Positions 1 to 64,000 of a stretch of 64,000 bases of DNA are shown piece after piece. The stretch comes from Verrucosispora sp. NA02020 (lineage in GTDB: Bacteria > Actinomycetota > Actinomycetes > Mycobacteriales > Micromonosporaceae): positions 4,712,001 to 4,776,000 of the forward strand of contig NZ_CP054923.1 in the NCBI RefSeq assembly GCF_013364215.1. The letters run 5' to 3'. The translations under genes were made by a program, and so were the position numbers. The first letter of the stretch is position 1, and every line of letters begins with the position of its first letter. The notes beneath the pieces are model-generated. The model was not told where the DNA came from. It searched no databases and saw only the letters and a list, made by a program, of their open reading frames with translations.

Positions 1-670
1 GCTGGCTCGGGGTGGCCCGCTCCTCGAAGTCGGCCAGCGCCGTGTCGCGGGTCGCGCGCATCTCGGCGAACTGGAGGAACTCGCCGTCGGCGAAGCCACC
101 GGCGGAGAAGACCCCGTTGAGGAACGCGCGCTGCTGGGCGGTGCTCTCCTTGATCCGGCTCAACGCGGTCAGGGTCGCCACGTGCCGTTGCAGTTGCGGG
201 TCCTCGGCCTGGTCCAGGTCGTAGTCGAGGCGGTTCAGGGCGGCGATGCGCTCGGTGAAGAAGTCGAAGGTCGCGGCCCGACCGGCGCTGCCGCTGTCGG
301 TGGCGGACCGCACCACGTCCAGTCCGTCGAGTTCCCGCAGTGCCGCGCCGACCCGGTCGGCCACCGGTCCGTCGGAGATCGCCTCCTCGACCGCCCGGCG
401 ACGCTCGTCCACCCGCTCGCGGGCCGGGGCGACCTCGTTGCGGAAGCCCTCGTTGCCACCGAGCAGCGCGGCGCTGATGCCACGCTCGACCTGCAACTCC
501 TGGGTCAGGTCCTGCACCTGCAGGGCGAGCGAGACCGACTCGCTGGCCTTGCGGACGGCCTGGTACGACGACACCTCGACGACCGTCACGTAGCCGAGCA
601 GGAGCAGCACGGCCGCCACCGGCAGGGCGATGATGGCGGCGAGCCGACTGCGGATGCTGCCGCCTGTCAC
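1..670 (-). CDS. Nitrate/nitrite-sensor (NIT domain) histidine kinase, N-terminal part
   Basis: The open frame starts at GTG 670 and runs off the window start, so only the first 223 codons are visible. The N-terminus has a short basic stretch, then one membrane helix (about residues 8-30, ALPVAAVLLLLGYVTVV), then a helical extracellular region with the features of a NIT domain: QVERGISAALLGG near its start and FDFFTERIAALNRLD later. In this family NIT is followed by HAMP, histidine kinase and ATPase domains, which would lie outside the window. A GAGGAG ribosome site 6 bases upstream favours GTG 670 over GTG 673. The ligand is not shown by the sequence; the NIT name comes from the family. The identification of the domain is firm, the kinase part is inferred. 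Confidence 0.72.
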   Translation of the reverse strand, partial: MTGGSIRSRLAAIIALPVAAVLLLLGYVTVVEVSSYQAVRKASESVSLALQVQDLTQELQVERGISAALLGGNEGFRNEVAPARERVDERRRAVEEAISDGPVADRVGAALRELDGLDVVRSATDSGSAGRAATFDFFTERIAALNRLDYDLDQAEDPQLQRHVATLTALSRIKESTAQQRAFLNGVFSAGGFADGEFLQFAEMRATRDTALADFEERATPSQ

Positions 671-673
671 CAC

Positions 674-1547
674 AGACTCCTCGGCGCCCGCGCCGGTCTG
701 TGGTCGCACGCCGGCAGGGCGCATCGGTCGGGAACCTGTGTGGACACGCGGTCTCCAATCACCGACAAGGCCACGCAGGCCGGTGTGAGGCATCAGGGGG
801 ATTGATCACAGCAATATCCCGGCATACCCGGCCGCCCACAACCCTCAGGCGGATTCGTCACGGCCGGAGAGCTTGGGTTCTGCCCTTTCGGGCAGCGTCG
901 GCGGACCAAACGACCGACCCCGGTTTCGGGCATTGTGAAGTGTGCGGAGACCGAACGAGTCCCGGATCGTCGGCATCGGAGGAACCACCCTCGTCGACCC
1001 GGCCGGGTACGCCGTGGACCGTTACGTCACCACGGCGGGAGCCGGTGAAGCGCTCCCACGGCGGCGGCACGCGAACGTCGACGGGCCGATGTGGACGGTC
1101 GTCGGTGTGAGGTAATCGTCGACGGGACCTCCGGCCGGGCGGGCCTCACTCGTCGGCCGGGACCGCTCCCACCGTCGGACCGACGTGCCGCGGGGTCGAC
1201 TCCCCGCCCGCGCCCTCGGCACGGCCACCGCGAACCCGCTCCGGTCGCCACTCGCCGACCGGACGTCCGAACGGGTCGGCGGGTACGGGCCGACTCGACT
1301 CGGTCGGGAGGTACAGCGGGCCCGTCATGTGAATCGCCACCGTCCTGTGTCGACGCGGGAACAACGTGTCTCGCCAGTGCTGCGGGAACCGTACGGCAGC
1401 CGCAACGCGCATTGCCAGATGCAAATGGCTTAAGGAGAAAGGGCGACTGGCGGGATTGTCGACGCCCCCTTCAGCGGGCAGGATCAGGTCCGTGTGCCCA
1501 CTCCCGGTACACACCAGGTGACCGAACGTGCGATCCGGGGTGTCCGC
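674..1547. other. Long intergenic stretch without a convincing gene
   Basis: About 870 bases separate the sensor kinase start from the end of the polyketide operon. Several frames stay open because of the high GC content, but none shows a recognisable domain, a ribosome site at a plausible distance, or a protein-like composition. The part around 800-1440 is slightly less GC-rich than the flanking genes. I saw no strong hairpin or RNA gene in it. Confidence 0.4.
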
Positions 1548-1895
1548 TCAGGCCGGGACCGGGGTCTGTGCGTACACCTGGAACCGCAACGAGCGGGCGT
1601 CGGTGAAGCACTCCCGCATCGGCCGGACCAGGTCACGGTGCTCGGGGCTGCGCTCCCACGCCTCGAAGTCGGCCAGACTGACCCACTCGCTGGTGATCAG
1701 CCACTGCTCCGGATCGGTCGCCGAGCGGCACACCTGGTCGACCAGATGCCCCGGCACCCCGTCGGCGACCAGATGGCGCACCGCCTCGTACGCCCGCAGG
1801 AAGTCCTCGGTGCGGTCGGCGGGGACCCGGACCAGGAACACCACCCGGCCTCGCGGCGGGCCCGTCCCGTCCCCGCGCTCTCCTGACGTCATCAC
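1548..1895 (-). CDS. Antibiotic-biosynthesis-monooxygenase-like protein of the polyketide operon
   Basis: A 115-residue protein (ATG alternative at 1892) with the compact ferredoxin-like fold pattern of the ABM family: VVFLVRVPADRTEDFLRAYE, then EQWLITSEWVSLADFEAWE. Small enzymes of this type oxidise or help cyclise nascent aromatic polyketides without a bound cofactor; comparable genes occur in whiE spore-pigment and pentangular polyphenol loci. It is the last gene of the minus operon and its start overlaps the stop codon of the CLF gene (TAGTG), which suggests translational coupling. Role in a specific oxidation step is inferred from family and position. Confidence 0.7.
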   Translation of the reverse strand: MMTSGERGDGTGPPRGRVVFLVRVPADRTEDFLRAYEAVRHLVADGVPGHLVDQVCRSATDPEQWLITSEWVSLADFEAWERSPEHRDLVRPMRECFTDARSLRFQVYAQTPVPA

Positions 1896-3190
1896 TACTC
1901 CGTTCCGCTCGGTGGCGCGCCGCGCAGCACCAGCGCGCTGTTGAATCCGTCGAACCCTCGGGCGCAGACCAGCGCCAACCGGCTGCGCGGACGCCGGGCC
2001 GCCCGCAGGAAGCCCAGGTCACAGCCGGGAGCCACGGTGTCCGGGCCGGCCGACGCGGGCAGCGTGTCGTGCGCGAAGGCGAGCAGCGCGGTGGCCACGT
2101 CCAGCGCCGAACCGCCCTGGTGTGCCCGCCCCGTCAGCGACTTGTGGGTGGTCACCGGCGGGGCGAGTCCGCCGAAGACCGACCGCAGCGCCTCGGCCTC
2201 GGCCCGGTCGTAGCGGGGCACCCCGAGCGCGTCGGGGATCACCACGTCCACCTCGGCCGGTTCCACCCCGGCCCGCCCCAGGGCCAGCCGCATGGCACGG
2301 GCGTACTGCCCCGGGTCCCCGGCGGACTCGGCGGTGGTGTGCGCGGCGTCGTGGGTCGCGCCCCACCCGGTCACCTCGCCGTAGATCCGGGCACCCCGGG
2401 CCACCGCGTGACCCCACTCCTCCACCACGAAGACCGCCCCGCCCTCGGCCGGCAGATAGCCGCTGGCTCCGGCGTCGAACGGCCGGTAGGCCCGCTCCGG
2501 GTCGGTCTCGCCGCTGAGCAGGCCGGACCGGAGCTGACAGGCCAGCGCGTACGGGCTCAGCGGGCACTCGGTCGCCCCGGCGAGCACCACGGAGGCACCC
2601 CGTCGTACGGTGCGGACCGCGTGGGCGAGGCTGTCCAGGCCACCGGCCGACTCGGCCACCAGCACGCCGCACGGACCCTTGGCCTGGTGCCGGATGGAGA
2701 GCTGCCCGACGCTGGCCGCATAGAACCAGGCGATCGACTGGTACGCCCCGACGGTGCGGCTCGGCGACGACCAGAGCCGTTGCAGCTCCCGCTGGCCGAA
2801 CAGGTTGCCGCCGGAGGAACTGGCCAACGTGACCGCCCACGCGTACGGGTCGGGGGCCTGCTCGGGCAGCCCGGCGTCGGCCAGCGCCAGTCCGGTGGCG
2901 GCGAACCCGAGGTGGGTCCACCGGTCGGTCTGCACCAGGGCGCGGTTGTCGGCGTACCGGGACGGGTCGAAGTCGGCCACCTCGCCACCGAGGCGGGTCG
3001 GGTAGCCGGCGGCGTCGAAGAGGGTGATCGGCCCGGTGCGGCGCCGACCGGCGAGCACGGTCCGCCAGTGCGCGTCGGCACCCACCCCGCTGGGCGCGAC
3101 CACACCGATGCCGGTCACCACCGCGCGGGCCACCGTGCCGTCGCCGTACGGTCGGCCGGTCGTCGTGCCGCCGTACGCGGGGGCGGTCAC
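1895..3190 (-). CDS. Type II polyketide ketosynthase beta subunit (chain length factor)
   Basis: A 431-residue beta-ketoacyl synthase homologue that pairs with the upstream KS-alpha to form the minimal PKS heterodimer and set chain length. The GTG start at 3190 overlaps the KS-alpha stop (GTGA). Thiolase-fold blocks are clear: [14 protein letters not shown] at residues 22-35, [15 protein letters not shown] at 172-186 and [14 protein letters not shown] near the end. The catalytic cysteine of KS-alpha is absent, as expected for a CLF. However the position usually holding glutamine in CLFs (EQAGGLD) is Ser181 here. Chain length cannot be read from the sequence by eye. Confidence 0.93.
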
Positions 3191-4457
3191 CGGGCCACCT
3201 CCCGACCGAGCCGACGGAACAGCATGGCCGACTGGAACCCGCCGAAGCCGCTGCCCACCGAGAGCGCCACGTCCACCGGCACCTCCCGTGCCTCGTTGGG
3301 CACGTAGTCCAGGTCGCACTCCGGGTCGCGGGTGGTCCAGTTGGCGGTCGGCGGCACCACTCCGAACTCGATGGCCAGCGCGCACGCCGCCATCTCGATC
3401 GAGCCGATCGCGCCCAGCGAGTGCCCGACCATCGACTTGATCGAGCTGATCGGCACCCGGTACGCGGCCGGTCCGAGCGCCCGCTTGAACGCGGCGGTCT
3501 CGTGCCGGTCGTTCTGCCGCGTGCCCGAGCCGTGCGCGCTGATGTAGGAGACGTCCTCCGGCGCGAGCCGCGCCTGCCGCAGCGCGTCGGTGATGGCCAG
3601 GCCCATCTCCACACCGTCCGGACGCAGCCCGGTCATGTGGTAGCCGTTGCTGCGGCTGGCGTAGCCGGCCACCTCGCAGTAGACGTGCGCGCCGCGCCGC
3701 TGGGCGTGCGTGGCCTCCTCCAGCACCAGCACCGCCGCCCCCTCGGCGAGCACGAAGCCGTGCCGGTCGGCGTCGAAGGGGCGCGAGGCGTGTGCCGGGT
3801 CGTCGTTGTCCGGGCTGGTGGCCTTGATGGCGTCGAAGGAGGCCACGGTGACCGGGGAGATCGGCGAGTCGGCGGCGCCGGCCAGCACGATGTCCGCCTC
3901 GCCGTCGGCGATGAGCTGGTGGGCGTACCCGATGGCGTCGATGCCGGAGGTGCAGCCGGTGGAGACGACCTGCGCCGGGCCGTGCAGGCCGTGGTGGCAG
4001 GCCACGTCGGCGGCCAGGCTGCTGGGCACCAGGGCCGGATAGAGGTACGGGCCACCGAGCGCCGCGTCGACCAGCCACCGCCGTCCGCTGTCGCTGACCG
4101 TGACGTACTCCTGTTCCAGGGCCATGGTGCCGCCGACGGCGGTGCCGAGCACCACGCCGGTCCGGTCCCGCTCGGCGTCGGTGAACTCCAGCCCGCTGTC
4201 GACGACCGCCTCGGCGGCGCAGGCGAGCGCGAACTGCACGTACCGGTCGGCGCGCTGCCGTTGCGCCGGGGTCAGCCCGGCGGCGTCCGGGTCGAAGTCG
4301 CACTCGGCGGCGATCTGCGAGCGGAACGGCGACGGGTCGAAGAAGCTGATCCGCCGGGTCGCGGTCCGTCCCTCGGTGATGCCCTTCCAGAACCGGTCCC
4401 GGGTCACGCCACCGGGAGCGACCACGCCGACCCCGGTCACCACCGTGCGCCGCCCGG

Positions 4458-4461
<4 letters not shown>
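3187..4461 (-). CDS. Type II polyketide ketosynthase alpha subunit
   Basis: A 424-residue condensing enzyme that elongates malonyl units on the ACP. The catalytic triad is intact: Cys170 in STGCTSGID, His310 in [11 protein letters not shown] and His347 in KSMVGHSLG. Its ATG overlaps the cupin stop codon (ATGA) and its own stop overlaps the CLF start, so cupin, KS-alpha and CLF are likely co-translated. With the CLF and the fused ACP-cyclase it forms the minimal PKS of the locus. No KSIII, acyltransferase or ketoreductase gene is present, which suggests an acetate-primed, unreduced chain; that is an inference from gene absence within the window. Confidence 0.96.
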
Positions 4462-6992
<2,531 letters not shown>

Positions 6993-7003
6993 GGTCCACC
7001 ACC

Positions 7004-7744
7004 TCAGGCCGGGTCCAGGGCGACCAGCGGCTGGTCGTACTCCACCGGCTGGCCGTCGGCGACCAGCACCTCGGTCACCCGGCCGGCCCGGTCGGCGGTG
7101 ATCTCGTTCATCAGCTTCATCGCCTCGACGATGCCGACCACCTGACCGGGCCGGACCAGGTCACCGACGGCCACGAAGGGCGCGGTGCCGGGCTCCGGCG
7201 CGCGATAGAAGGTGCCGACCATCGGCGAGCGCACCGCGCTCCGAGAGACCGGCGCAGCGGCTCCGACCGGCTCGGGCGGCCCGGTGGGTGCGGACGACGC
7301 GAGGGGTGCGGCCGGAGCGGCGGATGCGGTTCGCGGGGCGGGCACCGGGGCGAGCGGATTGGATCCGGCCTCGTGCCGCCACTCCACCTCCAACTCGGCC
7401 CCGCCGGCGCACACCCGCAGCCGGCGTAGCGGACCGGGCAGCTCGGCGACGAGCCCGACGACGTGACGCCGCAGGTCGGTGAGCGCCGCCTCGGTGACCG
7501 CCCCGTCCCGCGTCTCCGGTCCATCCGGGACCGTCGCACCCCCGTCCGGCCGGTCCGGGTCCGTCGCGCCGGACGCGTGCGTCGCGGGTGGTGGGCAGGT
7601 GGGCGCCGGGACACGGTCCGGCGGGGCGGGCGCCGGCGGTGGCCCGGTCGGTGTCGCGACACCGGGCGACGGCACACCCGGCACCGGCGGCCGTACGGTC
7701 GGGGCACCGGCGACGGTGGGCGCGGTGCCGCCCGTGGCGCTCAC
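7004..7744 (-). CDS. accB: Biotin carboxyl carrier protein of acetyl-CoA carboxylase
   Basis: A 246-residue BCCP. The C-terminal biotinyl domain (about 168-246) carries the attachment lysine at residue 210 in EAMKLMNEI. The N-terminal 80 residues and the 125-165 segment are Pro/Ala/Thr-rich flexible linkers, much longer than in the E. coli protein. The GTG start at 7744 overlaps the stop of the carboxyltransferase gene (GTGA). It moves carboxyl groups between AccC and the fused AccDA, completing a full acetyl-CoA carboxylase in the operon. Confidence 0.92.
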   Translation of the reverse strand: MSATGGTAPTVAGAPTVRPPVPGVPSPGVATPTGPPPAPAPPDRVPAPTCPPPATHASGATDPDRPDGGATVPDGPETRDGAVTEAALTDLRRHVVGLVAELPGPLRRLRVCAGGAELEVEWRHEAGSNPLAPVPAPRTASAAPAAPLASSAPTGPPEPVGAAAPVSRSAVRSPMVGTFYRAPEPGTAPFVAVGDLVRPGQVVGIVEAMKLMNEITADRAGRVTEVLVADGQPVEYDQPLVALDPA

Positions 7745-9429
7745 CGGGCACCCGCCCGCAGGCTGCTCCGGGCGGCGCCGAACCGGCGGAACCGGCGTCG
7801 GCGGCGCTGCACCAGCGTGGCGACCGGCACCTCCAGCAGCGGCAGCAGGCTCGCCAGCACCGCCTCGCGGACCGCGTGGGCCGTCGCCTCCGGGTCGTCG
7901 GCGGCCGAGCCGGGTGGTTCCGGCACCACCTCGTCGACGATGCCGAGCCGGACCAGGTCCGGGGCGGTCAGCTTCAGCGCCCGGGCCGCCTGCGGCGCGG
8001 CGGTCCGGCCCGGCCAGAGGATCGCCGCGCAGCCCTCCGGACTGATCACCGAGTAGACCGCGTGCTGGAGCATCAGCACCCGGTCGGCGACCGCGAGGGC
8101 GAGCGCGCCACCGCTGCCGCCCTCGCCGGTGACCACCGTGACGACCGGGGTGGGCAGCACGCTCATCGTCAGGATGTTCTCCGCGATGGCGGCGGCCTGG
8201 CCGTGCTCCTCGGCGGCGACACCGGGATCGGCGCCCGGGGTGTCCACCAGGGTCACCACCGGCAGACCGAGCCGCGCGGCGAGCCGCATCAGCCGCAGCG
8301 CCTTGCGGTGCCCGGCCGGGCTGGCCATGCCGAAGTTGCGGGCCACCAGCTCGGCGCTGGTGTGTCCCTTCTGGTGCCCGATCACCATCAGGTGCCGGCC
8401 GTCGAGCCGGGCCAGTCCGCCGACCACCGCCGGGCAGTCGCCGCCGAGCCGGTCGCCGTGCAGTTCGGTGAAGCCGTCGAAGGCGCTCTCCAGGTAGTCG
8501 AGCGTGGTCGGGCGGGCGGGGTGCCGGGCCAGCCGGACCGTCGCCCAGGCGTCCCGGGTCACCGGCTCCGGGTCCGGCCCCGGATCGGCGGGGCGCGACG
8601 ACGGGGACGCCACGCCCGGTCGACGACCGCCGGCCGCGGCGGCGAGCAGCGTCGTCAGCCGGGCGCGCAGCGCGTGCCGGGGCACCACCATGTCGACCTG
8701 GCCGTGCCGCAGCAGGAACTCGGCGGTCTGGAAGCCCTCCGGCAGGTCCCGTCCGGTGACCTGCCGGATCACCCGGGGGCCGGCGAAGCCCATCCGGGCG
8801 CCGCTCTCGGCGATCACCAGGTCCGTGCAGGTGGCGAACGAGGCGGCCACTCCCCCGTACGTCGGGTCGGTGAGCACGCTGACGGTGAGCAGCCCGGCCT
8901 CCCGCAGCGCGGCGATCGCCTGGCTGACGGTGGCCATCTGCATCAGGGACAGGGCGCCCTCCTGCATCCGGGCGCCTCCGGAGGCGGTGACCAGGACCAG
9001 CGGGACGCCGGCCGCCAACGCCTCCTCGGCGGTCCGGGTGATCAGTTCGCCGACCGCGCAGCCGAGGCTGCCGCCGAGGAAGCGGAAGTCCATCACGGCG
9101 AGCGCGCAGCGGTACCGGCCGACGGTGGCGGTGCCGCAGAGCACGGCCTCGGGAAGCCCGGTGTCGGCGCGGGCGGCGGTTAGCCGGTGCGGGTACGGCA
9201 GCACGTCGACGAACCCGATCGGGTCCACCTCGGCCGCGCGGTCCGACAGCGGCTGGAAGGACGCCGGGTCGACCAGTTGGCCTACCCGCTCGGGCGCGGC
9301 GAGCCGTGCGTGCCGACCGCACTCGGGGCAGACGTCGAGGTTGCGCCGCAGCCGCTTGCGGTAGAGCAGGGTGGCGCAGCCGCCGCAGCGCGACCAGAGC
9401 GTGCCGTCGGCCGGCGCGGTGGCGGTCAC
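7741..9429 (-). CDS. Fused acetyl-CoA carboxylase carboxyltransferase beta-alpha
   Basis: A 562-residue single chain holding both carboxyltransferase halves. The beta (AccD) half starts with a four-cysteine zinc finger (C15, C18, C34, C37) and has VTASGGARMQEGALSLMQM; a Pro/Arg-rich linker near 280-300 joins the alpha (AccA) half with HQKGHTSAELVARNFGMAS and GEGGSGGALALAVADRVLML. It transfers the carboxyl group from biotin to acetyl-CoA, giving malonyl-CoA. Its start overlaps the stop of the cyclase gene (ATGA) and its stop overlaps the BCCP start. Such bacterial-type fused subunits differ from the acyl-CoA carboxylases that actinomycetes use for primary metabolism, which fits a pathway-specific role. 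Confidence 0.93.
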   Translation of the reverse strand: MTATAPADGTLWSRCGGCATLLYRKRLRRNLDVCPECGRHARLAAPERVGQLVDPASFQPLSDRAAEVDPIGFVDVLPYPHRLTAARADTGLPEAVLCGTATVGRYRCALAVMDFRFLGGSLGCAVGELITRTAEEALAAGVPLVLVTASGGARMQEGALSLMQMATVSQAIAALREAGLLTVSVLTDPTYGGVAASFATCTDLVIAESGARMGFAGPRVIRQVTGRDLPEGFQTAEFLLRHGQVDMVVPRHALRARLTTLLAAAAGGRRPGVASPSSRPADPGPDPEPVTRDAWATVRLARHPARPTTLDYLESAFDGFTELHGDRLGGDCPAVVGGLARLDGRHLMVIGHQKGHTSAELVARNFGMASPAGHRKALRLMRLAARLGLPVVTLVDTPGADPGVAAEEHGQAAAIAENILTMSVLPTPVVTVVTGEGGSGGALALAVADRVLMLQHAVYSVISPEGCAAILWPGRTAAPQAARALKLTAPDLVRLGIVDEVVPEPPGSAADDPEATAHAVREAVLASLLPLLEVPVATLVQRRRRRFRRFGAARSSLRAGAR

Positions 9430-9752
9430 GACCGTGGCCCGTCGAAGTGGTAGAAGCAGCGGGCCATCGCGTCGCGCGGGGACCGCCAGGTCGGCAGGTA
9501 CGGCGAGACGTACGGGCTCAGCCGGGCGCTGACCCGCTGGAACTCGGGGTGGTCCCGGACGGCGGCGACCGCCTCGTCGCCGGGCGACTCGGTCTCCAGC
9601 AGGTGCACGTACAGGTCACCGAGCCGGTACAGCGACCGGTGCCGGACACCGACCAGCCGGGGCAGCTCGGTGGTGTCGGACTCGGCGAAGATCTCGGCGA
9701 CGGTGGCCTCGGCGGTCGGGTCCACCTTCGCGACGATCAGCGTGCGGTCCAT
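9426..9752 (-). CDS. TcmI-type polyketide cyclase (first copy)
   Basis: A 108-residue small cyclase of the TcmI family, which closes later rings of linear aromatic polyketides. Characteristic stretches are RTLIVAKVDPTAEATVAEIF, RHRSLYRLGDLYVHLLE and SPYLPTWRSPRDAMARCFYH. The ATG at 9752 is chosen because a strong GGGGGAGG site precedes it; a longer reading to 9833 has no support. It is the first gene of the minus operon and overlaps the next start by 4 bases. A close paralogue lies in the divergent operon at 11013. Confidence 0.92.
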   Translation of the reverse strand: MDRTLIVAKVDPTAEATVAEIFAESDTTELPRLVGVRHRSLYRLGDLYVHLLETESPGDEAVAAVRDHPEFQRVSARLSPYVSPYLPTWRSPRDAMARCFYHFDGPRS

Positions 9753-9935
9753 GCTGGACCTCCCCCCATGGGCCGGTGGTGACACCACCGGCTGCCCGGA
9801 CGACTGCGGCCACGATGCGCCGCCACGCGTCACCCGAGCGTCACCGGAACCCTCGCCTCCGAGGACGGTTGGTGACGTTCCGTTGACGCATGCTGTGCCC
9901 CACCTGTGTGCCGGCGAACGCCATGATCATCACAT

Positions 9936-9961
9936 GTTCGCAGTTCAGAGCCAGGTTCATG
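9936..9961. promoter_or_regulatory. GTTC-containing direct repeats, possible SARP binding region
   Basis: Three copies of GTTC followed by related triplets start at 9936, 9943 and 9955, just upstream of the promoter at 9994 and between the two divergent operons. SARP activators bind direct heptamer repeats near -35 elements. The spacing here (7 then 12) is not the usual 11-base period, so this is only a candidate. Confidence 0.2.
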
Positions 9962-9993
9962 AAGAGGCTTAAGTTACTAAGCCGACATCAGCG

Positions 9994-10021
9994 TTGACTC
10001 AGAGTAACCGCTATTGATAAT
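9994..10021 (+). promoter_or_regulatory. Sigma-70-like promoter of the SARP operon
   Basis: TTGACT (9994-9999) and GATAAT (10016-10021) are separated by 16 bases and match the primary-sigma consensus at 5 of 6 positions each. A transcript would begin near 10028, which argues against the TTG start at 10014 (inside the -10 box) and for the GTG at 10062. The A/T-rich patch stands out from the surrounding GC-rich DNA. Confidence 0.6.
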
Positions 10022-10061
10022 CTTCACGACGGAACCGACCCGTCCCGCAGGGGGTACCGCC

Positions 10062-10868
10062 GTGGCCGCCGAACCACCCGCGCCGACCACCGGCGAACAC
10101 CGGACCGCCGAGGTACGCCTGCACCTGCTGGGCGGTTTCCGGCTCACCCACGACACCGCTCCGGTGGTGGTGCCCCGGGGACTGCAACGGATCATCGCGC
10201 TGATCGGGCTGCGACCCGACGCGACCCGCGCCCACCTGGCCGGTCTGCTCTGGCCGGAGGCCGGCGAGGACCGCGCGCTCTCCTCACTGCGCACCGCGCT
10301 GTGGCGACTGCGGCAGGACCCGTACTGCCCGTTGACCACCACCGCCGACACCATCCGCCTCGACCCGACGGTCACCGTGGACGTCGACCGGCTGGTCGAG
10401 ACCGCCGCCCGGGTACGCGACGGCCAGGCACCCGAGGACGCCGCCGAGGCGCTCGCCGCCGGGCGGCACGACCTGCTGCCCGGCTGGTACGAGGACTGGG
10501 TGCTGACCGACCGGGAACGGCTGCGCCAGCTCCGGCTGCACATGCTGGAACAGGTCGCCGCCCAGCACCTGGCCGCCGGGCGGCACGGCGAGGCGCTGGA
10601 GGCGGCGCTGGAGGCGATGGCCGCCGAACCGCTACGCGAGACGCCGCACCGGCTGGTGGTCCGCATCCACCTCGCCGAGGGCAACGCCTTCGAGGCGGTA
10701 CACGCCTTCTACGTCTACCGCGACCTGCTGCTGCGGGAGCTGCGCCTGGAACCGTCCCCGGCGATGAGCGCGCTGCTCGACGAGACACTGGAACCGATCC
10801 GCCGGGCCACCCGGGTACCCGCCGAAACCAGCCACCCAGGCGGCCGTGCCCGGTTCCGGACCCGCTGA
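10062..10868 (+). CDS. SARP-family transcriptional activator (BTAD domain)
   Basis: A 268-residue pathway regulator. The N-terminal OmpR-like winged-helix DNA-binding region (about 15-95: RLHLLGGFRLTHDTAPVVVP, then LWPEAGEDRALSSLRTALWRLR) is followed by a bacterial transcriptional activation domain (about 105-250: LLPGWYEDWVLTDRERLRQLRLHMLEQ, FYVYRDLLLRELRLEPSPAMSALL). GTG 10062 has a GGGGG ribosome site and lies downstream of the predicted promoter. SARPs of this length commonly switch on the polyketide genes next to them; its place between the divergent operons suggests control of both. Confidence 0.9.
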   Translation: MAAEPPAPTTGEHRTAEVRLHLLGGFRLTHDTAPVVVPRGLQRIIALIGLRPDATRAHLAGLLWPEAGEDRALSSLRTALWRLRQDPYCPLTTTADTIRLDPTVTVDVDRLVETAARVRDGQAPEDAAEALAAGRHDLLPGWYEDWVLTDRERLRQLRLHMLEQVAAQHLAAGRHGEALEAALEAMAAEPLRETPHRLVVRIHLAEGNAFEAVHAFYVYRDLLLRELRLEPSPAMSALLDETLEPIRRATRVPAETSHPGGRARFRTR

Positions 10869-11012
10869 TCCGCCGGACCGCGCGGGTCGCGTCACCGGCC
10901 CGACCGGTCGCGTTGACGGGCAGGTGACAGTCCACCGGAGAGGGTGACATCGGACAGCCGTCCGTGGCCCGGCGCGAGACGTCCGGGCGGGAACACCGGT
11001 GAGAGGGGTCCG

Positions 11013-11360
11013 ATGAGCCGTCTAGTGATCGTGAACAGGATCATCCCGGGCGCGGAGGGACGGGTGGCGCAGATATTCGCCGAGTCCGACGCGACCGAAC
11101 TGCCCAGCCTGACCGGGGTACGCCACCGGTCCCTGTACTGCCTGCACGACCTGTGCGTACACCTGATGGAGACCGACGACGTCGGCACGGACGCCCTCGC
11201 GGCGGCCCGCAACCACCCGCTGTACCGCGAGGTCAACGAGCGGCTCTCCGCGCACACCTCGCCGTACCTGCCGACCTGGCGCTCCCCCCGTGACGCGATC
11301 GCCAGCTGCTTCTACCGCTGGGACGCCGCCGACGTCCCGGCACCCCGCGTGGCCGGCTGA
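11013..11360 (+). CDS. TcmI-type polyketide cyclase (second copy)
   Basis: A 115-residue paralogue of the cyclase at 9426-9752, with the same blocks: SRLVIVNRIIPGAEGRVAQI, RHRSLYCLHDLCVHLME and SPYLPTWRSPRDAIASCFYR. A GAGAGGGG site precedes ATG 11013. It is followed after 14 bases by the FAD monooxygenase. Paired TcmI-like cyclases occur in pentangular polyphenol pathways such as pradimicin, where both are needed for the later rings; by analogy this copy may close a different ring from the first. Confidence 0.92.
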   Translation: MSRLVIVNRIIPGAEGRVAQIFAESDATELPSLTGVRHRSLYCLHDLCVHLMETDDVGTDALAAARNHPLYREVNERLSAHTSPYLPTWRSPRDAIASCFYRWDAADVPAPRVAG

Positions 11361-11374
11361 CCGGCGGTCGGCTG

Positions 11375-12724
11375 ATGTCCACCCGCACACCGCACGTCCT
11401 GGTCATCGGCGCGGGCACCGGCGGTCTCTGTCTGGCGCACGGGCTGCGCCGGGCCGGGATCAGCGTCGCCGTGTACGAGCGGCACCGGACCCGGGCCGAC
11501 GGGCTGCTCGGCTACCGGGTGGGCATCGGGCCCACCGGCAGCCGGGCGTTGCGCGACTGCCTGCCGCCGGAGCTGTTCCGGATCTACCTGGCCACCTGTG
11601 CCCGCTCACCCCGCTACTTCAACGTGCTCACCCAGCGGATGCGGCACACCGCGTCGTTCCCGTTGCGGCCGGACACCGACCCGGTGGACACCGAACGCTC
11701 GGTGGCCCGGATGACACTGCGTCAGGTGCTGTTGACCGGGATGGAGGACGTGGTGCACTTCGACCGCACCTTCACCCACTACGACCAGCACGACGACGGC
11801 ACGGTCACCGCGTACTTCGCCGACGGCACCAGCGCCGTCGGCGACCTGCTGGTGGCGGCGGACGGCACGCACTCCGCGGTCCGCCGGCAGTACCTGCCGC
11901 ACGCCACCGTCCGGGACGCCGGCACCGTGAACATCGCCACCCGGATCCCGCTCACCGCACACACCCGGGGACTGCTGCCGGAGACCGTCCGGCGCGGCAT
12001 CTCGCTGATCTTCGGGACCGGTGGGGTGATGGGCGTCCTGCACGTGATGGAGTTCAAGTGGGACGGCGACGGGCGACTCAAGCCGGACGTCCCACCCGCC
12101 GACGCGGCCCTGCTGGCCGACTGGCCGGGGCTGCGGCACGACCCGACCCGCGACAACATCAACCTGGTGGTGTGGAGCACTGCGCGGCGCTTCCCGGCGG
12201 ACGTCCTGCGCCGCCGGGGCGGGGAACTGATCCAGGTGGCGCTGGAGTTGACCGCCAACTGGCATCCGACGCTGCGGGAACTGCTCAGTCGCGCCGACCC
12301 GGAGAGCGCGCTGCCGATCCGGGTGTCCACGTCGGAGCCGGTGCCGCCCTGGAAGAGCAGCACGGTGACGCTACTCGGTGACGCGATCCACACCATGACG
12401 CCGGGCCGGGGCGTCGGCGCCAACACCGCGTTGCGCGACGCCAACCTGCTGCGGCGACACCTGGTCAGCGCCGTGGCCGGCGAGAAGACGCTGGTCCAGG
12501 CGGTGGCCGACTACGAGGCGACGATGCTGCCGTACGGCTTCGCCCGGGTGGCCGACTCGTTGAACCGCAGCGGCACCAGCGGGGACGACCGGATGTACAA
12601 GCCGGTGTTCGGCCGACTCGCACTGCTCGGCGCGCGCGGGTATTTCCGGGTCACCAGCCGGGTACCGCCGCTGCGGCGCAAGTTCGTCGACGACTTCTAC
12701 ACCTATCGCGGCGAGGAGGACTGA
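11375..12724 (+). CDS. FAD-dependent aromatic monooxygenase
   Basis: A 449-residue class A flavoprotein monooxygenase (FAD_binding_3 family). The Rossmann motif GAGTGG is at residues 12-17, the DG motif appears as VAADGTHSAVRR, and the second FAD motif as LLGDAIHTMTPGRGVGANTALRDANLL. Enzymes of this group hydroxylate the polyketide core with NAD(P)H and oxygen, like WhiE-VIII in spore-pigment loci. It ends the plus operon of the locus and is followed by a strong hairpin. The position of hydroxylation is not predictable here. Confidence 0.9.
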   Translation: MSTRTPHVLVIGAGTGGLCLAHGLRRAGISVAVYERHRTRADGLLGYRVGIGPTGSRALRDCLPPELFRIYLATCARSPRYFNVLTQRMRHTASFPLRPDTDPVDTERSVARMTLRQVLLTGMEDVVHFDRTFTHYDQHDDGTVTAYFADGTSAVGDLLVAADGTHSAVRRQYLPHATVRDAGTVNIATRIPLTAHTRGLLPETVRRGISLIFGTGGVMGVLHVMEFKWDGDGRLKPDVPPADAALLADWPGLRHDPTRDNINLVVWSTARRFPADVLRRRGGELIQVALELTANWHPTLRELLSRADPESALPIRVSTSEPVPPWKSSTVTLLGDAIHTMTPGRGVGANTALRDANLLRRHLVSAVAGEKTLVQAVADYEATMLPYGFARVADSLNRSGTSGDDRMYKPVFGRLALLGARGYFRVTSRVPPLRRKFVDDFYTYRGEED

Positions 12725-12736
12725 TCCGTCCCGACC

Positions 12737-12770
12737 CGACCCCGGCACGGCCGACCCCGTGCCGGGGTCG
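12737..12770 (+). terminator. Hairpin terminator after the polyketide plus operon
   Basis: A perfect 12-base-pair stem (12737-12748 with 12759-12770, CGACCCCGGCAC arm) with a 10-base loop begins 12 bases after the monooxygenase stop. There is no U-tract, as is common in actinomycetes. Confidence 0.65.
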
Positions 12771-12943
12771 CGGTGCACCCACCGTGTCCACACCGTCCGT
12801 TCCGCGCCGGACACCTGCGGTGAACCCCGTCCCGCGAGTACGGACTGTTACATGGCCTGCCTGTTGCCCCGGCCCCACGTGTGCGAAGCTGCGGCGAGCT
12901 TTTTTCGCGACGATTCGGACGTAGGACTTCAGGGAGGTTTACC

Positions 12944-13996
12944 GTGGGCGACTCCTTCGGGAGCTGGCTGATACTGCTCGTGGCGCTGCTGGCGGGTCTG
13001 GCGGTGGGCTGGGTGCTGCTGCGCGGCCGACGGGGCGAACCTCCCGCGTCGACCACCGCGAGCGCCACCACCAGCGAGCCGACCCCGGCCGCCACCGTCA
13101 GCGAGCCGATCCCGGCCGCCGTCGAGACCGAGCCGACCCCCGCCGCCGTCGAGACCGCACCGCCCCCCGCCGCCACCATCGCGGAACCGGCCCCGACCGC
13201 CGTCGAGACCGAGACGGTCCCGACCGCCGCCGACACCTCCGCCGCCGACACCTCCGCCGCCGAGACCTCCGCCGTCGAGACCGAGCCGACCCCGGCGCTG
13301 GTCGAGACCGCGCCCGCCGCCGAGACCACCGCCGCTACCGAACCCACCGCCGCTGCGGATACCAACACCGTTGGCGAGCCCTCCGCCGCCGTCCAGGCCG
13401 AGCCGACCCCGGCGCTGGTCGAGACCGCGCCCGCGGTGGACTCCGAGCCGGTCGCCGCACAGCCGGCAGTCGACGCTCCGGTGACCACCGAACCGATCAC
13501 CACCGAGCCGGTCACCCCGGACCCGGTCGTCGCGCCCGCCGACAGCACTGCGCCGGAGCCGGTGTCCGCCCTCGACGGACCTGCCGAGACCGACTCCGCC
13601 GAACGGCCCACCGTCGCCACCCCGCCGGTACGGCCCACCCCGGCCGCCGACCCCACGGCGGCCACCACCGCACCGGTCACCACCGAGGCCACCGCGTCGC
13701 CCGACGCCACCGCGCCCGCCACCGAGCCGGCCCCTGTCGAGCCGGTGACCGCCGCGTCCGTAGTGGCCGCACCCGCTGCCGCCGGGGCTGCCGACGACTT
13801 CCGGCGCATCCAGGGGGTCGGGCCGAAGATGGCCGCCGCGCTGCAGGGTGCGGGCATCGTCACGTACCGGCAGTTGGCCGAGCTGGACGAGGCCGCGCTG
13901 CGGGAGGTCATCAAGGGTGCCGGACTGCGCGCCACCGCGAGCCTGGTCACCTGGCCGCAGCAGGCGAAGGTGCTGGCGGCCGGCGGCACCGACTGA
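12944..13996 (+). CDS. Membrane-anchored protein with Thr/Pro/Ala/Glu repeats and C-terminal helix-hairpin-helix domain
   Basis: A 350-residue protein. GTG 12944 follows an AGGGAGG site by 6 bases. Residues 8-27 form a membrane helix (LILLVALLAGLAVGWVLL), followed by about 250 residues of low-complexity Thr/Pro/Ala/Glu with repeated TPA..VET units, and a C-terminal helix-hairpin-helix domain (about 285-345: DDFRRIQGVGPKMAAALQGA, YRQLAELDEAALREVIKGAG). Such HhH domains usually contact DNA or proteins; small actinobacterial proteins with this layout are common but uncharacterised. The topology suggests a cytoplasmic HhH head on a flexible stalk. Function unknown. Confidence 0.75.
   Translation: MGDSFGSWLILLVALLAGLAVGWVLLRGRRGEPPASTTASATTSEPTPAATVSEPIPAAVETEPTPAAVETAPPPAATIAEPAPTAVETETVPTAADTSAADTSAAETSAVETEPTPALVETAPAAETTAATEPTAAADTNTVGEPSAAVQAEPTPALVETAPAVDSEPVAAQPAVDAPVTTEPITTEPVTPDPVVAPADSTAPEPVSALDGPAETDSAERPTVATPPVRPTPAADPTAATTAPVTTEATASPDATAPATEPAPVEPVTAASVVAAPAAAGAADDFRRIQGVGPKMAAALQGAGIVTYRQLAELDEAALREVIKGAGLRATASLVTWPQQAKVLAAGGTD
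13057..13446 (+). repeat. In-frame coding repeats of the HhH protein stalk
   Basis: Imperfect short repeats coding for units such as TPAAVETEP, DTSAA and TPALVETAPA fill this stretch; the segment coding for EPTPALVETAPA occurs twice (near 13285 and 13402). They are coding, all in frame, and can expand or contract by replication slippage. Confidence 0.6.
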
Positions 13997-14220
13997 CCGA
14001 TCGCCCCCACGGGCCGCCGACGCGGACGGGTCTTCGGACCGTCCCGGGTCGGCGGCCCGTCTCGTTGTCGTCATGGCGGCTACGCCCCGTGGCCCTGCTG
14101 CGGGTCGGAGTCGCCGCCGCTCTGCTCGTCGCCGGGGCCACGCCGACCTCCGTTTGGCCGTTCGGTCCGTCTGGGTACAAGGCCCGGCACCGTGCAACCC
14201 ACCGGACCGTGGAGGAAGCC

Positions 14221-14427
14221 ATGCGTGGCACGTCGATATTCGGAGTCCTGGTCGTGATCTGGCTCATCATCGGCGCGGTTGCCGCCGGCCAGCGCGGCTA
14301 CTACGACAACGAGGAGACCAACTGCGCCGAGTTGGGCACCATACTGGTGACCGTCGTCGCCGGGCCGCTGAACTACGTCGGCGCCAACCCGCAGGTCGAG
14401 TGCGAACTGCCGCAGCCCTCGCAGTGA
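14221..14427 (+). CDS. Small single-pass membrane protein
   Basis: A 68-residue protein starting at ATG 14221 behind GGAGGAAGCC. A hydrophobic helix (about residues 6-22, FGVLVVIWLIIGAVAAG) is followed by a short region with two cysteines (NCAELG and VECEL) and a second weakly hydrophobic stretch. I do not recognise a family with a known function. The strong ribosome site and compositional bias support a real gene. Confidence 0.6.
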   Translation: MRGTSIFGVLVVIWLIIGAVAAGQRGYYDNEETNCAELGTILVTVVAGPLNYVGANPQVECELPQPSQ

Positions 14428-14446
14428 CGCTTCCCGGGTGACATGC

Positions 14447-14513
14447 GGAAGCCACTCGATCCGGGATCGAGTGGCTTCCGTCGTGCCACGAGGCCACTCG
14501 ATCCCGGATCGAG
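14447..14513. repeat. Two related palindromes, likely terminator and repeated intergenic element
   Basis: A perfect 15-base-pair inverted repeat (14447-14461 with 14465-14479, loop CGG) is followed at 14497-14513 by a second palindrome with the same core CTCGATC/GATCGAG. The first lies 20 bases after the stop at 14427, where it would serve as a terminator. Two copies of the same core side by side suggest a repeated element rather than a simple terminator. Confidence 0.6.
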
Positions 14514-14576
14514 CGTGATCTTTGGGGTTTGGGCGACGGGAGGTGCCCGGCGCGCCCAGGACGGTCCAGGACGGAT

Positions 14577-14621
14577 CCGGCCCTCCGCCGTGGTCTCGAG
14601 GACCGGGTGGCGGAGGGCCGG
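14577..14621 (-). terminator. Hairpin terminator of the beta-helix protein gene
   Basis: A perfect 13-base-pair stem (14577-14589 with 14609-14621, arm CCGGCCCTCCGCC) encloses a 19-base loop that holds a small GGTC/GACC pair. It begins 13 bases beyond the stop codon of the minus-strand gene at 14635. Confidence 0.65.
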
Positions 14622-14634
14622 ACGTACGGGTGGA

Positions 14635-16206
14635 TCAGCGGAAGCAGTGCGCCACCGGCGGACGGCTCCCCTCGCAGTTGGTGGGGCTGTTCTCGATCAC
14701 GACGGTGTCGTCGTCGATCTTGAGCTGAGCCCGCTCGACCTGTGCGCCACCGGCCTTCACGGTCGCCCGGTTGCCGGTCACCTGGCTGCGGTAGAGCGAG
14801 GCGGTGCCGGCGGTGACGAACAGCCCGGCACCCCGGGACCGTGGTCCGACCGCCGCGTTGTCCTGCACGTCGCTGCCGCGCACCAGCAGGTTGGACTTCT
14901 CGGCGTAGATGCCACCACCGTTGCCCCGGGTGGTGTTGTCCTGGATCACGCTGTCGTCCAGCGGCAGCAGGCCCTGGACGGTGGAGATGCCGCCACCGGC
15001 CACGGCGGCCAGGTTGTCCCGGATCGTCATCTGGCGCAGGATCAGCACCGCGTCCGAGTTGGCCAGGCCGCCGCCGGTCTGGGCGCTGTTGCCGATCACC
15101 GCGCTGTCGAACACCTTGGTACGCGCGGAGAAGCTGGCCATTCCACCGCCCTGCCCGGCGTTGTTCTGCACGAAGGTGGAGGAGTACACGTCACCGGCGG
15201 CCCGGAAGTTGGCCAGGCCACCGCCGTAGCTGACCGCGCTGTTGTGCCGGAACTCGGTGCGGTGCATGGTCATCACACCACCGTTGAGCAGGCCCCCGCC
15301 CTTGCCCTGGGCACCGGCGGCACGGTTGCCGATCAGTCGGCTGTCGCTGATCTGGAGGTTGCCGTCGTTGAAGATGCCCCCGCCGCCACCCTCGGCGGAC
15401 AGCGAGGTGCTGTTCACCACGGTCACGCCCTCGACCACCGCGGTAGCGCCGTGCACGACGAAGAGGCTGCCGCCCTCCACCTTCGACCGGCCGTTGCGAA
15501 GGGTCACGTCCCGCAGGGTCAGCTCACCGCCGTCCCGCACGGTGAAGAACCGGAACTCCTCGGCGTCGGCGGCGCGCACGATGGAGGCGCCGGAGCCCTC
15601 GATGGTGATCCCGTGATAGATGACCGGCAGTCCGGCCGTGTCGTCCGCCGGGTTGCGCGGCGGCGCCTCGGCGTCGCCCGGGGTCTCGGCGGCGTCCGCG
15701 GCATCCCGCGCGTCGCGGATGCCGCCGTCGTACTCGTCGACCTGCACGAAGGCGTGGGTCAGCGTGTAGGTGCACTTCTCGGCCAGGTGCAGTGTCGCGC
15801 CGCCCTCGGCGTTGGCGCGGACCAGCGCCGCGACGAGTCGGGCGGAGTCGCACGGCACCCGGATCGCCTCGCCCTGCGGCGGGCGACCGTTGCGGGTCGG
15901 CAGCCGGTCGGCGGACGCGTCGCCGCCGTCGTGCCGCCACTCCGGGCGCTGGCGGTCCGGGCCCTGCTGATCCGGCCGCTGCCGGTTCGCACCGGGACTG
16001 GCGTCCGGGACACCGGGAACGTCGGAGTACATCGCGGCGGCCCGACCCGGGCTCGGGGCCGGTGTCCGGCTCTCGGTGGCCGAGGCGACGGCGGTCACGC
16101 CCGCCGCCCCGACCACCAGAGTTCCCGCCATCAGGCCGCCGGCCAACAGCCAACGGGACCGCCGTCCGGGTCGACCCGACCCAGGGCTGCCTCGGTAGGT
16201 GGACAT
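14635..16206 (-). CDS. Secreted right-handed parallel beta-helix protein
   Basis: A 523-residue exported protein. The start ATG 16206 has an AGGAA site; the N-terminus has arginines followed by a hydrophobic export helix (about 22-45, WLLAGGLMAGTLVVGAAGVT). A Pro/Asp/Arg-rich segment leads to a region from about residue 110 to the end built of repeating turns with N, G and S, such as GGGGGIFNDGNLQISDSRLI, GGGLANFRAAGDVYSSTF and GGGIYAEKSNLLVRGSDV. That is the pattern of pectate-lyase-like/polymorphic outer-membrane-type beta-helices. No catalytic signature of a polysaccharide lyase is obvious, so it may be structural or adhesive. Confidence 0.8.
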   Translation of the reverse strand: MSTYRGSPGSGRPGRRSRWLLAGGLMAGTLVVGAAGVTAVASATESRTPAPSPGRAAAMYSDVPGVPDASPGANRQRPDQQGPDRQRPEWRHDGGDASADRLPTRNGRPPQGEAIRVPCDSARLVAALVRANAEGGATLHLAEKCTYTLTHAFVQVDEYDGGIRDARDAADAAETPGDAEAPPRNPADDTAGLPVIYHGITIEGSGASIVRAADAEEFRFFTVRDGGELTLRDVTLRNGRSKVEGGSLFVVHGATAVVEGVTVVNSTSLSAEGGGGGIFNDGNLQISDSRLIGNRAAGAQGKGGGLLNGGVMTMHRTEFRHNSAVSYGGGLANFRAAGDVYSSTFVQNNAGQGGGMASFSARTKVFDSAVIGNSAQTGGGLANSDAVLILRQMTIRDNLAAVAGGGISTVQGLLPLDDSVIQDNTTRGNGGGIYAEKSNLLVRGSDVQDNAAVGPRSRGAGLFVTAGTASLYRSQVTGNRATVKAGGAQVERAQLKIDDDTVVIENSPTNCEGSRPPVAHCFR

Positions 16207-16261
16207 CAAGGTTCCTGCCTCTCGTGCATGCGAAGACACGGCCGCGCCGAAGCGGGCGCGG

Positions 16262-16286
16262 GGTGGCGGACGTCGCCTCCGCCACC
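16262..16286 (-). promoter_or_regulatory. Hairpin in the leader of the beta-helix gene
   Basis: GGTGGCGGA (16262-16270) pairs perfectly with TCCGCCACC (16278-16286) across a 7-base loop. It lies 56 to 80 bases upstream of the ATG in the likely 5' leader. It could affect mRNA stability or be incidental. The upstream stretch 16310-16370 is unusually A/T-rich and is the likely promoter region. Confidence 0.25.
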
Positions 16287-16380
16287 AGAGGTCACCGTAC
16301 GAGGATCAAGAACCCAAATCCGGCATACGTGAATAAGTAAGCCACTCGCGTTCATATTGCATCAGAGGGGACTCGGCTCG

Positions 16381-18471
16381 TCAGCCGACGTGGATGCCCG
16401 GCCGCCGGGCCGGGTCCGGCTCGGACTTGCGCAGGATCTCCCGGACCACCGGCGGCGTGTCGCCCCGCCCCAGGATCAGGTACCGCAGCAGGTGCGCGAT
16501 CGGGTTGCCCTCGGACCACTCGAAGTGCGCGTGCGGGCGTACGCCGGTGGCGTCGCGCAGCGCCAGCAGGATCGCCGCGATGGCGTTGGGCGCGGCCGGG
16601 CTGCTGGCCCGCAGCACCCGGTACCCGCCTACCTCGACGCCGCAGACCCGCAGCACGTGGCGGAACCCGGACGGGTCCACCACGTCGATCTCCAGGAACA
16701 GCACGTCGGTGGCGCCCGGCACCGGATTCAGCCCCCGCTGAGCGCGCTCCTTGATGGTGTACTCCTTGACCGCGCCACTGCGCCGCTTGTGGGCGATCAC
16801 GTGCAACCGGCCGTCGTGCGCCACCGAATCGGCCACGAACCGCCGCGCCACCTCGTCGAACTCGACCCGCTCCGCCCGCAGCTCGGTGGTCCGGCTGACC
16901 CGGGAGACCAGCGACACGGCGATGATGCCGAGGATGAACAGGCCGGAGATGGCGATCCCGTCCGGCTTCTCGATCACGTTCTCCACCAGGGCGTACACCA
17001 GCACCAGGGTGAGCACGGTGAAGCCGACGGAGGCAGCGCGCTGGCGCCGGGCGACTGCGGCGATGGTCACCGCCACCGACGCCGAGACCATCATCGCCAG
17101 GATCCCGGTCGCGTACGCGCCGGCCTGCGCGTCGACGTCGGCGCGGAAGACGACGGTCAGCACGATGCAGACCAACGTGTAGACGATCACCACGGGTCGC
17201 ACCGCACGGGCCCACTCCGGCGCCATGCCGTACGACGGCAGGTAGCGCGGCACGATGTTGATCAACCCGGCCATCGCCGAGGCACCGGCGAACCAGAGGA
17301 TGAGCACGCTGCTCAGGTCGTAGACGGTGCCGAACGCCTCACCGACGTGCTCGTGCGCGAGGTAGGCCAGCGCCCGACCGTTGGCCGCACCGCCCGGCGC
17401 GAACTGCTCGGGCGGGATGAGCAGCGTGGTGACGAACGTGGTGGAGAGCAGGTAGACCGACATGATCAACGCGGCGGCGGTGAGCAGTCGCCGGGTGTTG
17501 CGGATGCGCGCGGCGAGCCGGGCCTCGGCGTCCCGGCCCTCCCCGGCGACCAGCGGCATCATGCTCACCCCGGTCTCGAAGCCGGAGAGCCCCAGCACCA
17601 GCAGCGGGAACGCCAGCGCCGCGGTCAGCGCCACGCCACCCGGGCCGCCACCGTCCGTGGTCAGTGCCGCCGTCCAGTCCGCCAGCGGGGCCGGATCCGC
17701 GGCCAGGTCGGTCAGCGACACCACCACGATCACCGCGTTCAACACCAGGAAGACGGCGACCAGCGGCACCGCCACCGCCACCGCCTCCCGGAAGCCGAGC
17801 AGGAACACCCCGCCGAGGATCAGCAGCAGCACCACGGTGACCGTGACCGCCACCGCGGTCCCGCCGAACGCGTCCGGCAGGTACGGGTTCTGCAACATGT
17901 GCACCGTGGCGTCGGCGGAGGAGAGCGTGATCGTCACGATCCACGAGGTGGCGACGAATCCCAGCAGCACCAGTACGAAGACCTTGCCCCGCCAGAACGG
18001 CAGCAACCGTTCCAGCATCGCCACCGACCCCTGGCCGTGCGGGCTCTCCCCGGCCACCCGGCGGTACATCGGCAGCATGCCGAACAGGGTCAGCGCCACG
18101 ATCAGCAGAGTCGCCAGCGGCGAGAGCGCCCCGGCGGCCAGCGCGGCGATGCCCGGCAGGTACGACAGGGTGGAGAAGTAGTCGACACCGGTCAGGCACA
18201 TTACCCGCCACCAGGCGTGTGCTTTCGTCTGCCCCTCGGCCGTCTCCGGGCCGACCGGCTGCACCTGGTGCACGAAGAGCCACCGGCGCAGCCGGCTCTC
18301 CGGCCGGGCCGGTCCGGCCGGTACCGCGACCCGGTCGGGCACGGTGACCCGTCGGCCGGCCCGTTCGCCGGGGCGGGTCGGGTCCCGCGCTGCCCGCAGC
18401 GACGGCTCCGGTGTCCCGGACGCCGGGCGGCGCCGGTCCCGGCCCCGTCGCGCTCTGGTCCCGTCCCCCAT
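16381..18471 (-). CDS. APC-superfamily amino acid permease with cytoplasmic C-terminal domain
   Basis: A 696-residue membrane transporter. After an Arg-rich start, about 12 membrane helices run from residue 75 to 520, beginning with [20 protein letters not shown], the first-helix pattern of APC permeases, and including [19 protein letters not shown]. The last 170 residues are soluble, as in related long actinobacterial permeases. Substrate is not predictable. ATG 18471 is 5 bases after the stop of the upstream gene, so the two are probably co-transcribed; a GTG near 18345 is an alternative start. Confidence 0.82.
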
Positions 18472-18476
18472 CGCGG

Positions 18477-18872
18477 TCAGCCGCCGGGCGGTACGGCCAG
18501 TGCGCGGGCCAGGGCGGCGGGGTCGTCGACGGTCACCGTCAGCCCGGGATGGCGCGGACGGCCGCCCGGCAGCAGCGCCGGCACCGGTCGCGCGAAGCGG
18601 ACGCAGAGCCCGGTGGCGGTGGAGCTGCCGAAGGTGACTCCGAGGTCGGCGGCGGACAGGCGCGGGCCGACCACCCGCCACCAGCGGTACGGGCCGGTGG
18701 TCTCGGTGTCCACGACGTTCGCCCGTTCGGTGCGCAGCCGCCAGGGGCCGAACCGCACCGTCAGTGCGTCGCCGTCGACCCGTACCCAGGCGGTGGAGGG
18801 CCGTACCCCGAGCAGGGCCAGGAGCGGGCGCAGCACCGGGTCGAACCGGAACGGGAAGAGGTGCGTGGTCAT
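18477..18872 (-). CDS. Conserved actinobacterial protein of unknown function
   Basis: A 131-residue protein starting at ATG 18872 ([20 protein letters not shown]). It is rich in Trp, Arg and Val in a beta-strand-like pattern ([28 protein letters not shown], shown here in parts) and has no membrane segment or signal. It appears to be co-transcribed with the permease downstream. I do not recognise a characterised homologue; similar small proteins in actinomycetes are annotated as hypothetical. Confidence 0.6.
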
Positions 18873-19129
18873 CCCCGGACCCGTCGGCCGACCCGGTCCC
18901 CCGGCCGACTCGGACGAGGCGGTGCGGCGGGACGCGGGCGGGGCCGTGCGGCGGGACGCCGGAAGGCAGCGGTCATGGGCGCCGCGTACCCCGCGAAGGC
19001 CGGCCGACACCCCCCAGGCCGGCCGGCCTCCTGTTTCCCCCCGTGCTCACCACCGGGCGACGGCGCCCGGGCGGGTCGGATGCCCCCGTGCCTCGCCGTC
19101 GGGCGAGGCGCGGGGACCCCCCGTCCCGG

Positions 19130-19900
19130 CTACTGCAGGAATGCCCCGAGAGGCGACAGCAGCAACCGACCGAGCGCGGCGGCCGTCTGGTCCAGCCGCG
19201 CGCGCTCGCGCTCGTGTCGATGCGGGTCGTGCCGGCATCGCCAGATTCGTTGTGCGTTGCGCCAGGCGACATCCCGGGTGTACTCGACCAGCTCACCCTG
19301 GTACCAGTCGTCGATGTCGCCGTTGACCATGTCGATGAGCAGTTGCCACTGCTCCAGGTAACCCCGACGCAGACCGGGGATCTTGTCGGCGAAGATCTTG
19401 TTGATCTCCAGGTAGTCGCGGTGCTGGTCGCTGCCCTCGACCGGCTCCGACTCCAGGTAGTCGAACGTGGTGACCAGCGCGAACGGCAGGTCGAAGTTGA
19501 TGTGCGCATTGACGCCGGCAGCCGCCGACGGCAACGGCCGGGCGTCCGGGCCGCGCATCCGGTCGAAGAGGCAGGCCCACGCCTTGGGCGTGTTGGGGCT
19601 GGAGTCGCTCCACATCCGCAGCGCGTCGAAGTAACGGGCGGCGAACTCGACGTCCAGCCGGGACAGGAAGACCGGGTCGACGAACCGGTCGGCGTAGAGG
19701 CCGTCCAACACGCTCGTGGTGATGGTGAGGTAGAGCTTGTTGAAGTCGGCCAGCGGGCAGCTGTCCAGCAGCGGTGGCAGCCGGACCAGCATGTCCTGGA
19801 GCTTGGTCAGGTGGTCGACGACGGCGGGCACGTCGGCCGGGTGATCGGCGAGCAGGTCCACGATGTCCCGGTGCACTGGCCCCCAGACCGGTTCACTCAC
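19130..19900 (-). CDS. DUF5995-like protein
   Basis: A 256-residue soluble, mostly helical protein. Conserved-looking stretches are FVDPVFLSRLDVEFAARYF, NAHINFDLPFALVTTFDYLE and IWRCRHDPHRHERERARLDQ. The NAHINFDLP segment matches what I recall of the DUF5995 family, whose function is unknown. Several buried Asp and His residues could bind metal, but this is not established. It is transcribed alone, upstream of 257 bases without a gene. Confidence 0.65.
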   Translation of the reverse strand: MSEPVWGPVHRDIVDLLADHPADVPAVVDHLTKLQDMLVRLPPLLDSCPLADFNKLYLTITTSVLDGLYADRFVDPVFLSRLDVEFAARYFDALRMWSDSSPNTPKAWACLFDRMRGPDARPLPSAAAGVNAHINFDLPFALVTTFDYLESEPVEGSDQHRDYLEINKIFADKIPGLRRGYLEQWQLLIDMVNGDIDDWYQGELVEYTRDVAWRNAQRIWRCRHDPHRHERERARLDQTAAALGRLLLSPLGAFLQ

Positions 19901-19984
19901 GCTGCCCCCTCGCTGCTCCCGGCCCCGGTCTCCCCGACGCCGGGCACAGCCTTTCAGGCGGGGACACCGCCGACATCAGTAGAA

Positions 19985-22870
19985 CTACGTATCCGACACC
20001 GACACCCGACTACGCAGGAAGATGGCGCTCGCCTGGACCCGGGTGCGGACGTGGAGCTTGTCGAAGATGTGCGAGACGTGCACGCCGATGGTCCGCTCGC
20101 TGATGAACAGGCGCTGGCCGATCTCCTTGTTGGTCAGCCCCTCGGCCACCGCGGCGAGCACCTCGCGCTCGCGCGCGGTCAGCGCGGCCAGCTCGTCACC
20201 GGCACCCGGTGGCGGCTCGACCCGCCCGGAGGGGCGTTCCTCCAACTCCACCCGCGCCCGACCGGCGAGGGTACGGATCTCCTCGGTGAACGGCACCGCA
20301 CCGAGTCCCTGCGCCATCTGGTACGCCTCCCGGAGCAGCCGACCGGCGGTCGCCGTACGGCGACGGCGGGCCAGCAGCGCCTCGGCCTGACGCAGCCGCG
20401 CGTAGGCCGCCGGGTAGGGGTGGTTGCGGCGGTCCCACTCGGCCGCCGCGCGGCCCCACAGGTCCGGGTCGCTGTCGTCGAGGCGGCTCACCTCGGCGGC
20501 ACAGAGCGCCAGATATCCGTCGACCACGTCGCGTACCGGCCGGGCCGCAGGCACGCTGCGCCCGGCCACCCGGTCGGCGATCTCGCGCAACCGGCGTACC
20601 GCGTTCTGGTCCACCGCGACGGTGCGGCTGGCGTGCGCCTCGGCCTCCGCGCGCAGCCCGTGCCAGACCAGCACGGCGAGGATCACCAGATCGTCGGAGC
20701 GGCTCTCGGTCAGGCCGCGCTGCACCGCGTGCCGGGCCACGTCGTGCCGCCCCTGCCACATCGCCAGGCCGGCGCGCAGGGTGAGCAGCGGGATGACGTG
20801 CCGGGCACCGCCACCGGCCAGCATGGTGGCCGCCGCATCCAGGTCCCGGTCGGCGGCCTCGACGTCGCCGTACCCGACCGAAAGCCGGCAGCGGGCCAGC
20901 AGCATCTCCACCGCGTCCGCGCCGGACGGGCGGTGCCGCAGCGCCGCCGCGACGACCTTCTCCGCCTCGGCCCACTGCCCCACCCGGAACAGCCCGTTGG
21001 TGGCGACGGCCAGCAGCCGGGTCGCGTAGGCACGACCCAATCCCAGCTCGGCCACCCGCTCGGCACCCCGTCGGGCCACCACCACCCCCTCTTCGAGGAT
21101 GTTCAGCGGCCCGGTGAGCAGCTCCGCCAGGTGCAGGTAGGCCCGCGCCACGTCCTCCGGACGGCCGGCCCGCTCGGCGGTGTCCAGCGCCCGCCGCAGC
21201 ACCGCCAGCCCGGCATCCGGATCCTCCAGGTACGCCTCGGAGAAGCCCAACGCCGCGCTGGCCAGCACCACCTCGGTGGTGGCGCCCTCGACCTGCTCCG
21301 CGAGGGCCAGCGCCTCCCGCGCCCGCCGGCCCGCGTCGGCGTACCGGCCGAGGTGCACCAGCAGCTCCGCCAGGTGTGCGGCGGCGGCGGCCCGCTGCCG
21401 GGGCGTGCAGTCGGCGGCGTCCAGCGCCTGCTGGTACTCCACCTCGGCCAACGCCGACCGTCCGGCGGCGGCCAGATATCGTGCCCGCCGGATGTGCAGC
21501 TCGCAGGCGGGCGGGCCGGTGTCGGTGGCGGCCAACTCCTCCAGCAGCGTCAGCGCCCGCGCGTACTCGCCGCTCTTGTGTGCGGCCTCGGCGGCCTGGC
21601 CCAGCAGCACCGCCCGGTCGACCCCGGCCCGGCCCTGGCTCAGATCCACCGCCACCGACCAGTGGCGGTGTGCCTCGGCGTAGCCGTACAGCCGCTCGGC
21701 CTCCTCGGCGGCGGCCACCGCCGCCGGCAACGCCCGATCCGGCTCACCGGCCAACCGCCAGTGGTGCGCCAGCCGGGCCTGGTGCAGCTCACCCGGCGCC
21801 GAGGTCAGCGCCTCGGCGTAACGCCGGTGCAGCAGGGCGCGTTCGGCGGGCAGCAGCTCGTCCTCCAGCACCTCGGCGACGAGCCGGTGCCGCAGCCGGT
21901 AACCGTCCTCGGAGCCGACCAGCAGCCGGTGCGCGACGGCGGCCTTGACGGCGGTGAGCAGGTCCTGCTCGGGCAGCCCGACCACCTCGGTGAGCAGCCG
22001 GTGCTCGACCGGTTCCACCCCGGCGGCGACCGCGTGCACGGCCTGGTGCGCCGGCTGCGGCAACGCGTCCACCCGGGCCAGGAACACCTCGCGCAACGTG
22101 TCGGACAGGTCGTCGCGGCCGTCGCGCAGGTCCCGGGACAACTCCTCCACCACGAACGGGTTGCCCCCGCTGCGTTGCCACAGCCGGTCGGCCGCCTCGG
22201 GCGCGACCGGGGCCCGGACGATCGCGGCGGCGAGTTCCTCCGTGGCGGCGCGGTCCAGCGGCGCCAGGTCCAGCACCCGCACCGACCGCAGCCGGCGCAA
22301 CTCGGTCAACACGCGACGCAGCGGGTGCGCGCCCTGCAACGACTCGGACCGCACCGCCGCCAGCACCGACAGTTGCAGGTCGCCCAGACCGGCGAGCAGA
22401 TAGAGCAGCAACTGTCGGGTGGTCCGGTCGACCCACTGGAGGTCGTCCAGCACCAGCACCAGCGGACGGCCACCGGCGATGACGCCCAGTCCCCGGGACA
22501 CCCGCTCCAGCAGCGCCCCCGCGCCGTCCGGCCCGGTGGCGTCCTCGGCGAACACCCCGAGCAACGCGCGCACCGACGCGGTGGCGGCCGGCGGGAGGTC
22601 CGCGTCGAGACGCCGCAACGCCTGCCGCAACGGGTGCAGCGGGGAGGCGTCGCCGATGTCCAGACAGGAACCGGTGAGCACCAGCGCACCGCCCGCGCTC
22701 AACTGCCCGCCCACCTCGTGCAGCAGCCGGGTCTTGCCCACGCCGCTCTCGCCGGTGAGGAAGACCCCGGCCGTGTTTCCCGGCGCCACGTCGTCGAGCA
22801 ACGCGGCGCGTACCGTCGCCACCAGGTCGGCCCGACCGACGAGCGGTGTGGTGTCCACGTCGCTGGCCAT
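19985..22870 (-). CDS. LuxR-family transcriptional regulator with AAA ATPase domain (LAL/MalT type)
   Basis: A 961-residue regulator. The N-terminal STAND/AAA ATPase has Walker A GESGVGKT (residues 40-47) and Walker B LVLVLDDLQWVD (Asp142/Asp143). A long helical TPR-like region occupies the middle, and the C-terminus carries a LuxR helix-turn-helix (about 895-958: LTAREREVLAAVAEGLTNKE, ISERTIGVHVSHIFDKLHV). Such proteins sense small molecules through the ATPase/TPR part and activate nearby operons. ATG 22870 is preceded by a TAGGCT box 7 bases upstream, so the mRNA is probably leaderless. Its target is not evident from neighbours. Confidence 0.92.
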   Translation of the reverse strand: MASDVDTTPLVGRADLVATVRAALLDDVAPGNTAGVFLTGESGVGKTRLLHEVGGQLSAGGALVLTGSCLDIGDASPLHPLRQALRRLDADLPPAATASVRALLGVFAEDATGPDGAGALLERVSRGLGVIAGGRPLVLVLDDLQWVDRTTRQLLLYLLAGLGDLQLSVLAAVRSESLQGAHPLRRVLTELRRLRSVRVLDLAPLDRAATEELAAAIVRAPVAPEAADRLWQRSGGNPFVVEELSRDLRDGRDDLSDTLREVFLARVDALPQPAHQAVHAVAAGVEPVEHRLLTEVVGLPEQDLLTAVKAAVAHRLLVGSEDGYRLRHRLVAEVLEDELLPAERALLHRRYAEALTSAPGELHQARLAHHWRLAGEPDRALPAAVAAAEEAERLYGYAEAHRHWSVAVDLSQGRAGVDRAVLLGQAAEAAHKSGEYARALTLLEELAATDTGPPACELHIRRARYLAAAGRSALAEVEYQQALDAADCTPRQRAAAAAHLAELLVHLGRYADAGRRAREALALAEQVEGATTEVVLASAALGFSEAYLEDPDAGLAVLRRALDTAERAGRPEDVARAYLHLAELLTGPLNILEEGVVVARRGAERVAELGLGRAYATRLLAVATNGLFRVGQWAEAEKVVAAALRHRPSGADAVEMLLARCRLSVGYGDVEAADRDLDAAATMLAGGGARHVIPLLTLRAGLAMWQGRHDVARHAVQRGLTESRSDDLVILAVLVWHGLRAEAEAHASRTVAVDQNAVRRLREIADRVAGRSVPAARPVRDVVDGYLALCAAEVSRLDDSDPDLWGRAAAEWDRRNHPYPAAYARLRQAEALLARRRRTATAGRLLREAYQMAQGLGAVPFTEEIRTLAGRARVELEERPSGRVEPPPGAGDELAALTAREREVLAAVAEGLTNKEIGQRLFISERTIGVHVSHIFDKLHVRTRVQASAIFLRSRVSVSDT

Positions 22871-22877
22871 GGCTCGC

Positions 22878-22883
22878 AGCCTA
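22878..22883 (-). promoter_or_regulatory. -10 box for a leaderless LuxR regulator transcript
   Basis: TAGGCT on the minus strand lies 7 bases before the ATG at 22870, so transcription would start at or next to the start codon. No Shine-Dalgarno sequence is seen. The same arrangement recurs at 26233 and 51845. Confidence 0.45.
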
Positions 22884-23064
22884 GTCACAGCCGCCGCCCC
22901 CGTTCTACCGCCGCCGCGCCGCCCCTCCCCCACTCGCGTCGACATTGCGACCGAAGGTTGCGCTCGGCCGACATACGTCGTTCGGCAGATCCGCCGTCGG
23001 ACCGGGGATGACAGTCTCCGGGACATCGTTGGCACGCACGGGGGGAGAGGCGGGTGCGATCTCG

Positions 23065-25695
23065 ATGCCCATGTCGGTTGTCGCAGGTCAGCCGGCTCAG
23101 CGGGGGCGCTGGCCGGTAGCTGAGGAACGACGGACGTTGACTGTCCTCTTCGTCGACATCGTCGGGTCGACACGTCTGGTCGACCGGCTCGACCCGGAGG
23201 ACGTCCGCACACTGCAACGGGTCTACTTCCGCACGGTCGCCCGGGTGCTGCGGCGCTGGGACGGCGTGGTGGAGAAGTACGTCGGCGACGCGGTGATGGC
23301 GTTGTTCGGCGCGCGGGCCGGGGACGGCTTCGAGGCGTACCGGGCGGTGCGGGCCGGGCTGGAGGTCCAGCGGGCCCTGGACCGCCGGCCACTAGAGACC
23401 GCGCCCGGGCTGCGGGTCCGTGTCGGGGTGGCCACCGGCGAGGCCGTGGTGGACCTGGCCGCCGGGCGCGACGGCGGGCACGGCATGGCCAGCGGCGCGG
23501 TGATCACGCTCGCCGCCCGCCTGCAGGAACACGCGCCGCACGGCGGTGTCGCGGTCTGCGAGACCACGCACCGGGCCGTCGCCGGCCTGATCGCGCTGCG
23601 CCCGGTGCCGGCGGTGACGGTCAGCGGCAAGACGCTGCCGGTCGGCGTCTGGCACGCCGTGGGCACGCTGCCGCCCCGGCCTCCACGTCACGACACGCCG
23701 CTGGTCGGCCGGCACCGGGAGCTGGCCGCCGTCCGGGAACAGCTCGCCGAGGCGGTACGCGGACGCGGCGTCCGGCGGCTGGTGCTGACCGGTCCGTCGG
23801 GCAGCGGGCGGAGCCGGTTGCTGCGCGAGCTGGCCCGCAGCACGCCGACGGTGGACGGGATGCCGGTGCGGTGGTGCCTGACCGCCTGCCCGCCGTACCC
23901 GGACGGGCCGCTGGCGCCCGTCGTGGGTCTGGTGCGGACGCTGGCCGGCAGCCGTACCCCCGCCGCAGGCGCCGGTGTGCTCCGCGACCGGCTGGCCGCC
24001 GCACTCGGCGGGTCGGTGTCGGGCGACCACCTGGCGGCGGCGTTGGACACAGTGGACGATCTGGTGGCCGGCGTCGGTGGCGCCGCCGGGGCCCGGGCGG
24101 CGGTGCGCTGGCGGGACGTCCTGCTCGGGCTGGCTCGTCGTCAGCCGGTGGTGGTGGCCGTGGACGACCTGGACCGGGCCGCCCCGGCACTGCGCCGTCA
24201 CCTGGACGCGCTGGTCGACCTGGCCACCGCGGACGGCCTGCCGCTGGTGCTGGTCGGCACCGGGGCGGGTGTCGACTCCGCCCGGCCGACGGCCCGGGTC
24301 CGGCTGCGTCCACTCGACGCGGTGACCGTCGGCCGGCTGCTACGCCGGCTGCTGCGCCGGGCCGGTCAGCCGGGCGGTCTGGTGGGTCGGCTGATCCCGC
24401 TGGTCGGCGGCAACCCCGGACGCGCGGTGGCGTACGTGCGGTCGCTCGCCGGGGCCGACCCGGCGCGGCTGCCGGTGCCGGAGAGCATCCGGCGGGCCGC
24501 CGAAGCCCGGCTGGACCGGCTCGACGGCACCCGGCGAGCGGCCCTGATGGCGGTCGCCGCCCTGCCGCCCGGCTGCCCGGTCGCCAACCTGGCCCGGGCG
24601 CTCGGCTGGGCGGCGGCGCAGGTGGAGGCGGCCCTGCGTGCCCTGACCGGGGCGGGCCTGCTCGTCCGGCTGCCCACCGGCGGGCACGCTTTCGTCGATC
24701 CGGCGCTACGGGAGGTCGCCGTCGCCCGGCTCCCCCGGGCGACGCTGGCCACCTTCACCCGCCGGGCCGGTGTCCCGACCTCCGACGCCGACGCCGAGCC
24801 GGCACCGGCGGAAGGCTCGACGCGGCCGGCATCGGCGGCGCGACCGGCGGCAGGCACGGCGGCGCCGGGATCGGGGTGGTCGGGATCGGCGTGGTCGGGG
24901 TCAGCGATCGGCCAGGAAGGCCAGCGCGCGCTCCCAGGCGAGCGCGGCGGCGGCCGGGTCGTGGTCGGACACGGCCGGATCGGTGAACAGGTGGCCCGCC
25001 CCCGGGTAGCCATAGACGGTGACGTCGGCGCCGACGGCGGTCATCTCCTGCCGCCACTGGTCGACCTCGCCCGGCGGGTCGTAGGGGTCCGGATCGGCCA
25101 GGTGCAACTCGACGGCCAACCCGGCTCGGACGTCGGCGGGGGCGCCACCGGTGCCGTGCCACAGCAGCAGGCCGCCGCTGTCGGGCCGTTCGGCCAGCAT
25201 CGCGCCGGCCACCCCGGCGCCCATCGAGAACCCGGCGAGCACGGTGTCGGGCGGCAGCCCGTCGAGCGAGGCCCGGGCGCGGTCCAGCACCGTCTCCTGC
25301 CCGATCCGGCTCAGCAGGGCGAACCCCTCCTCGACGGTGTCCACGGCAGGCACCTCGTACAGGTCGGGCGCGTGCACCTGGTGTCCGGCGGCGCGCAGCC
25401 GGTCGGCCGCGTCCCGCACCGCGGGCCGCAGCCCGTACACAGAGTGGAAGAGTGCGACATGTGCCATCCGCTCATCGTGCCGGACGGCACCGACACCGTC
25501 GGACCGCCGCGCGCGGGTGGCGCGGTCAGTCTCGGTCGACCCCGGCCCGTCCGCCGTCCGGTGACGCCGACTCCGGTGCGCCGTCCGGCCGCGCCGGAGC
25601 CGCTACGCCGTCCCCGGCACCGGCGTCCGGCCGGAGGACCCGGCTGTGACCCCGGAACTCGGCGATTACCTGTCCGTCCGCGCGGCTCACCGTGA
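23065..25695 (+). CDS. Class III nucleotidyl cyclase fused to an AAA-type ATPase, C-terminal extent uncertain
   Basis: From ATG 23065, residues 20-170 form an adenylate/guanylate cyclase catalytic domain with both metal aspartates (LTVLFVDIVGST, KYVGDAVMALFG). A STAND-type ATPase domain follows (about 210-560: TPLVGRHRELAAVREQLAEA). Its P-loop reads GPSGSGRS, with arginine where the Walker A lysine should be; Walker B is PVVVAVDDLD. Convincing coding ends near 24780. The frame then stays open without a stop to 25695, running antisense through the whole hydrolase gene and into the thioesterase gene; those last ~300 residues are probably not authentic, or a stop was lost. Likely a signalling or regulatory protein. 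Confidence 0.7.
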   Translation: MPMSVVAGQPAQRGRWPVAEERRTLTVLFVDIVGSTRLVDRLDPEDVRTLQRVYFRTVARVLRRWDGVVEKYVGDAVMALFGARAGDGFEAYRAVRAGLEVQRALDRRPLETAPGLRVRVGVATGEAVVDLAAGRDGGHGMASGAVITLAARLQEHAPHGGVAVCETTHRAVAGLIALRPVPAVTVSGKTLPVGVWHAVGTLPPRPPRHDTPLVGRHRELAAVREQLAEAVRGRGVRRLVLTGPSGSGRSRLLRELARSTPTVDGMPVRWCLTACPPYPDGPLAPVVGLVRTLAGSRTPAAGAGVLRDRLAAALGGSVSGDHLAAALDTVDDLVAGVGGAAGARAAVRWRDVLLGLARRQPVVVAVDDLDRAAPALRRHLDALVDLATADGLPLVLVGTGAGVDSARPTARVRLRPLDAVTVGRLLRRLLRRAGQPGGLVGRLIPLVGGNPGRAVAYVRSLAGADPARLPVPESIRRAAEARLDRLDGTRRAALMAVAALPPGCPVANLARALGWAAAQVEAALRALTGAGLLVRLPTGGHAFVDPALREVAVARLPRATLATFTRRAGVPTSDADAEPAPAEGSTRPASAARPAAGTAAPGSGWSGSAWSGSAIGQEGQRALPGERGGGRVVVGHGRIGEQVARPRVAIDGDVGADGGHLLPPLVDLARRVVGVRIGQVQLDGQPGSDVGGGATGAVPQQQAAAVGPFGQHRAGHPGAHREPGEHGVGRQPVERGPGAVQHRLLPDPAQQGEPLLDGVHGRHLVQVGRVHLVSGGAQPVGRVPHRGPQPVHRVEECDMCHPLIVPDGTDTVGPPRAGGAVSLGRPRPVRRPVTPTPVRRPAAPEPLRRPRHRRPAGGPGCDPGTRRLPVRPRGSP
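24901..25467 (-). CDS. Dienelactone-hydrolase-family alpha/beta hydrolase
   Basis: A 188-residue alpha/beta hydrolase. The nucleophile elbow is GFSMGAG with Ser81, and GYPGAGHLFTDP gives His159; the acid is probably an Asp in LADPDPYDPP (about 125-130). Classical dienelactone hydrolases use cysteine as nucleophile, so the serine suggests an esterase-like relative. The gene lies entirely opposite the open tail of the cyclase/ATPase frame, and shows the stronger coding character of the two in that interval. Physiological substrate unknown. Confidence 0.85.
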   Translation of the reverse strand: MAHVALFHSVYGLRPAVRDAADRLRAAGHQVHAPDLYEVPAVDTVEEGFALLSRIGQETVLDRARASLDGLPPDTVLAGFSMGAGVAGAMLAERPDSGGLLLWHGTGGAPADVRAGLAVELHLADPDPYDPPGEVDQWRQEMTAVGADVTVYGYPGAGHLFTDPAVSDHDPAAAALAWERALAFLADR

Positions 25696-26074
25696 CGTCG
25701 TAGATTCCGCTGCGGCCGTACCGGGTCCGTTCCGTGGCCCGGGCGGACAGCACGTCCCCCTCGCGGGCCGGGCGGACGAAGGTGATCTCGCCGCCGGCCG
25801 CGACGGTGGCCGGGCCGTGACTGTTGCACGCCAGCGCGAAGGCGGTGTCGGCGAGCAGGAAGACGAAGCCGCCGTGGGCGATGCGGTGGCCGTTGACCAT
25901 GCTGTCGGTGACCCGCATCCGGGCCACTGCGGCGCCGCCCGCGGCGCTGACCAACTCGATGCCGAGTCGGTTCGACGCGACGTCGGCCTCGAACATCTCG
26001 TGCGCGGCGGTGCGCGGGTCCACCTGGCTCCCGGCGTGGTCGGCGGGGCCCTGCGCCCCGGGGACCGCCATCAT
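25526..26074 (-). CDS. PaaI-type acyl-CoA thioesterase (hot-dog fold)
   Basis: A 182-residue protein from ATG 26074; ATG 26164 would add 30 residues of low complexity. The hot-dog domain (about residues 20-145) has the PaaI signature: HEMFEADVASNRLGIELVSA, VTDSMVNGHRIAHGGFVFLLADTAFALACN and GEITFVRPAREGDVLSA. The Asn-Gly-HRIAHGG stretch is typical of phenylacetate-pathway thioesterases that release stalled hydroxyphenylacetyl-CoA, but no other paa gene is present. It is divergent from the methyltransferase gene. Confidence 0.83.
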   Translation of the reverse strand: MMAVPGAQGPADHAGSQVDPRTAAHEMFEADVASNRLGIELVSAAGGAAVARMRVTDSMVNGHRIAHGGFVFLLADTAFALACNSHGPATVAAGGEITFVRPAREGDVLSARATERTRYGRSGIYDVTVSRADGQVIAEFRGHSRVLRPDAGAGDGVAAPARPDGAPESASPDGGRAGVDRD

Positions 26075-26192
26075 GCCACCGCCGCCCGGTGCGCCCGGCG
26101 CGGCGGGTCCCGTGACGACGACCGGGCCGGATCGGTGTCCCCGATCCGGCCCGGCACTGATCATCGCCCCGCCATTGTCTCGCAGTTGCACA

Positions 26193-26205
26193 TTGTTGGC
26201 AACAA
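26193..26205. promoter_or_regulatory. Perfect palindrome, candidate operator
   Basis: TTGTTGGCAACAA is a perfect 13-base palindrome in the interval between the divergent thioesterase and methyltransferase genes. It ends 3 bases before the -35 box of the methyltransferase promoter, a position expected for a regulator site. No adjacent regulator gene identifies the binding protein. Confidence 0.35.
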
Positions 26206-26208
26206 GAC

Positions 26209-26238
26209 TGGACACCGACCCGCCGATGTAACTAGCCT
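26209..26238 (+). promoter_or_regulatory. Promoter of the methyltransferase gene
   Basis: TGGACA (26209-26214) and TAGCCT (26233-26238) are 18 bases apart. Seven bases separate the -10 box from ATG 26246, so the transcript is probably leaderless. Confidence 0.45.
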
Positions 26239-26245
26239 GCTCGCC

Positions 26246-27007
26246 ATGAGTCCTTACATGACCGATGCCGCCGCGTGGCAGGAGAGCTGGGACCGGCAAC
26301 AGGAGGCGTACCTGCCGGACCGGGAGCACCGCTTCACCACCATGCTCGACGCGGTCGACGCGGTCCGCGACACCACCGCTGCGCCACGACTGCTGGACCT
26401 GGCCGGCGGCACCGGCACCATCTCGCTGCGCGCGCTGCGCCGCTTCCCCGACGCCGAGGTGACCCTGGTCGACCTCGATCCGGCCCTGCTCGCCCTCGCC
26501 ACCGCCTCGCTCGGCGACCGGGCCACCATCGTCACCGCCGACCTCAACCGGCCGGACTGGGTGGACGCCCTGCCGCACCGTGACTACGACGCGGTGCTCA
26601 CCGCCACCGCGCTGCACTGGCTGCCCGCCGACCGGCTGACCGGGCTCTACGCCGAGGTCCGCGAGGTGCTGCGCCCCGGCGGCCTGCTGGTCAACGCCGA
26701 CCACATGCCCGACGACACCCTGCCCGAGCTGACCACACGCCTGCTCGCCCGGGCCGAGGCGCGCCGGGCGGCGCGCTACGCGGCGGGCGCGGTGCCCAAC
26801 TGGGCGCAGTGGTGGGAGCACGCCGCGCAGGACCCGGAGCTGCGCCCACTCGTCGAACGGCGGCACGCCATCTATCCGACGGGACACAGCCAGGAGTGGA
26901 GCCCACCGGTCTCCTGGCATCTCGGCGCGCTCTCCGAGGCCGGCTTCACCGAAGTCGGCACGCTCTGGCGCGGCGGCGCGGACGCGGCGGTCGTCGCCGT
27001 CCGGTGA
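26246..27007 (+). CDS. SAM-dependent class I methyltransferase
   Basis: A 253-residue Rossmann methyltransferase. Motif I is LLDLAGGTGT (about residues 49-58), followed by an acidic motif II (VTLVDLDPALLALA) and motif III/IV (YDAVLTATALHWLPADRL); LRPGGLLVNADH is the post-motif block. These resemble ubiquinone/trans-aconitate-type small-molecule methyltransferases. The substrate is not indicated. ATG 26246 lies right behind a -10 box, without a ribosome site. Confidence 0.85.
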   Translation: MSPYMTDAAAWQESWDRQQEAYLPDREHRFTTMLDAVDAVRDTTAAPRLLDLAGGTGTISLRALRRFPDAEVTLVDLDPALLALATASLGDRATIVTADLNRPDWVDALPHRDYDAVLTATALHWLPADRLTGLYAEVREVLRPGGLLVNADHMPDDTLPELTTRLLARAEARRAARYAAGAVPNWAQWWEHAAQDPELRPLVERRHAIYPTGHSQEWSPPVSWHLGALSEAGFTEVGTLWRGGADAAVVAVR

Positions 27008-27033
27008 CCGCCCGCGCGGCGGCCACCGGACGG
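26997..27033. terminator. Hairpin between convergent genes
   Basis: CCGTCCGGTG (26997-27006) pairs with CACCGGACGG (27024-27033) and the stem continues inward with five more pairs after one mismatch. It overlaps the methyltransferase stop codon and lies 5 bases from the end of the minus-strand gene, so it can act for both. Confidence 0.55.
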
Positions 27034-27038
27034 ACCCG

Positions 27039-27374
27039 TCAGCGGGCCCGGCGTTCCGGGTGCGCCCGGTTCCAGGCCCGCATCCGTTCCGGGTACCCGA
27101 CCTTGGTCGCCTCGTACAGCGGGATGGCGTGCTTGCGGGCCATCTTCCCGGCGGCCCGGGGCGTCCCGGTACGCCGCCGGATCCACTCACCGTCGTGCGC
27201 GATGGCGACCACGGTGGTGTCGGTGGCGGTGGTCTCCGGTTCGAGATAGAACTCCACCCCCTGCCGGCTGGTCGCGAACTCCTCCAGGGAGGCGAGGTCC
27301 TCCGGGGTCGCCTCGCGGTCCAGTTTCGTCGGGGTGCCCTCTGCGGCCCGGGGCCGCCGGCTGAACCAGCCCAT
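27039..27374 (-). CDS. Small conserved protein of unknown function
   Basis: A 111-residue soluble protein (MGWFSRRPRAAEGT start). It has an acidic helical part (EDLASLEEFATSRQGVEFYL), a central strand (TTVVAIAHDGEWIRRRTGTP) and a basic C-terminus (KVGYPERMRAWNRAHPERR). Similar proteins are found in actinomycetes under vague names, none with a demonstrated activity. It is transcribed alone, convergent with the methyltransferase. Confidence 0.6.
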   Translation of the reverse strand: MGWFSRRPRAAEGTPTKLDREATPEDLASLEEFATSRQGVEFYLEPETTATDTTVVAIAHDGEWIRRRTGTPRAAGKMARKHAIPLYEATKVGYPERMRAWNRAHPERRAR

Positions 27375-27460
27375 TGCCCGGCTCCTCTCCTCGGCGCGCC
27401 TCCCAGTGCAGCACCCGGACCTGGCAGTTCCCTGGACGGCCGATGTACGGGCCCTGGTCG

Positions 27461-28750
27461 CTACGCCTCCGGACGGGGAGAACCCGTCCGCTCCGGCTCC
27501 GGGGCGCCCGCCCGCTCCGGCTCCCCCGTGGCGCCGGAGACGGGCGGACGGGTGACCCGCACCAGCAGCAGGGTCGGCAGCAGCAGCAACGGCACCACCA
27601 GCAACGCGTGCAGCGTGCCGATCCGGTCACCGAGCAGCCCCAGCAACGGCGGTCCGGCCAGGAACGCGGTGTACCCGATCACCGCGACCACGCTGACCCG
27701 GACGTGGGCGTGCTCCTCCTCGTCGGCGGCGGCGCTCATCCCGACCGGGAAACCGAGCGAGGCGCCGATCCCCCACAGCACCACGCCGACCACCGCGACC
27801 GGGCCGGAGCCGGCCAGGATCGCCACACCGGCGCCGACGATGGCGAGCAGGATGGTCACGGTCAGCACCGGCACCCGCCCCCACCGGTCCAGGGCCACCG
27901 TGCCGAGCGTCCGGCCCACGGTCATGCCGGTCACGAAGACGGCGAAGACCGCCGCGCCGGCTGCCTCGCTGAAGCCGTACCCGTCGATGAAGGCGACCGC
28001 GATCCAGTCGTTGGCGCTGCCCTCGGCGAACGCCGCCGCCAGGACCACCAGACCGATGAGCAGGGTGCGCGGCTCCCGCCAGGCGGCGAGCAGGGACTTT
28101 CGACCGCCACCGGCGCCCTCGCTCTCCGCACCGGGTGCGGCGGGCAGGAACGCGCGGGCGCCCAGCAGCGTGCCGACGAGCACCACCGCCGCAAGGACCC
28201 CGAGGTGGACGGCGACCGGCAGGCCGAGCCGGGCGGCCCCGGCGCCCAGACCGGCACCGGCCACCGAACCGAGACTCCACGCCGCGTGGAACCGGGGCAT
28301 CACCGTCCAGCCCAGGCGGCGTTCGACGATCGCGCCCTCGATGTTCATCGCCACGTCGCAACTGCCGGAGCCGTACCCGAGCGCGAACAGGCCCACCGCC
28401 ACCCCGGGCAACGAGCCGGCCACCGCCGACACCCCGGCCACGGTGAGGCCGAGGGCGACCACGGTGGTGGAGAACACCACCGCGCGGGCCGCGCCGAGAC
28501 GCTGGGTGAGCAGACCGGCGGTGGGCATCGCGACGATCGCGCCGATGGACATGGCGAGCAGGAGCAGGCCGAGACGACCGGGGCTGAGTTCCAGCCCGTC
28601 GCGGACCGCCGGCACCCGGGAGAACCAGGTCGCGACGGCCAACCCGTTGAGCGCGAACACCACCGCCACGCCGTTGCGGGCGGCCAGCACCGCCCGGGGC
28701 GGACCCGAGGTGACCGGTGGTGTCGCGGGCGTGCTGATGACGGGATCCAT
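27461..28750 (-). CDS. MFS transporter
   Basis: A 429-residue major facilitator protein with about 12 membrane helices in two halves joined by a charged loop near residue 205 (ESEGAGGGRKSLLAAWREPR). FALNGLAVATWFSRVPAVRD in helix 1-2 and GYGSGSCDVAMNIEGAIVE in helix 4-5 resemble the family of fucose/sugar-like or drug MFS proteins with many actinobacterial members. ATG 28750 is preferred to 28792. Substrate unknown. It is divergent from the LacI regulator at 28919, and the pair share a 168-base control region with a palindromic site. Confidence 0.85.
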   Translation of the reverse strand: MDPVISTPATPPVTSGPPRAVLAARNGVAVVFALNGLAVATWFSRVPAVRDGLELSPGRLGLLLLAMSIGAIVAMPTAGLLTQRLGAARAVVFSTTVVALGLTVAGVSAVAGSLPGVAVGLFALGYGSGSCDVAMNIEGAIVERRLGWTVMPRFHAAWSLGSVAGAGLGAGAARLGLPVAVHLGVLAAVVLVGTLLGARAFLPAAPGAESEGAGGGRKSLLAAWREPRTLLIGLVVLAAAFAEGSANDWIAVAFIDGYGFSEAAGAAVFAVFVTGMTVGRTLGTVALDRWGRVPVLTVTILLAIVGAGVAILAGSGPVAVVGVVLWGIGASLGFPVGMSAAADEEEHAHVRVSVVAVIGYTAFLAGPPLLGLLGDRIGTLHALLVVPLLLLPTLLLVRVTRPPVSGATGEPERAGAPEPERTGSPRPEA

Positions 28751-28805
28751 GGAACTTCCCGGTCCTCTCGACGGCGGTGGGAGCGCAGGCAACGATCACA
28801 CACCT

Positions 28806-28817
28806 GGGAGCGCTACC
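28806..28817. promoter_or_regulatory. LacI/GalR-type operator between MFS and LacI genes
   Basis: GGGAGCGCTACC differs from the perfect palindrome GGTAGCGCTACC at one position and has the central CG-containing symmetry typical of LacI-family sites. It is the only such site in the divergent control region, so it probably lets the adjacent LacI protein control both genes. Confidence 0.45.
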
Positions 28818-28918
28818 ACCACAATCCATCTCCGGTCCTTACCCCCGGGCGTCCGGCGAGGCATGATGCGGGTGGGAGCCCGCGTACCAGGCGGGCCGAG
28901 GGCAACAGGGAGACACCA

Positions 28919-29905
28919 ATGACCACGGCACGCCGGCCGGCAACCCTGGACGACGTCGCCCGAGCCGCCGGAGTCTCCCGCTCCACGGCGTCACGGGTCA
29001 TCGCGGGCAACGGGTTCGCGTCACCGACCGCGCGGGAGCGGGTACGCACCGCGGTGGACGAGCTCGGCTACGTACCCAACCCGGCCGCCCGGGCGCTGGT
29101 GCACGGCACCGGCGTACGGCTGCTGGTGGCGGTTGCCGGCACCGACCCGGCCGTGCTCGACGACAGCTACGTCGACCAGGTGCTCGGCGCCACCGCGCGG
29201 GTCTGCGCACCACACGGCCTGGGCGTCACCGTCGACTGGGTGCCGTTGCACGCCCCGGAGCGGCTGGTCCGGCTGACCGACGACCGGGGCGTGACCGGGT
29301 TGATCCTGGTCAACACGACCCCGGCTCTGCTGGAACTGGTGCCGCGCCGGCTGCGGGGGCGAGCGGTGTCGATCGGGGTCGGTTCGGCCACCGTGCCGTC
29401 GGTGGACATCGACAACGGCGGCGCCACCGAGGCCATCGTCCGTCACCTCTACTCCGGCGGTCGCCGTCGGATCGCGATGGTCACCGGCCCCCCGTGGTTG
29501 ACCTGCGCGAACCGCTCGGTGGACGCGTACCGGGGGTTGCTGCGCGACGCGGGCCTGCCGACGCGCGAGGTGGTCGGCGACTTCTCCGTGGAGCGGGGCC
29601 GCTCCGCCGCCCGCGAGGTGCTGCGCCGCTGGCCGGACACGGACGCGATCGTCGGGATCAGCGACGCGACCGCGCTGGGCGTGATCGGTCGGCTCCGCGC
29701 CGACGGCGTACAGGTGCCCGGCGACGTCGCGGTGACCGGCTTCGACGACATCCCGCTGGCCGCCGTGACGGCTCCGGCCCTGACCACCGCCAGTCACCCG
29801 GTACGCCAGATCGCCAGCGCCGCCGCCACCATGGTGCTGGAGCACCGGCACGCCCCGATGCGCACCCGCTTCCCGTCCGCACTGGTGCGCCGCGACAGCG
29901 CCTGA
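28919..29905 (+). CDS. LacI-family transcriptional regulator
   Basis: A 328-residue repressor. The N-terminal HTH and hinge (TLDDVARAAGVSRSTASRVI, LGYVPNPAARALVHG) are standard; the periplasmic-binding-like effector domain runs from about residue 62 to the end, with VAVTGFDDIPLAAVTAPALTT. ATG 28919 follows GGGAGACACCA. By position it is likely to regulate the divergent MFS transporter. The effector ligand is not predictable. Confidence 0.92.
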   Translation: MTTARRPATLDDVARAAGVSRSTASRVIAGNGFASPTARERVRTAVDELGYVPNPAARALVHGTGVRLLVAVAGTDPAVLDDSYVDQVLGATARVCAPHGLGVTVDWVPLHAPERLVRLTDDRGVTGLILVNTTPALLELVPRRLRGRAVSIGVGSATVPSVDIDNGGATEAIVRHLYSGGRRRIAMVTGPPWLTCANRSVDAYRGLLRDAGLPTREVVGDFSVERGRSAAREVLRRWPDTDAIVGISDATALGVIGRLRADGVQVPGDVAVTGFDDIPLAAVTAPALTTASHPVRQIASAAATMVLEHRHAPMRTRFPSALVRRDSA

Positions 29906-30040
29906 CCACAATCTTTCAGGATATCCAATTCAGCGGTACGGGGACTCGGCCGAATGTGACCGGAAATCGGTAAGATCGGCGACTGCCATCTGACTGATCG
30001 CTGACTGATGGCTCGGGCGGCGAACGCACAGACTGAGCCC

Positions 30041-30871
30041 ATGAAATCGGGGCCCGGGCGCACCAGGATACTCCGCGGCGCGGCGTGTCTCGTCCTTCTG
30101 GCGGTTCTTTCCGGCTGTATGCAACTGAACGCCGGGCTGACCGTCAACGCCGACGACACGGTCAGCGGACAACTCCTGCTGACCGCCGAACGCACCGTGC
30201 TGACCACCAACAACAAGACGGTCGAGGCCGGCTTCGCCGAGCTTCGGCAGAACATCCCGGCCCTGCCCGAAGGCACCGAGAGCCGGTACGAGGACGCCAC
30301 CCACTACGGCTCTCAGATCAACTACCGGAATGTCCCGCTCGATCAATTCGACAGCGAAAGTCTGAGCATCGTCCGACAGGGCGACGACCGGTACGTGTTC
30401 ACTCTTCCGCTCGATCCGAAGAAGTACGGCGGAAAAGTGGCCGAACAGAATCCGGCCAATCAGGCGCACTTCATGACGCTGATGTCGTTCGAGATCTCGG
30501 TGACGTTTCCCGGACGCGTGCTGGACGTCGGCGCGGGCGGTCAGGTCAACGACCGGACGGTCACCTGGCGGGTCGCCCGCAACCAGCCGAAGCCACCGGA
30601 GCTGCGGGCCGTCGCCGAGGCACCACCCCGACCGTCCGCCCCGGCGGACGACGAGGAGAGCGGCGGGAGTTTCCCGTGGCTGCTGGTCGGTGCCGGTGCG
30701 GTGATCCTGCTGCTGGTCGCGGCGCTCGTCGTACTGCTGCTGCGTCGGCCCGGCACGGGCCCGGCGGACGGCGGCGCACCGACGCCCGGCGGACCGGGCA
30801 CCTCCGGTGGTCCGGGCACCATCGGTCCGGCACCGCACACCACGACCGGCGGCGTGCCGGGCTCCGGCTGA
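30041..30871 (+). CDS. LppM-like lipoprotein with C-terminal membrane helix
   Basis: A 276-residue lipoprotein from ATG 30041 (ATG 30008 is possible). The signal ends in LAVLSGC with the lipidated Cys26. Residues 27-190 form the LppM-type domain (MQLNAGLTVNADDTVSGQLL, TVTWRVARNQPKP), then a Pro-rich spacer, a membrane helix at about 214-238 (WLLVGAGAVILLLVAALVVL) and a Gly/Pro/Thr tail. Mycobacterial LppM affects envelope lipoglycans and phagosome processes, but function in this context is unknown. It stands immediately before the contractile-system genes in the same direction. Confidence 0.75.
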   Translation: MKSGPGRTRILRGAACLVLLAVLSGCMQLNAGLTVNADDTVSGQLLLTAERTVLTTNNKTVEAGFAELRQNIPALPEGTESRYEDATHYGSQINYRNVPLDQFDSESLSIVRQGDDRYVFTLPLDPKKYGGKVAEQNPANQAHFMTLMSFEISVTFPGRVLDVGAGGQVNDRTVTWRVARNQPKPPELRAVAEAPPRPSAPADDEESGGSFPWLLVGAGAVILLLVAALVVLLLRRPGTGPADGGAPTPGGPGTSGGPGTIGPAPHTTTGGVPGSG

Positions 30872-30955
30872 CGCAGGTCAGCCGGCACCGTCGCCCGCCC
30901 GGCGGGCGGCACCACATCCCACCTCGCACCACGCGAAACCGAAGGGAGATCGGCG

Positions 30956-31291
30956 ATGAACGATCTCTTCACCTGGGCGGCGCTGGGCAGTCTGACCGGC
31001 GCGAGCGCCGCGACGCTGCTGGCCACGAACGTCATCGGCGGGCTGATCGGCCCGAGTGCCGACACGGCACGCAAATGGATCGCGCTGGGTATCGCCCTGC
31101 TGCTGTCGTACCTCACCGCGGCCTTCGCCACCGACGCGGGCGCCGAGAAGTGGATCATCGCCTTCTTCAACGGCCTGGTCATCTTCTCCGCCGCCCTCGG
31201 CGTCAACCAACTGCCTCCCGGCAACCGGCAGGCGACTCCGACCCGGCTGGCGCAGGGCAACGAGCCCCGCTTCATCCGCTCCTGGGCCTAG
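30956..31291 (+). CDS. Small membrane protein beside the contractile system
   Basis: A 111-residue protein with three predicted membrane segments (about 7-30, 43-60 and 64-85) and a basic C-terminal tail (RLAQGNEPRFIRSWA). The ATG at 30956 follows GGGAGATCGGCG. Size and topology are holin-like, but no holin family signature is visible. It is 12 bases before the HExxH protein and oriented with the tail genes, so it may belong to the same transcript. Confidence 0.6.
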   Translation: MNDLFTWAALGSLTGASAATLLATNVIGGLIGPSADTARKWIALGIALLLSYLTAAFATDAGAEKWIIAFFNGLVIFSAALGVNQLPPGNRQATPTRLAQGNEPRFIRSWA

Positions 31292-31303
31292 AGGGGAACC
31301 GTC

Positions 31304-31915
31304 ATGGCCGTCTTCGGAGTCATCAGCGCCGCCGTCCACGTCGCGGCGGGCACGGTCCTCGGCGGGCTGCTGGGCGGACCCGTCGGGCTGCACGTCGGGG
31401 CGGGCGTCGGTCTGGTCGTCGGCATCGTCTTCGGATGGTCGATCACCTCGGCCCGGGTCTACGGGGCCGACGCCCGAGGGATCTTCCTGTTCGTCGTCGA
31501 CCACACGTGGAGCCTGCTGAACACGGTGGTGGGCGCGACCTACCTCGCGGTGCACCTGGTCTTCGGCCACTCGCTGGACCGGGCCACCTCGCAGCACAGC
31601 TGCCGGGTCAACGTGGTGGAGGGCGTCTCGCCGCGCTACGCCACCACGCTGGGCACGGTCTGCGCCGGCTCCGGGCCGGGCATCCAGCGCCACGAGGACG
31701 TGCACATCTTCCAGGCCCGACTGCTCGGACCGCTCTACATCCCGCTGGTCCTGGCCAACTACGTGCTGTTCACCATCGCGCCGGTGTGGCTGCTCTACCA
31801 CGACCACACCGGCGCCCCGATCAACCGCTTCACCCGGTACTTCGAGATCGGCGTCTACCCGCACGTGTGGAACGAGGCGATCGCGTACCGCATCCAGGGG
31901 ACGCCGCCGCGATGA
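31304..31915 (+). CDS. Membrane protein with HExxH motif beside the contractile system
   Basis: A 203-residue protein with Gly-rich membrane segments at about 5-45 and further hydrophobic stretches at 60-88 and 143-165. HEDVH at residues 130-134 sits in GIQRHEDVHIFQARLLGPLY and matches the zinc-metallopeptidase HExxH pattern; E181 or E191 could be the third ligand. A membrane metallopeptidase is therefore possible but not proven. Its stop overlaps the start of the Pvc16-like gene (ATGA), which ties it directly to the injection system. Confidence 0.6.
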   Translation: MAVFGVISAAVHVAAGTVLGGLLGGPVGLHVGAGVGLVVGIVFGWSITSARVYGADARGIFLFVVDHTWSLLNTVVGATYLAVHLVFGHSLDRATSQHSCRVNVVEGVSPRYATTLGTVCAGSGPGIQRHEDVHIFQARLLGPLYIPLVLANYVLFTIAPVWLLYHDHTGAPINRFTRYFEIGVYPHVWNEAIAYRIQGTPPR

Positions 31916-32601
31916 CCGGAGGCGGCCCGATAGAGACGGCCACCGCCGAGCTGGCGGAGTGGCTGGCCGGGGCGGCGGGAGACGCCGTCCCGGTCGGTCC
32001 GCCCGGGTCCGGTCCGGCGGCGGGCGGGCTGACACTGTGGCCGCTGGAGTTGCGCCCGGCCCGGCAGACCCGGGGCAGCGGCGGCCCCGAGCCGTACCGG
32101 CTCGTCGCCCGCTACCTGCTCGCCGCAGACGGGCCGGAGGCGCTGGCGACGTTGGACCGGGTGCTCGTCGCGGCGACCGGAGGAAGCGGACACACGCTCG
32201 TGCTGGAGGCCGGTGACCCGGCGCTGTGGGTGGCCCTCGGCGTCCCGCCCCGGCCGGCCCTGCTGATCGACGTACCGGTGCAGGTCACCCACCCGCACGA
32301 GCCGGCACCGCCGGTGCTGCGTCCGCTGCGGCTGCGGCAACTGGAGATGCTCACCTTCGACGGCCGCGTCGTCGGTCCCGCCGACCAGCCGCTCGCCGCG
32401 ATGCGGGTGGAGGTCGTCGGTCAGCCGTACGCGACCCAGACCGATCCGGCGGGACGGTTCCGGGTCGTCGGCGTGCCGCACGACCCGCAGCAGCCCGGAA
32501 CGGTACGGCTCCGGCTCACCGGTCGGGGTCAGGTGCTCACTGCCGAGGTGGACCCGACCGACACCGACATCGTCATCGTCTGCGCGCCACCGACCCGCTG
32601 A
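31912..32601 (+). CDS. Pvc16/Afp16-like tail-end protein with carboxypeptidase-regulatory domain
   Basis: A 229-residue protein. Residues 1-140 resemble the N-terminal domain of Pvc16-type (DUF4255) proteins that cap the end of the tube (ATAELAEWLAG, then YRLVARYLLAADGPEALATL and LLIDVPVQV). The C-terminus (about 150-229) is a carboxypeptidase-regulatory-like beta sandwich (DGRVVGPADQPLAAMRVEVV, TDPAGRFRVVGVP). Its place directly before the sheath gene and its coupling to the preceding gene fit a structural role. Assignment rests on weak similarity plus context. Confidence 0.6.
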   Translation: MTGGGPIETATAELAEWLAGAAGDAVPVGPPGSGPAAGGLTLWPLELRPARQTRGSGGPEPYRLVARYLLAADGPEALATLDRVLVAATGGSGHTLVLEAGDPALWVALGVPPRPALLIDVPVQVTHPHEPAPPVLRPLRLRQLEMLTFDGRVVGPADQPLAAMRVEVVGQPYATQTDPAGRFRVVGVPHDPQQPGTVRLRLTGRGQVLTAEVDPTDTDIVIVCAPPTR

Positions 32602-32623
32602 CCCGACCCGTACGGGAGGACCG

Positions 32624-33886
32624 ATGCCCAGCTACTTCTCACCCGGGATCTATGTCGAGGAGGTGCCTGCCGGTGCCCGGCCGATCGGACCGGTCGGCAC
32701 CAGCACGGCAGCCTTCGTCGGCGTGGCTCCGGACCGCACGGCCCGTCTCGGCGAGGCCCTCGCCGTGAACAACTGGACCGAGTTCCTCCGCCTCTACGCC
32801 GACGGTGACGAGTTCGAGAGCACCCCGTTGGCCCGCGCGGTCTTCGGTTTCCTCGACAACGGGGGCACCCGCTGCTGGGTGGTCAACGTCGGCGAGGGCG
32901 GCGCGCTCACCGGCAGCGGACGCCAGCGCGGCGGACTGGACCTGCTGGAGGCTATCGACGAGATCTCCATCGTGGCCGCGCCCGGCTTCCACGACGCGGT
33001 CGCGCACGAGGCGCTGCTGAGCCTGGCCGAGCGCACCCGCACGATGGTCGCCATCTGCGATCCCGCTCCCGACATCGACGACATCTCGACCTTGACCCGG
33101 GTGGCCACGGCCGGCTCCGGTCGGGCGGCGAAGCCCACCGAGGGCGGCGACAGCCCCGCCAGCTCGGGTGGCTCCGGCGGCGCGGGCGGGGGTACGACCG
33201 GGTCGAGCGGCGGCCCGCAGGCGCACCGGCCCCGGCAGTCCGACTTCGGCGCGCTGTACTTCCCCTGGCTCCGGGTCCGCGACCCGCTCAGCGGCGACCT
33301 GGTGCTCACCCCGCCGAGCGGGCACCTGGCCGGCATCTGGGCCCGCACGGATGCCCTGCGCGGCGTGCACAAGGCTCCCGCCAACGAGCCGGTACGCGGT
33401 GCCGTCGACCTGGGTCATCTGGTCACCCGATCCGAGCACGACGTGCTCAACCCCAAGGGCGTCAACGTGATCCGGTACTTCCCCGGCGAGGGCATCCGCG
33501 TCTGGGGCGCGCGGACACTCGCCGCCGAGGCCAGCGAGTGGCGGTACCTCAACGTCCGGCGGCTCTCCATCGCCATCGAGCAGGCCATCGCCAACGGCAC
33601 CCGGTGGATGGTGTTCGAGCCGAACGACTACACGCTGTGGCGCTCCATCCGCCGGGACATCGGCGCCTTCCTGACCCGGGTGTGGCGCGACGGCGCGCTG
33701 CTGGGGCGTACGCCCGAGGAGGCGTTCTTCGTCAAGTGTGACGAGGAGACCAACCCGGCCGACGTCCGGGACGCCGGGATGGTGGTCGCGCACATCGGCA
33801 TCGCGGTGGTCAAGCCCGCCGAGTTCGTGGTGTTCAAGCTGAGCCAGTGGGCCGGCGGCACCGAGACCGAGACGATTGGAGGCTGA
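32624..33886 (+). CDS. Contractile tail sheath protein
   Basis: A 420-residue sheath protein of the phage-tail/Pvc2-4 family. The N-terminus SYFSPGIYVEEVPAGARPIG is the hallmark start; the C-terminal domain has YLNVRRLSIAIEQAIANGTR, MVFEPNDYTLWRSIRRDIGAFL and VVKPAEFVVFKLSQ, all typical of sheaths. A Gly/Ser-rich loop (about residues 164-205) is inserted in the middle. Only one sheath gene is present, whereas Afp/PVC have three. Contraction drives the inner tube through a target membrane. It is followed 1 base later by the tube gene. Confidence 0.95.
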   Translation: MPSYFSPGIYVEEVPAGARPIGPVGTSTAAFVGVAPDRTARLGEALAVNNWTEFLRLYADGDEFESTPLARAVFGFLDNGGTRCWVVNVGEGGALTGSGRQRGGLDLLEAIDEISIVAAPGFHDAVAHEALLSLAERTRTMVAICDPAPDIDDISTLTRVATAGSGRAAKPTEGGDSPASSGGSGGAGGGTTGSSGGPQAHRPRQSDFGALYFPWLRVRDPLSGDLVLTPPSGHLAGIWARTDALRGVHKAPANEPVRGAVDLGHLVTRSEHDVLNPKGVNVIRYFPGEGIRVWGARTLAAEASEWRYLNVRRLSIAIEQAIANGTRWMVFEPNDYTLWRSIRRDIGAFLTRVWRDGALLGRTPEEAFFVKCDEETNPADVRDAGMVVAHIGIAVVKPAEFVVFKLSQWAGGTETETIGG

Positions 33887-33887
33887 C

Positions 33888-34367
33888 ATGCCGACCACGG
33901 CCACTCCGCAGCCGGGCGCCCCGGTCGACCCGTACCGGGCGTACAACTTCAAGCTGCTGGTCAACGGGGTCACCAACGGCCACTTCACCGAGGTCAGCGG
34001 CCTGGACGTGAACATCCCCGCCCAGCCGTACCGGGAGCAGGGCAACGACCGGATCCGGATGATCCCCGGACAGGTCGAGTACGGCCCGGTCACGCTGCAC
34101 TTCGGCCTGACCGCGTCCCGGGAGCTGTGGGACTGGGTGCACACGATCGCCCGGGGCACCAGCGACCGCCGCAACGTCTCGGTGGTGCTGCTCGACTCCG
34201 TCGGCACGGCCGAGGTGCTGCGCTGGAACCTGCTCAACGCCTGGCCCACCCGATGGCGCGGCGCACACCTCAACACGCTCGGCCAGGAGATCGCCATCGC
34301 GGCGCTGACGCTGCGCTACGAGAGCCTGGAACTGGAGACCGGCGGTGCCGCGCCCACGCCCGCGTAG
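33888..34367 (+). CDS. Contractile tail inner tube protein (gp19-like)
   Basis: A 159-residue tube protein. NFKLLVNGVTNGHFTEVSGL, the QGNDRIRMIPGQVEYGPVTL stretch and ELWDWVHTI followed by NVSVVLLD fit the T4 gp19-like tube family (Pvc1/Afp1). Stacked hexamers of this protein form the injected tube. ATG 33888 is chosen over the upstream frame because of the GGAGG at 33878. Only one tube gene is seen; Afp and PVC have two or three. Confidence 0.93.
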   Translation: MPTTATPQPGAPVDPYRAYNFKLLVNGVTNGHFTEVSGLDVNIPAQPYREQGNDRIRMIPGQVEYGPVTLHFGLTASRELWDWVHTIARGTSDRRNVSVVLLDSVGTAEVLRWNLLNAWPTRWRGAHLNTLGQEIAIAALTLRYESLELETGGAAPTPA

Positions 34368-36096
34368 CTGGGTCGCCGGTCGGCTCCGGTCCGCCGCGCG
34401 TGCCGTGGACCGGTTCGCCGGTCTGGTCGACACCACCGACGACGAGAGGGACGACGACCTGCGTGGTGGCATCCGCGCCAGCGCGACCGGGGGCCCGCGT
34501 GGCGACGCGGTCGGCGACGCGGACCACGGGACTGACGCCGCAGCGCCGTCGGACGTGTGGGAGGCGGTCGCGTACCGGCATCCGGACCGCCCCCCGGAGC
34601 ACTGGCTGCGGCTGATCGCCGCCCATGCCCCGGGGCTGCTCCGCGACCTCGCGGCCGAGCTGCCGCCTGGTGCTCTGCCGCCTGGTGATCTGCCGCCTGG
34701 TGCGGCGGAGGGACCGGTGGACGTGACCGATCCGTGGGCCGGGCGACGGCCGCCCGGCGGCGGCTGGGGCGACGGGGTCTCGTCGGCTCACGTCGCGTCA
34801 CCGGGGAGGGACAGGTCCTCCCCCGGCCCCTTTGCTCTGCTTCAACCGACGCGACGCCCGGGATACCGCACGACGGCCGTTGCGTGGAGTGAAGCAGAGC
34901 AAAGGGGCAGAGCAGGGACAGGTGCCGGCCCCACGACCAGCCCTACGTCCGGCCCCACGACCGGCGCGACGACCGGACCGGCGACCGGCGCGACGACCGG
35001 CGCGACGACGGGACCGGCGACCGGTCCGGCGGCGGTACGCGGGGGCAGCCCGACGTCGAGTGACCACGGCGTACCGGGAGGCGGACGTACGGGAAGCGGA
35101 GCCGATACAGGAGCCGGGATGGAGGGTGCGCCGCGGCCGTCCACGGGCGGCACGCCCTCGGTGAGTGGTGTGGGCACGGCGGAAGCAGCCCCAGGCGTCA
35201 GCGGGGCACGCGCACCGGGAGCAGCGGCGGGCGTCGGCGGACCCAACACACCGAAGATCAGCGGACCGAACACACCGAAGGCAGGTGAGGGCGTGAGCGG
35301 GGTGGCGTCCGGTGGGGAGGGTGTGGGTCCGGCGGTGGGCGACGCGACGATGCCGTGGGCGGGCGGACGCGGGCGTCGCGCGGATCCGCCCCGCGAGGGG
35401 ACGGACCCGGCGACCGGCGTGACCGGCACCGGTGTGGCGGACGTGTCGGGCCGACCACGGCGGGGCTCGGGTGCCGACCGACAGACCGACGTTCCGGTGG
35501 CGTCCGCCGGATCGTCGTCCGGCTCCGGGTCGACGGCGGGGCACTCACGGTCGGTGACGGATCCGCCCGAAGCACCGCGATCGGTGCCGGGCCGGAATCG
35601 GGCGGTGCTACGCCTGGTCAGCTCCGACCCGGACATCTCGCCGTCACAGGTATCGGGGCGGGAGTCCGACGGGGAGCGGCGTCCGGCGCGATCACCCGGC
35701 AGCGGACGCGACGGGGATCGGCATCCGGCGTGGTCGGGTGGGGACGGGCCCGACGGGACGCGGTACCCGGAGCGGTGGGGAGCGGCGGGTGGGGACGGTC
35801 CGTCCGGGAGGGGCGGCGAGGTCGGGTGGCGGCGCGCGGACGGTGCGTACGGGGACGGGCTGTGGCCCGGTGCGGGGCTGCCGGCCGGCACCGGTCAGCG
35901 GCCGGCACCGGCGCGCGGGCCCTGGCCGGAACTGGGCCCGGACGGGACCACCGACGTCCGGACGGGTGGCGGGCGGGACGCGTCCGACCCGTGGCCCGCC
36001 CTGCCCGACGACCGGGCACTCTGGGCGGTCCCCGAGCCGGAGGACGCCGCCGCGGCCCACCTGCGCCGACTCGACCGGGAACAGGCGGGCGGCTGA
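34345..36096 (+). CDS. Long disordered protein in the Afp6/Pvc6 position
   Basis: A 583-residue protein that begins inside the end of the tube gene (GTG 34345). A short ordered segment near residues 67-105 (SDVWEAVAYRHPDRPPEHWL, AAHAPGLLRDLAAELPPG) may be the conserved part. The remainder is Gly/Ser/Thr/Pro/Arg-rich with repeats of ATTG/ATGP and no predicted fold. In Afp/PVC clusters a small protein sits between tube and Afp7; here that slot is filled by a much longer chain. A palindromic repeat element is translated in frame (about residues 161-188). It could be a tape-measure substitute or scaffolding protein, but nothing proves that. Confidence 0.6.
   Translation: MPRPRPRSWVAGRLRSAARAVDRFAGLVDTTDDERDDDLRGGIRASATGGPRGDAVGDADHGTDAAAPSDVWEAVAYRHPDRPPEHWLRLIAAHAPGLLRDLAAELPPGALPPGDLPPGAAEGPVDVTDPWAGRRPPGGGWGDGVSSAHVASPGRDRSSPGPFALLQPTRRPGYRTTAVAWSEAEQRGRAGTGAGPTTSPTSGPTTGATTGPATGATTGATTGPATGPAAVRGGSPTSSDHGVPGGGRTGSGADTGAGMEGAPRPSTGGTPSVSGVGTAEAAPGVSGARAPGAAAGVGGPNTPKISGPNTPKAGEGVSGVASGGEGVGPAVGDATMPWAGGRGRRADPPREGTDPATGVTGTGVADVSGRPRRGSGADRQTDVPVASAGSSSGSGSTAGHSRSVTDPPEAPRSVPGRNRAVLRLVSSDPDISPSQVSGRESDGERRPARSPGSGRDGDRHPAWSGGDGPDGTRYPERWGAAGGDGPSGRGGEVGWRRADGAYGDGLWPGAGLPAGTGQRPAPARGPWPELGPDGTTDVRTGGGRDASDPWPALPDDRALWAVPEPEDAAAAHLRRLDREQAGG
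34826..34908. repeat. Palindromic element inside a coding sequence
   Basis: Arms 34826-34844 and 34890-34908 are perfect 19-base inverted copies (core TTTGCTCTGCTTCA) around a 45-base loop. The element lies wholly within the disordered protein gene and is read through in frame. Its sequence, less GC-rich and unlike the adjacent coding repeats, suggests insertion of an intergenic-type repeat into the gene. Confidence 0.65.
34930..35030 (+). repeat. In-frame tandem repeat (ACC/GGC-rich) coding Thr-Gly-Ala/Pro units
   Basis: Repeats around GCGACGACCGG encode GATTGPATG-type units of the disordered protein. All copies are in frame, so length changes would not disrupt the gene. Confidence 0.6.
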
Positions 36097-36839
36097 TGGA
36101 ACGGGTCGCGTTCCTCGTCGACGCCACCGGCGAGCGGGTGGACTGTCTGCTCAACCCGGAGACCGTGCAAGTCAGTCGGCTGGCCGGAGTACGCCGACGG
36201 GGCAGCACCGGCAGTCAGCTCACCGGCGCCGGGCTCGCCGACGACCCGCTGGTCTTCACCGGTGGTGGGCGTACCGAACTCGTTCTCGACCTGCTCTTCG
36301 ACACCGACTTCGCGGAGGGGCAGGTCCGACCGACTGACGTGCGTGCGCTGACCCGTCCGCTCTGGATGCTGGCGGAGAACTCCGCGGTCGAGCACGGCTG
36401 GGTCCGGCCGCCGCTGGTGCGGCTGGTCTGGGGCAAGACCTGGAACGTGCCGGGGGTGATCGTGGCGGTGGCGGAACGGTTCGACGCGTTCACCGCCACG
36501 GGGTCGCCGCGCCGGTCCTGGCTGCGACTCAAGCTGGTGCGGGTCGCCGAGGACACCACCCGGGCCGAGGAGGGTTTCGCCGAGGAACTGGCCGAGGCAC
36601 AGACGCCGGCCGTCGCGCCGGGCACGGCCCTGGTCGCCGCCGGGGACGGCACCGCCACGGCCGATTCCACCGGCGTACGTTTCGACCTGCTCGCCCACGA
36701 CGCGCTCGGCTCGCCGCTGCGCTGGCGGCTGCTGGCCGAACACAACCGGATCACCGACCCGCTCGCCGTGCCCGCCGGCACCGCGCTGGCCGTACCGCCG
36801 CTGCCGGGCACCGTCGCCGCGACGGGTGACGGGACATGA
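36096..36839 (+). CDS. Tube-baseplate adaptor with LysM-like end (Afp7/Pvc7 type)
   Basis: A 247-residue protein whose N-terminus (VAFLVDATGERVDCLLNPETV, TELVLDLLFDTDFAEG) matches CIS tube-like domains that join spike, baseplate and inner tube. The last 40 residues (LRWRLLAEHNRITDPLAVPA, GTALAVPPL) form a LysM-like motif. Its ATG overlaps the previous stop (TGATG) and its end overlaps the VgrG-like start, consistent with stoichiometric translation of baseplate parts. Confidence 0.85.
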   Translation: MERVAFLVDATGERVDCLLNPETVQVSRLAGVRRRGSTGSQLTGAGLADDPLVFTGGGRTELVLDLLFDTDFAEGQVRPTDVRALTRPLWMLAENSAVEHGWVRPPLVRLVWGKTWNVPGVIVAVAERFDAFTATGSPRRSWLRLKLVRVAEDTTRAEEGFAEELAEAQTPAVAPGTALVAAGDGTATADSTGVRFDLLAHDALGSPLRWRLLAEHNRITDPLAVPAGTALAVPPLPGTVAATGDGT

Positions 36840-38431
36840 GCGGCGGCGCGCCCCGGGCGCTGACGGTGCTGCTCGACGGCGGCCCGTTGGCCAGCCGGGG
36901 CACCGGACGGGTGCTCTCGGTGCGGGTGGCCGCCCGGCTGAACCGACCGACGCAGTGCGAGGTGGCGTTGACCACCGGGCCGGGCGACGCGCCGCCGGTC
37001 GCCACGGCGCGGGTCGGCGCGCGCCTGGAGGTCCGCCTCGACGGGTACCCGGCGGCGCTCTTCGGCGGCGAGGTCACCGCCGTCGAGGTCGAGTACGCCG
37101 CCGACGGCGCGGCGATCCTGCGGATCCGGGCGTACGACGCGCTGCACCGGTTGCGCAAGCGGCAGCGGTTGCGGGTGTTCGAGTCGGTGACCGCCGCCGA
37201 GCTGGCCGCCGACCTCTGCGCCGACCTGGGACTGCGGGTCGACGCCGAGGTCGACGGGCCACGGCTGGACCGGCTGCCGCACCACCGCCCGAGCGACCTC
37301 GACCTGCTGGTGGAGGTGACCGGCCGGGCCGGGCTGCACCTGAGTGTCGACGACGACGTGCTGCGTCTGCTGACGCTCGACGGGTACGGCGCGCCGATCC
37401 CGCTCGCGCTCGGCCGCGACGTGCACGGCCTGCGGCTGGCGGTCAACGCGGACGCCGCCGTGGGCGAGAGCGCCGCGCTCGGCTGGCACCCGCAGCGGGC
37501 CGAAGCGTTGACCTCGCAGGCCGCCGTGCCCCGGTGCGGGCGGGACACCCCGGTGGACCCGGATCCCGCCGACGTGGGCGCGGACGGCACCCGGACCGCG
37601 CTGGACCAGCCGGGCCGCAGCGACGACGAGATCGCCGCGCTGGCTCAGGCCCGGCTGGACGTACGCGCTGCGGCGCTGGTCACCGCCGAGGGCACCGCCG
37701 AGGGCGATCCCGCGTTGCGTCCCGGTCGGCGGATCCGGTTGACCGGGGTCGCCGAGTCGATGGCCGGCACGTACGTGCTGACCGAGGTGGTGCACACCGT
37801 CGACGCCGACGGGTACCTGAGTCGTTTCTCCACCGTGCCGCCTCCGGCGCCGCCGGCCGGGTCACCCGCTCCGGCGGTGGTCACCCTGGGCACCGTCACC
37901 GACGTGGCGGACCCGGACGGGCTGGGGCGGGTGCGGGTGGAACTGCCCGCGTACGGCGGGGCGGACGCGGGTTGGCTGGCGGTGCTCTGCCCGGGTGCCG
38001 GCCGGGGCAAGGGACTGGTGGCGCTGCCCGATCCGCAGGACACCGTGCTGGTGGCGCTGCCCGGTGGGGAACCCGCCTCGGGTGTGGTGCTCGGTGCGCT
38101 GTTCGGCGCCGTCACGCCGTACGACACCGGGGTGGACGACGGGCGGGCCCGGCGCTGGTCGCTGCGGACCTCGGGCGGGCAGCAGGTGGTGGTCGACGAC
38201 GTGGCCCGCAGCCTGCGGCTGAGCACCGACACGGGTAGCTGGCTGGAGCTGACCCCGGACCTGGTCACCCTGCACGCCGCCGCCGACCTGGTGCTCTCCG
38301 CCCCGGGCCGGGCGATGGTGGTGCGCGCCCGCAGCGTCGACTTCCTGCACGCCGAGGCGAGCGAGGACCCGGGCACCGCCGCCGAGCGGGCCCGCAGCCT
38401 GGCCCGCACCCATCACGGAGGAGGTGGCTGA
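36836..38431 (+). CDS. VgrG/gp27-gp5-like spike protein (Afp8/Pvc8 type)
   Basis: A 531-residue spike protein. Residues 1-340 are gp27-like beta barrels (ARLEVRLDGYPAALFGGEVT, IRAYDALHRLRKRQRLRVFE); residues about 345-425 form the gp5-like OB domain (LGTVTDVADPDGLGRVRVEL, then LPDPQDTVLVALPGGEP and GVVLGALFG); the rest is a beta-helix-like end. It forms the central piercing hub of the baseplate. No obvious effector domain follows the spike. ATG overlaps the previous gene by 4 bases. Confidence 0.92.
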   Translation: MSGGAPRALTVLLDGGPLASRGTGRVLSVRVAARLNRPTQCEVALTTGPGDAPPVATARVGARLEVRLDGYPAALFGGEVTAVEVEYAADGAAILRIRAYDALHRLRKRQRLRVFESVTAAELAADLCADLGLRVDAEVDGPRLDRLPHHRPSDLDLLVEVTGRAGLHLSVDDDVLRLLTLDGYGAPIPLALGRDVHGLRLAVNADAAVGESAALGWHPQRAEALTSQAAVPRCGRDTPVDPDPADVGADGTRTALDQPGRSDDEIAALAQARLDVRAAALVTAEGTAEGDPALRPGRRIRLTGVAESMAGTYVLTEVVHTVDADGYLSRFSTVPPPAPPAGSPAPAVVTLGTVTDVADPDGLGRVRVELPAYGGADAGWLAVLCPGAGRGKGLVALPDPQDTVLVALPGGEPASGVVLGALFGAVTPYDTGVDDGRARRWSLRTSGGQQVVVDDVARSLRLSTDTGSWLELTPDLVTLHAAADLVLSAPGRAMVVRARSVDFLHAEASEDPGTAAERARSLARTHHGGGG

Positions 38432-38769
38432 TGCGCTGGATCCATCGCGACTCGGTGATCAGGTGTGACCACGACGGCCGGATCCGCAACGAGGAGTCGC
38501 AGGGGTGGGTGCGGGTGGTCGGTGTACCGGTGCTGGTGGCCGACGACCCGAAGGGCCGGAAGATCGTCGCCTGCCCGAACTACGGCGCGACGGTCAAGCC
38601 GTGTACGAAGACCGAGCCGGTGCGCGTCGGTTACAGCGACTTCGTCCGCGTGGACGGTCACCGGGTGGTGCTGTCGCACCTGGAGGGCTTCACCGACGGC
38701 AGCCCGCCGGGCCAGTTCCGGTACCGGGTACGCGATCCCCGGCAGGCGTTCCTGGGGGCCGACCGGTGA
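38431..38769 (+). CDS. Small Cys/His protein between spike and gp25, candidate spike tip
   Basis: A 112-residue protein starting in the VgrG stop (TGATG). H5, C12, H14, C48 and C58 could bind a metal, and the chain is rich in short strands (WVRVVGVPVLVADDPKGRKI). PAAR tip proteins are small, strand-rich and metal-bound, and their genes lie beside vgrG and gp25 in contractile clusters. I do not see a full PAAR motif, so the tip role is inferred from size and position. Confidence 0.55.
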   Translation: MRWIHRDSVIRCDHDGRIRNEESQGWVRVVGVPVLVADDPKGRKIVACPNYGATVKPCTKTEPVRVGYSDFVRVDGHRVVLSHLEGFTDGSPPGQFRYRVRDPRQAFLGADR

Positions 38770-39224
38770 GGGCGATCCGGTTCCTCGGCGCGGGTTTCGA
38801 CGCCGGGCGCGGTGGGGGGCTCGGACTGACCGCGGCCGGCGGGCTGGCCATGACCGACGGCGACGAGACTGTACGCCAGGCGCTGTTCCTGCTGCTGTCC
38901 ACCACGCCGGGCGAGCGGCTGATGCGCCCCGGGTACGGCTCCCGGCTGCACCGGTTGGTCTTCGCCCCGAACGACGACACCACCGCCGGGCTGGCCATCC
39001 ACTACGTCCGCGCGGCGGTCACCCGCTGGGAGCCCCGCATCGACGTGCTCGACGTGGACGCCGGTCCGGACCCGGACGACCCGTGGCGGCTGGTGATCCG
39101 GCTGGACTACCGGATCCGGGCCAGCCTCACCCCCGGGCAACTGGTCTTCTCCGTGGACCTGCTGCCCACCGACGACGACCCGTCGGGGCCGACCCTCGAC
39201 CCCGACGCTGAGGAGGGGCGATGA
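38766..39224 (+). CDS. gp25-like baseplate wedge protein (Afp9/Pvc9 type)
   Basis: A 152-residue protein beginning at GTG 38766, overlapping the previous stop (GTGA). The gp25 pattern is clear: ETVRQALFLLLSTTPGERLM followed by RPGYGSRLHRLVFAPND and AIHYVRAAVTRWEPRI. gp25 proteins link baseplate wedge and sheath initiation. A Gly-rich lead of about 30 residues precedes the domain. Confidence 0.92.
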   Translation: MRAIRFLGAGFDAGRGGGLGLTAAGGLAMTDGDETVRQALFLLLSTTPGERLMRPGYGSRLHRLVFAPNDDTTAGLAIHYVRAAVTRWEPRIDVLDVDAGPDPDDPWRLVIRLDYRIRASLTPGQLVFSVDLLPTDDDPSGPTLDPDAEEGR

Positions 39225-41809
39225 CCCTGCCCGTGCCGCACCTGGACGACCGGACCTTCCTCGACCTGGTGACCGAGGCCCGGGAGCGGATCCGGCAGTC
39301 CTGCCCCGGCTGGACCGACCTGTCCGCGCACGATCCGGGCATCGCCCTGTTGGAGGCGTTCGCGCACCTCACCGAGGTGATGATCTATCGGCTGAACCAG
39401 TTGCCGGAGAAGGCGTACGTCTCCTTCCTCAACCTGCTCGGTGTGACCCGGCACGCCCCCTCGGCGGCCTGGGCGGAGGTGCGGTTCACCCGGACCGGCG
39501 CCGACGACGAGGCGCTGCGGATCCCGGCCGGTACCCGGGTCGCGGCGGCGCGTGGCGCGGACCCGCGACCGGTCGTCTTCGTCACCTGCGAGCCGGCGCT
39601 GCTCGCCGCCGGCCAGCGTGAGGTGACCGTCCGGATGCACCACTGCGAGCCGGTCGAGGCGGAACTGCTCGGCGTCGGCACCGGCGCGCCGGGGCAGGTG
39701 CTGCGGGCCGGGCGGGCCCCGCTGGCCCGGACCGCCGAACCGTTGGACCTGCTGCTCGGCGTCGAGGTGCCGACCGGCTCGGTGGAGTTGGGCGCGGCGG
39801 CCCGCGAGCACGAGGGGCGGACCTTCGAGATCTGGCGGGCGGTGGACAGTTTCGCCGGCCTCGGAGCGCAGGACAAGGCGTACCTGGTGGACCGCTGCTC
39901 GGGCACGGTGACCTTCGCCCCGGCGCTGGACCTGCGCGGGTCGGACTCCGCCGGTGACGACGCCCCGGTCGCGGCCGTACCGCCGGCCGGACGGCAGGTG
40001 CGGCTCTGGTACCGCGCCGGTGGCGGCACCGCCGGCAACGTGGCGGCCGGGACGTTGACCAGCCTGCGGGACCCGCTGCCCGGGGTGAAGGTGGTCAACC
40101 CGGCACCGGCGGCCGGCGGCCGGGAGATGGAGGCGATGGAGTCGGTGCTGCTGCGCGGCCCGTACGCCTTCTTCGCCCAGCAGCGCGCGGTGACCGCCCG
40201 CGACTTCGAGGTGCTGGCCACCGGTTCCGGCGGGGTGAGCCGGGCCCGCGCCTTCACCCGGGCCGCCGTCTACAGCTTCGCCCGACCCGGCGAGGTGGAG
40301 GTGGTGCTGGTGCCGTACGTGCCGGACGACGCCCGGCCCGGCGGCCGGCTGCCGGTGGAGGTGCTGCGCGGGCACGAGGTGGAGGAGGCGCGGCTGCGGG
40401 TCGAGGCGGACCTGGAACGTCGCCGGTCGCTCGGCACCACCTGCCGGGCGAGCTGGGCGCGGTACAAGGCGGTGTCGATCCGGGCCCGGGTGGTGGTGCG
40501 CCGGGAGGAGGACGCGGAGGCGGTCCGGCGGCGCATCCACGACCGGCTGCACCAGACGCTGAGTCCGCTGCCCACCCCGCTGAACCCGGCCGGTTGGGCG
40601 TTCGGTGAGCCGCTGCGCGCGTCCAACGTGTACCGGTTGCTGGAGCACGCCGAGCCCGGGGTGCGCTACGTCGAGTCGGTGCGGTTCGTCGTCGACGAGG
40701 CCCCCGACCAGCAGGTCCGCACGCTCGCCGCGGACCAGTACCAACCCCGCACCTGGTACGCGGGCAGCGGCCCGGTGCTGTTCCGTTCCACCAACGCCGG
40801 TGCCGGATGGGAGCCGGCGGGCCGGTTCGACGGGGAGACCGTGCAGCGGGTGGCGCCCGCACCCGCCCCGGTGCGGCCCGGCATCGTGCCCCGGCCCGGG
40901 TCGGTGGCGGTGGCCGCGGTCCGGTCCGGCGGCGGCTCCCGGGTGCACCTGAGCGCCGACCTGGGCGAGACCTGGTCGCTGCTGGCCGACCTGGACTCGC
41001 GGATCAGTGACCTGGCCTGGATCGACCGGGACGGCGCGGGCGCGTTGCTGGTCGCCACCGACACCGGCCTGTACGAGGTGTCGCTGCTACCCGGTGCGGT
41101 GCCGTTGCAGATCCTGGTCGACCCGGCCGACGCCGACCGGGGCTTCTACGCGGTGCGGGCGTTCGTCTCCGAGCGCGGCGTACCCGGGGTGGCGGTGGCC
41201 GCGCAGGCCGGATTCGGGGTCTACCTCTCCGGTAACGCGGGCCGACCCGGCAGCTTCTCCCACGTCGGGTTGGCCAACGTGGACAACCGGCTGCTCGCCG
41301 TGCAGTACGACGGCCCGGCCACGCTGCTGTGGAGCGGTGCCGGCGAGCCGGACCCGAAGCGGCCCGGGCAGGGGTGCTTCCGGGCCCGGCTGTTCGAGTC
41401 CGACGTGAAGTGGCAGGCGATGCAGTCCGGCTGGATCGGCGGCACCTGCCGGGACCTGACCTTCAGCGGCACCCAGGCGCTGGCCGCCACGCAGAGCGGC
41501 GGGGTGTTGCGGCTGGACACGGTCGCGGCACAGCCGCAGTGGTCGTCGGTGTCGGTCAACTGCGGGCTGCCGCTGCGCGACCGCACCCGGTTCGTGCCGG
41601 TGGACGCGATCGCCGCCACCGCCGGGACGGACCGGCTGGTGCTGGCCGGTGGGGAACGCGGCGTGCACCGCAGCGGCGACGCGGTCGACTGGTCGGCCAG
41701 CGCCAACCAGGCCACCGCCGACGTGGTCACCGTCCCGGACACCTGGCTGCTCTGCTCCGGCGAGCACGACATCGAGGTGGTGCGGCAGGATGCGTCGACC
41801 GGCCATTGA
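39221..41809 (+). CDS. Baseplate J-like wedge protein fused to a predicted beta-propeller (Afp11/Pvc11 type)
   Basis: An 862-residue protein. The N-terminal half is a gp6/J-type baseplate protein: LSAHDPGIALLEAFAHLTEV, then YRLNQLPEKAYVSFLNLLGV and VTARDFEVLATGSGGVSRAR. From about residue 505 the chain changes to repeated strands with Asp-box-like turns (RSTNAGAGWEPAG near 522, HLSADLGETWSLLADL near 575, GVHRSGDAVDW near 813), suggesting a sialidase/BNR-type beta-propeller. Such an extension could bind glycans or surface proteins. ATG overlaps the gp25 stop by 4 bases. Confidence 0.85.
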   Translation: MTLPVPHLDDRTFLDLVTEARERIRQSCPGWTDLSAHDPGIALLEAFAHLTEVMIYRLNQLPEKAYVSFLNLLGVTRHAPSAAWAEVRFTRTGADDEALRIPAGTRVAAARGADPRPVVFVTCEPALLAAGQREVTVRMHHCEPVEAELLGVGTGAPGQVLRAGRAPLARTAEPLDLLLGVEVPTGSVELGAAAREHEGRTFEIWRAVDSFAGLGAQDKAYLVDRCSGTVTFAPALDLRGSDSAGDDAPVAAVPPAGRQVRLWYRAGGGTAGNVAAGTLTSLRDPLPGVKVVNPAPAAGGREMEAMESVLLRGPYAFFAQQRAVTARDFEVLATGSGGVSRARAFTRAAVYSFARPGEVEVVLVPYVPDDARPGGRLPVEVLRGHEVEEARLRVEADLERRRSLGTTCRASWARYKAVSIRARVVVRREEDAEAVRRRIHDRLHQTLSPLPTPLNPAGWAFGEPLRASNVYRLLEHAEPGVRYVESVRFVVDEAPDQQVRTLAADQYQPRTWYAGSGPVLFRSTNAGAGWEPAGRFDGETVQRVAPAPAPVRPGIVPRPGSVAVAAVRSGGGSRVHLSADLGETWSLLADLDSRISDLAWIDRDGAGALLVATDTGLYEVSLLPGAVPLQILVDPADADRGFYAVRAFVSERGVPGVAVAAQAGFGVYLSGNAGRPGSFSHVGLANVDNRLLAVQYDGPATLLWSGAGEPDPKRPGQGCFRARLFESDVKWQAMQSGWIGGTCRDLTFSGTQALAATQSGGVLRLDTVAAQPQWSSVSVNCGLPLRDRTRFVPVDAIAATAGTDRLVLAGGERGVHRSGDAVDWSASANQATADVVTVPDTWLLCSGEHDIEVVRQDASTGH

Positions 41810-42380
41810 GCGGCTGCTGCCCGCCGCCTACCAGCGCGCCTGCGTGCCGGGCAGCGTGCTGTGGGCGCTGCTGGACGTGATGGAGGCGCTGCACGCGCCG
41901 GACGAGGCGGTGCTGGCCGACGTCGACGGGCTGTTCGCGCCGTACCGGGCACCGGGCGGGATGGTGGCGTACCTGGCCGGGTGGGTGGCGATGGACCACG
42001 TGGTCGCCGCGCCCCGGCGGGACGCGCCGCTGCCGTTGCCGCTGAGCCGGCTGCGTGACCTGGTCGCGCACGGGGCGGCGCTGGCGACCTGGCGGGGCAC
42101 CCCGGACGGGCTGCGGACCGCCCTGGAACTGGCCACCGGGGTCACCGGTTTCGTCCTCGACGAGCCGGCCGACCGGCCGTTCCACCTGGTCGTCCGGGTG
42201 CCGCCGACCGCCGCCGACCAGCTCGACCTGGTCAGCCGGATCGTCGCGGCGGAGAAGCCGGCCGCCGTGACCGCCGAGATCACCGTCGTGGCGGGCGCAC
42301 CGGCGGTCGGCCGGGCCAGTGTGCCGTCGCCCTCCCCCGTTCCCACCCCGCCCGATCCCGCTCCGGAGGAGCCGTCATGA
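41790..42380 (+). CDS. Tail protein I-like baseplate wedge (Afp12/Pvc12 type)
   Basis: A 196-residue protein from ATG 41790, 20 bases inside the previous gene. [40 protein letters not shown], and the [20 protein letters not shown] block match phage tail protein I and the second half of the gp6/gp53 wedge pair. It partners with the J-like protein. A Pro/Ser-rich tail ([15 protein letters not shown]) closes the chain. Confidence 0.85.
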
Positions 42381-43294
42381 CCACCGAATGGACCGTCGTC
42401 GCCGCAGCCGAGCAGTTCACCCTGGACGTCCGGAACGCCGGGGAGCTGACCTTCACCGTCTCCAACCCGGGGCTCGCGCCGGACACGGTGGTGTTCGACG
42501 TGGCGCCCGGCGAGGGTACGCAGCGTTCCTGGTTCACCGTCACCGAACCGCAGCGGGTGGTGCCCGGGCAGGGCTCGGTGTCGTTCCTGGTCCGGCTGGC
42601 CGTGCCGGCGGGGACGCCGCCGCGTCGCTACGACATGACCGGCTTCGCGTACTCGGCGAACACCGCGCCGGAGGAGAGTTCCCGCTCCAGTGGCCGGGTC
42701 ACATACGAGGTGCGGGCCGTGGCGCCGCCGAAGCGTACGCCCTGGCCGTGGATCGCCGCCGCGGCGGCGCTGGTGCTGGTGGTCTCGGCGGTGGTGGTGT
42801 TCCTGGTGGCGCGCGAGGACGATCCGCCGCCGCAGGCCCGGGTGGTGACCGTCGAGGCGGAGACGTTGGTGACCGGTGCCCGGGTCGAGTCGCCGACCGG
42901 CTCGGCGGCGGCCGTGGCGGTGCAGCCGAACTGTTGCGAGGTGACCTGGTCGCAGGAGAACCAGCTGTTCTTCCTGGGCCGGGCGATCAACGACCGGGTG
43001 ACCGTGACGGTGGAGGTGCCGGCCCAGGCCGTCTGGCAGTTCTCCACCGTGCGGACCACGGCTCCCGACTACGCCAACACGGTGTTCCTGATCGACGGGC
43101 GGCAGGTCGGTGATCCCTTCATCGGCTTCTCCCCCACGGTGCGGGTCACCGACTGGATCGACGTGGCCCGGGTGCCGCTGGCGGCGGGCCCGCACCAGAT
43201 CACCCTGGTGGCGATCGGCAAGACGCAGAGCACCGACCGCTACTTCGCCGGGGTGGACGCGATCCGCTTCACCGAACTCCCCCCAACCCCCTGA
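42377..43294 (+). CDS. Membrane-anchored Ig-like / carbohydrate-binding-like protein at the end of the tail operon
   Basis: A 305-residue protein translated from an ATGA overlap with the wedge gene. Residues 1-115 form an Ig-like sandwich ([20 protein letters not shown]), a single membrane helix follows at about 122-146 ([20 protein letters not shown]), and residues 160-305 resemble a CBM6/discoidin-like sandwich ([40 protein letters not shown]). Tight coupling makes it part of the contractile system. It could anchor the particle to the membrane from inside or carry a receptor-binding domain outside; topology decides and is not known. Confidence 0.65.
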
Positions 43295-43317
43295 CCCCCC
43301 CGACCCCCCTGAACCTG

Positions 43318-43377
43318 GTTGATCAAGAGGTTTGCGTCGGCTCAGCACCTCTTCCCGACGCAAACCTCTTGATCAAC
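43318..43377. repeat. 23-base-pair inverted repeat, terminator and likely repeated element
   Basis: Arms 43318-43340 and 43355-43377 are perfect inverted copies around a 14-base loop. The arms start GTTGATCAAGAGG, with much lower GC than the genes. The position 23 bases after the end of the tail operon fits a terminator. The length and composition suggest a repeated genomic element. Confidence 0.7.
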
Positions 43378-43411
43378 GCGACGAGACGACGTGCGACGAG
43401 AGCGAGGTGCA

Positions 43412-43867
43412 GTGGTGAGTGGGCGGCAGAAGGTGTTGTTGGGGGCGCTCGGGGTGCTGCTGGTGGTGTTGTTCGTGGTGGCGGTGGGAGTGGGCAGCGG
43501 GGGGCGGGGGGATCCGTCGGCGCGCAGTGGGTTGGTCGACCTGCTGGGGCGGGCCGGCGGGACGTCGGCGGTGGACCCGGCCACCGTCGACGCGGACTGT
43601 GCCGAGGCGCCCGGGGTGCTGGCCGTCACCGGCGACTGTGCGCTGCGGGTGGCCGACCCGGGTGGGTTGCGCACGCTGATCCTGCGCAGCCCGGAGGCGT
43701 TCACCGTCGAGGCGCCGGCCCCGGGGGACGCCGAGTTCACCGTCGAGGACGACGTCACGCCGGCCGACGACGGCACCGGCGCGGTGGCCCGGATCGCCGT
43801 GGACCGGGCCACCACGGTACGGGTGAGCTGCTCCGGCGGCTGTCCGGTCACGATCGCGCGGGACTGA
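43412..43867 (+). CDS. Small exported or membrane-anchored protein
   Basis: A 151-residue protein; GTG 43412 or 43415 follows GCGAGGTG. An N-terminal membrane helix (VLLGALGVLLVVLFVVAVGV) is followed by an acidic extracellular-like domain with four cysteines (VDADCAEAP, GDCALRVAD, RVSCSGGCPVTI), likely paired as disulfides. No family recognised. It is followed by a polytopic membrane protein after 14 bases and comes right after the contractile locus. Confidence 0.6.
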   Translation: MVSGRQKVLLGALGVLLVVLFVVAVGVGSGGRGDPSARSGLVDLLGRAGGTSAVDPATVDADCAEAPGVLAVTGDCALRVADPGGLRTLILRSPEAFTVEAPAPGDAEFTVEDDVTPADDGTGAVARIAVDRATTVRVSCSGGCPVTIARD

Positions 43868-43881
43868 GGCGGGAGGCCGGG

Positions 43882-44652
43882 ATGGGCGCGCTGCGCAAGC
43901 CGTTCCTGCTGTTGGCGATGCTGGCGCTGGTGCTGGCGGTGGGCGTCGAGCTGGGTGCCGGGCTGCTGCTGGGCGGCGGCGACGCCGGTGCGGCGCTGAC
44001 CGACAGCGCCGGTGACCTCGGGGTCGAGGTCGGTGACGTGAGCGGGGTCGGCGAGCCGTCCGGCCGGGGCACCGGCTATCTGGTGCTCGTCGACGCGGCG
44101 GCGCTCTGGACCACCGGGCTGTTCTGTCTGGGGTTGGTGCTGCCCGAACGGATCCACGGTCGGGTGCAGGGCGTCGCCACCCTGATCTTCTCGATCGTCC
44201 TGGTCATCGTGGCGTTCGTGGCGCTGATCGTCGCCTTCGTCGAGCTGATGGTCATGGTGTCGTTGTTCCTGGCTCCGCCGTTCGGCACGCTGGCGTACCT
44301 GGCGTTGTGGGGATTCTTCCCGGTCGGCGACGCGGCCGTGCTGCTCGGCCTGGTGCTGCTGCTCAAGCTCGCCTGGGCCGGTCTGCTGGTGCTGGCCCAG
44401 CCGAAGTTCCTCCAGAACAAGGGCCTGGTGCTGCTGATCCTGACCAGCCTGCTCTGCACGGTGCTGCTGGAGTTCCTGCACAATCTGGTGCCGGTGATCC
44501 TGGTGAGCATCCTGGACGATCTGGGCGCGCTGCTCTTCGCGATCATCGGGATCGTCTGGGCGCTGGTGCTGCTGATCGGCGCGATCCCGGCGATCGTGAA
44601 GGCGCTGCGGGCCACCGCCGCCCTGCGCGCCGAGCCCGATCCCGACCGCTAG
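43882..44652 (+). CDS. Polytopic membrane protein of unknown function
   Basis: A 256-residue hydrophobic protein with about six membrane helices (among them FLLLAMLALVLAVGVELGAG and FSIVLVIVAFVALIVAFVEL). ATG 43882 follows GGGAGGCCGG. No transporter or enzyme signature is seen. It is probably co-transcribed with the small cysteine-containing protein before it. Whether it works with the contractile system is unknown. Confidence 0.65.
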   Translation: MGALRKPFLLLAMLALVLAVGVELGAGLLLGGGDAGAALTDSAGDLGVEVGDVSGVGEPSGRGTGYLVLVDAAALWTTGLFCLGLVLPERIHGRVQGVATLIFSIVLVIVAFVALIVAFVELMVMVSLFLAPPFGTLAYLALWGFFPVGDAAVLLGLVLLLKLAWAGLLVLAQPKFLQNKGLVLLILTSLLCTVLLEFLHNLVPVILVSILDDLGALLFAIIGIVWALVLLIGAIPAIVKALRATAALRAEPDPDR

Positions 44653-44723
44653 GTGCCGGTTTCACGGGGGCGGCCGATTCTGATGACGCAGACCTGGGTG
44701 CGCGGGGCGGATAGGGTGGTGCC

Positions 44724-45005
44724 GTGATCGGGCTCGGCATGATCTGGTACCTCGTCGGCGTACTCGCCGACGTGGGTGCTTCCAGCATGCTGTCCGGCAC
44801 GGCCGCGGCGACCGGTGTGCTGCTCGCCGCCGTGCTCGCCGCCGCGAACCTGGTCCATCGGGTGGTCACCGTCCCCGACCTGCGGATCACCCGACGGTTG
44901 CTCCGGGAACGGGCCGGGCGCACGGGCGTGCCCCGGCACCGCGATCCGGACGCCGCCGGCCGGGCCCGCCCCCGGGCATCGACCGCGACCCTCGCGGTCG
45001 CCTGA
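44724..45005 (+). CDS. DUF6412-like small membrane protein preceding YidC
   Basis: A 93-residue protein with two membrane helices (about 4-22 and 26-46) and an Arg-rich tail (LRERAGRTGVPRHRDPDAAG). Small proteins of this kind (DUF6412, as I recall the family) lie just upstream of extra YidC genes in actinomycetes. The GTG/ATG at 44724 follows GGTGGTGCC. A role in helping membrane insertion is possible but untested. Confidence 0.6.
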   Translation: MIGLGMIWYLVGVLADVGASSMLSGTAAATGVLLAAVLAAANLVHRVVTVPDLRITRRLLRERAGRTGVPRHRDPDAAGRARPRASTATLAVA

Positions 45006-45103
45006 GCGCTCACCGTCGCTCGCTCCACCTGCCGCTCCTCGGCGACCGCTGCTGACTCGTTCCGCCCGTCACCAGTCGTCGTCGTGTTCCGAGGGGTACC
45101 CGC

Positions 45104-45157
45104 ATGTCCGATTCATCCGTTTCCCGTTCACCGTACGCTGCCGGAGCCCTCCGGTGA
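45104..45157 (+). CDS. Possible 17-residue leader peptide coupled to the YidC gene
   Basis: ATG 45104 is preceded by GAGGGG at 7 bases. The frame reads MSDSSVSRSPYAAGALR and its stop overlaps the GTG start of the insertase gene (GTGA at 45154-45157). The insertase has only a weak ribosome site of its own, so translation could depend on this short frame. It may instead be chance. Confidence 0.35.
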   Translation: MSDSSVSRSPYAAGALR

Positions 45158-46095
45158 GCGCCCTGTTCAGCCCGATGATGGCCGTCGTCTACGGTGCCAT
45201 CTCGGGCATCCTGCTCTTCTGGCACGGCGCCTGGCAGATGCTCTTCGGCGACGCCGCCGCGCTCGGCACCGACTGGGCCTGGGTGCTGGGCATCGTCTTC
45301 CTGGTGCTGACCGTCCGGGGTGTGCTGTTCCCGGTCTACGTCCGGCAGATCAAGTCGCAGCGCGCGATGCAGGCGCTCCAGCCACGCGTCAAGGAGATCC
45401 AGGAGAGGCACAAGGACGACCGCGAGACCATGCAGAAGGAGCTGCTGGAGCTCTATCGCACGGAGAAGGCCAACCCGCTGACGGCCTTCCTCCCGATGCT
45501 GGTGCAGATCCCGGTCTTCCTGGGCCTGTTCCACGTGCTGCGTCATCTCAAGCCGACCATGCCGGAGCACATGAAGACGCTGTACGGCTGGACGGTCACC
45601 CAGTTCGACAGCGCCTCGTCGGCGACGTTGTTCGGCGCGCCGATCGCGGCCAGCCTCCGGTCCGGTGCGCAGGAGCTGTCGCTGCTCGGCGCGGACGGCA
45701 CGACCGTCCGGATCGTCGCCGCGATCCTGATCGTCACGATGATCGCCACGACCTATCTGAGCAGCCGGCAGATGATCCTGCGGACCGGCTGGGCCGAGGA
45801 CCCGCAGCAGCGGACGGTGCAGCGGCTGATGCTCTACGGCATCCCGTTCTCGCTGCTCGTCTCGGGTCTGATCTTCCCGATCGGCGTGATCATCTACTGG
45901 GTGACCACGAACCTGTTCTCCCTCGCCCAGCAGACCTGGGTCCTCCGGAAGTACCCGCCGCCGACCAGCGGCACGCCGAAGGCGGGAGCCACGGCCACCC
46001 CGGCCCGCGCCACACCCCCGGCCCGGTCGCTCGCACCCCGGCCGGGCGCGAAGCCGACCACCGCCGCCCGCCGGGGCGCGACACGCGGCCGATAG
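45154..46095 (+). CDS. yidC: YidC/Oxa1/Alb3-family membrane insertase
   Basis: A 313-residue insertase. The hydrophobic core has five membrane helices with PLTAFLPMLVQIPVFLGLFH and LIFPIGVIIYWVTTNLFSLA, hallmarks of the family; the positively charged cytoplasmic loop (LQPRVKEIQERHKDDRETMQ) precedes them. It inserts membrane proteins with or without Sec. The C-terminus is a Pro/Ala/Arg tail. Since it is not next to rnpA/rpmH, it is probably an additional copy and not the primary chromosomal YidC. It lies downstream of the contractile locus. Confidence 0.93.
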   Translation: MSALFSPMMAVVYGAISGILLFWHGAWQMLFGDAAALGTDWAWVLGIVFLVLTVRGVLFPVYVRQIKSQRAMQALQPRVKEIQERHKDDRETMQKELLELYRTEKANPLTAFLPMLVQIPVFLGLFHVLRHLKPTMPEHMKTLYGWTVTQFDSASSATLFGAPIAASLRSGAQELSLLGADGTTVRIVAAILIVTMIATTYLSSRQMILRTGWAEDPQQRTVQRLMLYGIPFSLLVSGLIFPIGVIIYWVTTNLFSLAQQTWVLRKYPPPTSGTPKAGATATPARATPPARSLAPRPGAKPTTAARRGATRGR

Positions 46096-46102
46096 ACGCC
46101 GA

Positions 46103-46142
46103 GATCCCGGTACGCCCCCTTGCCGGGCGGCGTACCGGGATC
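46103..46142. terminator. Bidirectional terminator between YidC and GH3 genes
   Basis: GATCCCGGTACGCC (46103-46116) and its exact complement (46129-46142) form a 14-base-pair stem with a 12-base loop, between the converging stops at 46095 and 46157. Confidence 0.7.
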
Positions 46143-46156
46143 ACCGGTGACAGACG

Positions 46157-48487
46157 TCAGCGCACGTCGGTGGTGGTCCAGCGCGGCGACGCGTTGGTCA
46201 CCACGGCGGTGTCACCGACGAGCGTGGTACGCCCCTCGGCGTCCCGCCGCACACTGCTGCCCACCCAGAGGTCGACGTCGCCGGGCTCCACCACGCGGGT
46301 GAGGCTGCGGTCGGAGAAGGCCAGGCGGGTGGTGGGCACCGTCAACTCGACCGTGACCGACTGGCCCGGCTCCAGGTGCACCCGGCGGTAGCCGAGCAAC
46401 TGGGCCACCGGCCGCGTCACCGAGCCGACCAGGTCACGACCGTAGAGCTGGACCACCTCGTCGCCGGCCACCGCACCGGTGTTGGTGAGCCGGACGGTCA
46501 CCGGCAGCGCCCCGTCGGTCGGCACGGTGGCGGGGACGGTCAGGTCGGCGTACTCGAAGGTGGTGTAGGACAGGCCGTGACCGAACGAGGCCACCGGGGT
46601 CGCCGGCAGGTTGGTCACCTCGCTGCCCTCGCCGAGGGTGGGGTGCAGGTACGAGAACGGCTGCGCCCCGGCCGATCCGGGCAAGCTGACCGGCAGCCGC
46701 CCCGACGGGTTGACCCGGCCGGAGAGCACCCCGACGATCGCGCCCGCCCCCTCCTCACCGGGGAAGAACGCCTGCACCACGGCCGCGCAGCGGTCCATCG
46801 CCCAGCCGAGCACGTACGGCCGACCGGTGAGCAGCACCAGCACCACCGGCGTACCGGTCGCCAGCACCGCCTCGGCCAGCTCCCGCTGGACACCCGGCAG
46901 CTCCAGGTCCTCCCGGTCGCACCCCTCGCCGACGGTGCCGCGCCCGAACAGTCCCGCGTGGTCGCCGACCACCAGGACCGCCACGTCCGCCGCGGCGGCG
47001 GTGGCCACCGCCTCGTCGAAGCCGGACCGGTCCTCGGAGTCCACGTCGCAGCCCCGCGCCCAGCTCACCAGGTCGGTGCCGAACTCGGCCCGGGCCGCCG
47101 CGAGGACAGTCGGCACCTCGATGCCGGTCTCCACGTCGGGGTGCTGGACCAGCACGTGGTTGAGGAAGGAATAGCAGCCGAACAGCGCACCCTCCCGGTC
47201 CGCGTTCGGCCCGACCACCGCCACCCGCCGCCCGGCCGGCAGCGGGAGTACGCCCTGGTTGGCGACGAGGACGACGGACTTCTCGGCGAGCCGGCGGGCG
47301 ATGGACCGGTGCTCCGGCGAGTCGAGGTCGACCGGCTGCGGCTCGTCGTCGAAGGTGGCGTCGAGCAGCCCGAGCGCCTCCTTCTGGCGCAGGACCCGCA
47401 GCACCGCCCGGTCCACGACCGCCTCGTCGAGCCGGCCCGACCGCACCGACTCGGCCACCGTCAGGTAGGCGTCGCCGGTCGGCAGTTCGATGTCGACGCC
47501 GGCGGTCAGCGCCTGCACCGCCGCGTCGGCGTTGTCGGCCGCGACGTGGTGCAGCAGGTTCAGGAAGGCCACGCCGAAGTAGTCGGCGACCACCGTCCCG
47601 TCGAAGCCCCACCGGTCCCGCAGGATCCCGGTCAGCATGGTCGGGTCGGCCGCCACCGGTACGCCGTCGATCTCCGCGTACGAGTGCATGACCGACCGCG
47701 CGTCGCCGTCCAGGATCGCCATCTCGAACGGCGGCAGCAGCACGTCGGCGAGTTCCCGGGGACCGGCGTGCACCGGGGCGAAGTTGCGCCCGGCGCGGGA
47801 GGCCGAGTAGCCGGCGAAGTGCTTGAGCGTGGCCAGCACCCCCTGTGCCTGGAGTCCCCGCACGTACGACGTGCCGAGCGTGCCGACGAGGTAGGGGTCC
47901 TCGGCGATGCACTCGTCGACCCGCCCCCAGCGGGGGTCACGGATCACGTCGAGCACCGGGGAGAGCCCCTGGTGGATGCCGAGCGCCCGCATGGACGCCC
48001 CGATCGCCTCGGCCATCTCGGTGACGAGTTCCGGATCGCAGGCGGCGCCCCACGCCAGCGGGGTGGGGTAGGTCGCCGCCTTCCACGCGGAGAGCCCGGT
48101 GAGGCACTCCTCGTGGACGATCGCCGGGATGCCGAGCCGGGTGCCGGTCACCAGGTCGGACTGGAACTTCCACAACCAGGACGCGCGGGCCTCGGCGTCG
48201 ACCGGCCGGGTGCCGTACGCCCGGGTGAGGTGCCCGAGCCCGTGCCGGGAGAAGGTCTCCAGCTTGCCGACGTCGGCGAACTCGCCCTGCAAGGGCGCGA
48301 CCGTCTCGCCGTCCTCCTTCTCCCAGAAGCCGACGAGCTGGGCGACCTTCTCCTCGATGGTCATCCGCCCGAGCAGCTCACGGACCCGTGCCTCGCCGTC
48401 CGGCCGGTCGGACCGGTCGTGCCGGTCGTGGCCCGGACCCGGTTGTGCCGGGACCGGTGCGCCGACCACGCCGTGGACCTCAGTCAT
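46157..48487 (-). CDS. Glycoside hydrolase family 3 beta-glycosidase
   Basis: A 776-residue GH3 enzyme of beta-glucosidase/beta-xylosidase type. The (beta/alpha)8 domain has SPVLDVIRDPRWGRVDECIA, the LKHFAGY motif (Lys222-His223) and the nucleophile Asp302 in VVADYFGV. The second alpha/beta domain (about 400-590) and a C-terminal FnIII-like domain (SFGHGLSYTTFEYADLTVP onward) are complete. No signal peptide is present, so it acts on imported oligosaccharides in the cytoplasm. It is the last gene of the ABC operon, 60 bases after the second permease, and completes a transport-and-cleave pathway. Confidence 0.93.
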   Translation of the reverse strand: MTEVHGVVGAPVPAQPGPGHDRHDRSDRPDGEARVRELLGRMTIEEKVAQLVGFWEKEDGETVAPLQGEFADVGKLETFSRHGLGHLTRAYGTRPVDAEARASWLWKFQSDLVTGTRLGIPAIVHEECLTGLSAWKAATYPTPLAWGAACDPELVTEMAEAIGASMRALGIHQGLSPVLDVIRDPRWGRVDECIAEDPYLVGTLGTSYVRGLQAQGVLATLKHFAGYSASRAGRNFAPVHAGPRELADVLLPPFEMAILDGDARSVMHSYAEIDGVPVAADPTMLTGILRDRWGFDGTVVADYFGVAFLNLLHHVAADNADAAVQALTAGVDIELPTGDAYLTVAESVRSGRLDEAVVDRAVLRVLRQKEALGLLDATFDDEPQPVDLDSPEHRSIARRLAEKSVVLVANQGVLPLPAGRRVAVVGPNADREGALFGCYSFLNHVLVQHPDVETGIEVPTVLAAARAEFGTDLVSWARGCDVDSEDRSGFDEAVATAAAADVAVLVVGDHAGLFGRGTVGEGCDREDLELPGVQRELAEAVLATGTPVVLVLLTGRPYVLGWAMDRCAAVVQAFFPGEEGAGAIVGVLSGRVNPSGRLPVSLPGSAGAQPFSYLHPTLGEGSEVTNLPATPVASFGHGLSYTTFEYADLTVPATVPTDGALPVTVRLTNTGAVAGDEVVQLYGRDLVGSVTRPVAQLLGYRRVHLEPGQSVTVELTVPTTRLAFSDRSLTRVVEPGDVDLWVGSSVRRDAEGRTTLVGDTAVVTNASPRWTTTDVR

Positions 48488-48547
48488 GCTGTGCTTTCCC
48501 CTTTGTGTTGTGCTGGCGTCGCGTCGGCTCTCGTCCGGCCGCGCCGC

Positions 48548-49408
48548 TCAGCCCTTGACCGCGCCCTGCAGGCCACCGACGATCTGCTTTTCGGCGAACG
48601 TGAAGAAAAGTAGTGCCGGCAGCATTGCCAGCGAGGTGAAGGCGAGGATTCCGGCCGTGTCCGAGGTGTACTGACTGGAGAAGTTCTGCACGCCCAACGG
48701 CAGGGTGTGCAGGCTGGCGTCACCGAGGACGAGCAGCGGCAGGAGGAAGGCGTTCCAGCTCGCCACGAACGCGAGGATCCCGACGGTGACGAGGGCGGGC
48801 CGCGACAGCGGGAGCATGATGCGCCAGAGGAACCCGAGCCGGCCGGTGCCGTCGATCGCGGCGGCGTCCTCCAGTTCGCGCGGGATCGCGGAGAGGAACG
48901 GCCGCAGGATCACGATCGTCAACGGTAGCGCGAAGGCGATCTGCGGCAGCATCACCGCGAAGTAGGAGTTGATCAGGTTCATGTCCCGCAGCATGAGGTA
49001 GAGCGGCAGGATCGCCGCGCCGGCCGGGAAGAGCAGGCCGAGCGTGAAGAAGGTGTAGAGCACCTCACGGCCACGGAAGGTGTAGCGGGCCAGCACGAAC
49101 GCGGCGCAGACCCCGAGCAGGACGACGCCGAGCGTGGTGCCCAGCGCGATCACGGCGCTGTTGAACGCCTGCGTCCAGAAGCCGCTCTGGGTCAGCACCC
49201 GGGCGTAGTTGTCGAAGACCCACGGGTCGGGCAGACCGGCCGGGTTCGCGACGATCTGCGGGGTGGTGCGGAAGCCTCCGATGATGACGTACAGCACCGG
49301 GACGATCGACACCGCCGCGACCGCGAGGGCCAGCCCGTAGGTGAGGGGATTGCCCCACGACACCGGGCGACGCCGGCGGGACGGGGACAGGGTGGCGTTG
49401 GCGGTCAC
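48548..49408 (-). CDS. Sugar ABC transporter permease (MalG-like)
   Basis: A 286-residue inner-membrane permease with six helices and the EAA loop (ELEDAAAIDGTGRLGFLWRI). GTG 49408 lies one base after the upstream stop and has a GGAAGGG site; a GTG at 49447 would add 13 residues and overlap the upstream gene. Pairs with the MalF-like subunit. As usual for this CUT1 family in actinomycetes, the ATPase is not in the operon and is probably supplied by a shared MsiK-type protein. Confidence 0.92.
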   Translation of the reverse strand: MTANATLSPSRRRRPVSWGNPLTYGLALAVAAVSIVPVLYVIIGGFRTTPQIVANPAGLPDPWVFDNYARVLTQSGFWTQAFNSAVIALGTTLGVVLLGVCAAFVLARYTFRGREVLYTFFTLGLLFPAGAAILPLYLMLRDMNLINSYFAVMLPQIAFALPLTIVILRPFLSAIPRELEDAAAIDGTGRLGFLWRIMLPLSRPALVTVGILAFVASWNAFLLPLLVLGDASLHTLPLGVQNFSSQYTSDTAGILAFTSLAMLPALLFFTFAEKQIVGGLQGAVKG

Positions 49409-49409
49409 G

Positions 49410-50414
49410 TCAGTTCGCCCTTCCGGTCGTGGCACCCTGGATGTCACGGCGCAGCAGGAACCGCTGGAACAGCAGTGCCGCGACGAACGAGATGACGAAG
49501 AGGATCACCGCCACCGCGTTGCCGTACCCCCACAGCCGGGCGAAGAACCCGTTGTCCACCATGTAGGTGGCCATGGTGGCGGAGGCCCCGAGCGAGCGGA
49601 CGGCGGGCACCGAGGTCACCCAGATCACGTCGAAGACCTGCAACGAGCCGATCATCGACAGGAACATCCAGATCCGGATGGTGGGGCCGAGCAGCGGCAG
49701 GGTGACGTGCCGTTGGATCTGCCACCAGCTCGCGCCGTCGATGGCGGCGGCCTCGTTCAGCTCCTGCGGCACGTTGGACAGGCCGGCGAGCAGCAGGATG
49801 ATGGCGAAGCCGACGTACTTCCAGGTGAGCACGAACAGCAGCGTCCAGATGACGATGTCCAGGTCGGCCAGCCAGGCCTGCACCAGGCCGCCCAGCCCGA
49901 TCGACTGGAGCAGCGCGTCCAGGCTGCCGTTCGGGGTCAGGATCAGCTTCCACATGATGCCGACCGTGACCTCGGCCAGCACGTACGGCACGAAGGCCAG
50001 CAGGCGGAACAGGGTGCGGCCCCGGAAGTGCCGGTTGAGCAGCAGGGCCACGCCGAGGGCGACCGGGCCCTGCAACAGCAGCGAGCCGAAGACGATGATG
50101 GCGTTGTTGCGCAACGCGTCGAGGAAGATCGGGTCCTGGAACGCCATGACGTAGTTGTCGAACCCGATGTACTCGGTGGGCGGTCCGACTCCACGCCAGC
50201 GGAAGAGGCTGTAGTAGAGCGCGAAGCCCATCGGTACGAGGACGAACGTCACGTAGACGACGATCGCCGGGGTGGTGAGACCGATGATCTCGTACCACTT
50301 GCGTCGGGTCTCGGCGGCCCGGTCCTTCGAGGGGCGCCGGACGGGCCGGAGCCCCGCCGGCGGCGCGGAGGCACCGCCGGCAGGGTCCAGTGTGGTGGGG
50401 TTGGTGGCGGTCAC
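49410..50414 (-). CDS. Sugar ABC transporter permease (MalF-like)
   Basis: A 334-residue CUT1 permease with six helices and the EAA motif ELNEAAAIDGASWWQIQRHV. The GTG start at 50414 overlaps the binding-protein stop (GTGA). The N-terminal 35 residues are a cytoplasmic Pro-rich lead. Works with the MalG-like subunit and the lipoprotein at 50411. Confidence 0.93.
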   Translation of the reverse strand: MTATNPTTLDPAGGASAPPAGLRPVRRPSKDRAAETRRKWYEIIGLTTPAIVVYVTFVLVPMGFALYYSLFRWRGVGPPTEYIGFDNYVMAFQDPIFLDALRNNAIIVFGSLLLQGPVALGVALLLNRHFRGRTLFRLLAFVPYVLAEVTVGIMWKLILTPNGSLDALLQSIGLGGLVQAWLADLDIVIWTLLFVLTWKYVGFAIILLLAGLSNVPQELNEAAAIDGASWWQIQRHVTLPLLGPTIRIWMFLSMIGSLQVFDVIWVTSVPAVRSLGASATMATYMVDNGFFARLWGYGNAVAVILFVISFVAALLFQRFLLRRDIQGATTGRAN

Positions 50415-51718
50415 TTGCGCGCGGCCGCCTTCATCGCCTCGACGACCTGCTCGGGAGTCCCGTTGCCGGCGAAGATGGCGACGATCGCGTCGTTCATCGC
50501 GTTACCGACGGTGCTGCCGAACGCGGTGTCCAGCCAGAGCTGCACGTAGGTCGCACCGGTGGTCGCCTCCAGGATGGAGCGCAGGGCCGGGTCCTGGACG
50601 CCGTCCTCGGCACCCTTGGCGACGGGCAGGCCGGTGCCGGTCTGCGCGTAGCCCTTCTGCACCTCGGGGCTGACGATGTACTTGAGGAACTCGACGCACT
50701 CGCCCGGGGCGTTCTTGGCGCAGGCGAAACCGTCGCCACCGCCGAGCGCCGCCTTCGGGTCACCGGCGGAGCCGGAGATCGCCGGCACCGGGAACCAACC
50801 GATGAACTTGTCGAGCGCCTCCTTGTCGTTGGTCACCGTCTCCAGCGAGCCCTTGTTCCAGTCGCCCATCAGCTCCATGGCGGCCTTGCCGTTGGCGAGC
50901 AGACCGTTGGCGCTGGTCGGGTCGTTCTGACCCGGGGTGGCGATGAAGTTGTCCTGGAACGGCTTGGTGTCGATGAAGGCCTTGAGGTCCTGGCCGGCCT
51001 TCACGAAGCACGGGTCGTCGAAGACCGTCTCGGCGCTGGCCTTCTTCAGCGTGTCCACCGAGCAGGCGCGCAGGGCGAAGTTGTACCACCAGTGCGCGGC
51101 GGGCCACTTGTCACCGGCGCCCAGCGCGATCGGGATCACGTTGATCGCCTTGAGCTTGGTGACCGCGTCGTTGAGCTCCTCGAACGTGGTCGGCGGGGCG
51201 GCGATGCCGGCCCGCTCGAACATGTCCTTGTTGTACCAGACGCCCTCGATGCCCATCCGGTACGGCAGACCGTACTGCTTGCCGTCCACCTGCCAGATCT
51301 CGGCGGCGCTACCGATGTTGTCGACCTCGGACTTCGCCTGCTCGGTGATGTCCTTGAGGTAGTCGGCCTCGACCTGCTCGCGGATCTCGCCGCCGCCCCA
51401 CGCCTGGAAGATGTCCGGCGGGTCGTTGCTCAGCAGCGCGGCGGGCAGCCGGGTGCGTTGGAGCTGGTTGGTCTCGATCCCCTCGATCTCGATCGTGACC
51501 GTGGGGTGGAGCGCGGTGAAGTCGGCGGCGACCTTCTCCCAGTAGGTCTTGCCGGGCCCGTCCTGGGAGGCGTTGTGCCACCAGGTCAGGGTCACCGGGT
51601 TCTTGAACAGCTCACTCTCCGGAGCTTCGGACTCACCCCCGCCGCCACATCCGGCGGCAAGCAGTGCGGTGGTGATGGACAGCGCTATGGCGGTGGTTAC
51701 GCGGCGCTTCAAAGCCAT
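50411..51718 (-). CDS. Sugar ABC transporter substrate-binding lipoprotein
   Basis: A 435-residue binding protein. The signal peptide ends in LLAAGC with lipidated Cys24. VTLTWWHNASQDGPGKTYWE, DPPDIFQAWGGGEIREQVEA and WNKGSLETV show the family 1 extracellular solute-binding fold with aromatic sugar-stacking residues. First gene of the operon with the two permeases and the GH3 enzyme; the likely ligand is a plant or fungal beta-linked oligosaccharide, inferred from the GH3. An operator-like palindrome lies 80 bases upstream. Confidence 0.93.
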   Translation of the reverse strand: MALKRRVTTAIALSITTALLAAGCGGGGESEAPESELFKNPVTLTWWHNASQDGPGKTYWEKVAADFTALHPTVTIEIEGIETNQLQRTRLPAALLSNDPPDIFQAWGGGEIREQVEADYLKDITEQAKSEVDNIGSAAEIWQVDGKQYGLPYRMGIEGVWYNKDMFERAGIAAPPTTFEELNDAVTKLKAINVIPIALGAGDKWPAAHWWYNFALRACSVDTLKKASAETVFDDPCFVKAGQDLKAFIDTKPFQDNFIATPGQNDPTSANGLLANGKAAMELMGDWNKGSLETVTNDKEALDKFIGWFPVPAISGSAGDPKAALGGGDGFACAKNAPGECVEFLKYIVSPEVQKGYAQTGTGLPVAKGAEDGVQDPALRSILEATTGATYVQLWLDTAFGSTVGNAMNDAIVAIFAGNGTPEQVVEAMKAAARK

Positions 51719-51798
51719 CGGTATCTCCTCGACGTATCAGTCGCGGTGCTCGGCCTGCCGGCGAGTTTTACAGCCGTGTAACTCAGTGTCAATCGGTG

Positions 51799-51814
51799 TC
51801 GATAACGTTTTCGA
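51799..51814. promoter_or_regulatory. LacI-type operator between sugar operon and its regulator
   Basis: TCGATAACGTTTTCGA is a palindrome broken at one pair, with the AACGTT centre typical of LacI-family sites. It lies in the 139-base gap between the divergent binding-protein and LacI genes, and can control both. Confidence 0.6.
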
Positions 51815-51844
51815 CTCGCCGTCGGCAGCGCTCGTCGAGCCCTC

Positions 51845-51850
51845 TATCAT
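51845..51850 (+). promoter_or_regulatory. -10 box for a leaderless LacI transcript
   Basis: TATCAT lies 7 bases upstream of GTG 51858, so the regulator mRNA probably starts at its start codon. No ribosome site is present. Confidence 0.4.
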
Positions 51851-51857
51851 CGTCGGC

Positions 51858-52865
51858 GTGGCGTTCCCGCAGCGTGTCAACATGTCGGACGTGGCCCGAG
51901 CGGCCGGCGTCTCGGTCGCGACTGTATCCAAGGTGGTGAATGGCCGGTACGGCGTGGCGCAGGCGACCGTGGAGCGGGTTCAGCAGGTCATCCACCAACT
52001 CGGCTACGAGGCCAGCCTCGGCGCGCAGAGCCTGCGCAGCCACCGTACGAACGTGCTGGGGATTCTGGTGGCCGAGTTCGAACCGTTCTCCACCGAGTTG
52101 CTCAAGGGCGCCTCGTCGGAGGTCACCGGCACCGGTTACCAGTTGCTGGCGTACTCCAGCGGTGACGTGGCCGGTGCCGCCGTCGGCTGGGAACGACGCT
52201 CCCTGGCCCGGCTCTCCGGGACGCTCATCGACGGCGCCGTGATCGTCACCCCCACGGTGGTGGAGACCAAGCAGGGCTTCCACGTGGTGGCCGTCGACCC
52301 GCACACCGGGCCGTCCGGCCTGCCCACCGTCGACTCCGACAACTTCGCCGGTGCCGTGCTCGCCACCAACTACCTGCTCTCGCTCGGCCACCGCCGCATC
52401 GGGCACATCTCCGGCCGCGCCGACCTGGAGTCGTCCCGCCTGCGCGAGGCGGGCTTCCGGCAGGCCATGGCCGACGCGGGCGTGACCGTGGACGAACGGC
52501 TCGTCCGCGTCGGTGGGTTCCGGATCGAGAGCGCCGCCGGCACCGCCGCCGAACTGCTCGCCCTCCCCGACCGGCCGACCGCGGTCTTCGCCGGCAACGA
52601 CCTCTCCGCCATCTCGACCATCGACGTGGCGCAGAGCATGGGCCTGTCGGTACCCGACGACGTCTCCGTGATCGGCTTCGACAACGTCCCGGAGTCGGCG
52701 CTGACCAACCCGCCCCTGACCACCATCATGCAACCGATCCAGCGGATGGGCGCCGAGGCGCTGCGGCTGCTCGTCGACCTGATCGCCGGTGTGGAGCGCG
52801 ACTCCCACATCCGACTCCCCACCGAACTCGTGGTCCGCGCCTCCTGCCGCCCGTTCCCCGCCTGA
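51858..52865 (+). CDS. LacI-family regulator of the sugar uptake operon
   Basis: A 335-residue repressor. The HTH (MSDVARAAGVSVATVSKVVN) and hinge (QVIHQLGYEASLGAQSLRSH) are followed by the ligand domain, with DDVSVIGFDNVPESALTNPP near the end. GTG 51858 fits a leaderless mRNA; ATG at 51891 is an alternative. Divergent from the binding protein, permeases and GH3, with an operator between; it probably senses a product of the imported sugar. Confidence 0.93.
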   Translation: MAFPQRVNMSDVARAAGVSVATVSKVVNGRYGVAQATVERVQQVIHQLGYEASLGAQSLRSHRTNVLGILVAEFEPFSTELLKGASSEVTGTGYQLLAYSSGDVAGAAVGWERRSLARLSGTLIDGAVIVTPTVVETKQGFHVVAVDPHTGPSGLPTVDSDNFAGAVLATNYLLSLGHRRIGHISGRADLESSRLREAGFRQAMADAGVTVDERLVRVGGFRIESAAGTAAELLALPDRPTAVFAGNDLSAISTIDVAQSMGLSVPDDVSVIGFDNVPESALTNPPLTTIMQPIQRMGAEALRLLVDLIAGVERDSHIRLPTELVVRASCRPFPA

Positions 52866-53015
52866 CGCCGCCCGGCGGGGCATTCGCCCGTCCTCGCACC
52901 ATCTGACGACAGGTATCACCGGCTCGGTTACCGGCTCCTGAAGAACGTCATCGCGCCGAAACGGTACGGACACCCACCGTGACCGGCGCACGCTCCTTCG
53001 ATAGGAGAACCTGTC

Positions 53016-54041
53016 ATGAGCAGTGCAGGAAGACGGGTCCGCCGCGCCACGGTGGTCGGGCTCACCGCCGCGATGCTGACCGGTCTGCTGGCCGTCACCG
53101 CCGCCGCCGCGGTGCCGGTCGAGGCGGTCCCGGCCGCCGCCGCAGCCGCCCGGACCGACGTCTACATCAAGGACACCACCGCCGACGTCGGAGGCGAGCC
53201 GCACGCGCTGAACCCGCTCTGGGCCAGCCCCGACATCAAGGTCTGCCCCACCGCGATCGAGTGCGCCGTCAGCCAGAACCCGATCGTCGGCGTCACCAAC
53301 TACCTCTTCATCAAGCTGCGCAACCCCGGCCCGTACGGCTCGGGCACCAGCAACGGCGTGCTTCGCGTCTATCGGACCACGCCGGGCGGCGGCGCGGTCT
53401 GGCCGACCCACTGGACCCAGATCGGCGCGGCCAACGTGGTCTCCTTCGCCGGGGTCACCACGGTCACCATCCCCTGGACCGGAGTCCCCGGGCCGGGGCA
53501 CTTCTGCCTGCTCGCCCGCTGGGTGTCCGCGACCGACCCGATGACCTTCGAGGGCCCGGACATCAGCACGAACACCCGGCACAACAACAACATCGCGTGG
53601 CGCAACGTCGACTCGGTCCAGCTCGCCGTGGGCGGATCGCCGGCCGTCCGGCCGTTCGCCATCGGCAACTCGCTGACCGTACCGTCCAGGAACGAGGTCG
53701 TCTTCGCGGCGGCCGAGCCGCTCCAGGCGATCGGCGGTCGGGTCGTCGTCGATCTCGGCCCGGAACTCTTCGAGCGCTGGCGGGCCGGGGGCGCGGTCGG
53801 CACGGGTGTCCGCGCCGTCGGCCGGACGCAGGTGGAGATCGTCGAGCCCACCAGGGCCAGCCTGGGCAACCTGGCGCTGAACCCCGGTGAGCGCGCGGAG
53901 TTCTCGCTGCTCTTCTCGGCCACGGCCGACAGCCAGCGGGAGATCTCCTTCACCGTCACCCAGTTCGGCCCGGACAGCAGCGGCGCCCGGTCGACCGACC
54001 TCGGTGGTGTGCAGTATCTGATCAGCACTGTCAAGCGGTAG
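53016..54041 (+). CDS. Secreted protein of unknown function
   Basis: A 341-residue exported protein. The N-terminus (GRRVRRATVVGLTAAMLTGL) is a signal peptide, possibly Tat type, with cleavage near VPAAAAA. The mature part is strand-rich with VYIKDTTADVGGEPHALNPL, NPIVGVTNYLFIKLRNPGPY and HFCLLARWVSATDPM, a pattern seen in Ig-like secreted domains that accompany metalloproteases, but no catalytic residues are obvious. ATG 53016 has AGGAGAA at 8 bases. It converges on the sigma-factor operon. Confidence 0.72.
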   Translation: MSSAGRRVRRATVVGLTAAMLTGLLAVTAAAAVPVEAVPAAAAAARTDVYIKDTTADVGGEPHALNPLWASPDIKVCPTAIECAVSQNPIVGVTNYLFIKLRNPGPYGSGTSNGVLRVYRTTPGGGAVWPTHWTQIGAANVVSFAGVTTVTIPWTGVPGPGHFCLLARWVSATDPMTFEGPDISTNTRHNNNIAWRNVDSVQLAVGGSPAVRPFAIGNSLTVPSRNEVVFAAAEPLQAIGGRVVVDLGPELFERWRAGGAVGTGVRAVGRTQVEIVEPTRASLGNLALNPGERAEFSLLFSATADSQREISFTVTQFGPDSSGARSTDLGGVQYLISTVKR

Positions 54042-54053
54042 CTCGCACCGCAG

Positions 54054-54089
54054 CGAGGGTCGTGGGTCGGAGGGGGCTCACGACCCTCG
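54054..54089. terminator. Bidirectional terminator
   Basis: CGAGGGTCGTG (54054-54064) and its complement (54079-54089) form an 11-base-pair stem between converging genes ending at 54041 and 54095. Confidence 0.65.
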
Positions 54090-54094
54090 TGGCG

Positions 54095-54559
54095 TCAGCG
54101 CAGGCAGACCCAGTCGGTCGCCACCACGTGTTCGCCGGTGTACGCACGCAGCTGCACCGGCCCGGTCGGCGGCACCCCGAGCGAGAAGAGACCCACCGCG
54201 TCGACCGTCGCCTCGTCGTAGACTCCGCCCACGGTCCGGGCGCTGACCCGACCACGACCGGCCGGCGAGACCTGACCGACGATGCCGGCGTCGCTGACCT
54301 CGATCTCCAGCACCATCCCGTCACCCCGGAAGCAGAGGCTCCGCGCCGAACCGGAGGAGCGGGTGAGCCCGGCCGACTCCGGTTCGAGCACCGAGTCGAA
54401 GGTCAGCTCGGCCAGGGTCACCTCGGCGTCCGTCCGCCGCCGGGCGAACGCCGCCCGCGCCGCCGTCAGATGCTCCTCGGGCACTCCCTCGGAGTCCCAG
54501 AGCGCGGCGACCAGTTCCGCCGCCAACCTGCCGTCATCGACCGGCGGCCACGGCTCCAT
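54095..54559 (-). CDS. Small conserved protein coupled to a sigma factor
   Basis: A 154-residue protein from ATG 54559 (GTG 54568 possible), overlapping the sigma factor end by 26 bases. The first half is helical (LAAELVAALWDSEGVPEEHL), the second strand-rich (SLCFRGDGMVLEIEVSDAG, then IVGQVSPAGRGRVSARTVGG and YTGEHVVATDWVCLR), with no membrane helix. Similar small proteins occur next to sigma factors beside CHAT and subtilisin genes in actinomycetes. Role unknown; an anti-sigma or protease target are options. Confidence 0.65.
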   Translation of the reverse strand: MEPWPPVDDGRLAAELVAALWDSEGVPEEHLTAARAAFARRRTDAEVTLAELTFDSVLEPESAGLTRSSGSARSLCFRGDGMVLEIEVSDAGIVGQVSPAGRGRVSARTVGGVYDEATVDAVGLFSLGVPPTGPVQLRAYTGEHVVATDWVCLR

Positions 54560-55166
54560 CGCGGTCACCCCCCTGCCGTCCGGTGTCCGGCCGCAGTCCC
54601 AGGTACGGGGCCAGCACCGCGCAGTCGCGCAGTCGCCGCAGGCAGCGGGCCTGGGTCGGTCCGATGCTGCCGACCGGTACGCCCAACCGCTCGGAGACCT
54701 GCCGGTAGCTCGGCGGCGGCTCGGCCATCAGCAGCGAGAGCAGTTCCTGGCACCGGGAGGGCAGTTGGGCGAAACCCTCCCGCAGCGCCTGCCGCCGTTC
54801 CGCCCGTAACAGGTCCTCCTCCGGCGGCGCGACGTCGGCCCACGTCCCGTGGTAGGCGTCGAGCGAACCGTCGGAGGGGTCGACGGGTTGGGTCCGCCGG
54901 ACGAGACGCGACATCCGGTAGCACTCCCGTCGGGTCGTGACGGCCAACCAGGCCGCCAGCGCCTGCGGCTCGCGTACCTGCTCCAGGTGCTCCACCAGGC
55001 GCAGCCACACGGTCTGGTTGACATCGGCCGCGTCGGCGCCGCTCAGGTCGTGCGACCGGATCACCGAGTACACCAGCGGGGTGTACCGGCGCACCAGCTC
55101 GGTCCAGGCCGACTCGTCCCCGTCTGCCGCGGCGGACACCAGGGCCCGCACGCTCGGATCGGTCAC
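54534..55166 (-). CDS. RNA polymerase sigma factor, sigma-70 family (ECF-like)
   Basis: A 210-residue sigma factor from GTG 55166. Region 2 (ELVRRYTPLVYSVIRSHDLS, ADAADVNQTVWLRLVEHLEQ) and region 4 (LPSRCQELLSLLMAEPPPSY, RQVSERLGVPVGSIGPTQAR) are intact, and the SIGPTQARCLRRLR end is typical. No dedicated anti-sigma with a membrane helix follows. It begins 16 bases after the subtilisin stop and is in one operon with it, and may regulate the subtilisin/CHAT locus. Confidence 0.9.
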   Translation of the reverse strand: MTDPSVRALVSAAADGDESAWTELVRRYTPLVYSVIRSHDLSGADAADVNQTVWLRLVEHLEQVREPQALAAWLAVTTRRECYRMSRLVRRTQPVDPSDGSLDAYHGTWADVAPPEEDLLRAERRQALREGFAQLPSRCQELLSLLMAEPPPSYRQVSERLGVPVGSIGPTQARCLRRLRDCAVLAPYLGLRPDTGRQGGDRDGAVAAGR

Positions 55167-55182
55167 CACGCCGCCCTGCCGC

Positions 55183-56505
55183 TCATCCGACGAGCACGCC
55201 GTAGTCGGGGTGCCAGCGCGGTGCCGCGAGCAGGGCCAGCCGGGCCGCGTCGGCACTCAGTCCCGCCCCGGTCATCAGGGCGGCGAGTCGACCCGAGACA
55301 TGTGCCGTGGCGAACGACGTACCGGCCCAGGTGGCGTACCTGTGGAACAGCCGGGTCGGTCGTCCGGGCAGCGGCAGCCGCCCCTCGACGTACGTGCTGT
55401 CCCGCCGGCCGAGGGCGCAGGCGTCGACCCACGCCCCCCGGCCGCTGTAGTCCGCCGGGACGACCACACCCGCGGTGTCCGTCTCGACGGCCCCGACCGC
55501 CAGGACCCGGTCCAGCGCGGCCGGCCACACCGGACGGGCGACACCGGCGTTGCCGGCCGCCGCCACCACCGCCGTCGTCGGGGGCATCGCGGCCACCGCG
55601 TTGGCCAGTGGCAGCGAGGGTTGGTCGTCGAGGGTGAAGCCGCCCAGCGAGAGGTTCACCACCGACACCTCGCCCGAGAGCCGACTCAGGGCGGCCACCA
55701 GCATCGACTCGTCCCCGACTCCGGTGGGCGCCAGCGCCGCCTCGGGATCGAGGCGTACGCCCGGTGCGGCCTGCCGCACCACCCCGGCGACGAACGTGCC
55801 GTGCCCGCCCTGCGGGGCGAGCACGTCGGTGTGCACGTAGAGCGGGTCCTCGTCGTCGACCTCCGGGAGGTACGTGCCGCCCAGCCACTGCGGGTGCCGG
55901 TTGCCGGCCTGCCGGCAGATGCCGGTGTCGCAGATGCCGACCGTCACCCCCGCCCCCTCGGACTGCCGGCCCGGATCCGGCGGTGGCAGTGCGGCGAGAG
56001 CGCGGGGCGGCCCGCCCGGATTACCCATGATGTTGCCGAGGCCGAGCAGCACGTGGTGCGGTTGGACCAGCGGCACCGGCGCTCCGGGCCACTGTCGGGG
56101 GTCGCGCAGCTTCGTCACGAGCGCGGGGATGTCGGCCTCCGCGGCGAAGACCAGCCGGGCGACACCGCCGAAGCCGACGCCGAACGTCACCGGGTTGCCG
56201 CTGGCTCTGAGCCAGGCGGCGACGCGCTGGGCGTCGGCCGGGGCGGTGAGCACCTGCCGGGGTCGGTACAGCACCTCCCGGCCGGGTGCGGCGTGGCGCC
56301 GCACGGTGCGGTCGGCGTCGAGCATCGCGGTGAACGCGAGCTGGTAGGCCTTGTCGTCGGCGACGGTGTCGTCGCCGAGGGCCGGCGCCGGCCGTACGGT
56401 GGACGCCAGTGGCACCGCCACCGTGGCCAGTGCGGACACCGCCAGGAGGCGCCGTCGGGAGAGCCGGGTGGTGACGGGTGGCACGGTGGGACGGTCGGGC
56501 AGCAC
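55183..56505 (-). CDS. Tat-exported S8 (subtilisin-like) serine peptidase
   Basis: A 440-residue protease. The twin-arginine signal TRLSRRRLLAVSALATVAV is at residues 13-31. The catalytic triad is intact: Asp193 in GICDTGI, His235 in GGHGTFVAG and Ser397 in AGTSFATAHVSG; Asn319 (AAGNAG) is the oxyanion residue. Residues 45-180 form a prodomain-like region. There is no C-terminal membrane helix, so it is not a mycosin. GTG 56505 follows GGGAGGA. First gene of the operon with the sigma factor, divergent from the CHAT protein. Confidence 0.9.
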   Translation of the reverse strand: MLPDRPTVPPVTTRLSRRRLLAVSALATVAVPLASTVRPAPALGDDTVADDKAYQLAFTAMLDADRTVRRHAAPGREVLYRPRQVLTAPADAQRVAAWLRASGNPVTFGVGFGGVARLVFAAEADIPALVTKLRDPRQWPGAPVPLVQPHHVLLGLGNIMGNPGGPPRALAALPPPDPGRQSEGAGVTVGICDTGICRQAGNRHPQWLGGTYLPEVDDEDPLYVHTDVLAPQGGHGTFVAGVVRQAAPGVRLDPEAALAPTGVGDESMLVAALSRLSGEVSVVNLSLGGFTLDDQPSLPLANAVAAMPPTTAVVAAAGNAGVARPVWPAALDRVLAVGAVETDTAGVVVPADYSGRGAWVDACALGRRDSTYVEGRLPLPGRPTRLFHRYATWAGTSFATAHVSGRLAALMTGAGLSADAARLALLAAPRWHPDYGVLVG

Positions 56506-56577
56506 GGGTCCTCCCAGGCGACTCGGGAGGCGGCACGTCACTGGTGGTCCGGTGCGGCGGGTTCCCGGTCTCCGGTC

Positions 56578-56606
56578 AATTCTTCCAAGCGATCGGCGCA
56601 TGTCAA
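56578..56606 (-). promoter_or_regulatory. Promoter of the subtilisin operon
   Basis: A perfect TTGACA on the minus strand (56606-56601) with a weak AGAATT after 17 bases (56583-56578). The transcript would start near 56570 and run about 65 bases to GTG 56505. Confidence 0.4.
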
Positions 56607-56657
56607 TGCCAAAGACATACTCACCGTCACACGTCGACCACTCGGGGAGATATCGAC

Positions 56658-56663
56658 GATACT
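56658..56663 (+). promoter_or_regulatory. -10 box of the CHAT protein gene
   Basis: GATACT is followed by 6 bases and GTG 56670, so the transcript is probably leaderless. No ribosome site is seen. Confidence 0.35.
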
Positions 56664-56669
56664 CAGCGG

Positions 56670-59294
56670 GTGGTGACCTCTCTGCCCGTGCCGGACCGCA
56701 CCGCTGACGGCGCCGGGACCGCCCAGGCGGCACTCGACACCGTCCAGCGCTCCCCCAGCCAGGCGATCACCATCGCCGAGCGGGTGCTCGCCGCCCGGTC
56801 CGACGCCGACGAGCGCTCGACCGCCGACCGCGCCATCGGTCTGGCACTGCGCGAACTCAACGACCTCTCCGGCGCCCGGCGCCACCTCCGTCGGGCCGTG
56901 CGGACCGCCGGCACGGCCCGGACCCGGGCGCTGGCCCGGATGAGCCTCGGGTACGTCCTGGCCAGTTCGGGGCACACCGCGGCGGCGCTGCGGGCGGTGA
57001 CCGCCGCGCTGCCGGAACTGACCGGGGCCGACGCCGGTCGGGGCCGGATGCAGCGGGGCGTGGTGCTGCACTACCGCGGCCGGTACGACGAGGCGGTGCG
57101 GGACTACGGCCTCGCCATCGACATCGCCCAGCGCGAGGGCGACCTCCTGCTGGAGGCCCGGGCCCGCAACAACCGGGGCCTGCTCAACGCCCACCGGGGC
57201 ACCACCGGCGGCGCCGACGACCTGTCCCGGGCGGCAGCCGCCTTCGAGGGGCTCGGCCTGGACCTCGCGGCGGCCGACGCCCGGTGGAACAGCGGGATCG
57301 CGGCCGGTCGACGGGGCGACATCGCGGCGGCGCTGCGCTGTTTCGCCGCCGTCGGCGAGGAGTACCGGCGTCTCGGCGTCCCCCGGCCCGCGCTGTTGCT
57401 GGACCGCTTCGAGTTGCTGCTGTCGGTGCCCCTGGTGGACGAGGCGGTGGAGATCGCCGCCGTCGCGATCCGGGAGTTGCGCCGCCGTGGCATGGCCTCC
57501 GACCTGGCCGAGGCGCTGCTGGCGCAGGCGCGGGCCGCCCTGCTCGCCGGTGACCTGGCCACCGCCACCGAGGCCGCCGCCGCCGCCCGGACCCGGTTCC
57601 GACGGCAGGGCCGCCGCACCTGGGCCGCGTTCGCCCGGCACGTCGAACTGCGTGCCGAGGCCCGCCGGGGGACCCGGACCACGGCCCTGCTCACGGCGAT
57701 GACGCGGACCGCCGACCAGCTCGACGGCACGGGCTGGTCCGATCCCGCGCTGAGTACCCGCATCGACGCCGGCCTGCTGGCCACCGCGACGGGTCGCCCC
57801 GACCGCGCCCGGGCCCTGTTCACCGTCGCCGCCCGCGCGCGGGCCCGGGGCACCGCCCCGCGACGTGCCCAGGGCTGGTACGCCCTCGCCCTGTCCCGCC
57901 GACTGGGCGGTGACGAGGCGGGTGCGGCCCGCGCGCTCCGTCGCGGGCTGGGTGTGCTCGACCGGCACCGGACGTCGCTCGGCGCCACCGAACTGCGGGC
58001 CAGCAGCGGGGCGTACGGGCAGGAACTGGCGGCCGAGGGTCTGGACATCGCGATCCGGGCCGGGGCGCCGGCGCAGGTCCTCGCCTGGGCCGAACGGTGG
58101 CGGGCCAACGCGCTGCGGATGCGGCCGGCGCTGCCACCCGACGATCCCGACCTGGTCGCGGCGCTCGCCGAACTCCGGCTCGTCAGCGGCCTCCTGGAGG
58201 ACGCGGTCCTGGCCGGACGTCCGGTACGCGCCCTGCGCGGCCGGCAGACCCGACTCGAACAGCGGATCCGGGACCTCGCCCGGCGGGTACCCGGCGGAGT
58301 CGGGGTGACCGCCCCGCCCGGTGTCCGTCGGCTGGCCGACCGGCTCGGCACCCGGGTACTCGTCGAACTCGTGGCGCACGGCGACCGGCTCGGGGCGGTG
58401 CTGGTCCGCGACGGCCGGGCGAGCCTGCACGACCTCGGCTCGCTCGCCGAGGCGGCGAGACTGGCCCGATGGCACCGGTTCGGGCTGCGGCGACTGATCG
58501 TCGGCGGCGATCCCTCCGCCGCACGGGCCGGCGCCGCACACGCGGCGGCGGCACTCGACAGCCAACTCTTCGACCCGTTGCGGCGACACCTCGCCGACCG
58601 GCCCCTGGTGATCGTCCCGGTCGGGGTCCTGCACTCGGTGGGATGGGCCGGGTTGCCCACCTGCGCCGGCCGGGCCGTCACGGTCGCCCCCTCGGCGACG
58701 GTCTGGCTCGAGGCGGACCGGCGTACCACCTGGGCGGGTCCGCCCGTGCTGGCCAGCGGTCCGCGCCTGGCCGCCGGGCGGGCCGAGGTGCGACGGCTCG
58801 CCGAGGTGCTGCCGGGAGCCCGGTCGCTCGTCGGGCCGGACGCCACCGCCGGTGCGCTGACCGCCGCGCTGGACGGTGCCGGCATGGTGCACATCGCGGC
58901 GCACGGCACCTTCCGCGCCGACAATCCCCAGTTCTCCACGCTGGAGCTGGCCGACGGGCCGCTGTTCGCCTACGAGTGGGAGCGCGTCGCCCGGCCACCC
59001 GGCTGCGTGGTGCTCTCCGCCTGCGAGTCGGGGCTGACCGACGTACGCCCCGGCGACGAGATCATGGGTTTCGCCGCGGTGCTGCTGGCGCTGGGCACCC
59101 GATGCCTGATCGCCACCGTCCTGCCGGTGCCCGCCGAACCCACCACCGCGCTGATGGTGGACCTGCACCGACGGATGTGGGCGGGCGCCCGCCCGGCCTC
59201 GGCTCTCGCCGACGCCCAGCAGGCGTTCGTCGCCACCGGCGACAGCACCGCCCGCGCCACCGCAGCCGCGTTCGTCTGCCTGGGCGCCGGATGA
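56670..59294 (+). CDS. TPR-repeat CHAT-domain cysteine protease
   Basis: An 874-residue protein. About 450 residues of helical TPR repeats (including AIGLALRELNDLSGARRHLR and RYDEAVRDYGLAIDIAQREG) lead into a C-terminal CHAT domain (about 600-874) with the caspase-like dyad His745 (HIAAHGTFRADNP) and Cys785 (LSACESGLTDVRPGDEIMGF). CHAT proteins are proteases related to caspases and separases, often activated by partner proteins; several act in bacterial immunity. The divergent subtilisin, sigma factor and small protein are likely partners. GTG 56673 is an alternative start. The TPR half probably senses or scaffolds. Confidence 0.9.
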   Translation: MVTSLPVPDRTADGAGTAQAALDTVQRSPSQAITIAERVLAARSDADERSTADRAIGLALRELNDLSGARRHLRRAVRTAGTARTRALARMSLGYVLASSGHTAAALRAVTAALPELTGADAGRGRMQRGVVLHYRGRYDEAVRDYGLAIDIAQREGDLLLEARARNNRGLLNAHRGTTGGADDLSRAAAAFEGLGLDLAAADARWNSGIAAGRRGDIAAALRCFAAVGEEYRRLGVPRPALLLDRFELLLSVPLVDEAVEIAAVAIRELRRRGMASDLAEALLAQARAALLAGDLATATEAAAAARTRFRRQGRRTWAAFARHVELRAEARRGTRTTALLTAMTRTADQLDGTGWSDPALSTRIDAGLLATATGRPDRARALFTVAARARARGTAPRRAQGWYALALSRRLGGDEAGAARALRRGLGVLDRHRTSLGATELRASSGAYGQELAAEGLDIAIRAGAPAQVLAWAERWRANALRMRPALPPDDPDLVAALAELRLVSGLLEDAVLAGRPVRALRGRQTRLEQRIRDLARRVPGGVGVTAPPGVRRLADRLGTRVLVELVAHGDRLGAVLVRDGRASLHDLGSLAEAARLARWHRFGLRRLIVGGDPSAARAGAAHAAAALDSQLFDPLRRHLADRPLVIVPVGVLHSVGWAGLPTCAGRAVTVAPSATVWLEADRRTTWAGPPVLASGPRLAAGRAEVRRLAEVLPGARSLVGPDATAGALTAALDGAGMVHIAAHGTFRADNPQFSTLELADGPLFAYEWERVARPPGCVVLSACESGLTDVRPGDEIMGFAAVLLALGTRCLIATVLPVPAEPTTALMVDLHRRMWAGARPASALADAQQAFVATGDSTARATAAAFVCLGAG

Positions 59295-59304
59295 CCGGGC
59301 GTCC

Positions 59305-60213
59305 CTAGGACGCGCCGCCGACCAGCGCGGCAGCGGTGGCGCGATCCAGCGCACCGTCGGCGACGGCGACCCGATAGCGGCCGTGCCGGCTGGAGCCGGC
59401 CGGGATCGTCACGGTCTCCTCGAACGCGAACGCCACGCAGACCCCCGGGTACATCGAGGTCCGCACGAACCACCGGTCGCCGGGCCTGAGGCCGCTGAAG
59501 ACCAGGGTGTACGCCGCCCCGCCCGGCGCCCGAGCCCGCATCGCCACCCACGGTTCGTCGCCGCCGTTGACCTGTTCCTCGCCGGTCGACGAGTCGCTGA
59601 AGACCTCGGGCTCCCCCTCCGCCACGGCACGCCAGAAGAAGCCGCCGTAGCCGGCCCCGCCGGGGCGGCCGTTGGTCGCCGGGCTGCCCAGTGTCACGTC
59701 CCGGTCGGCGGGGGCGGTGAGGGTGCTGGTCACCTCCAGCCGCCAGGCACCCTCGGGGTCCGCGTCGGACATCCCGTCCGCCGGGGCGGGCAGCGCCGAG
59801 GAGGTGAGGGTACGCCGCTCGGTGAGCAGCACCGCACCGGACGGGTCACACCAGTGCAGCCGATGGTCGAGGCGGTCGGCCGCCCGGTGTTCCCAGCCGG
59901 CGTGCACGATCCGGCCGTGGTCGCCCCGCCAGGTGTAGCCGACGTCGCGGACGTAGGTGCGTCCACCCCAGAGGTTGGTGCCGTCGACGTCCTGCACGGC
60001 CAGCGAGGCGCCGAGGTGCCAGACGTGGTCGGCCGGGAGCGCGTCGGTCACCGGCACGCCGGCCAGGGTGCGTACCGGGTGCAGGTAGGGCCGGGGCCCG
60101 TGCGTGGCGTCGAGGTCGGGCGCGAGCACGTACCGGGCGACCGGCGTGCCGGCGACGACCAGGTGCGGATTGTCGTCGGCACAACGCGTACCGGTGAGCG
60201 GTTCGGTGGTCAC
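59305..60213 (-). CDS. DUF6807 (PmoA-like) family protein
   Basis: A 302-residue soluble protein. ARYVLAPDLDATHGPRPYLH, PVTDALPADHVWHLGASLAV and NLWGGRTYVRDVGYTWRGDH match the DUF6807 family, which is linked with sugar catabolism loci in bacteria; the conserved His residues suggest a metal or sugar site. GTG 60213 overlaps the preceding gene's stop (GTGA). It is the last gene of the second sugar operon. Enzymatic activity unknown. Confidence 0.8.
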   Translation of the reverse strand: MTTEPLTGTRCADDNPHLVVAGTPVARYVLAPDLDATHGPRPYLHPVRTLAGVPVTDALPADHVWHLGASLAVQDVDGTNLWGGRTYVRDVGYTWRGDHGRIVHAGWEHRAADRLDHRLHWCDPSGAVLLTERRTLTSSALPAPADGMSDADPEGAWRLEVTSTLTAPADRDVTLGSPATNGRPGGAGYGGFFWRAVAEGEPEVFSDSSTGEEQVNGGDEPWVAMRARAPGGAAYTLVFSGLRPGDRWFVRTSMYPGVCVAFAFEETVTIPAGSSRHGRYRVAVADGALDRATAAALVGGAS

Positions 60214-60842
60214 GACAGCTCCGCCTCGACGACCGACCGGCGGCGGGCCACGGCGTGCACGGCGGCCAGCGCGTACCCGGCGAGAATCGGCACCGCGACC
60301 GGGGTGACCAGCACGCCGAGCAGCGCGGCGACCACGCTGGTGCCGGCCAGCGCGGCCCCGTGCGCGGGGTGGTCGAGGCAGATCCGGGCGGCCCGGCTGG
60401 CGGCCGACCGCCAGCCGGTGCCGCCGGTGCGGCCCACCTCGACCACGACCGCGGCGGCGTACCCGAGCAGGCCCGCCGCGACGACGGTGGTGACGCTCAA
60501 CGCCAGCGCCCCGCCGGGCACCCGGCCGGTGCCCAGCGCCACCAGGTCGGCGGCGAGCAGGCCCACGGCGACGAGCCCGAGGAGCGCCACCGGCAGGCCC
60601 GGCAGCAGACCCCGGCCGAACCGGGACAGCGTCTGCCGGGCCGTCGGCCAACTGCCGGTGGCGAGCCAGTCGTGCACGGCGGCGCTGGCGGTGCCGACCG
60701 AGGTGCCGGCGGTCAGCACCGGCAGCGCGGCGAGCACCGTCAGGATGCCGACCAGCGCCAGGTCGGCGGCGTCGCGGACGGTGTCCCGCCAGTCGCGGCG
60801 CGGCGGGCGCCGGTGGTGGTCGTCGTCAGCCCTTGAGTCCAC
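60210..60842 (-). CDS. YesL-like (DUF624) membrane protein
   Basis: A 210-residue membrane protein with about five helices. LALVGILTVLAALPVLTAGT followed by SVGTASAAVHDWL is the usual DUF624/YesL N-terminal pattern. YesL-type genes are frequent in CUT1 sugar transporter operons of Gram-positive bacteria, but their role is not settled. GTG 60842 overlaps the MalG-like stop by 17 bases. Confidence 0.7.
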   Translation of the reverse strand: MDSRADDDHHRRPPRRDWRDTVRDAADLALVGILTVLAALPVLTAGTSVGTASAAVHDWLATGSWPTARQTLSRFGRGLLPGLPVALLGLVAVGLLAADLVALGTGRVPGGALALSVTTVVAAGLLGYAAAVVVEVGRTGGTGWRSAASRAARICLDHPAHGAALAGTSVVAALLGVLVTPVAVPILAGYALAAVHAVARRRSVVEAELS

Positions 60843-61710
60843 TGGTGTTGATCCCCTCGACGAGCATCCGTTGGAAGGCCACGAAGAACACGAAGACCGG
60901 CAGCAGGGACAGCACCGACATGGCGAACATCGGCCCCACCGCGCTCTGGCTGGTCGAGTCGATGAACAGGGTCAGCGCCACCGGCACCGTGTAGTCGCTC
61001 AGGCTGGACAGGAAGACCAGTTGCCGGAAGAAGTCGTTCCAGGTCCAGATGAACGAGAAGATCGCGGTGGTGACCAGCGCGGGCCGGCTCAGCGGCAGGA
61101 TGACGTGCCGGAAGATGCCGAACGCGTTGGCGCCGTCGATCCGGGCGGCCTCGTCCAGTTCGCGCGGGATGCTCCGCATGAACTGCACCATCAGGAAGAC
61201 GAAGAACGCCTCGGTGGCCAGGAACTGCGGGATCAGCAGCGGCAGGTACGGCCAGTCGCCGCCGACCAGGCCGAGGCTGCGGAACAGGATGTACTGCGGC
61301 ACGATCAGCACGTGCCCCGGCAGCAGCAGGGTGCCGATCATGACGGCGAACCACATCCCGCGCAGCCGGAACTTGAGCCGGGCGAAGGCGTACGCGGCCA
61401 GCAGGCAGCTCACCCCGTTGCCGACCACGGTCAGCAGGCTGACCATGGCGCTGTTGAAGAAGAACCGGCCGAAGCCGACGTCGAAGTTGGTCCACCCGTT
61501 GGTGTAGTTGCCGGGGGTGAACGTCTCCGGCAGCAGCCCGATGTTGTTGACGATCTCCTGCTGCGACTTGAACGACGTGCCGATCATCCAGATCAGCGGG
61601 TAGAGCACCACCGCGACGATGGCCAGCAGCACGATCAGCCGCAGCCAGGAGCGGCTGCGCGGGCGTTGCGGGCGGGTCGCCACGGGTGGCGCCACGGTGC
61701 TCGCCACCAT
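60826..61710 (-). CDS. Sugar ABC transporter permease (MalG-like), second operon
   Basis: A 294-residue CUT1 permease with six helices and the EAA loop ELDEAARIDGANAFGIFRHV. ATG 61710 overlaps the MalF-like stop (ATGA). Works with the gene upstream and the binding protein at the window end. No ATPase gene is visible in the operon. Confidence 0.93.
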   Translation of the reverse strand: MVASTVAPPVATRPQRPRSRSWLRLIVLLAIVAVVLYPLIWMIGTSFKSQQEIVNNIGLLPETFTPGNYTNGWTNFDVGFGRFFFNSAMVSLLTVVGNGVSCLLAAYAFARLKFRLRGMWFAVMIGTLLLPGHVLIVPQYILFRSLGLVGGDWPYLPLLIPQFLATEAFFVFLMVQFMRSIPRELDEAARIDGANAFGIFRHVILPLSRPALVTTAIFSFIWTWNDFFRQLVFLSSLSDYTVPVALTLFIDSTSQSAVGPMFAMSVLSLLPVFVFFVAFQRMLVEGINTSGLKG

Positions 61711-62693
61711 CAGCGGTCCTCCCCGTCGGAGTAGTGCACCCAGAACCGGCCGGTGCTGAAGAAGACGACCGTGATGAGGGCGATGGCGATCAGGAACACC
61801 CAGGCCATCGCGGAGGCATAGCCCATCTCCAGGTCGGTGAAGCCGGTGATGTAGAGGTTCAGCGTGTACATCAGGGTCGAGTCGACCGGGCCGCCGGTGC
61901 CGTTGCTGAGCACGAACGCGGCGGTGAAGCCCTGGAACCCGTTGATGGTCTCCAGCACCAGGTTGAAGAAGATCACCGGGGAGAGCATCGGCAGCGTCAC
62001 GTTGACGAACTTCCGGAACGCGCCGGCACCGTCCACCGACGCGGCCTCGTACAGCTCGGTCGGCACCTGCTTGAGCCCGGCCAGGAAGATCACCATCGGT
62101 GCGCCGAACTGCCAGATGGCCAGCACCATCAGGGTCTCCAGGGCCCAGTCCGGGTCGTTGACCCAGGGCTTGCCCTCGATGCCGAACAGCGCCAGGAAGG
62201 AGTTGAACGCGCCCTCCCGGTTGAACATGTTCACCCAGACGATGGCCAGCGCCACGCTGCCGCCGAGCAGCGACGGCAGATAGAACAGACCCCGGAACAG
62301 CCCGACCCCGCGCCAGGCCCGGTTGAGCAGCAGCGCCACGCCGAGGGCGGCGGCCAGTTTCAGCGGTACGGCGATGAGCGCGAAGCTGAGCGTGACCCGG
62401 ACCGAGTGCCACCACGACGGATCGCTGGTGAACATCCGTTCGTAGTTGGCCAGCCCGACCCACTCCACCTCGGACCAGGGGGTGAGGATGTCGTAGTTGG
62501 TGAAGCTGAGGTAGAGCGACAACAGCATGGGCATCGCGGTGATGGCCATCAGACCGATGAGCCAGGGCGACAGGAAGACGTAACCGGCCAGACCTTCCCC
62601 GTGCCGGATCCGTCCGGTCCCGCGCCGGGTGGCGTCGGGCCGGACGGATCCGGTGCCGCGGCGGGTCGGGTCGGGCGCCGTGGTCAGGGCCAC
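61710..62693 (-). CDS. Sugar ABC transporter permease (MalF-like), second operon
   Basis: A 327-residue CUT1 permease with six helices and the EAA loop ELYEAASVDGAGAFRKFVNV. The N-terminal cytoplasmic lead contains two copies of TRRGTG separated by SVRPDA, a small duplication. GTG 62693 begins 31 bases after the binding-protein stop. Confidence 0.93.
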   Translation of the reverse strand: MALTTAPDPTRRGTGSVRPDATRRGTGRIRHGEGLAGYVFLSPWLIGLMAITAMPMLLSLYLSFTNYDILTPWSEVEWVGLANYERMFTSDPSWWHSVRVTLSFALIAVPLKLAAALGVALLLNRAWRGVGLFRGLFYLPSLLGGSVALAIVWVNMFNREGAFNSFLALFGIEGKPWVNDPDWALETLMVLAIWQFGAPMVIFLAGLKQVPTELYEAASVDGAGAFRKFVNVTLPMLSPVIFFNLVLETINGFQGFTAAFVLSNGTGGPVDSTLMYTLNLYITGFTDLEMGYASAMAWVFLIAIALITVVFFSTGRFWVHYSDGEDR

Positions 62694-62724
62694 GAACTGC
62701 TCCTCTCCGGGTTTCGCGGCGGCG

Positions 62725-64000
62725 TCAGGAGGCGATCGCTGCCTTGCTGGCCTCGACGAACTGCGCCGCGGCCTCGGCGGGGGTGGCCCGCCCGTACTGG
62801 GCGTTCTCGGCGGCCTTGATCAGTTCGGCGCGGACCTTGCTGTGGCCCTTGATCGGCACCTGCGGCGCCTCGCCGAACGTCTCGGCCAGCGTGTTCTCGA
62901 CCTCGATGGACTGCTTCATCGCCGGGTCGGTGGTGTCGTCGCTGACCACGCGGCGCAGGTCCATGTTGGAGGGCAGACCCCGGTCGGTGCCGAGCAGCTT
63001 GACCGCCTCCGGGTCGTTGGCCAGGAAGTTGATCACGTCCACCGCGACGTCCGCGTTCTTGCTGCCCCGGAAGACCGACCAGTACATCGAGGCGCGGGCC
63101 CACTGGGCGCTCGGGTCACCCGGGTACGCGACGACGCCCAGCTCGTCGGCGGTGTTCTTCTTCAGCTCCGGCATCTGGTTGACCCAGACCCAGGAGGTGC
63201 CCGACTTGCCGGTCACCACGAGCTGCTTGGTGATGTCGGTGGCGTTGCCCTCGTGGATGATGTCCGGGGTCGGGGTGGCGCCCCGGTCCCGCGCGCCCTT
63301 CCACAGCTCGAACCACCTGGTCACGTCCTCGGTGGTGAAGCCCAGGTCGGTGCCGGCGTAGAGATCCTTGCCCTGCTGACGCAGCCAGACCCAGAACGCC
63401 TTGTAGTCGGCGCTCGGGTCCTGGGTCCCGGGGACACCGGCCTTCTTGCTGACCTGCTCGGCCCAGGCGATGTGCTCCTCCCAGCTCATCCCGGTGGTCG
63501 GCTCGGGCAGCCCGTTCTTGGTCAGCAGCGTCTTGTTGTAGACCAGTCCCTGGGTGTTCTCCCCGGCGGCCAGGCCGGCGAGCTTGCCGTCGACCTCGCC
63601 GTACTGGAGCAGGCTGGGCGGGAACTTGCTGGTGTCCAGGTCGCCGGAGTCCGCGTACTTCTTCAGGTCCAGGGTGGCGTTGCGGGCGGCGTACTCGGCG
63701 AGGAAGTTGTCGTCGATCTGGAAGATGTCCGGCGGGTTGCCACCGGCGGTGAGCGTGGCCAGCTTGTCGAAGTAGCCCTGGTTGGCCTGCCAGACCTTCT
63801 CGAACGTGACGTCCGGGTTCTTCGTGGTGTAGAGGTCGAGGGCCTGCTCGGTGAGCTGGGCCCGGGCGTCACCGCCCCACCAGAAGATGGAGAGCTTGAC
63901 CTTGCCGTCGGAGCCGGCGTCGTCACCGCCGCAGGCGGCGGCCGCGCCGACCAGCGGCAGGGCCACGACCGCGGCGAGCATGCCGCGCAGCAACCGTCGG
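62725..64000 (-). CDS. Sugar ABC transporter substrate-binding lipoprotein, start outside window
   Basis: The visible 425 codons hold nearly the whole protein. MLAAVVALPLVGAAAACGGD is the end of a lipoprotein signal with its lipobox cysteine; the frame stays open to the window edge with RRLLRG upstream, so the true start lies beyond 64000. KLSIFWWGGDARAQLTEQAL, PPDIFQIDDNFLAEYAARNA and GTSWVWVNQMPELKKNTA show a family 1 solute-binding fold. It feeds the two permeases downstream. The sugar is unknown. Confidence 0.9.
   Translation of the reverse strand, partial: RRLLRGMLAAVVALPLVGAAAACGGDDAGSDGKVKLSIFWWGGDARAQLTEQALDLYTTKNPDVTFEKVWQANQGYFDKLATLTAGGNPPDIFQIDDNFLAEYAARNATLDLKKYADSGDLDTSKFPPSLLQYGEVDGKLAGLAAGENTQGLVYNKTLLTKNGLPEPTTGMSWEEHIAWAEQVSKKAGVPGTQDPSADYKAFWVWLRQQGKDLYAGTDLGFTTEDVTRWFELWKGARDRGATPTPDIIHEGNATDITKQLVVTGKSGTSWVWVNQMPELKKNTADELGVVAYPGDPSAQWARASMYWSVFRGSKNADVAVDVINFLANDPEAVKLLGTDRGLPSNMDLRRVVSDDTTDPAMKQSIEVENTLAETFGEAPQVPIKGHSKVRAELIKAAENAQYGRATPAEAAAQFVEASKAAIAS

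What the first reader, a model, noticed from the sequence alone, without database searches (positions are those of the whole stretch)
30956..43294. Reduced, membrane-linked contractile injection system without tape measure or AAA+ ATPase
Sheath, tube, tube/LysM adaptor, VgrG-like spike, gp25-like, J-like and tail-protein-I-like genes are all in one direction with 4-base overlaps, as in an eCIS. However there is one sheath and one tube only, and no AAA+ ATPase (Afp15), tape measure (Afp14) or fibre (Afp13) gene in the window. In their place are membrane proteins at both ends: a small multi-pass protein, an HExxH protein coupled to the Pvc16-like gene and a single-pass protein coupled to the wedge gene. 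There is no capsid, terminase or integrase (not a prophage) and no TssJLM (not a classical T6SS). This could be a tail machine that works anchored at the producer membrane.
Basis: partly seen in the sequence, partly recalled or inferred. Interest (0 to 1): 0.85.

Follow-up and report, generated by a model that had tools for sequence, protein, structure and literature searches.

The report
Stripped-down, membrane-linked bacterial injection machine
Many soil bacteria of the genus Micromonospora carry a small phage-tail-like injection machine that lacks the motor protein and the cargo proteins its relatives are thought to need, and that comes with its own likely membrane anchor, so it may work simply by punching holes from inside the cell.

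Summary
Window 31912-44652 encodes a contractile injection system (CIS): cap (Cis16 fold), one sheath, one tube, a low-complexity protein, Cis7/8/9/11/12 baseplate and spike proteins, a single-pass membrane protein (g14), and two more membrane proteins (g15, g16) beyond the given end. The block has no AAA+ ATPase, second tube, or recognised tape measure or fibre. The genome also holds a complete AAA+-bearing eCIS at 2.11-2.14 Mb, but parts are not borrowed: 97 of 160 Micromonospora genomes carry the window-type sheath, 78 of them no other sheath; 76 of the 78 have no Pvc15-type AAA+ hit (the other two look generic), 0 of 78 an eCIS_core cargo domain. 37 of 55 named loci hold the full block (15 others end at contig ends); none shows a changed order; the block recurs in five further genera. 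It is a distinct, selected lineage. The membrane idea is partly right: g14-g16 go with the tail genes (two distant loci lack g15/g16 matches); g2/g3 are local add-ons. g14 sits where Streptomyces has the firing adaptor CisA. Likely reading: a cytoplasmic CIS docked by g14 that fires through the producer membrane without AAA-loaded cargo. Missing tape measure and single sheath are not unusual. Function is untested.

The parts
30956..31291 (+). g2: 111-aa protein, two hydrophobic segments; Micromonospora add-on, not core
   Evidence: Hydropathy; 36 of the 37 full named loci, no match in L033/L097
31304..31915 (+). g3: 203-aa membrane protein with invariant HEDVH (HExxH) motif; strongly linked add-on, not core
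   Evidence: Alignment A2; strong match in 95 of 97 window-type genomes, 9 of 63 others; solo homologues in other genera
31912..32601 (+). g4: tail cap (Cis16/Pvc16 fold) plus C-terminal transthyretin/carboxypeptidase-regulatory-like domain
32624..33886 (+). g5: contractile sheath (single)
   Evidence: PF04984, PF17482; best PDB match S. coelicolor CIS sheath 8bky/9gtp E 2.7e-107
33888..34367 (+). g6: inner tube (single gp19-like)
   Evidence: PF06841, TIGR02241; CIS5 97.8 bits against CIS1 39.7, both under cut-off
34345..36096 (+). g7: 583-aa G/A/P/R/S/T-rich protein with conserved ends, in the tape-measure position (start codon GTG 34345 is inferred)
   Evidence: No family hit in Pfam, PHROGs, NCBIfam for residues 10-583; end motifs and lengths in 51 sequences
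36096..36839 (+). g8: Cis7-like tube initiator/hub (CIS_tube)
   Evidence: PF19266 E 4.5e-12
36836..38431 (+). g9: Cis8/VgrG-like spike
   Evidence: PF05954, PF04717; 9gtr_q E 6.9e-25 with profile A4
38431..38769 (+). g10: 112-aa protein in the PAAR slot, conserved Cys/His, probable spike tip
   Evidence: Position and alignment A3; no family hit
38766..39224 (+). g11: gp25-like sheath initiator (Cis9)
   Evidence: PF04965 E 1.4e-24
39221..41809 (+). g12: Cis11 wedge (baseplate J) with an added C-terminal region (about 500-862) of BNR-propeller similarity
   Evidence: PF04865; TIGR02243 270 bits and F510_1955 hit under cut-off at 606-764; 9gtp_1K and BNR protein 3b7f E 4.6e-05
41790..42380 (+). 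g13: Cis12 wedge (tail protein I)
   Evidence: PF09684, TIGR02242 under cut-off
42377..43294 (+). g14: single-pass membrane protein: conserved N-terminal Ig-like domain, one membrane helix, more variable C-terminal CBM35/CBM6-like domain; presumed docking protein
43391..43867 (+). g15: single-pass membrane protein, the fastest evolving of 14 genes tested
   Evidence: Hydropathy; dN/dS 0.57 and 0.47; conserved position
43882..44652 (+). g16: polytopic membrane protein (about six hydrophobic stretches)
   Evidence: Hydropathy; in 97 of 97 window-type genomes and 2 of 63 others

Best explanation
This is a stand-alone, conserved lineage of contractile injection system in Micromonosporaceae that lacks the AAA+ ATPase, the second tube protein, the DUF6760 and preceding 160-aa-type genes and the eCIS_core cargo of its relatives, and has a wedge-coupled membrane module (g14-g16). 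Mechanism: hub (g8, g9, g10) and wedges (g11, g12, g13) assemble in the cytoplasm, tube g6 and sheath g5 polymerise up to cap g4, the low-complexity g7 lies in or at the lumen, and the baseplate docks on the inner face of the membrane through the N-domain of g14, possibly on the g12 propeller; g14's outer carbohydrate-binding-like domain touches wall or surface glycans. On a signal the sheath contracts and drives the spike through the producer's own membrane (and wall), puncturing it without AAA-loaded cargo. Shown: genes, families, cap fold (by model), absences, conservation, stand-alone occurrence. Inferred: assembly, topology, docking, direction, trigger, puncture.
For: Gene content and folds. 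Genus census: 97 of 160 genomes have the window-type sheath; 78 no other sheath; 76 of 78 no Pvc15-type AAA+ hit at 1e-20, the other two weak 33-34% hits of the kind every one of 12 genomes gave in a control search. eCIS_core: 0 of 78, against 27 of 28 genomes with only other sheaths and 15 of 19 with both. 37 of 55 named loci hold all 12 core genes tested, none of 55 with changed order; same order in L173, L174, L175, L178, L182, L183 with other flanks, as far as each stretch reaches. DUF6760 and 160-aa-type genes: 0 of 69 window-type loci, 18 of 20 other class-level loci. Window-type sheaths form one clade, 100/99. dN/dS 0.10-0.57 for 14 genes in two pairs. g14 lies directly after the wedge genes, where CisA lies in S. 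coelicolor; CisA is a bitopic membrane protein needed for firing (PMC12237407, passages).
Against: g14 gave no BLASTP hit (E <= 1) to the CisA-like (by position) protein of this genome's own eCIS, so the parallel is positional and topological. In S. coelicolor the ATPase mutant makes normal-looking, contractile particles that do not cause cell death (PMC10020575, passages), so an ATPase-free CIS could be expected to be inactive. Another Micromonospora CIS type has eCIS_core but only generic AAA hits (G133, G153, G191; G235 by its matches alone), so ATPase and cargo are not strictly coupled. No particle has been seen, and g7, g15 or an unlinked protein could be cargo. ATPase absence outside Micromonospora was tested in one genome only: Hamadaea G061, which has a complete AAA+ eCIS elsewhere.
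Confidence: 0.5

Rival explanations
1. The cluster is a satellite of the complete eCIS and borrows its ATPase, second tube and cargo in trans.
For: This genome holds a complete AAA+-bearing eCIS; 17 of 19 genomes with further sheath matches also have the ATPase; Hamadaea G061 also has both.
Against: 78 of 97 genomes with the window-type sheath have no other sheath match and 76 of them no ATPase hit, 0 of 78 eCIS_core.
Confidence: 0.04
2. A T6SS-like outward weapon: membrane-anchored at the producer and fired outward at neighbours, with cargo on the spike, propeller or g7; the polytopic g16 or HExxH g3 serves as channel, immunity or processing factor.
For: Several conserved membrane genes with the tail genes; g14's C-domain resembles CBM35/CBM6 modules, fitting surface or wall glycan contact; g3 keeps an invariant HExxH motif.
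Against: No TssJLM-type or ClpV-type match in the block; no family match that names an effector or immunity protein; a thick cell wall lies in the way (general knowledge).
Confidence: 0.25
3. g7 is the length ruler and/or cargo: a shortened counterpart of the long low-complexity ORF found in the equivalent slot of related clusters.
For: Equivalent slot to long low-complexity open frames, 714-1556 codons stop to stop in 19 of 21 loci, shorter in L145 and L149; conserved ends and variable middle, 415-658 aa stop to stop in 49 of 51 sequences; in the third CIS type the ORF in this slot carries eCIS_core, as the tapemeasure-related effector Tme of S. davawensis does (PMC11126660, passages).
Against: No sequence homology shown: 0 of 49 g7 C-termini above the decoy 99th percentile in a first test, 1 of 49 in a second, 14 of 49 above the 95th; no family match and no hydrophobic segment in g7.
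Confidence: 0.35
4. A decaying remnant of an eCIS.
For: Fewer genes than the complete type; sheath in two frames in G258 and G259; L104 keeps only the first 119 codons of g9, L103 lacks g4-g6 and L102 has an incomplete set; g3 reduced in G145.
Against: Full gene set in 37 of 55 named loci with 15 of the other 18 cut by contig ends, dN/dS well below 1, presence in 97 of 160 genomes.
Confidence: 0.03

Closest known systems
Streptomyces coelicolor CIS_Sc (type IId eCIS) with CisA
   Same: Closest solved sheath, spike and wedge protein and cap fold; no recognised tape measure or fibre; a bitopic membrane protein encoded right after the wedge genes.
   Different: CIS_Sc has two tube proteins (Cis1a, Cis1b) and an AAA+ gene. 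Here: one tube, no AAA+, no eCIS_core, cap with extra domain, wedge with propeller-like region, a folded g14 N-domain (model) against a largely disordered CisA N-terminus, and g15/g16.
Afp/PVC eCIS
   Same: Order of hub, VgrG, tip, gp25, J, I; Pvc16-type cap.
   Different: Lacks Pvc15 ATPase, extra sheaths and second tube; no fibre family matched in the block; has membrane genes.
Thylakoid-anchored CIS (tCIS) of cyanobacteria
   Same: A CIS anchored to an internal membrane of its producer; its cap and tube are among the matches.
   Different: tCIS anchors by a baseplate extension (as told in PMC12237407); here the candidate is a separate membrane protein.
R-type pyocin
   Same: Sheath, tube and minimal cap, no AAA+ ATPase (PMC4122934); kills by puncture without cargo (recalled).
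   Different: Pyocins have lysis genes and fibres; none matched in this block, which has membrane genes instead.

Membership tests
eCIS (Afp/PVC-like, type II/IId) | Contractile sheath, tube, Cis7-9, Cis11, Cis12 in syntenic order | tested here: met
eCIS (Afp/PVC-like, type II/IId) | Pvc16/Cis16 tail terminator | tested here: met
eCIS (Afp/PVC-like, type II/IId) | AAA+ ATPase, 'always' or 'invariably' present (PMC4122934; PMC10020575) | tested here: not met
   No match in the block; 76 of 78 genomes with only this sheath have no hit at 1e-20
eCIS (Afp/PVC-like, type II/IId) | eCIS_core (DUF4157) cargo, a core domain in PMC8213781 | tested here: not met
   0 of 78 genomes with only this sheath
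eCIS (Afp/PVC-like, type II/IId) | Two tube paralogues ('generally', PMC4122934) | tested here: not met
   One gp19-like gene in the block; the other two in this genome lie in the second eCIS
eCIS (Afp/PVC-like, type II/IId) | Release as free extracellular particles | not testable with these tools
   Needs microscopy
T6SS | TssJLM membrane complex | tested here: not met
   No Pfam or NCBIfam match among the block's proteins; a weak TssM hit (E 0.018) falls on the neighbouring YidC-like protein; the rest of the genome was not searched
T6SS | Two-protein sheath TssBC and ClpV | tested here: not met
   Single-chain sheath PF04984; no AAA+ match in the block; ClpV not searched genome-wide
CisA family | Position after wedge genes; bitopic, N-terminus in | tested here: inconclusive
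   Position met; one membrane helix in the model; orientation inferred; no BLASTP match to the own genome's CisA-like protein
Prophage / R-type pyocin | Capsid, terminase, integrase or lysis genes | tested here: inconclusive
   None matched among block members; the rest of the window was not scanned with PHROGs; g2 has a sub-threshold holin match (E 0.089)

The most novel reading that the evidence does not exclude
A cargo-free CIS: a membrane-docked, intracellular contractile machine that acts by puncture alone, like a pyocin turned inward, and that could do without the AAA+ ATPase because that protein's job in other CIS is to load eCIS_core-type effectors. Micromonosporaceae would then be a natural knockout that tells what the CIS ATPase is for.
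Probability: 0.3. Interest if true: 0.78.

Novelty: new variant of a known kind. Interest (0 to 1): 0.62.

Why it matters
The AAA+ ATPase has been described as always, or invariably, part of eCIS loci (PMC4122934, PMC10020575), and its role is open. A lineage kept in 97 of 160 Micromonospora genomes without it, and in 78 of these without any eCIS_core cargo in the genome, separates the structural machine from its loader and cargo and makes both questions testable. It also offers a second membrane-adaptor candidate (g14), with no detected similarity to this genome's CisA-like protein, at the CisA position, which suggests that inward-acting, membrane-docked CIS arose or were re-tooled more than once in filamentous actinobacteria. 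Surveys may have missed it: eCIStem required at least ten core genes (PMC8213781, passages); whether it is in that database could not be checked.

Tried and rejected
Borrowed parts: rejected by the genus census. Remnant: disfavoured by dN/dS and synteny. g7 as a sequence homologue of the complete type's low-complexity protein: an HMM of nine C-termini chosen with a motif filter put 0 of 49 g7 ends above the decoy 99th percentile; a second HMM of 19 C-termini chosen without the filter (one of them, L141, probably a wrong frame) put 14 of 49 above the 95th and 1 of 49 above the 99th, so only position and composition link them. L054 and L087 were left out of both decoy tests because the extracted frame looks wrong; the lengths printed include them (370-658, median 518). 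Defence-system origin: no PADLOC hit for 10 proteins. bldA control: no TTA codon in g2-g16. g4 against the own Pvc16 by hhalign was weak (P 0.0025, probability 11.7) and was settled by the model. g14 N-domain against the own eCIS's Ig-like membrane protein: P 0.0003 but probability only 40, suggestive. Literature: searches; with 'Micromonospora' plus 'contractile injection' only PMC13277306 was listed, which concerns Sle1-type effectors (abstract and sections 3 and 10 read); no paper on an ATPase-less Micromonospora CIS was found by these searches, which hold open-licence papers only. PMC12210884 and PMC12998442 were seen as abstract and outline only, PMC12923769 as passages. The g7 translation used began at 34372 (GTC); the likely start is GTG 34345. 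Labels: 'CisA-like' for the protein after the own eCIS's tail protein I is by position and hydrophobic segment (Pfam finds an F5/8 type C domain); the 160-aa gene before DUF6760 has no Pfam family and its likeness to tail-assembly chaperones is recalled.

Full report
What is there. The window lies at 4,712,001-4,776,000 of contig 1 of its genome; its nearest named relatives are Micromonospora and Verrucosispora. Genes g4 (31912) to g16 (44652) run in one direction with short or no gaps. Pfam, PHROGs and NCBIfam between them name the sheath, tube, Cis7-like hub, VgrG-like spike, gp25, baseplate J and tail protein I. By sequence the nearest solved sheath, spike and wedge are those of the Streptomyces coelicolor cytoplasmic CIS (8bky/9gtp, 9gtr, 9gtp); the tube is about equally near to several CIS tubes. 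The sheath is 44-45% identical to that of the genome's own second eCIS, the tube 25-31%.

The gene in the tape-measure slot. g7 is a 583-aa Gly/Ala/Pro/Arg-rich ORF with no family. In 51 extracted sequences the open frame is 370-658 aa (median 518; 415-658 without two that look misframed), with short conserved motifs at both ends. In the own genome's second eCIS and related loci a longer low-complexity open frame lies in the equivalent slot, before or after the second tube gene: 714-1556 codons stop to stop in 19 of 21 loci, 548 and 310 in L145 and L149. Sequence tests do not show that g7 is its homologue. In a third CIS type of Micromonospora (L157, L158, L166) the frame in that slot carries eCIS_core, as does the S. 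davawensis tapemeasure-related effector Tme (PMC11126660, passages). S. coelicolor particles have one length although no tape-measure gene was recognised in that cluster (PMC12237407 section 6). So 'no tape measure' is shared with a known CIS, and g7 is the candidate ruler or cargo, unproven.

Is it stand-alone? The same genome has a complete eCIS at 2.11-2.14 Mb: sheath, two tubes, CIS_tube/LysM hub, OB-fold spike, PAAR, gp25, J and tail protein I, DUF6760, eCIS_core protein, AAA+ ATPase, Pvc16_N cap and membrane proteins. But in the genus, 97 of 160 genomes have the window-type sheath and 28 of 160 only other sheaths. Of the 97, 78 have no further sheath match (three of these show the one sheath as two pieces, in G258 and G259 in two frames). 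Of the 78, 76 have no hit to the complete type's ATPase at E <= 1e-20; the two hits (G128, G265) are 33-34% identical over about 260-270 residues and look like the generic AAA matches that all 12 genomes of a control search give at 1e-5 (best such 2.3e-20, in G239). 17 of the 19 with further sheath matches have the ATPase. The eCIS_core cargo domain is in 0 of 78, in 15 of 19 and in 27 of 28 genomes with only other sheaths. The machine therefore cannot depend on a complete eCIS in those 78 genomes.

Is it kept? A scan of named genomes with the spike profile gave 55 loci: Micromonospora, Verrucosispora, one unnamed Micromonosporaceae isolate and two Hamadaea. 37 of 55 hold g4-g6 and g8-g16 all; of the other 18, 15 are cut by a contig end, L103 lacks g4-g6 despite 9.6 kb of room, L104 has only a fragment of g9, and L102 has an incomplete set; no locus had a changed order. 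The same block was read in L173, L174, L175, L178 and, for Hamadaea, L182 and L183, with other flanking genes; the fetched stretch of L174 ends in the sheath and those of L173 and L175 inside g4. L176 and L177 lack matches to g15 and g16, and L176 also to g8 and g13. These five further genera (handles G009, G019, G042, G112, G115) came from a family search with g14 (137 of 354 genomes at E <= 1e-10, many through the carbohydrate-binding domain alone), from which I fetched 11 places, and one more for the Hamadaea ATPase; L179, L180 and L181 hold g14-like genes without a CIS. dN/dS is 0.10-0.57 for 14 genes in two species pairs. Window-type sheaths form one clade among 29 rows, support 100/99; two long branches (L145, L149) join it, which may be an artefact. 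In a class-wide search with the spike profile 47 of 394 genomes matched, only the two Micromonospora ones at full strength; I fetched 20 of the other 45: 18 could be annotated, and all 18 carry the DUF6760 gene, 17 of them also the 160-aa-type gene before it, which 0 of 69 window-type loci have.

What is core. g16 occurs in 97 of 97 window-type genomes and 2 of 63 others (one interrupted, one a fragment); g3, counting strong matches, in 95 of 97 and 9 of 63. g3 also stands alone in other genera, and neither g2 nor g3 lies before g4 in L182 and L183. So the core is g4-g16, with g2 and g3 a Micromonospora addition (g3 also in Hamadaea tsunoensis, L033/L097).

Mechanism. Assembly of hub, wedges, tube, sheath and cap follows from the families. 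Docking by g14, inward firing and cargo-free puncture are inferences from CisA and from the joint absence of ATPase and eCIS_core. The Photorhabdus ATPase Pvc15 is reported to associate effectors with the particle (PMC11495950, abstract in a search listing), and in S. coelicolor the ATPase mutant forms normal-looking contractile particles without cell-death activity (PMC10020575, passages); a machine without such cargo might not need it. Against: the third CIS type has eCIS_core and only generic AAA hits (G133, G153, G191; G235 judged by its sheath and eCIS_core matches), so the two can part. An outward, T6SS-like use remains open.

Novelty. The ATPase has been named as an invariable mark of eCIS (PMC4122934, PMC10020575, passages), and a review calls it a critical feature (PMC8910223, passages). 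I found no description of this lineage in the searches named under Tried and rejected. It fails the ATPase test and is best called a new variant of a known kind.

Noticed in passing
G000:C1:2114141-2140554 (L003, L004): A complete type IId-like eCIS with AAA+ ATPase, two tubes, eCIS_core protein, Pvc16_N cap, a CisA-like (by position) F5/8C-domain protein and an Ig-like membrane protein in the same genome.
   Followed up: partly
L157, L158, L166: A third CIS type in Micromonospora whose long ORF in the tape-measure slot carries eCIS_core (like S. davawensis Tme) and whose genomes (G133, G191, G153) gave only generic AAA hits.
   Followed up: partly
own genome about 2121720-2124867; L135-L149, L152, L154: Complete-type clusters hold a long low-complexity open frame right before or after the second tube gene, mostly with a conserved C-terminal end; a possible overlooked ruler or cargo in CIS said to lack a tape measure.
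   Followed up: partly
window 45154-46095 (g18), 44724-45005 (g17): A YidC/Oxa1-type insertase (TIGR03592, 179.9 bits) beside a small membrane protein next to the CIS; g17 is in 9 of 37 full loci.
   Followed up: no
L179, L180, L181: g14-like proteins encoded away from any CIS.
   Followed up: no
L034-L042: Solo homologues of the HExxH membrane protein g3 in other genera, without CIS genes nearby.
   Followed up: partly
L163, L164; G145; L165; L102, L103, L104: Damaged or reduced copies: sheath in two frames (G258, G259), g3 reduced to its last 25 codons in G145 or missing (G250, L165), partial clusters in L102, L103 and L104; some may be sequencing or assembly errors.
   Followed up: no
window about 1895-9429: Genes that look like a ketosynthase pair and acyl-CoA carboxylase subunits, i.e. 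part of a polyketide cluster (judged by eye from the starts of translations, no search made).
   Followed up: no
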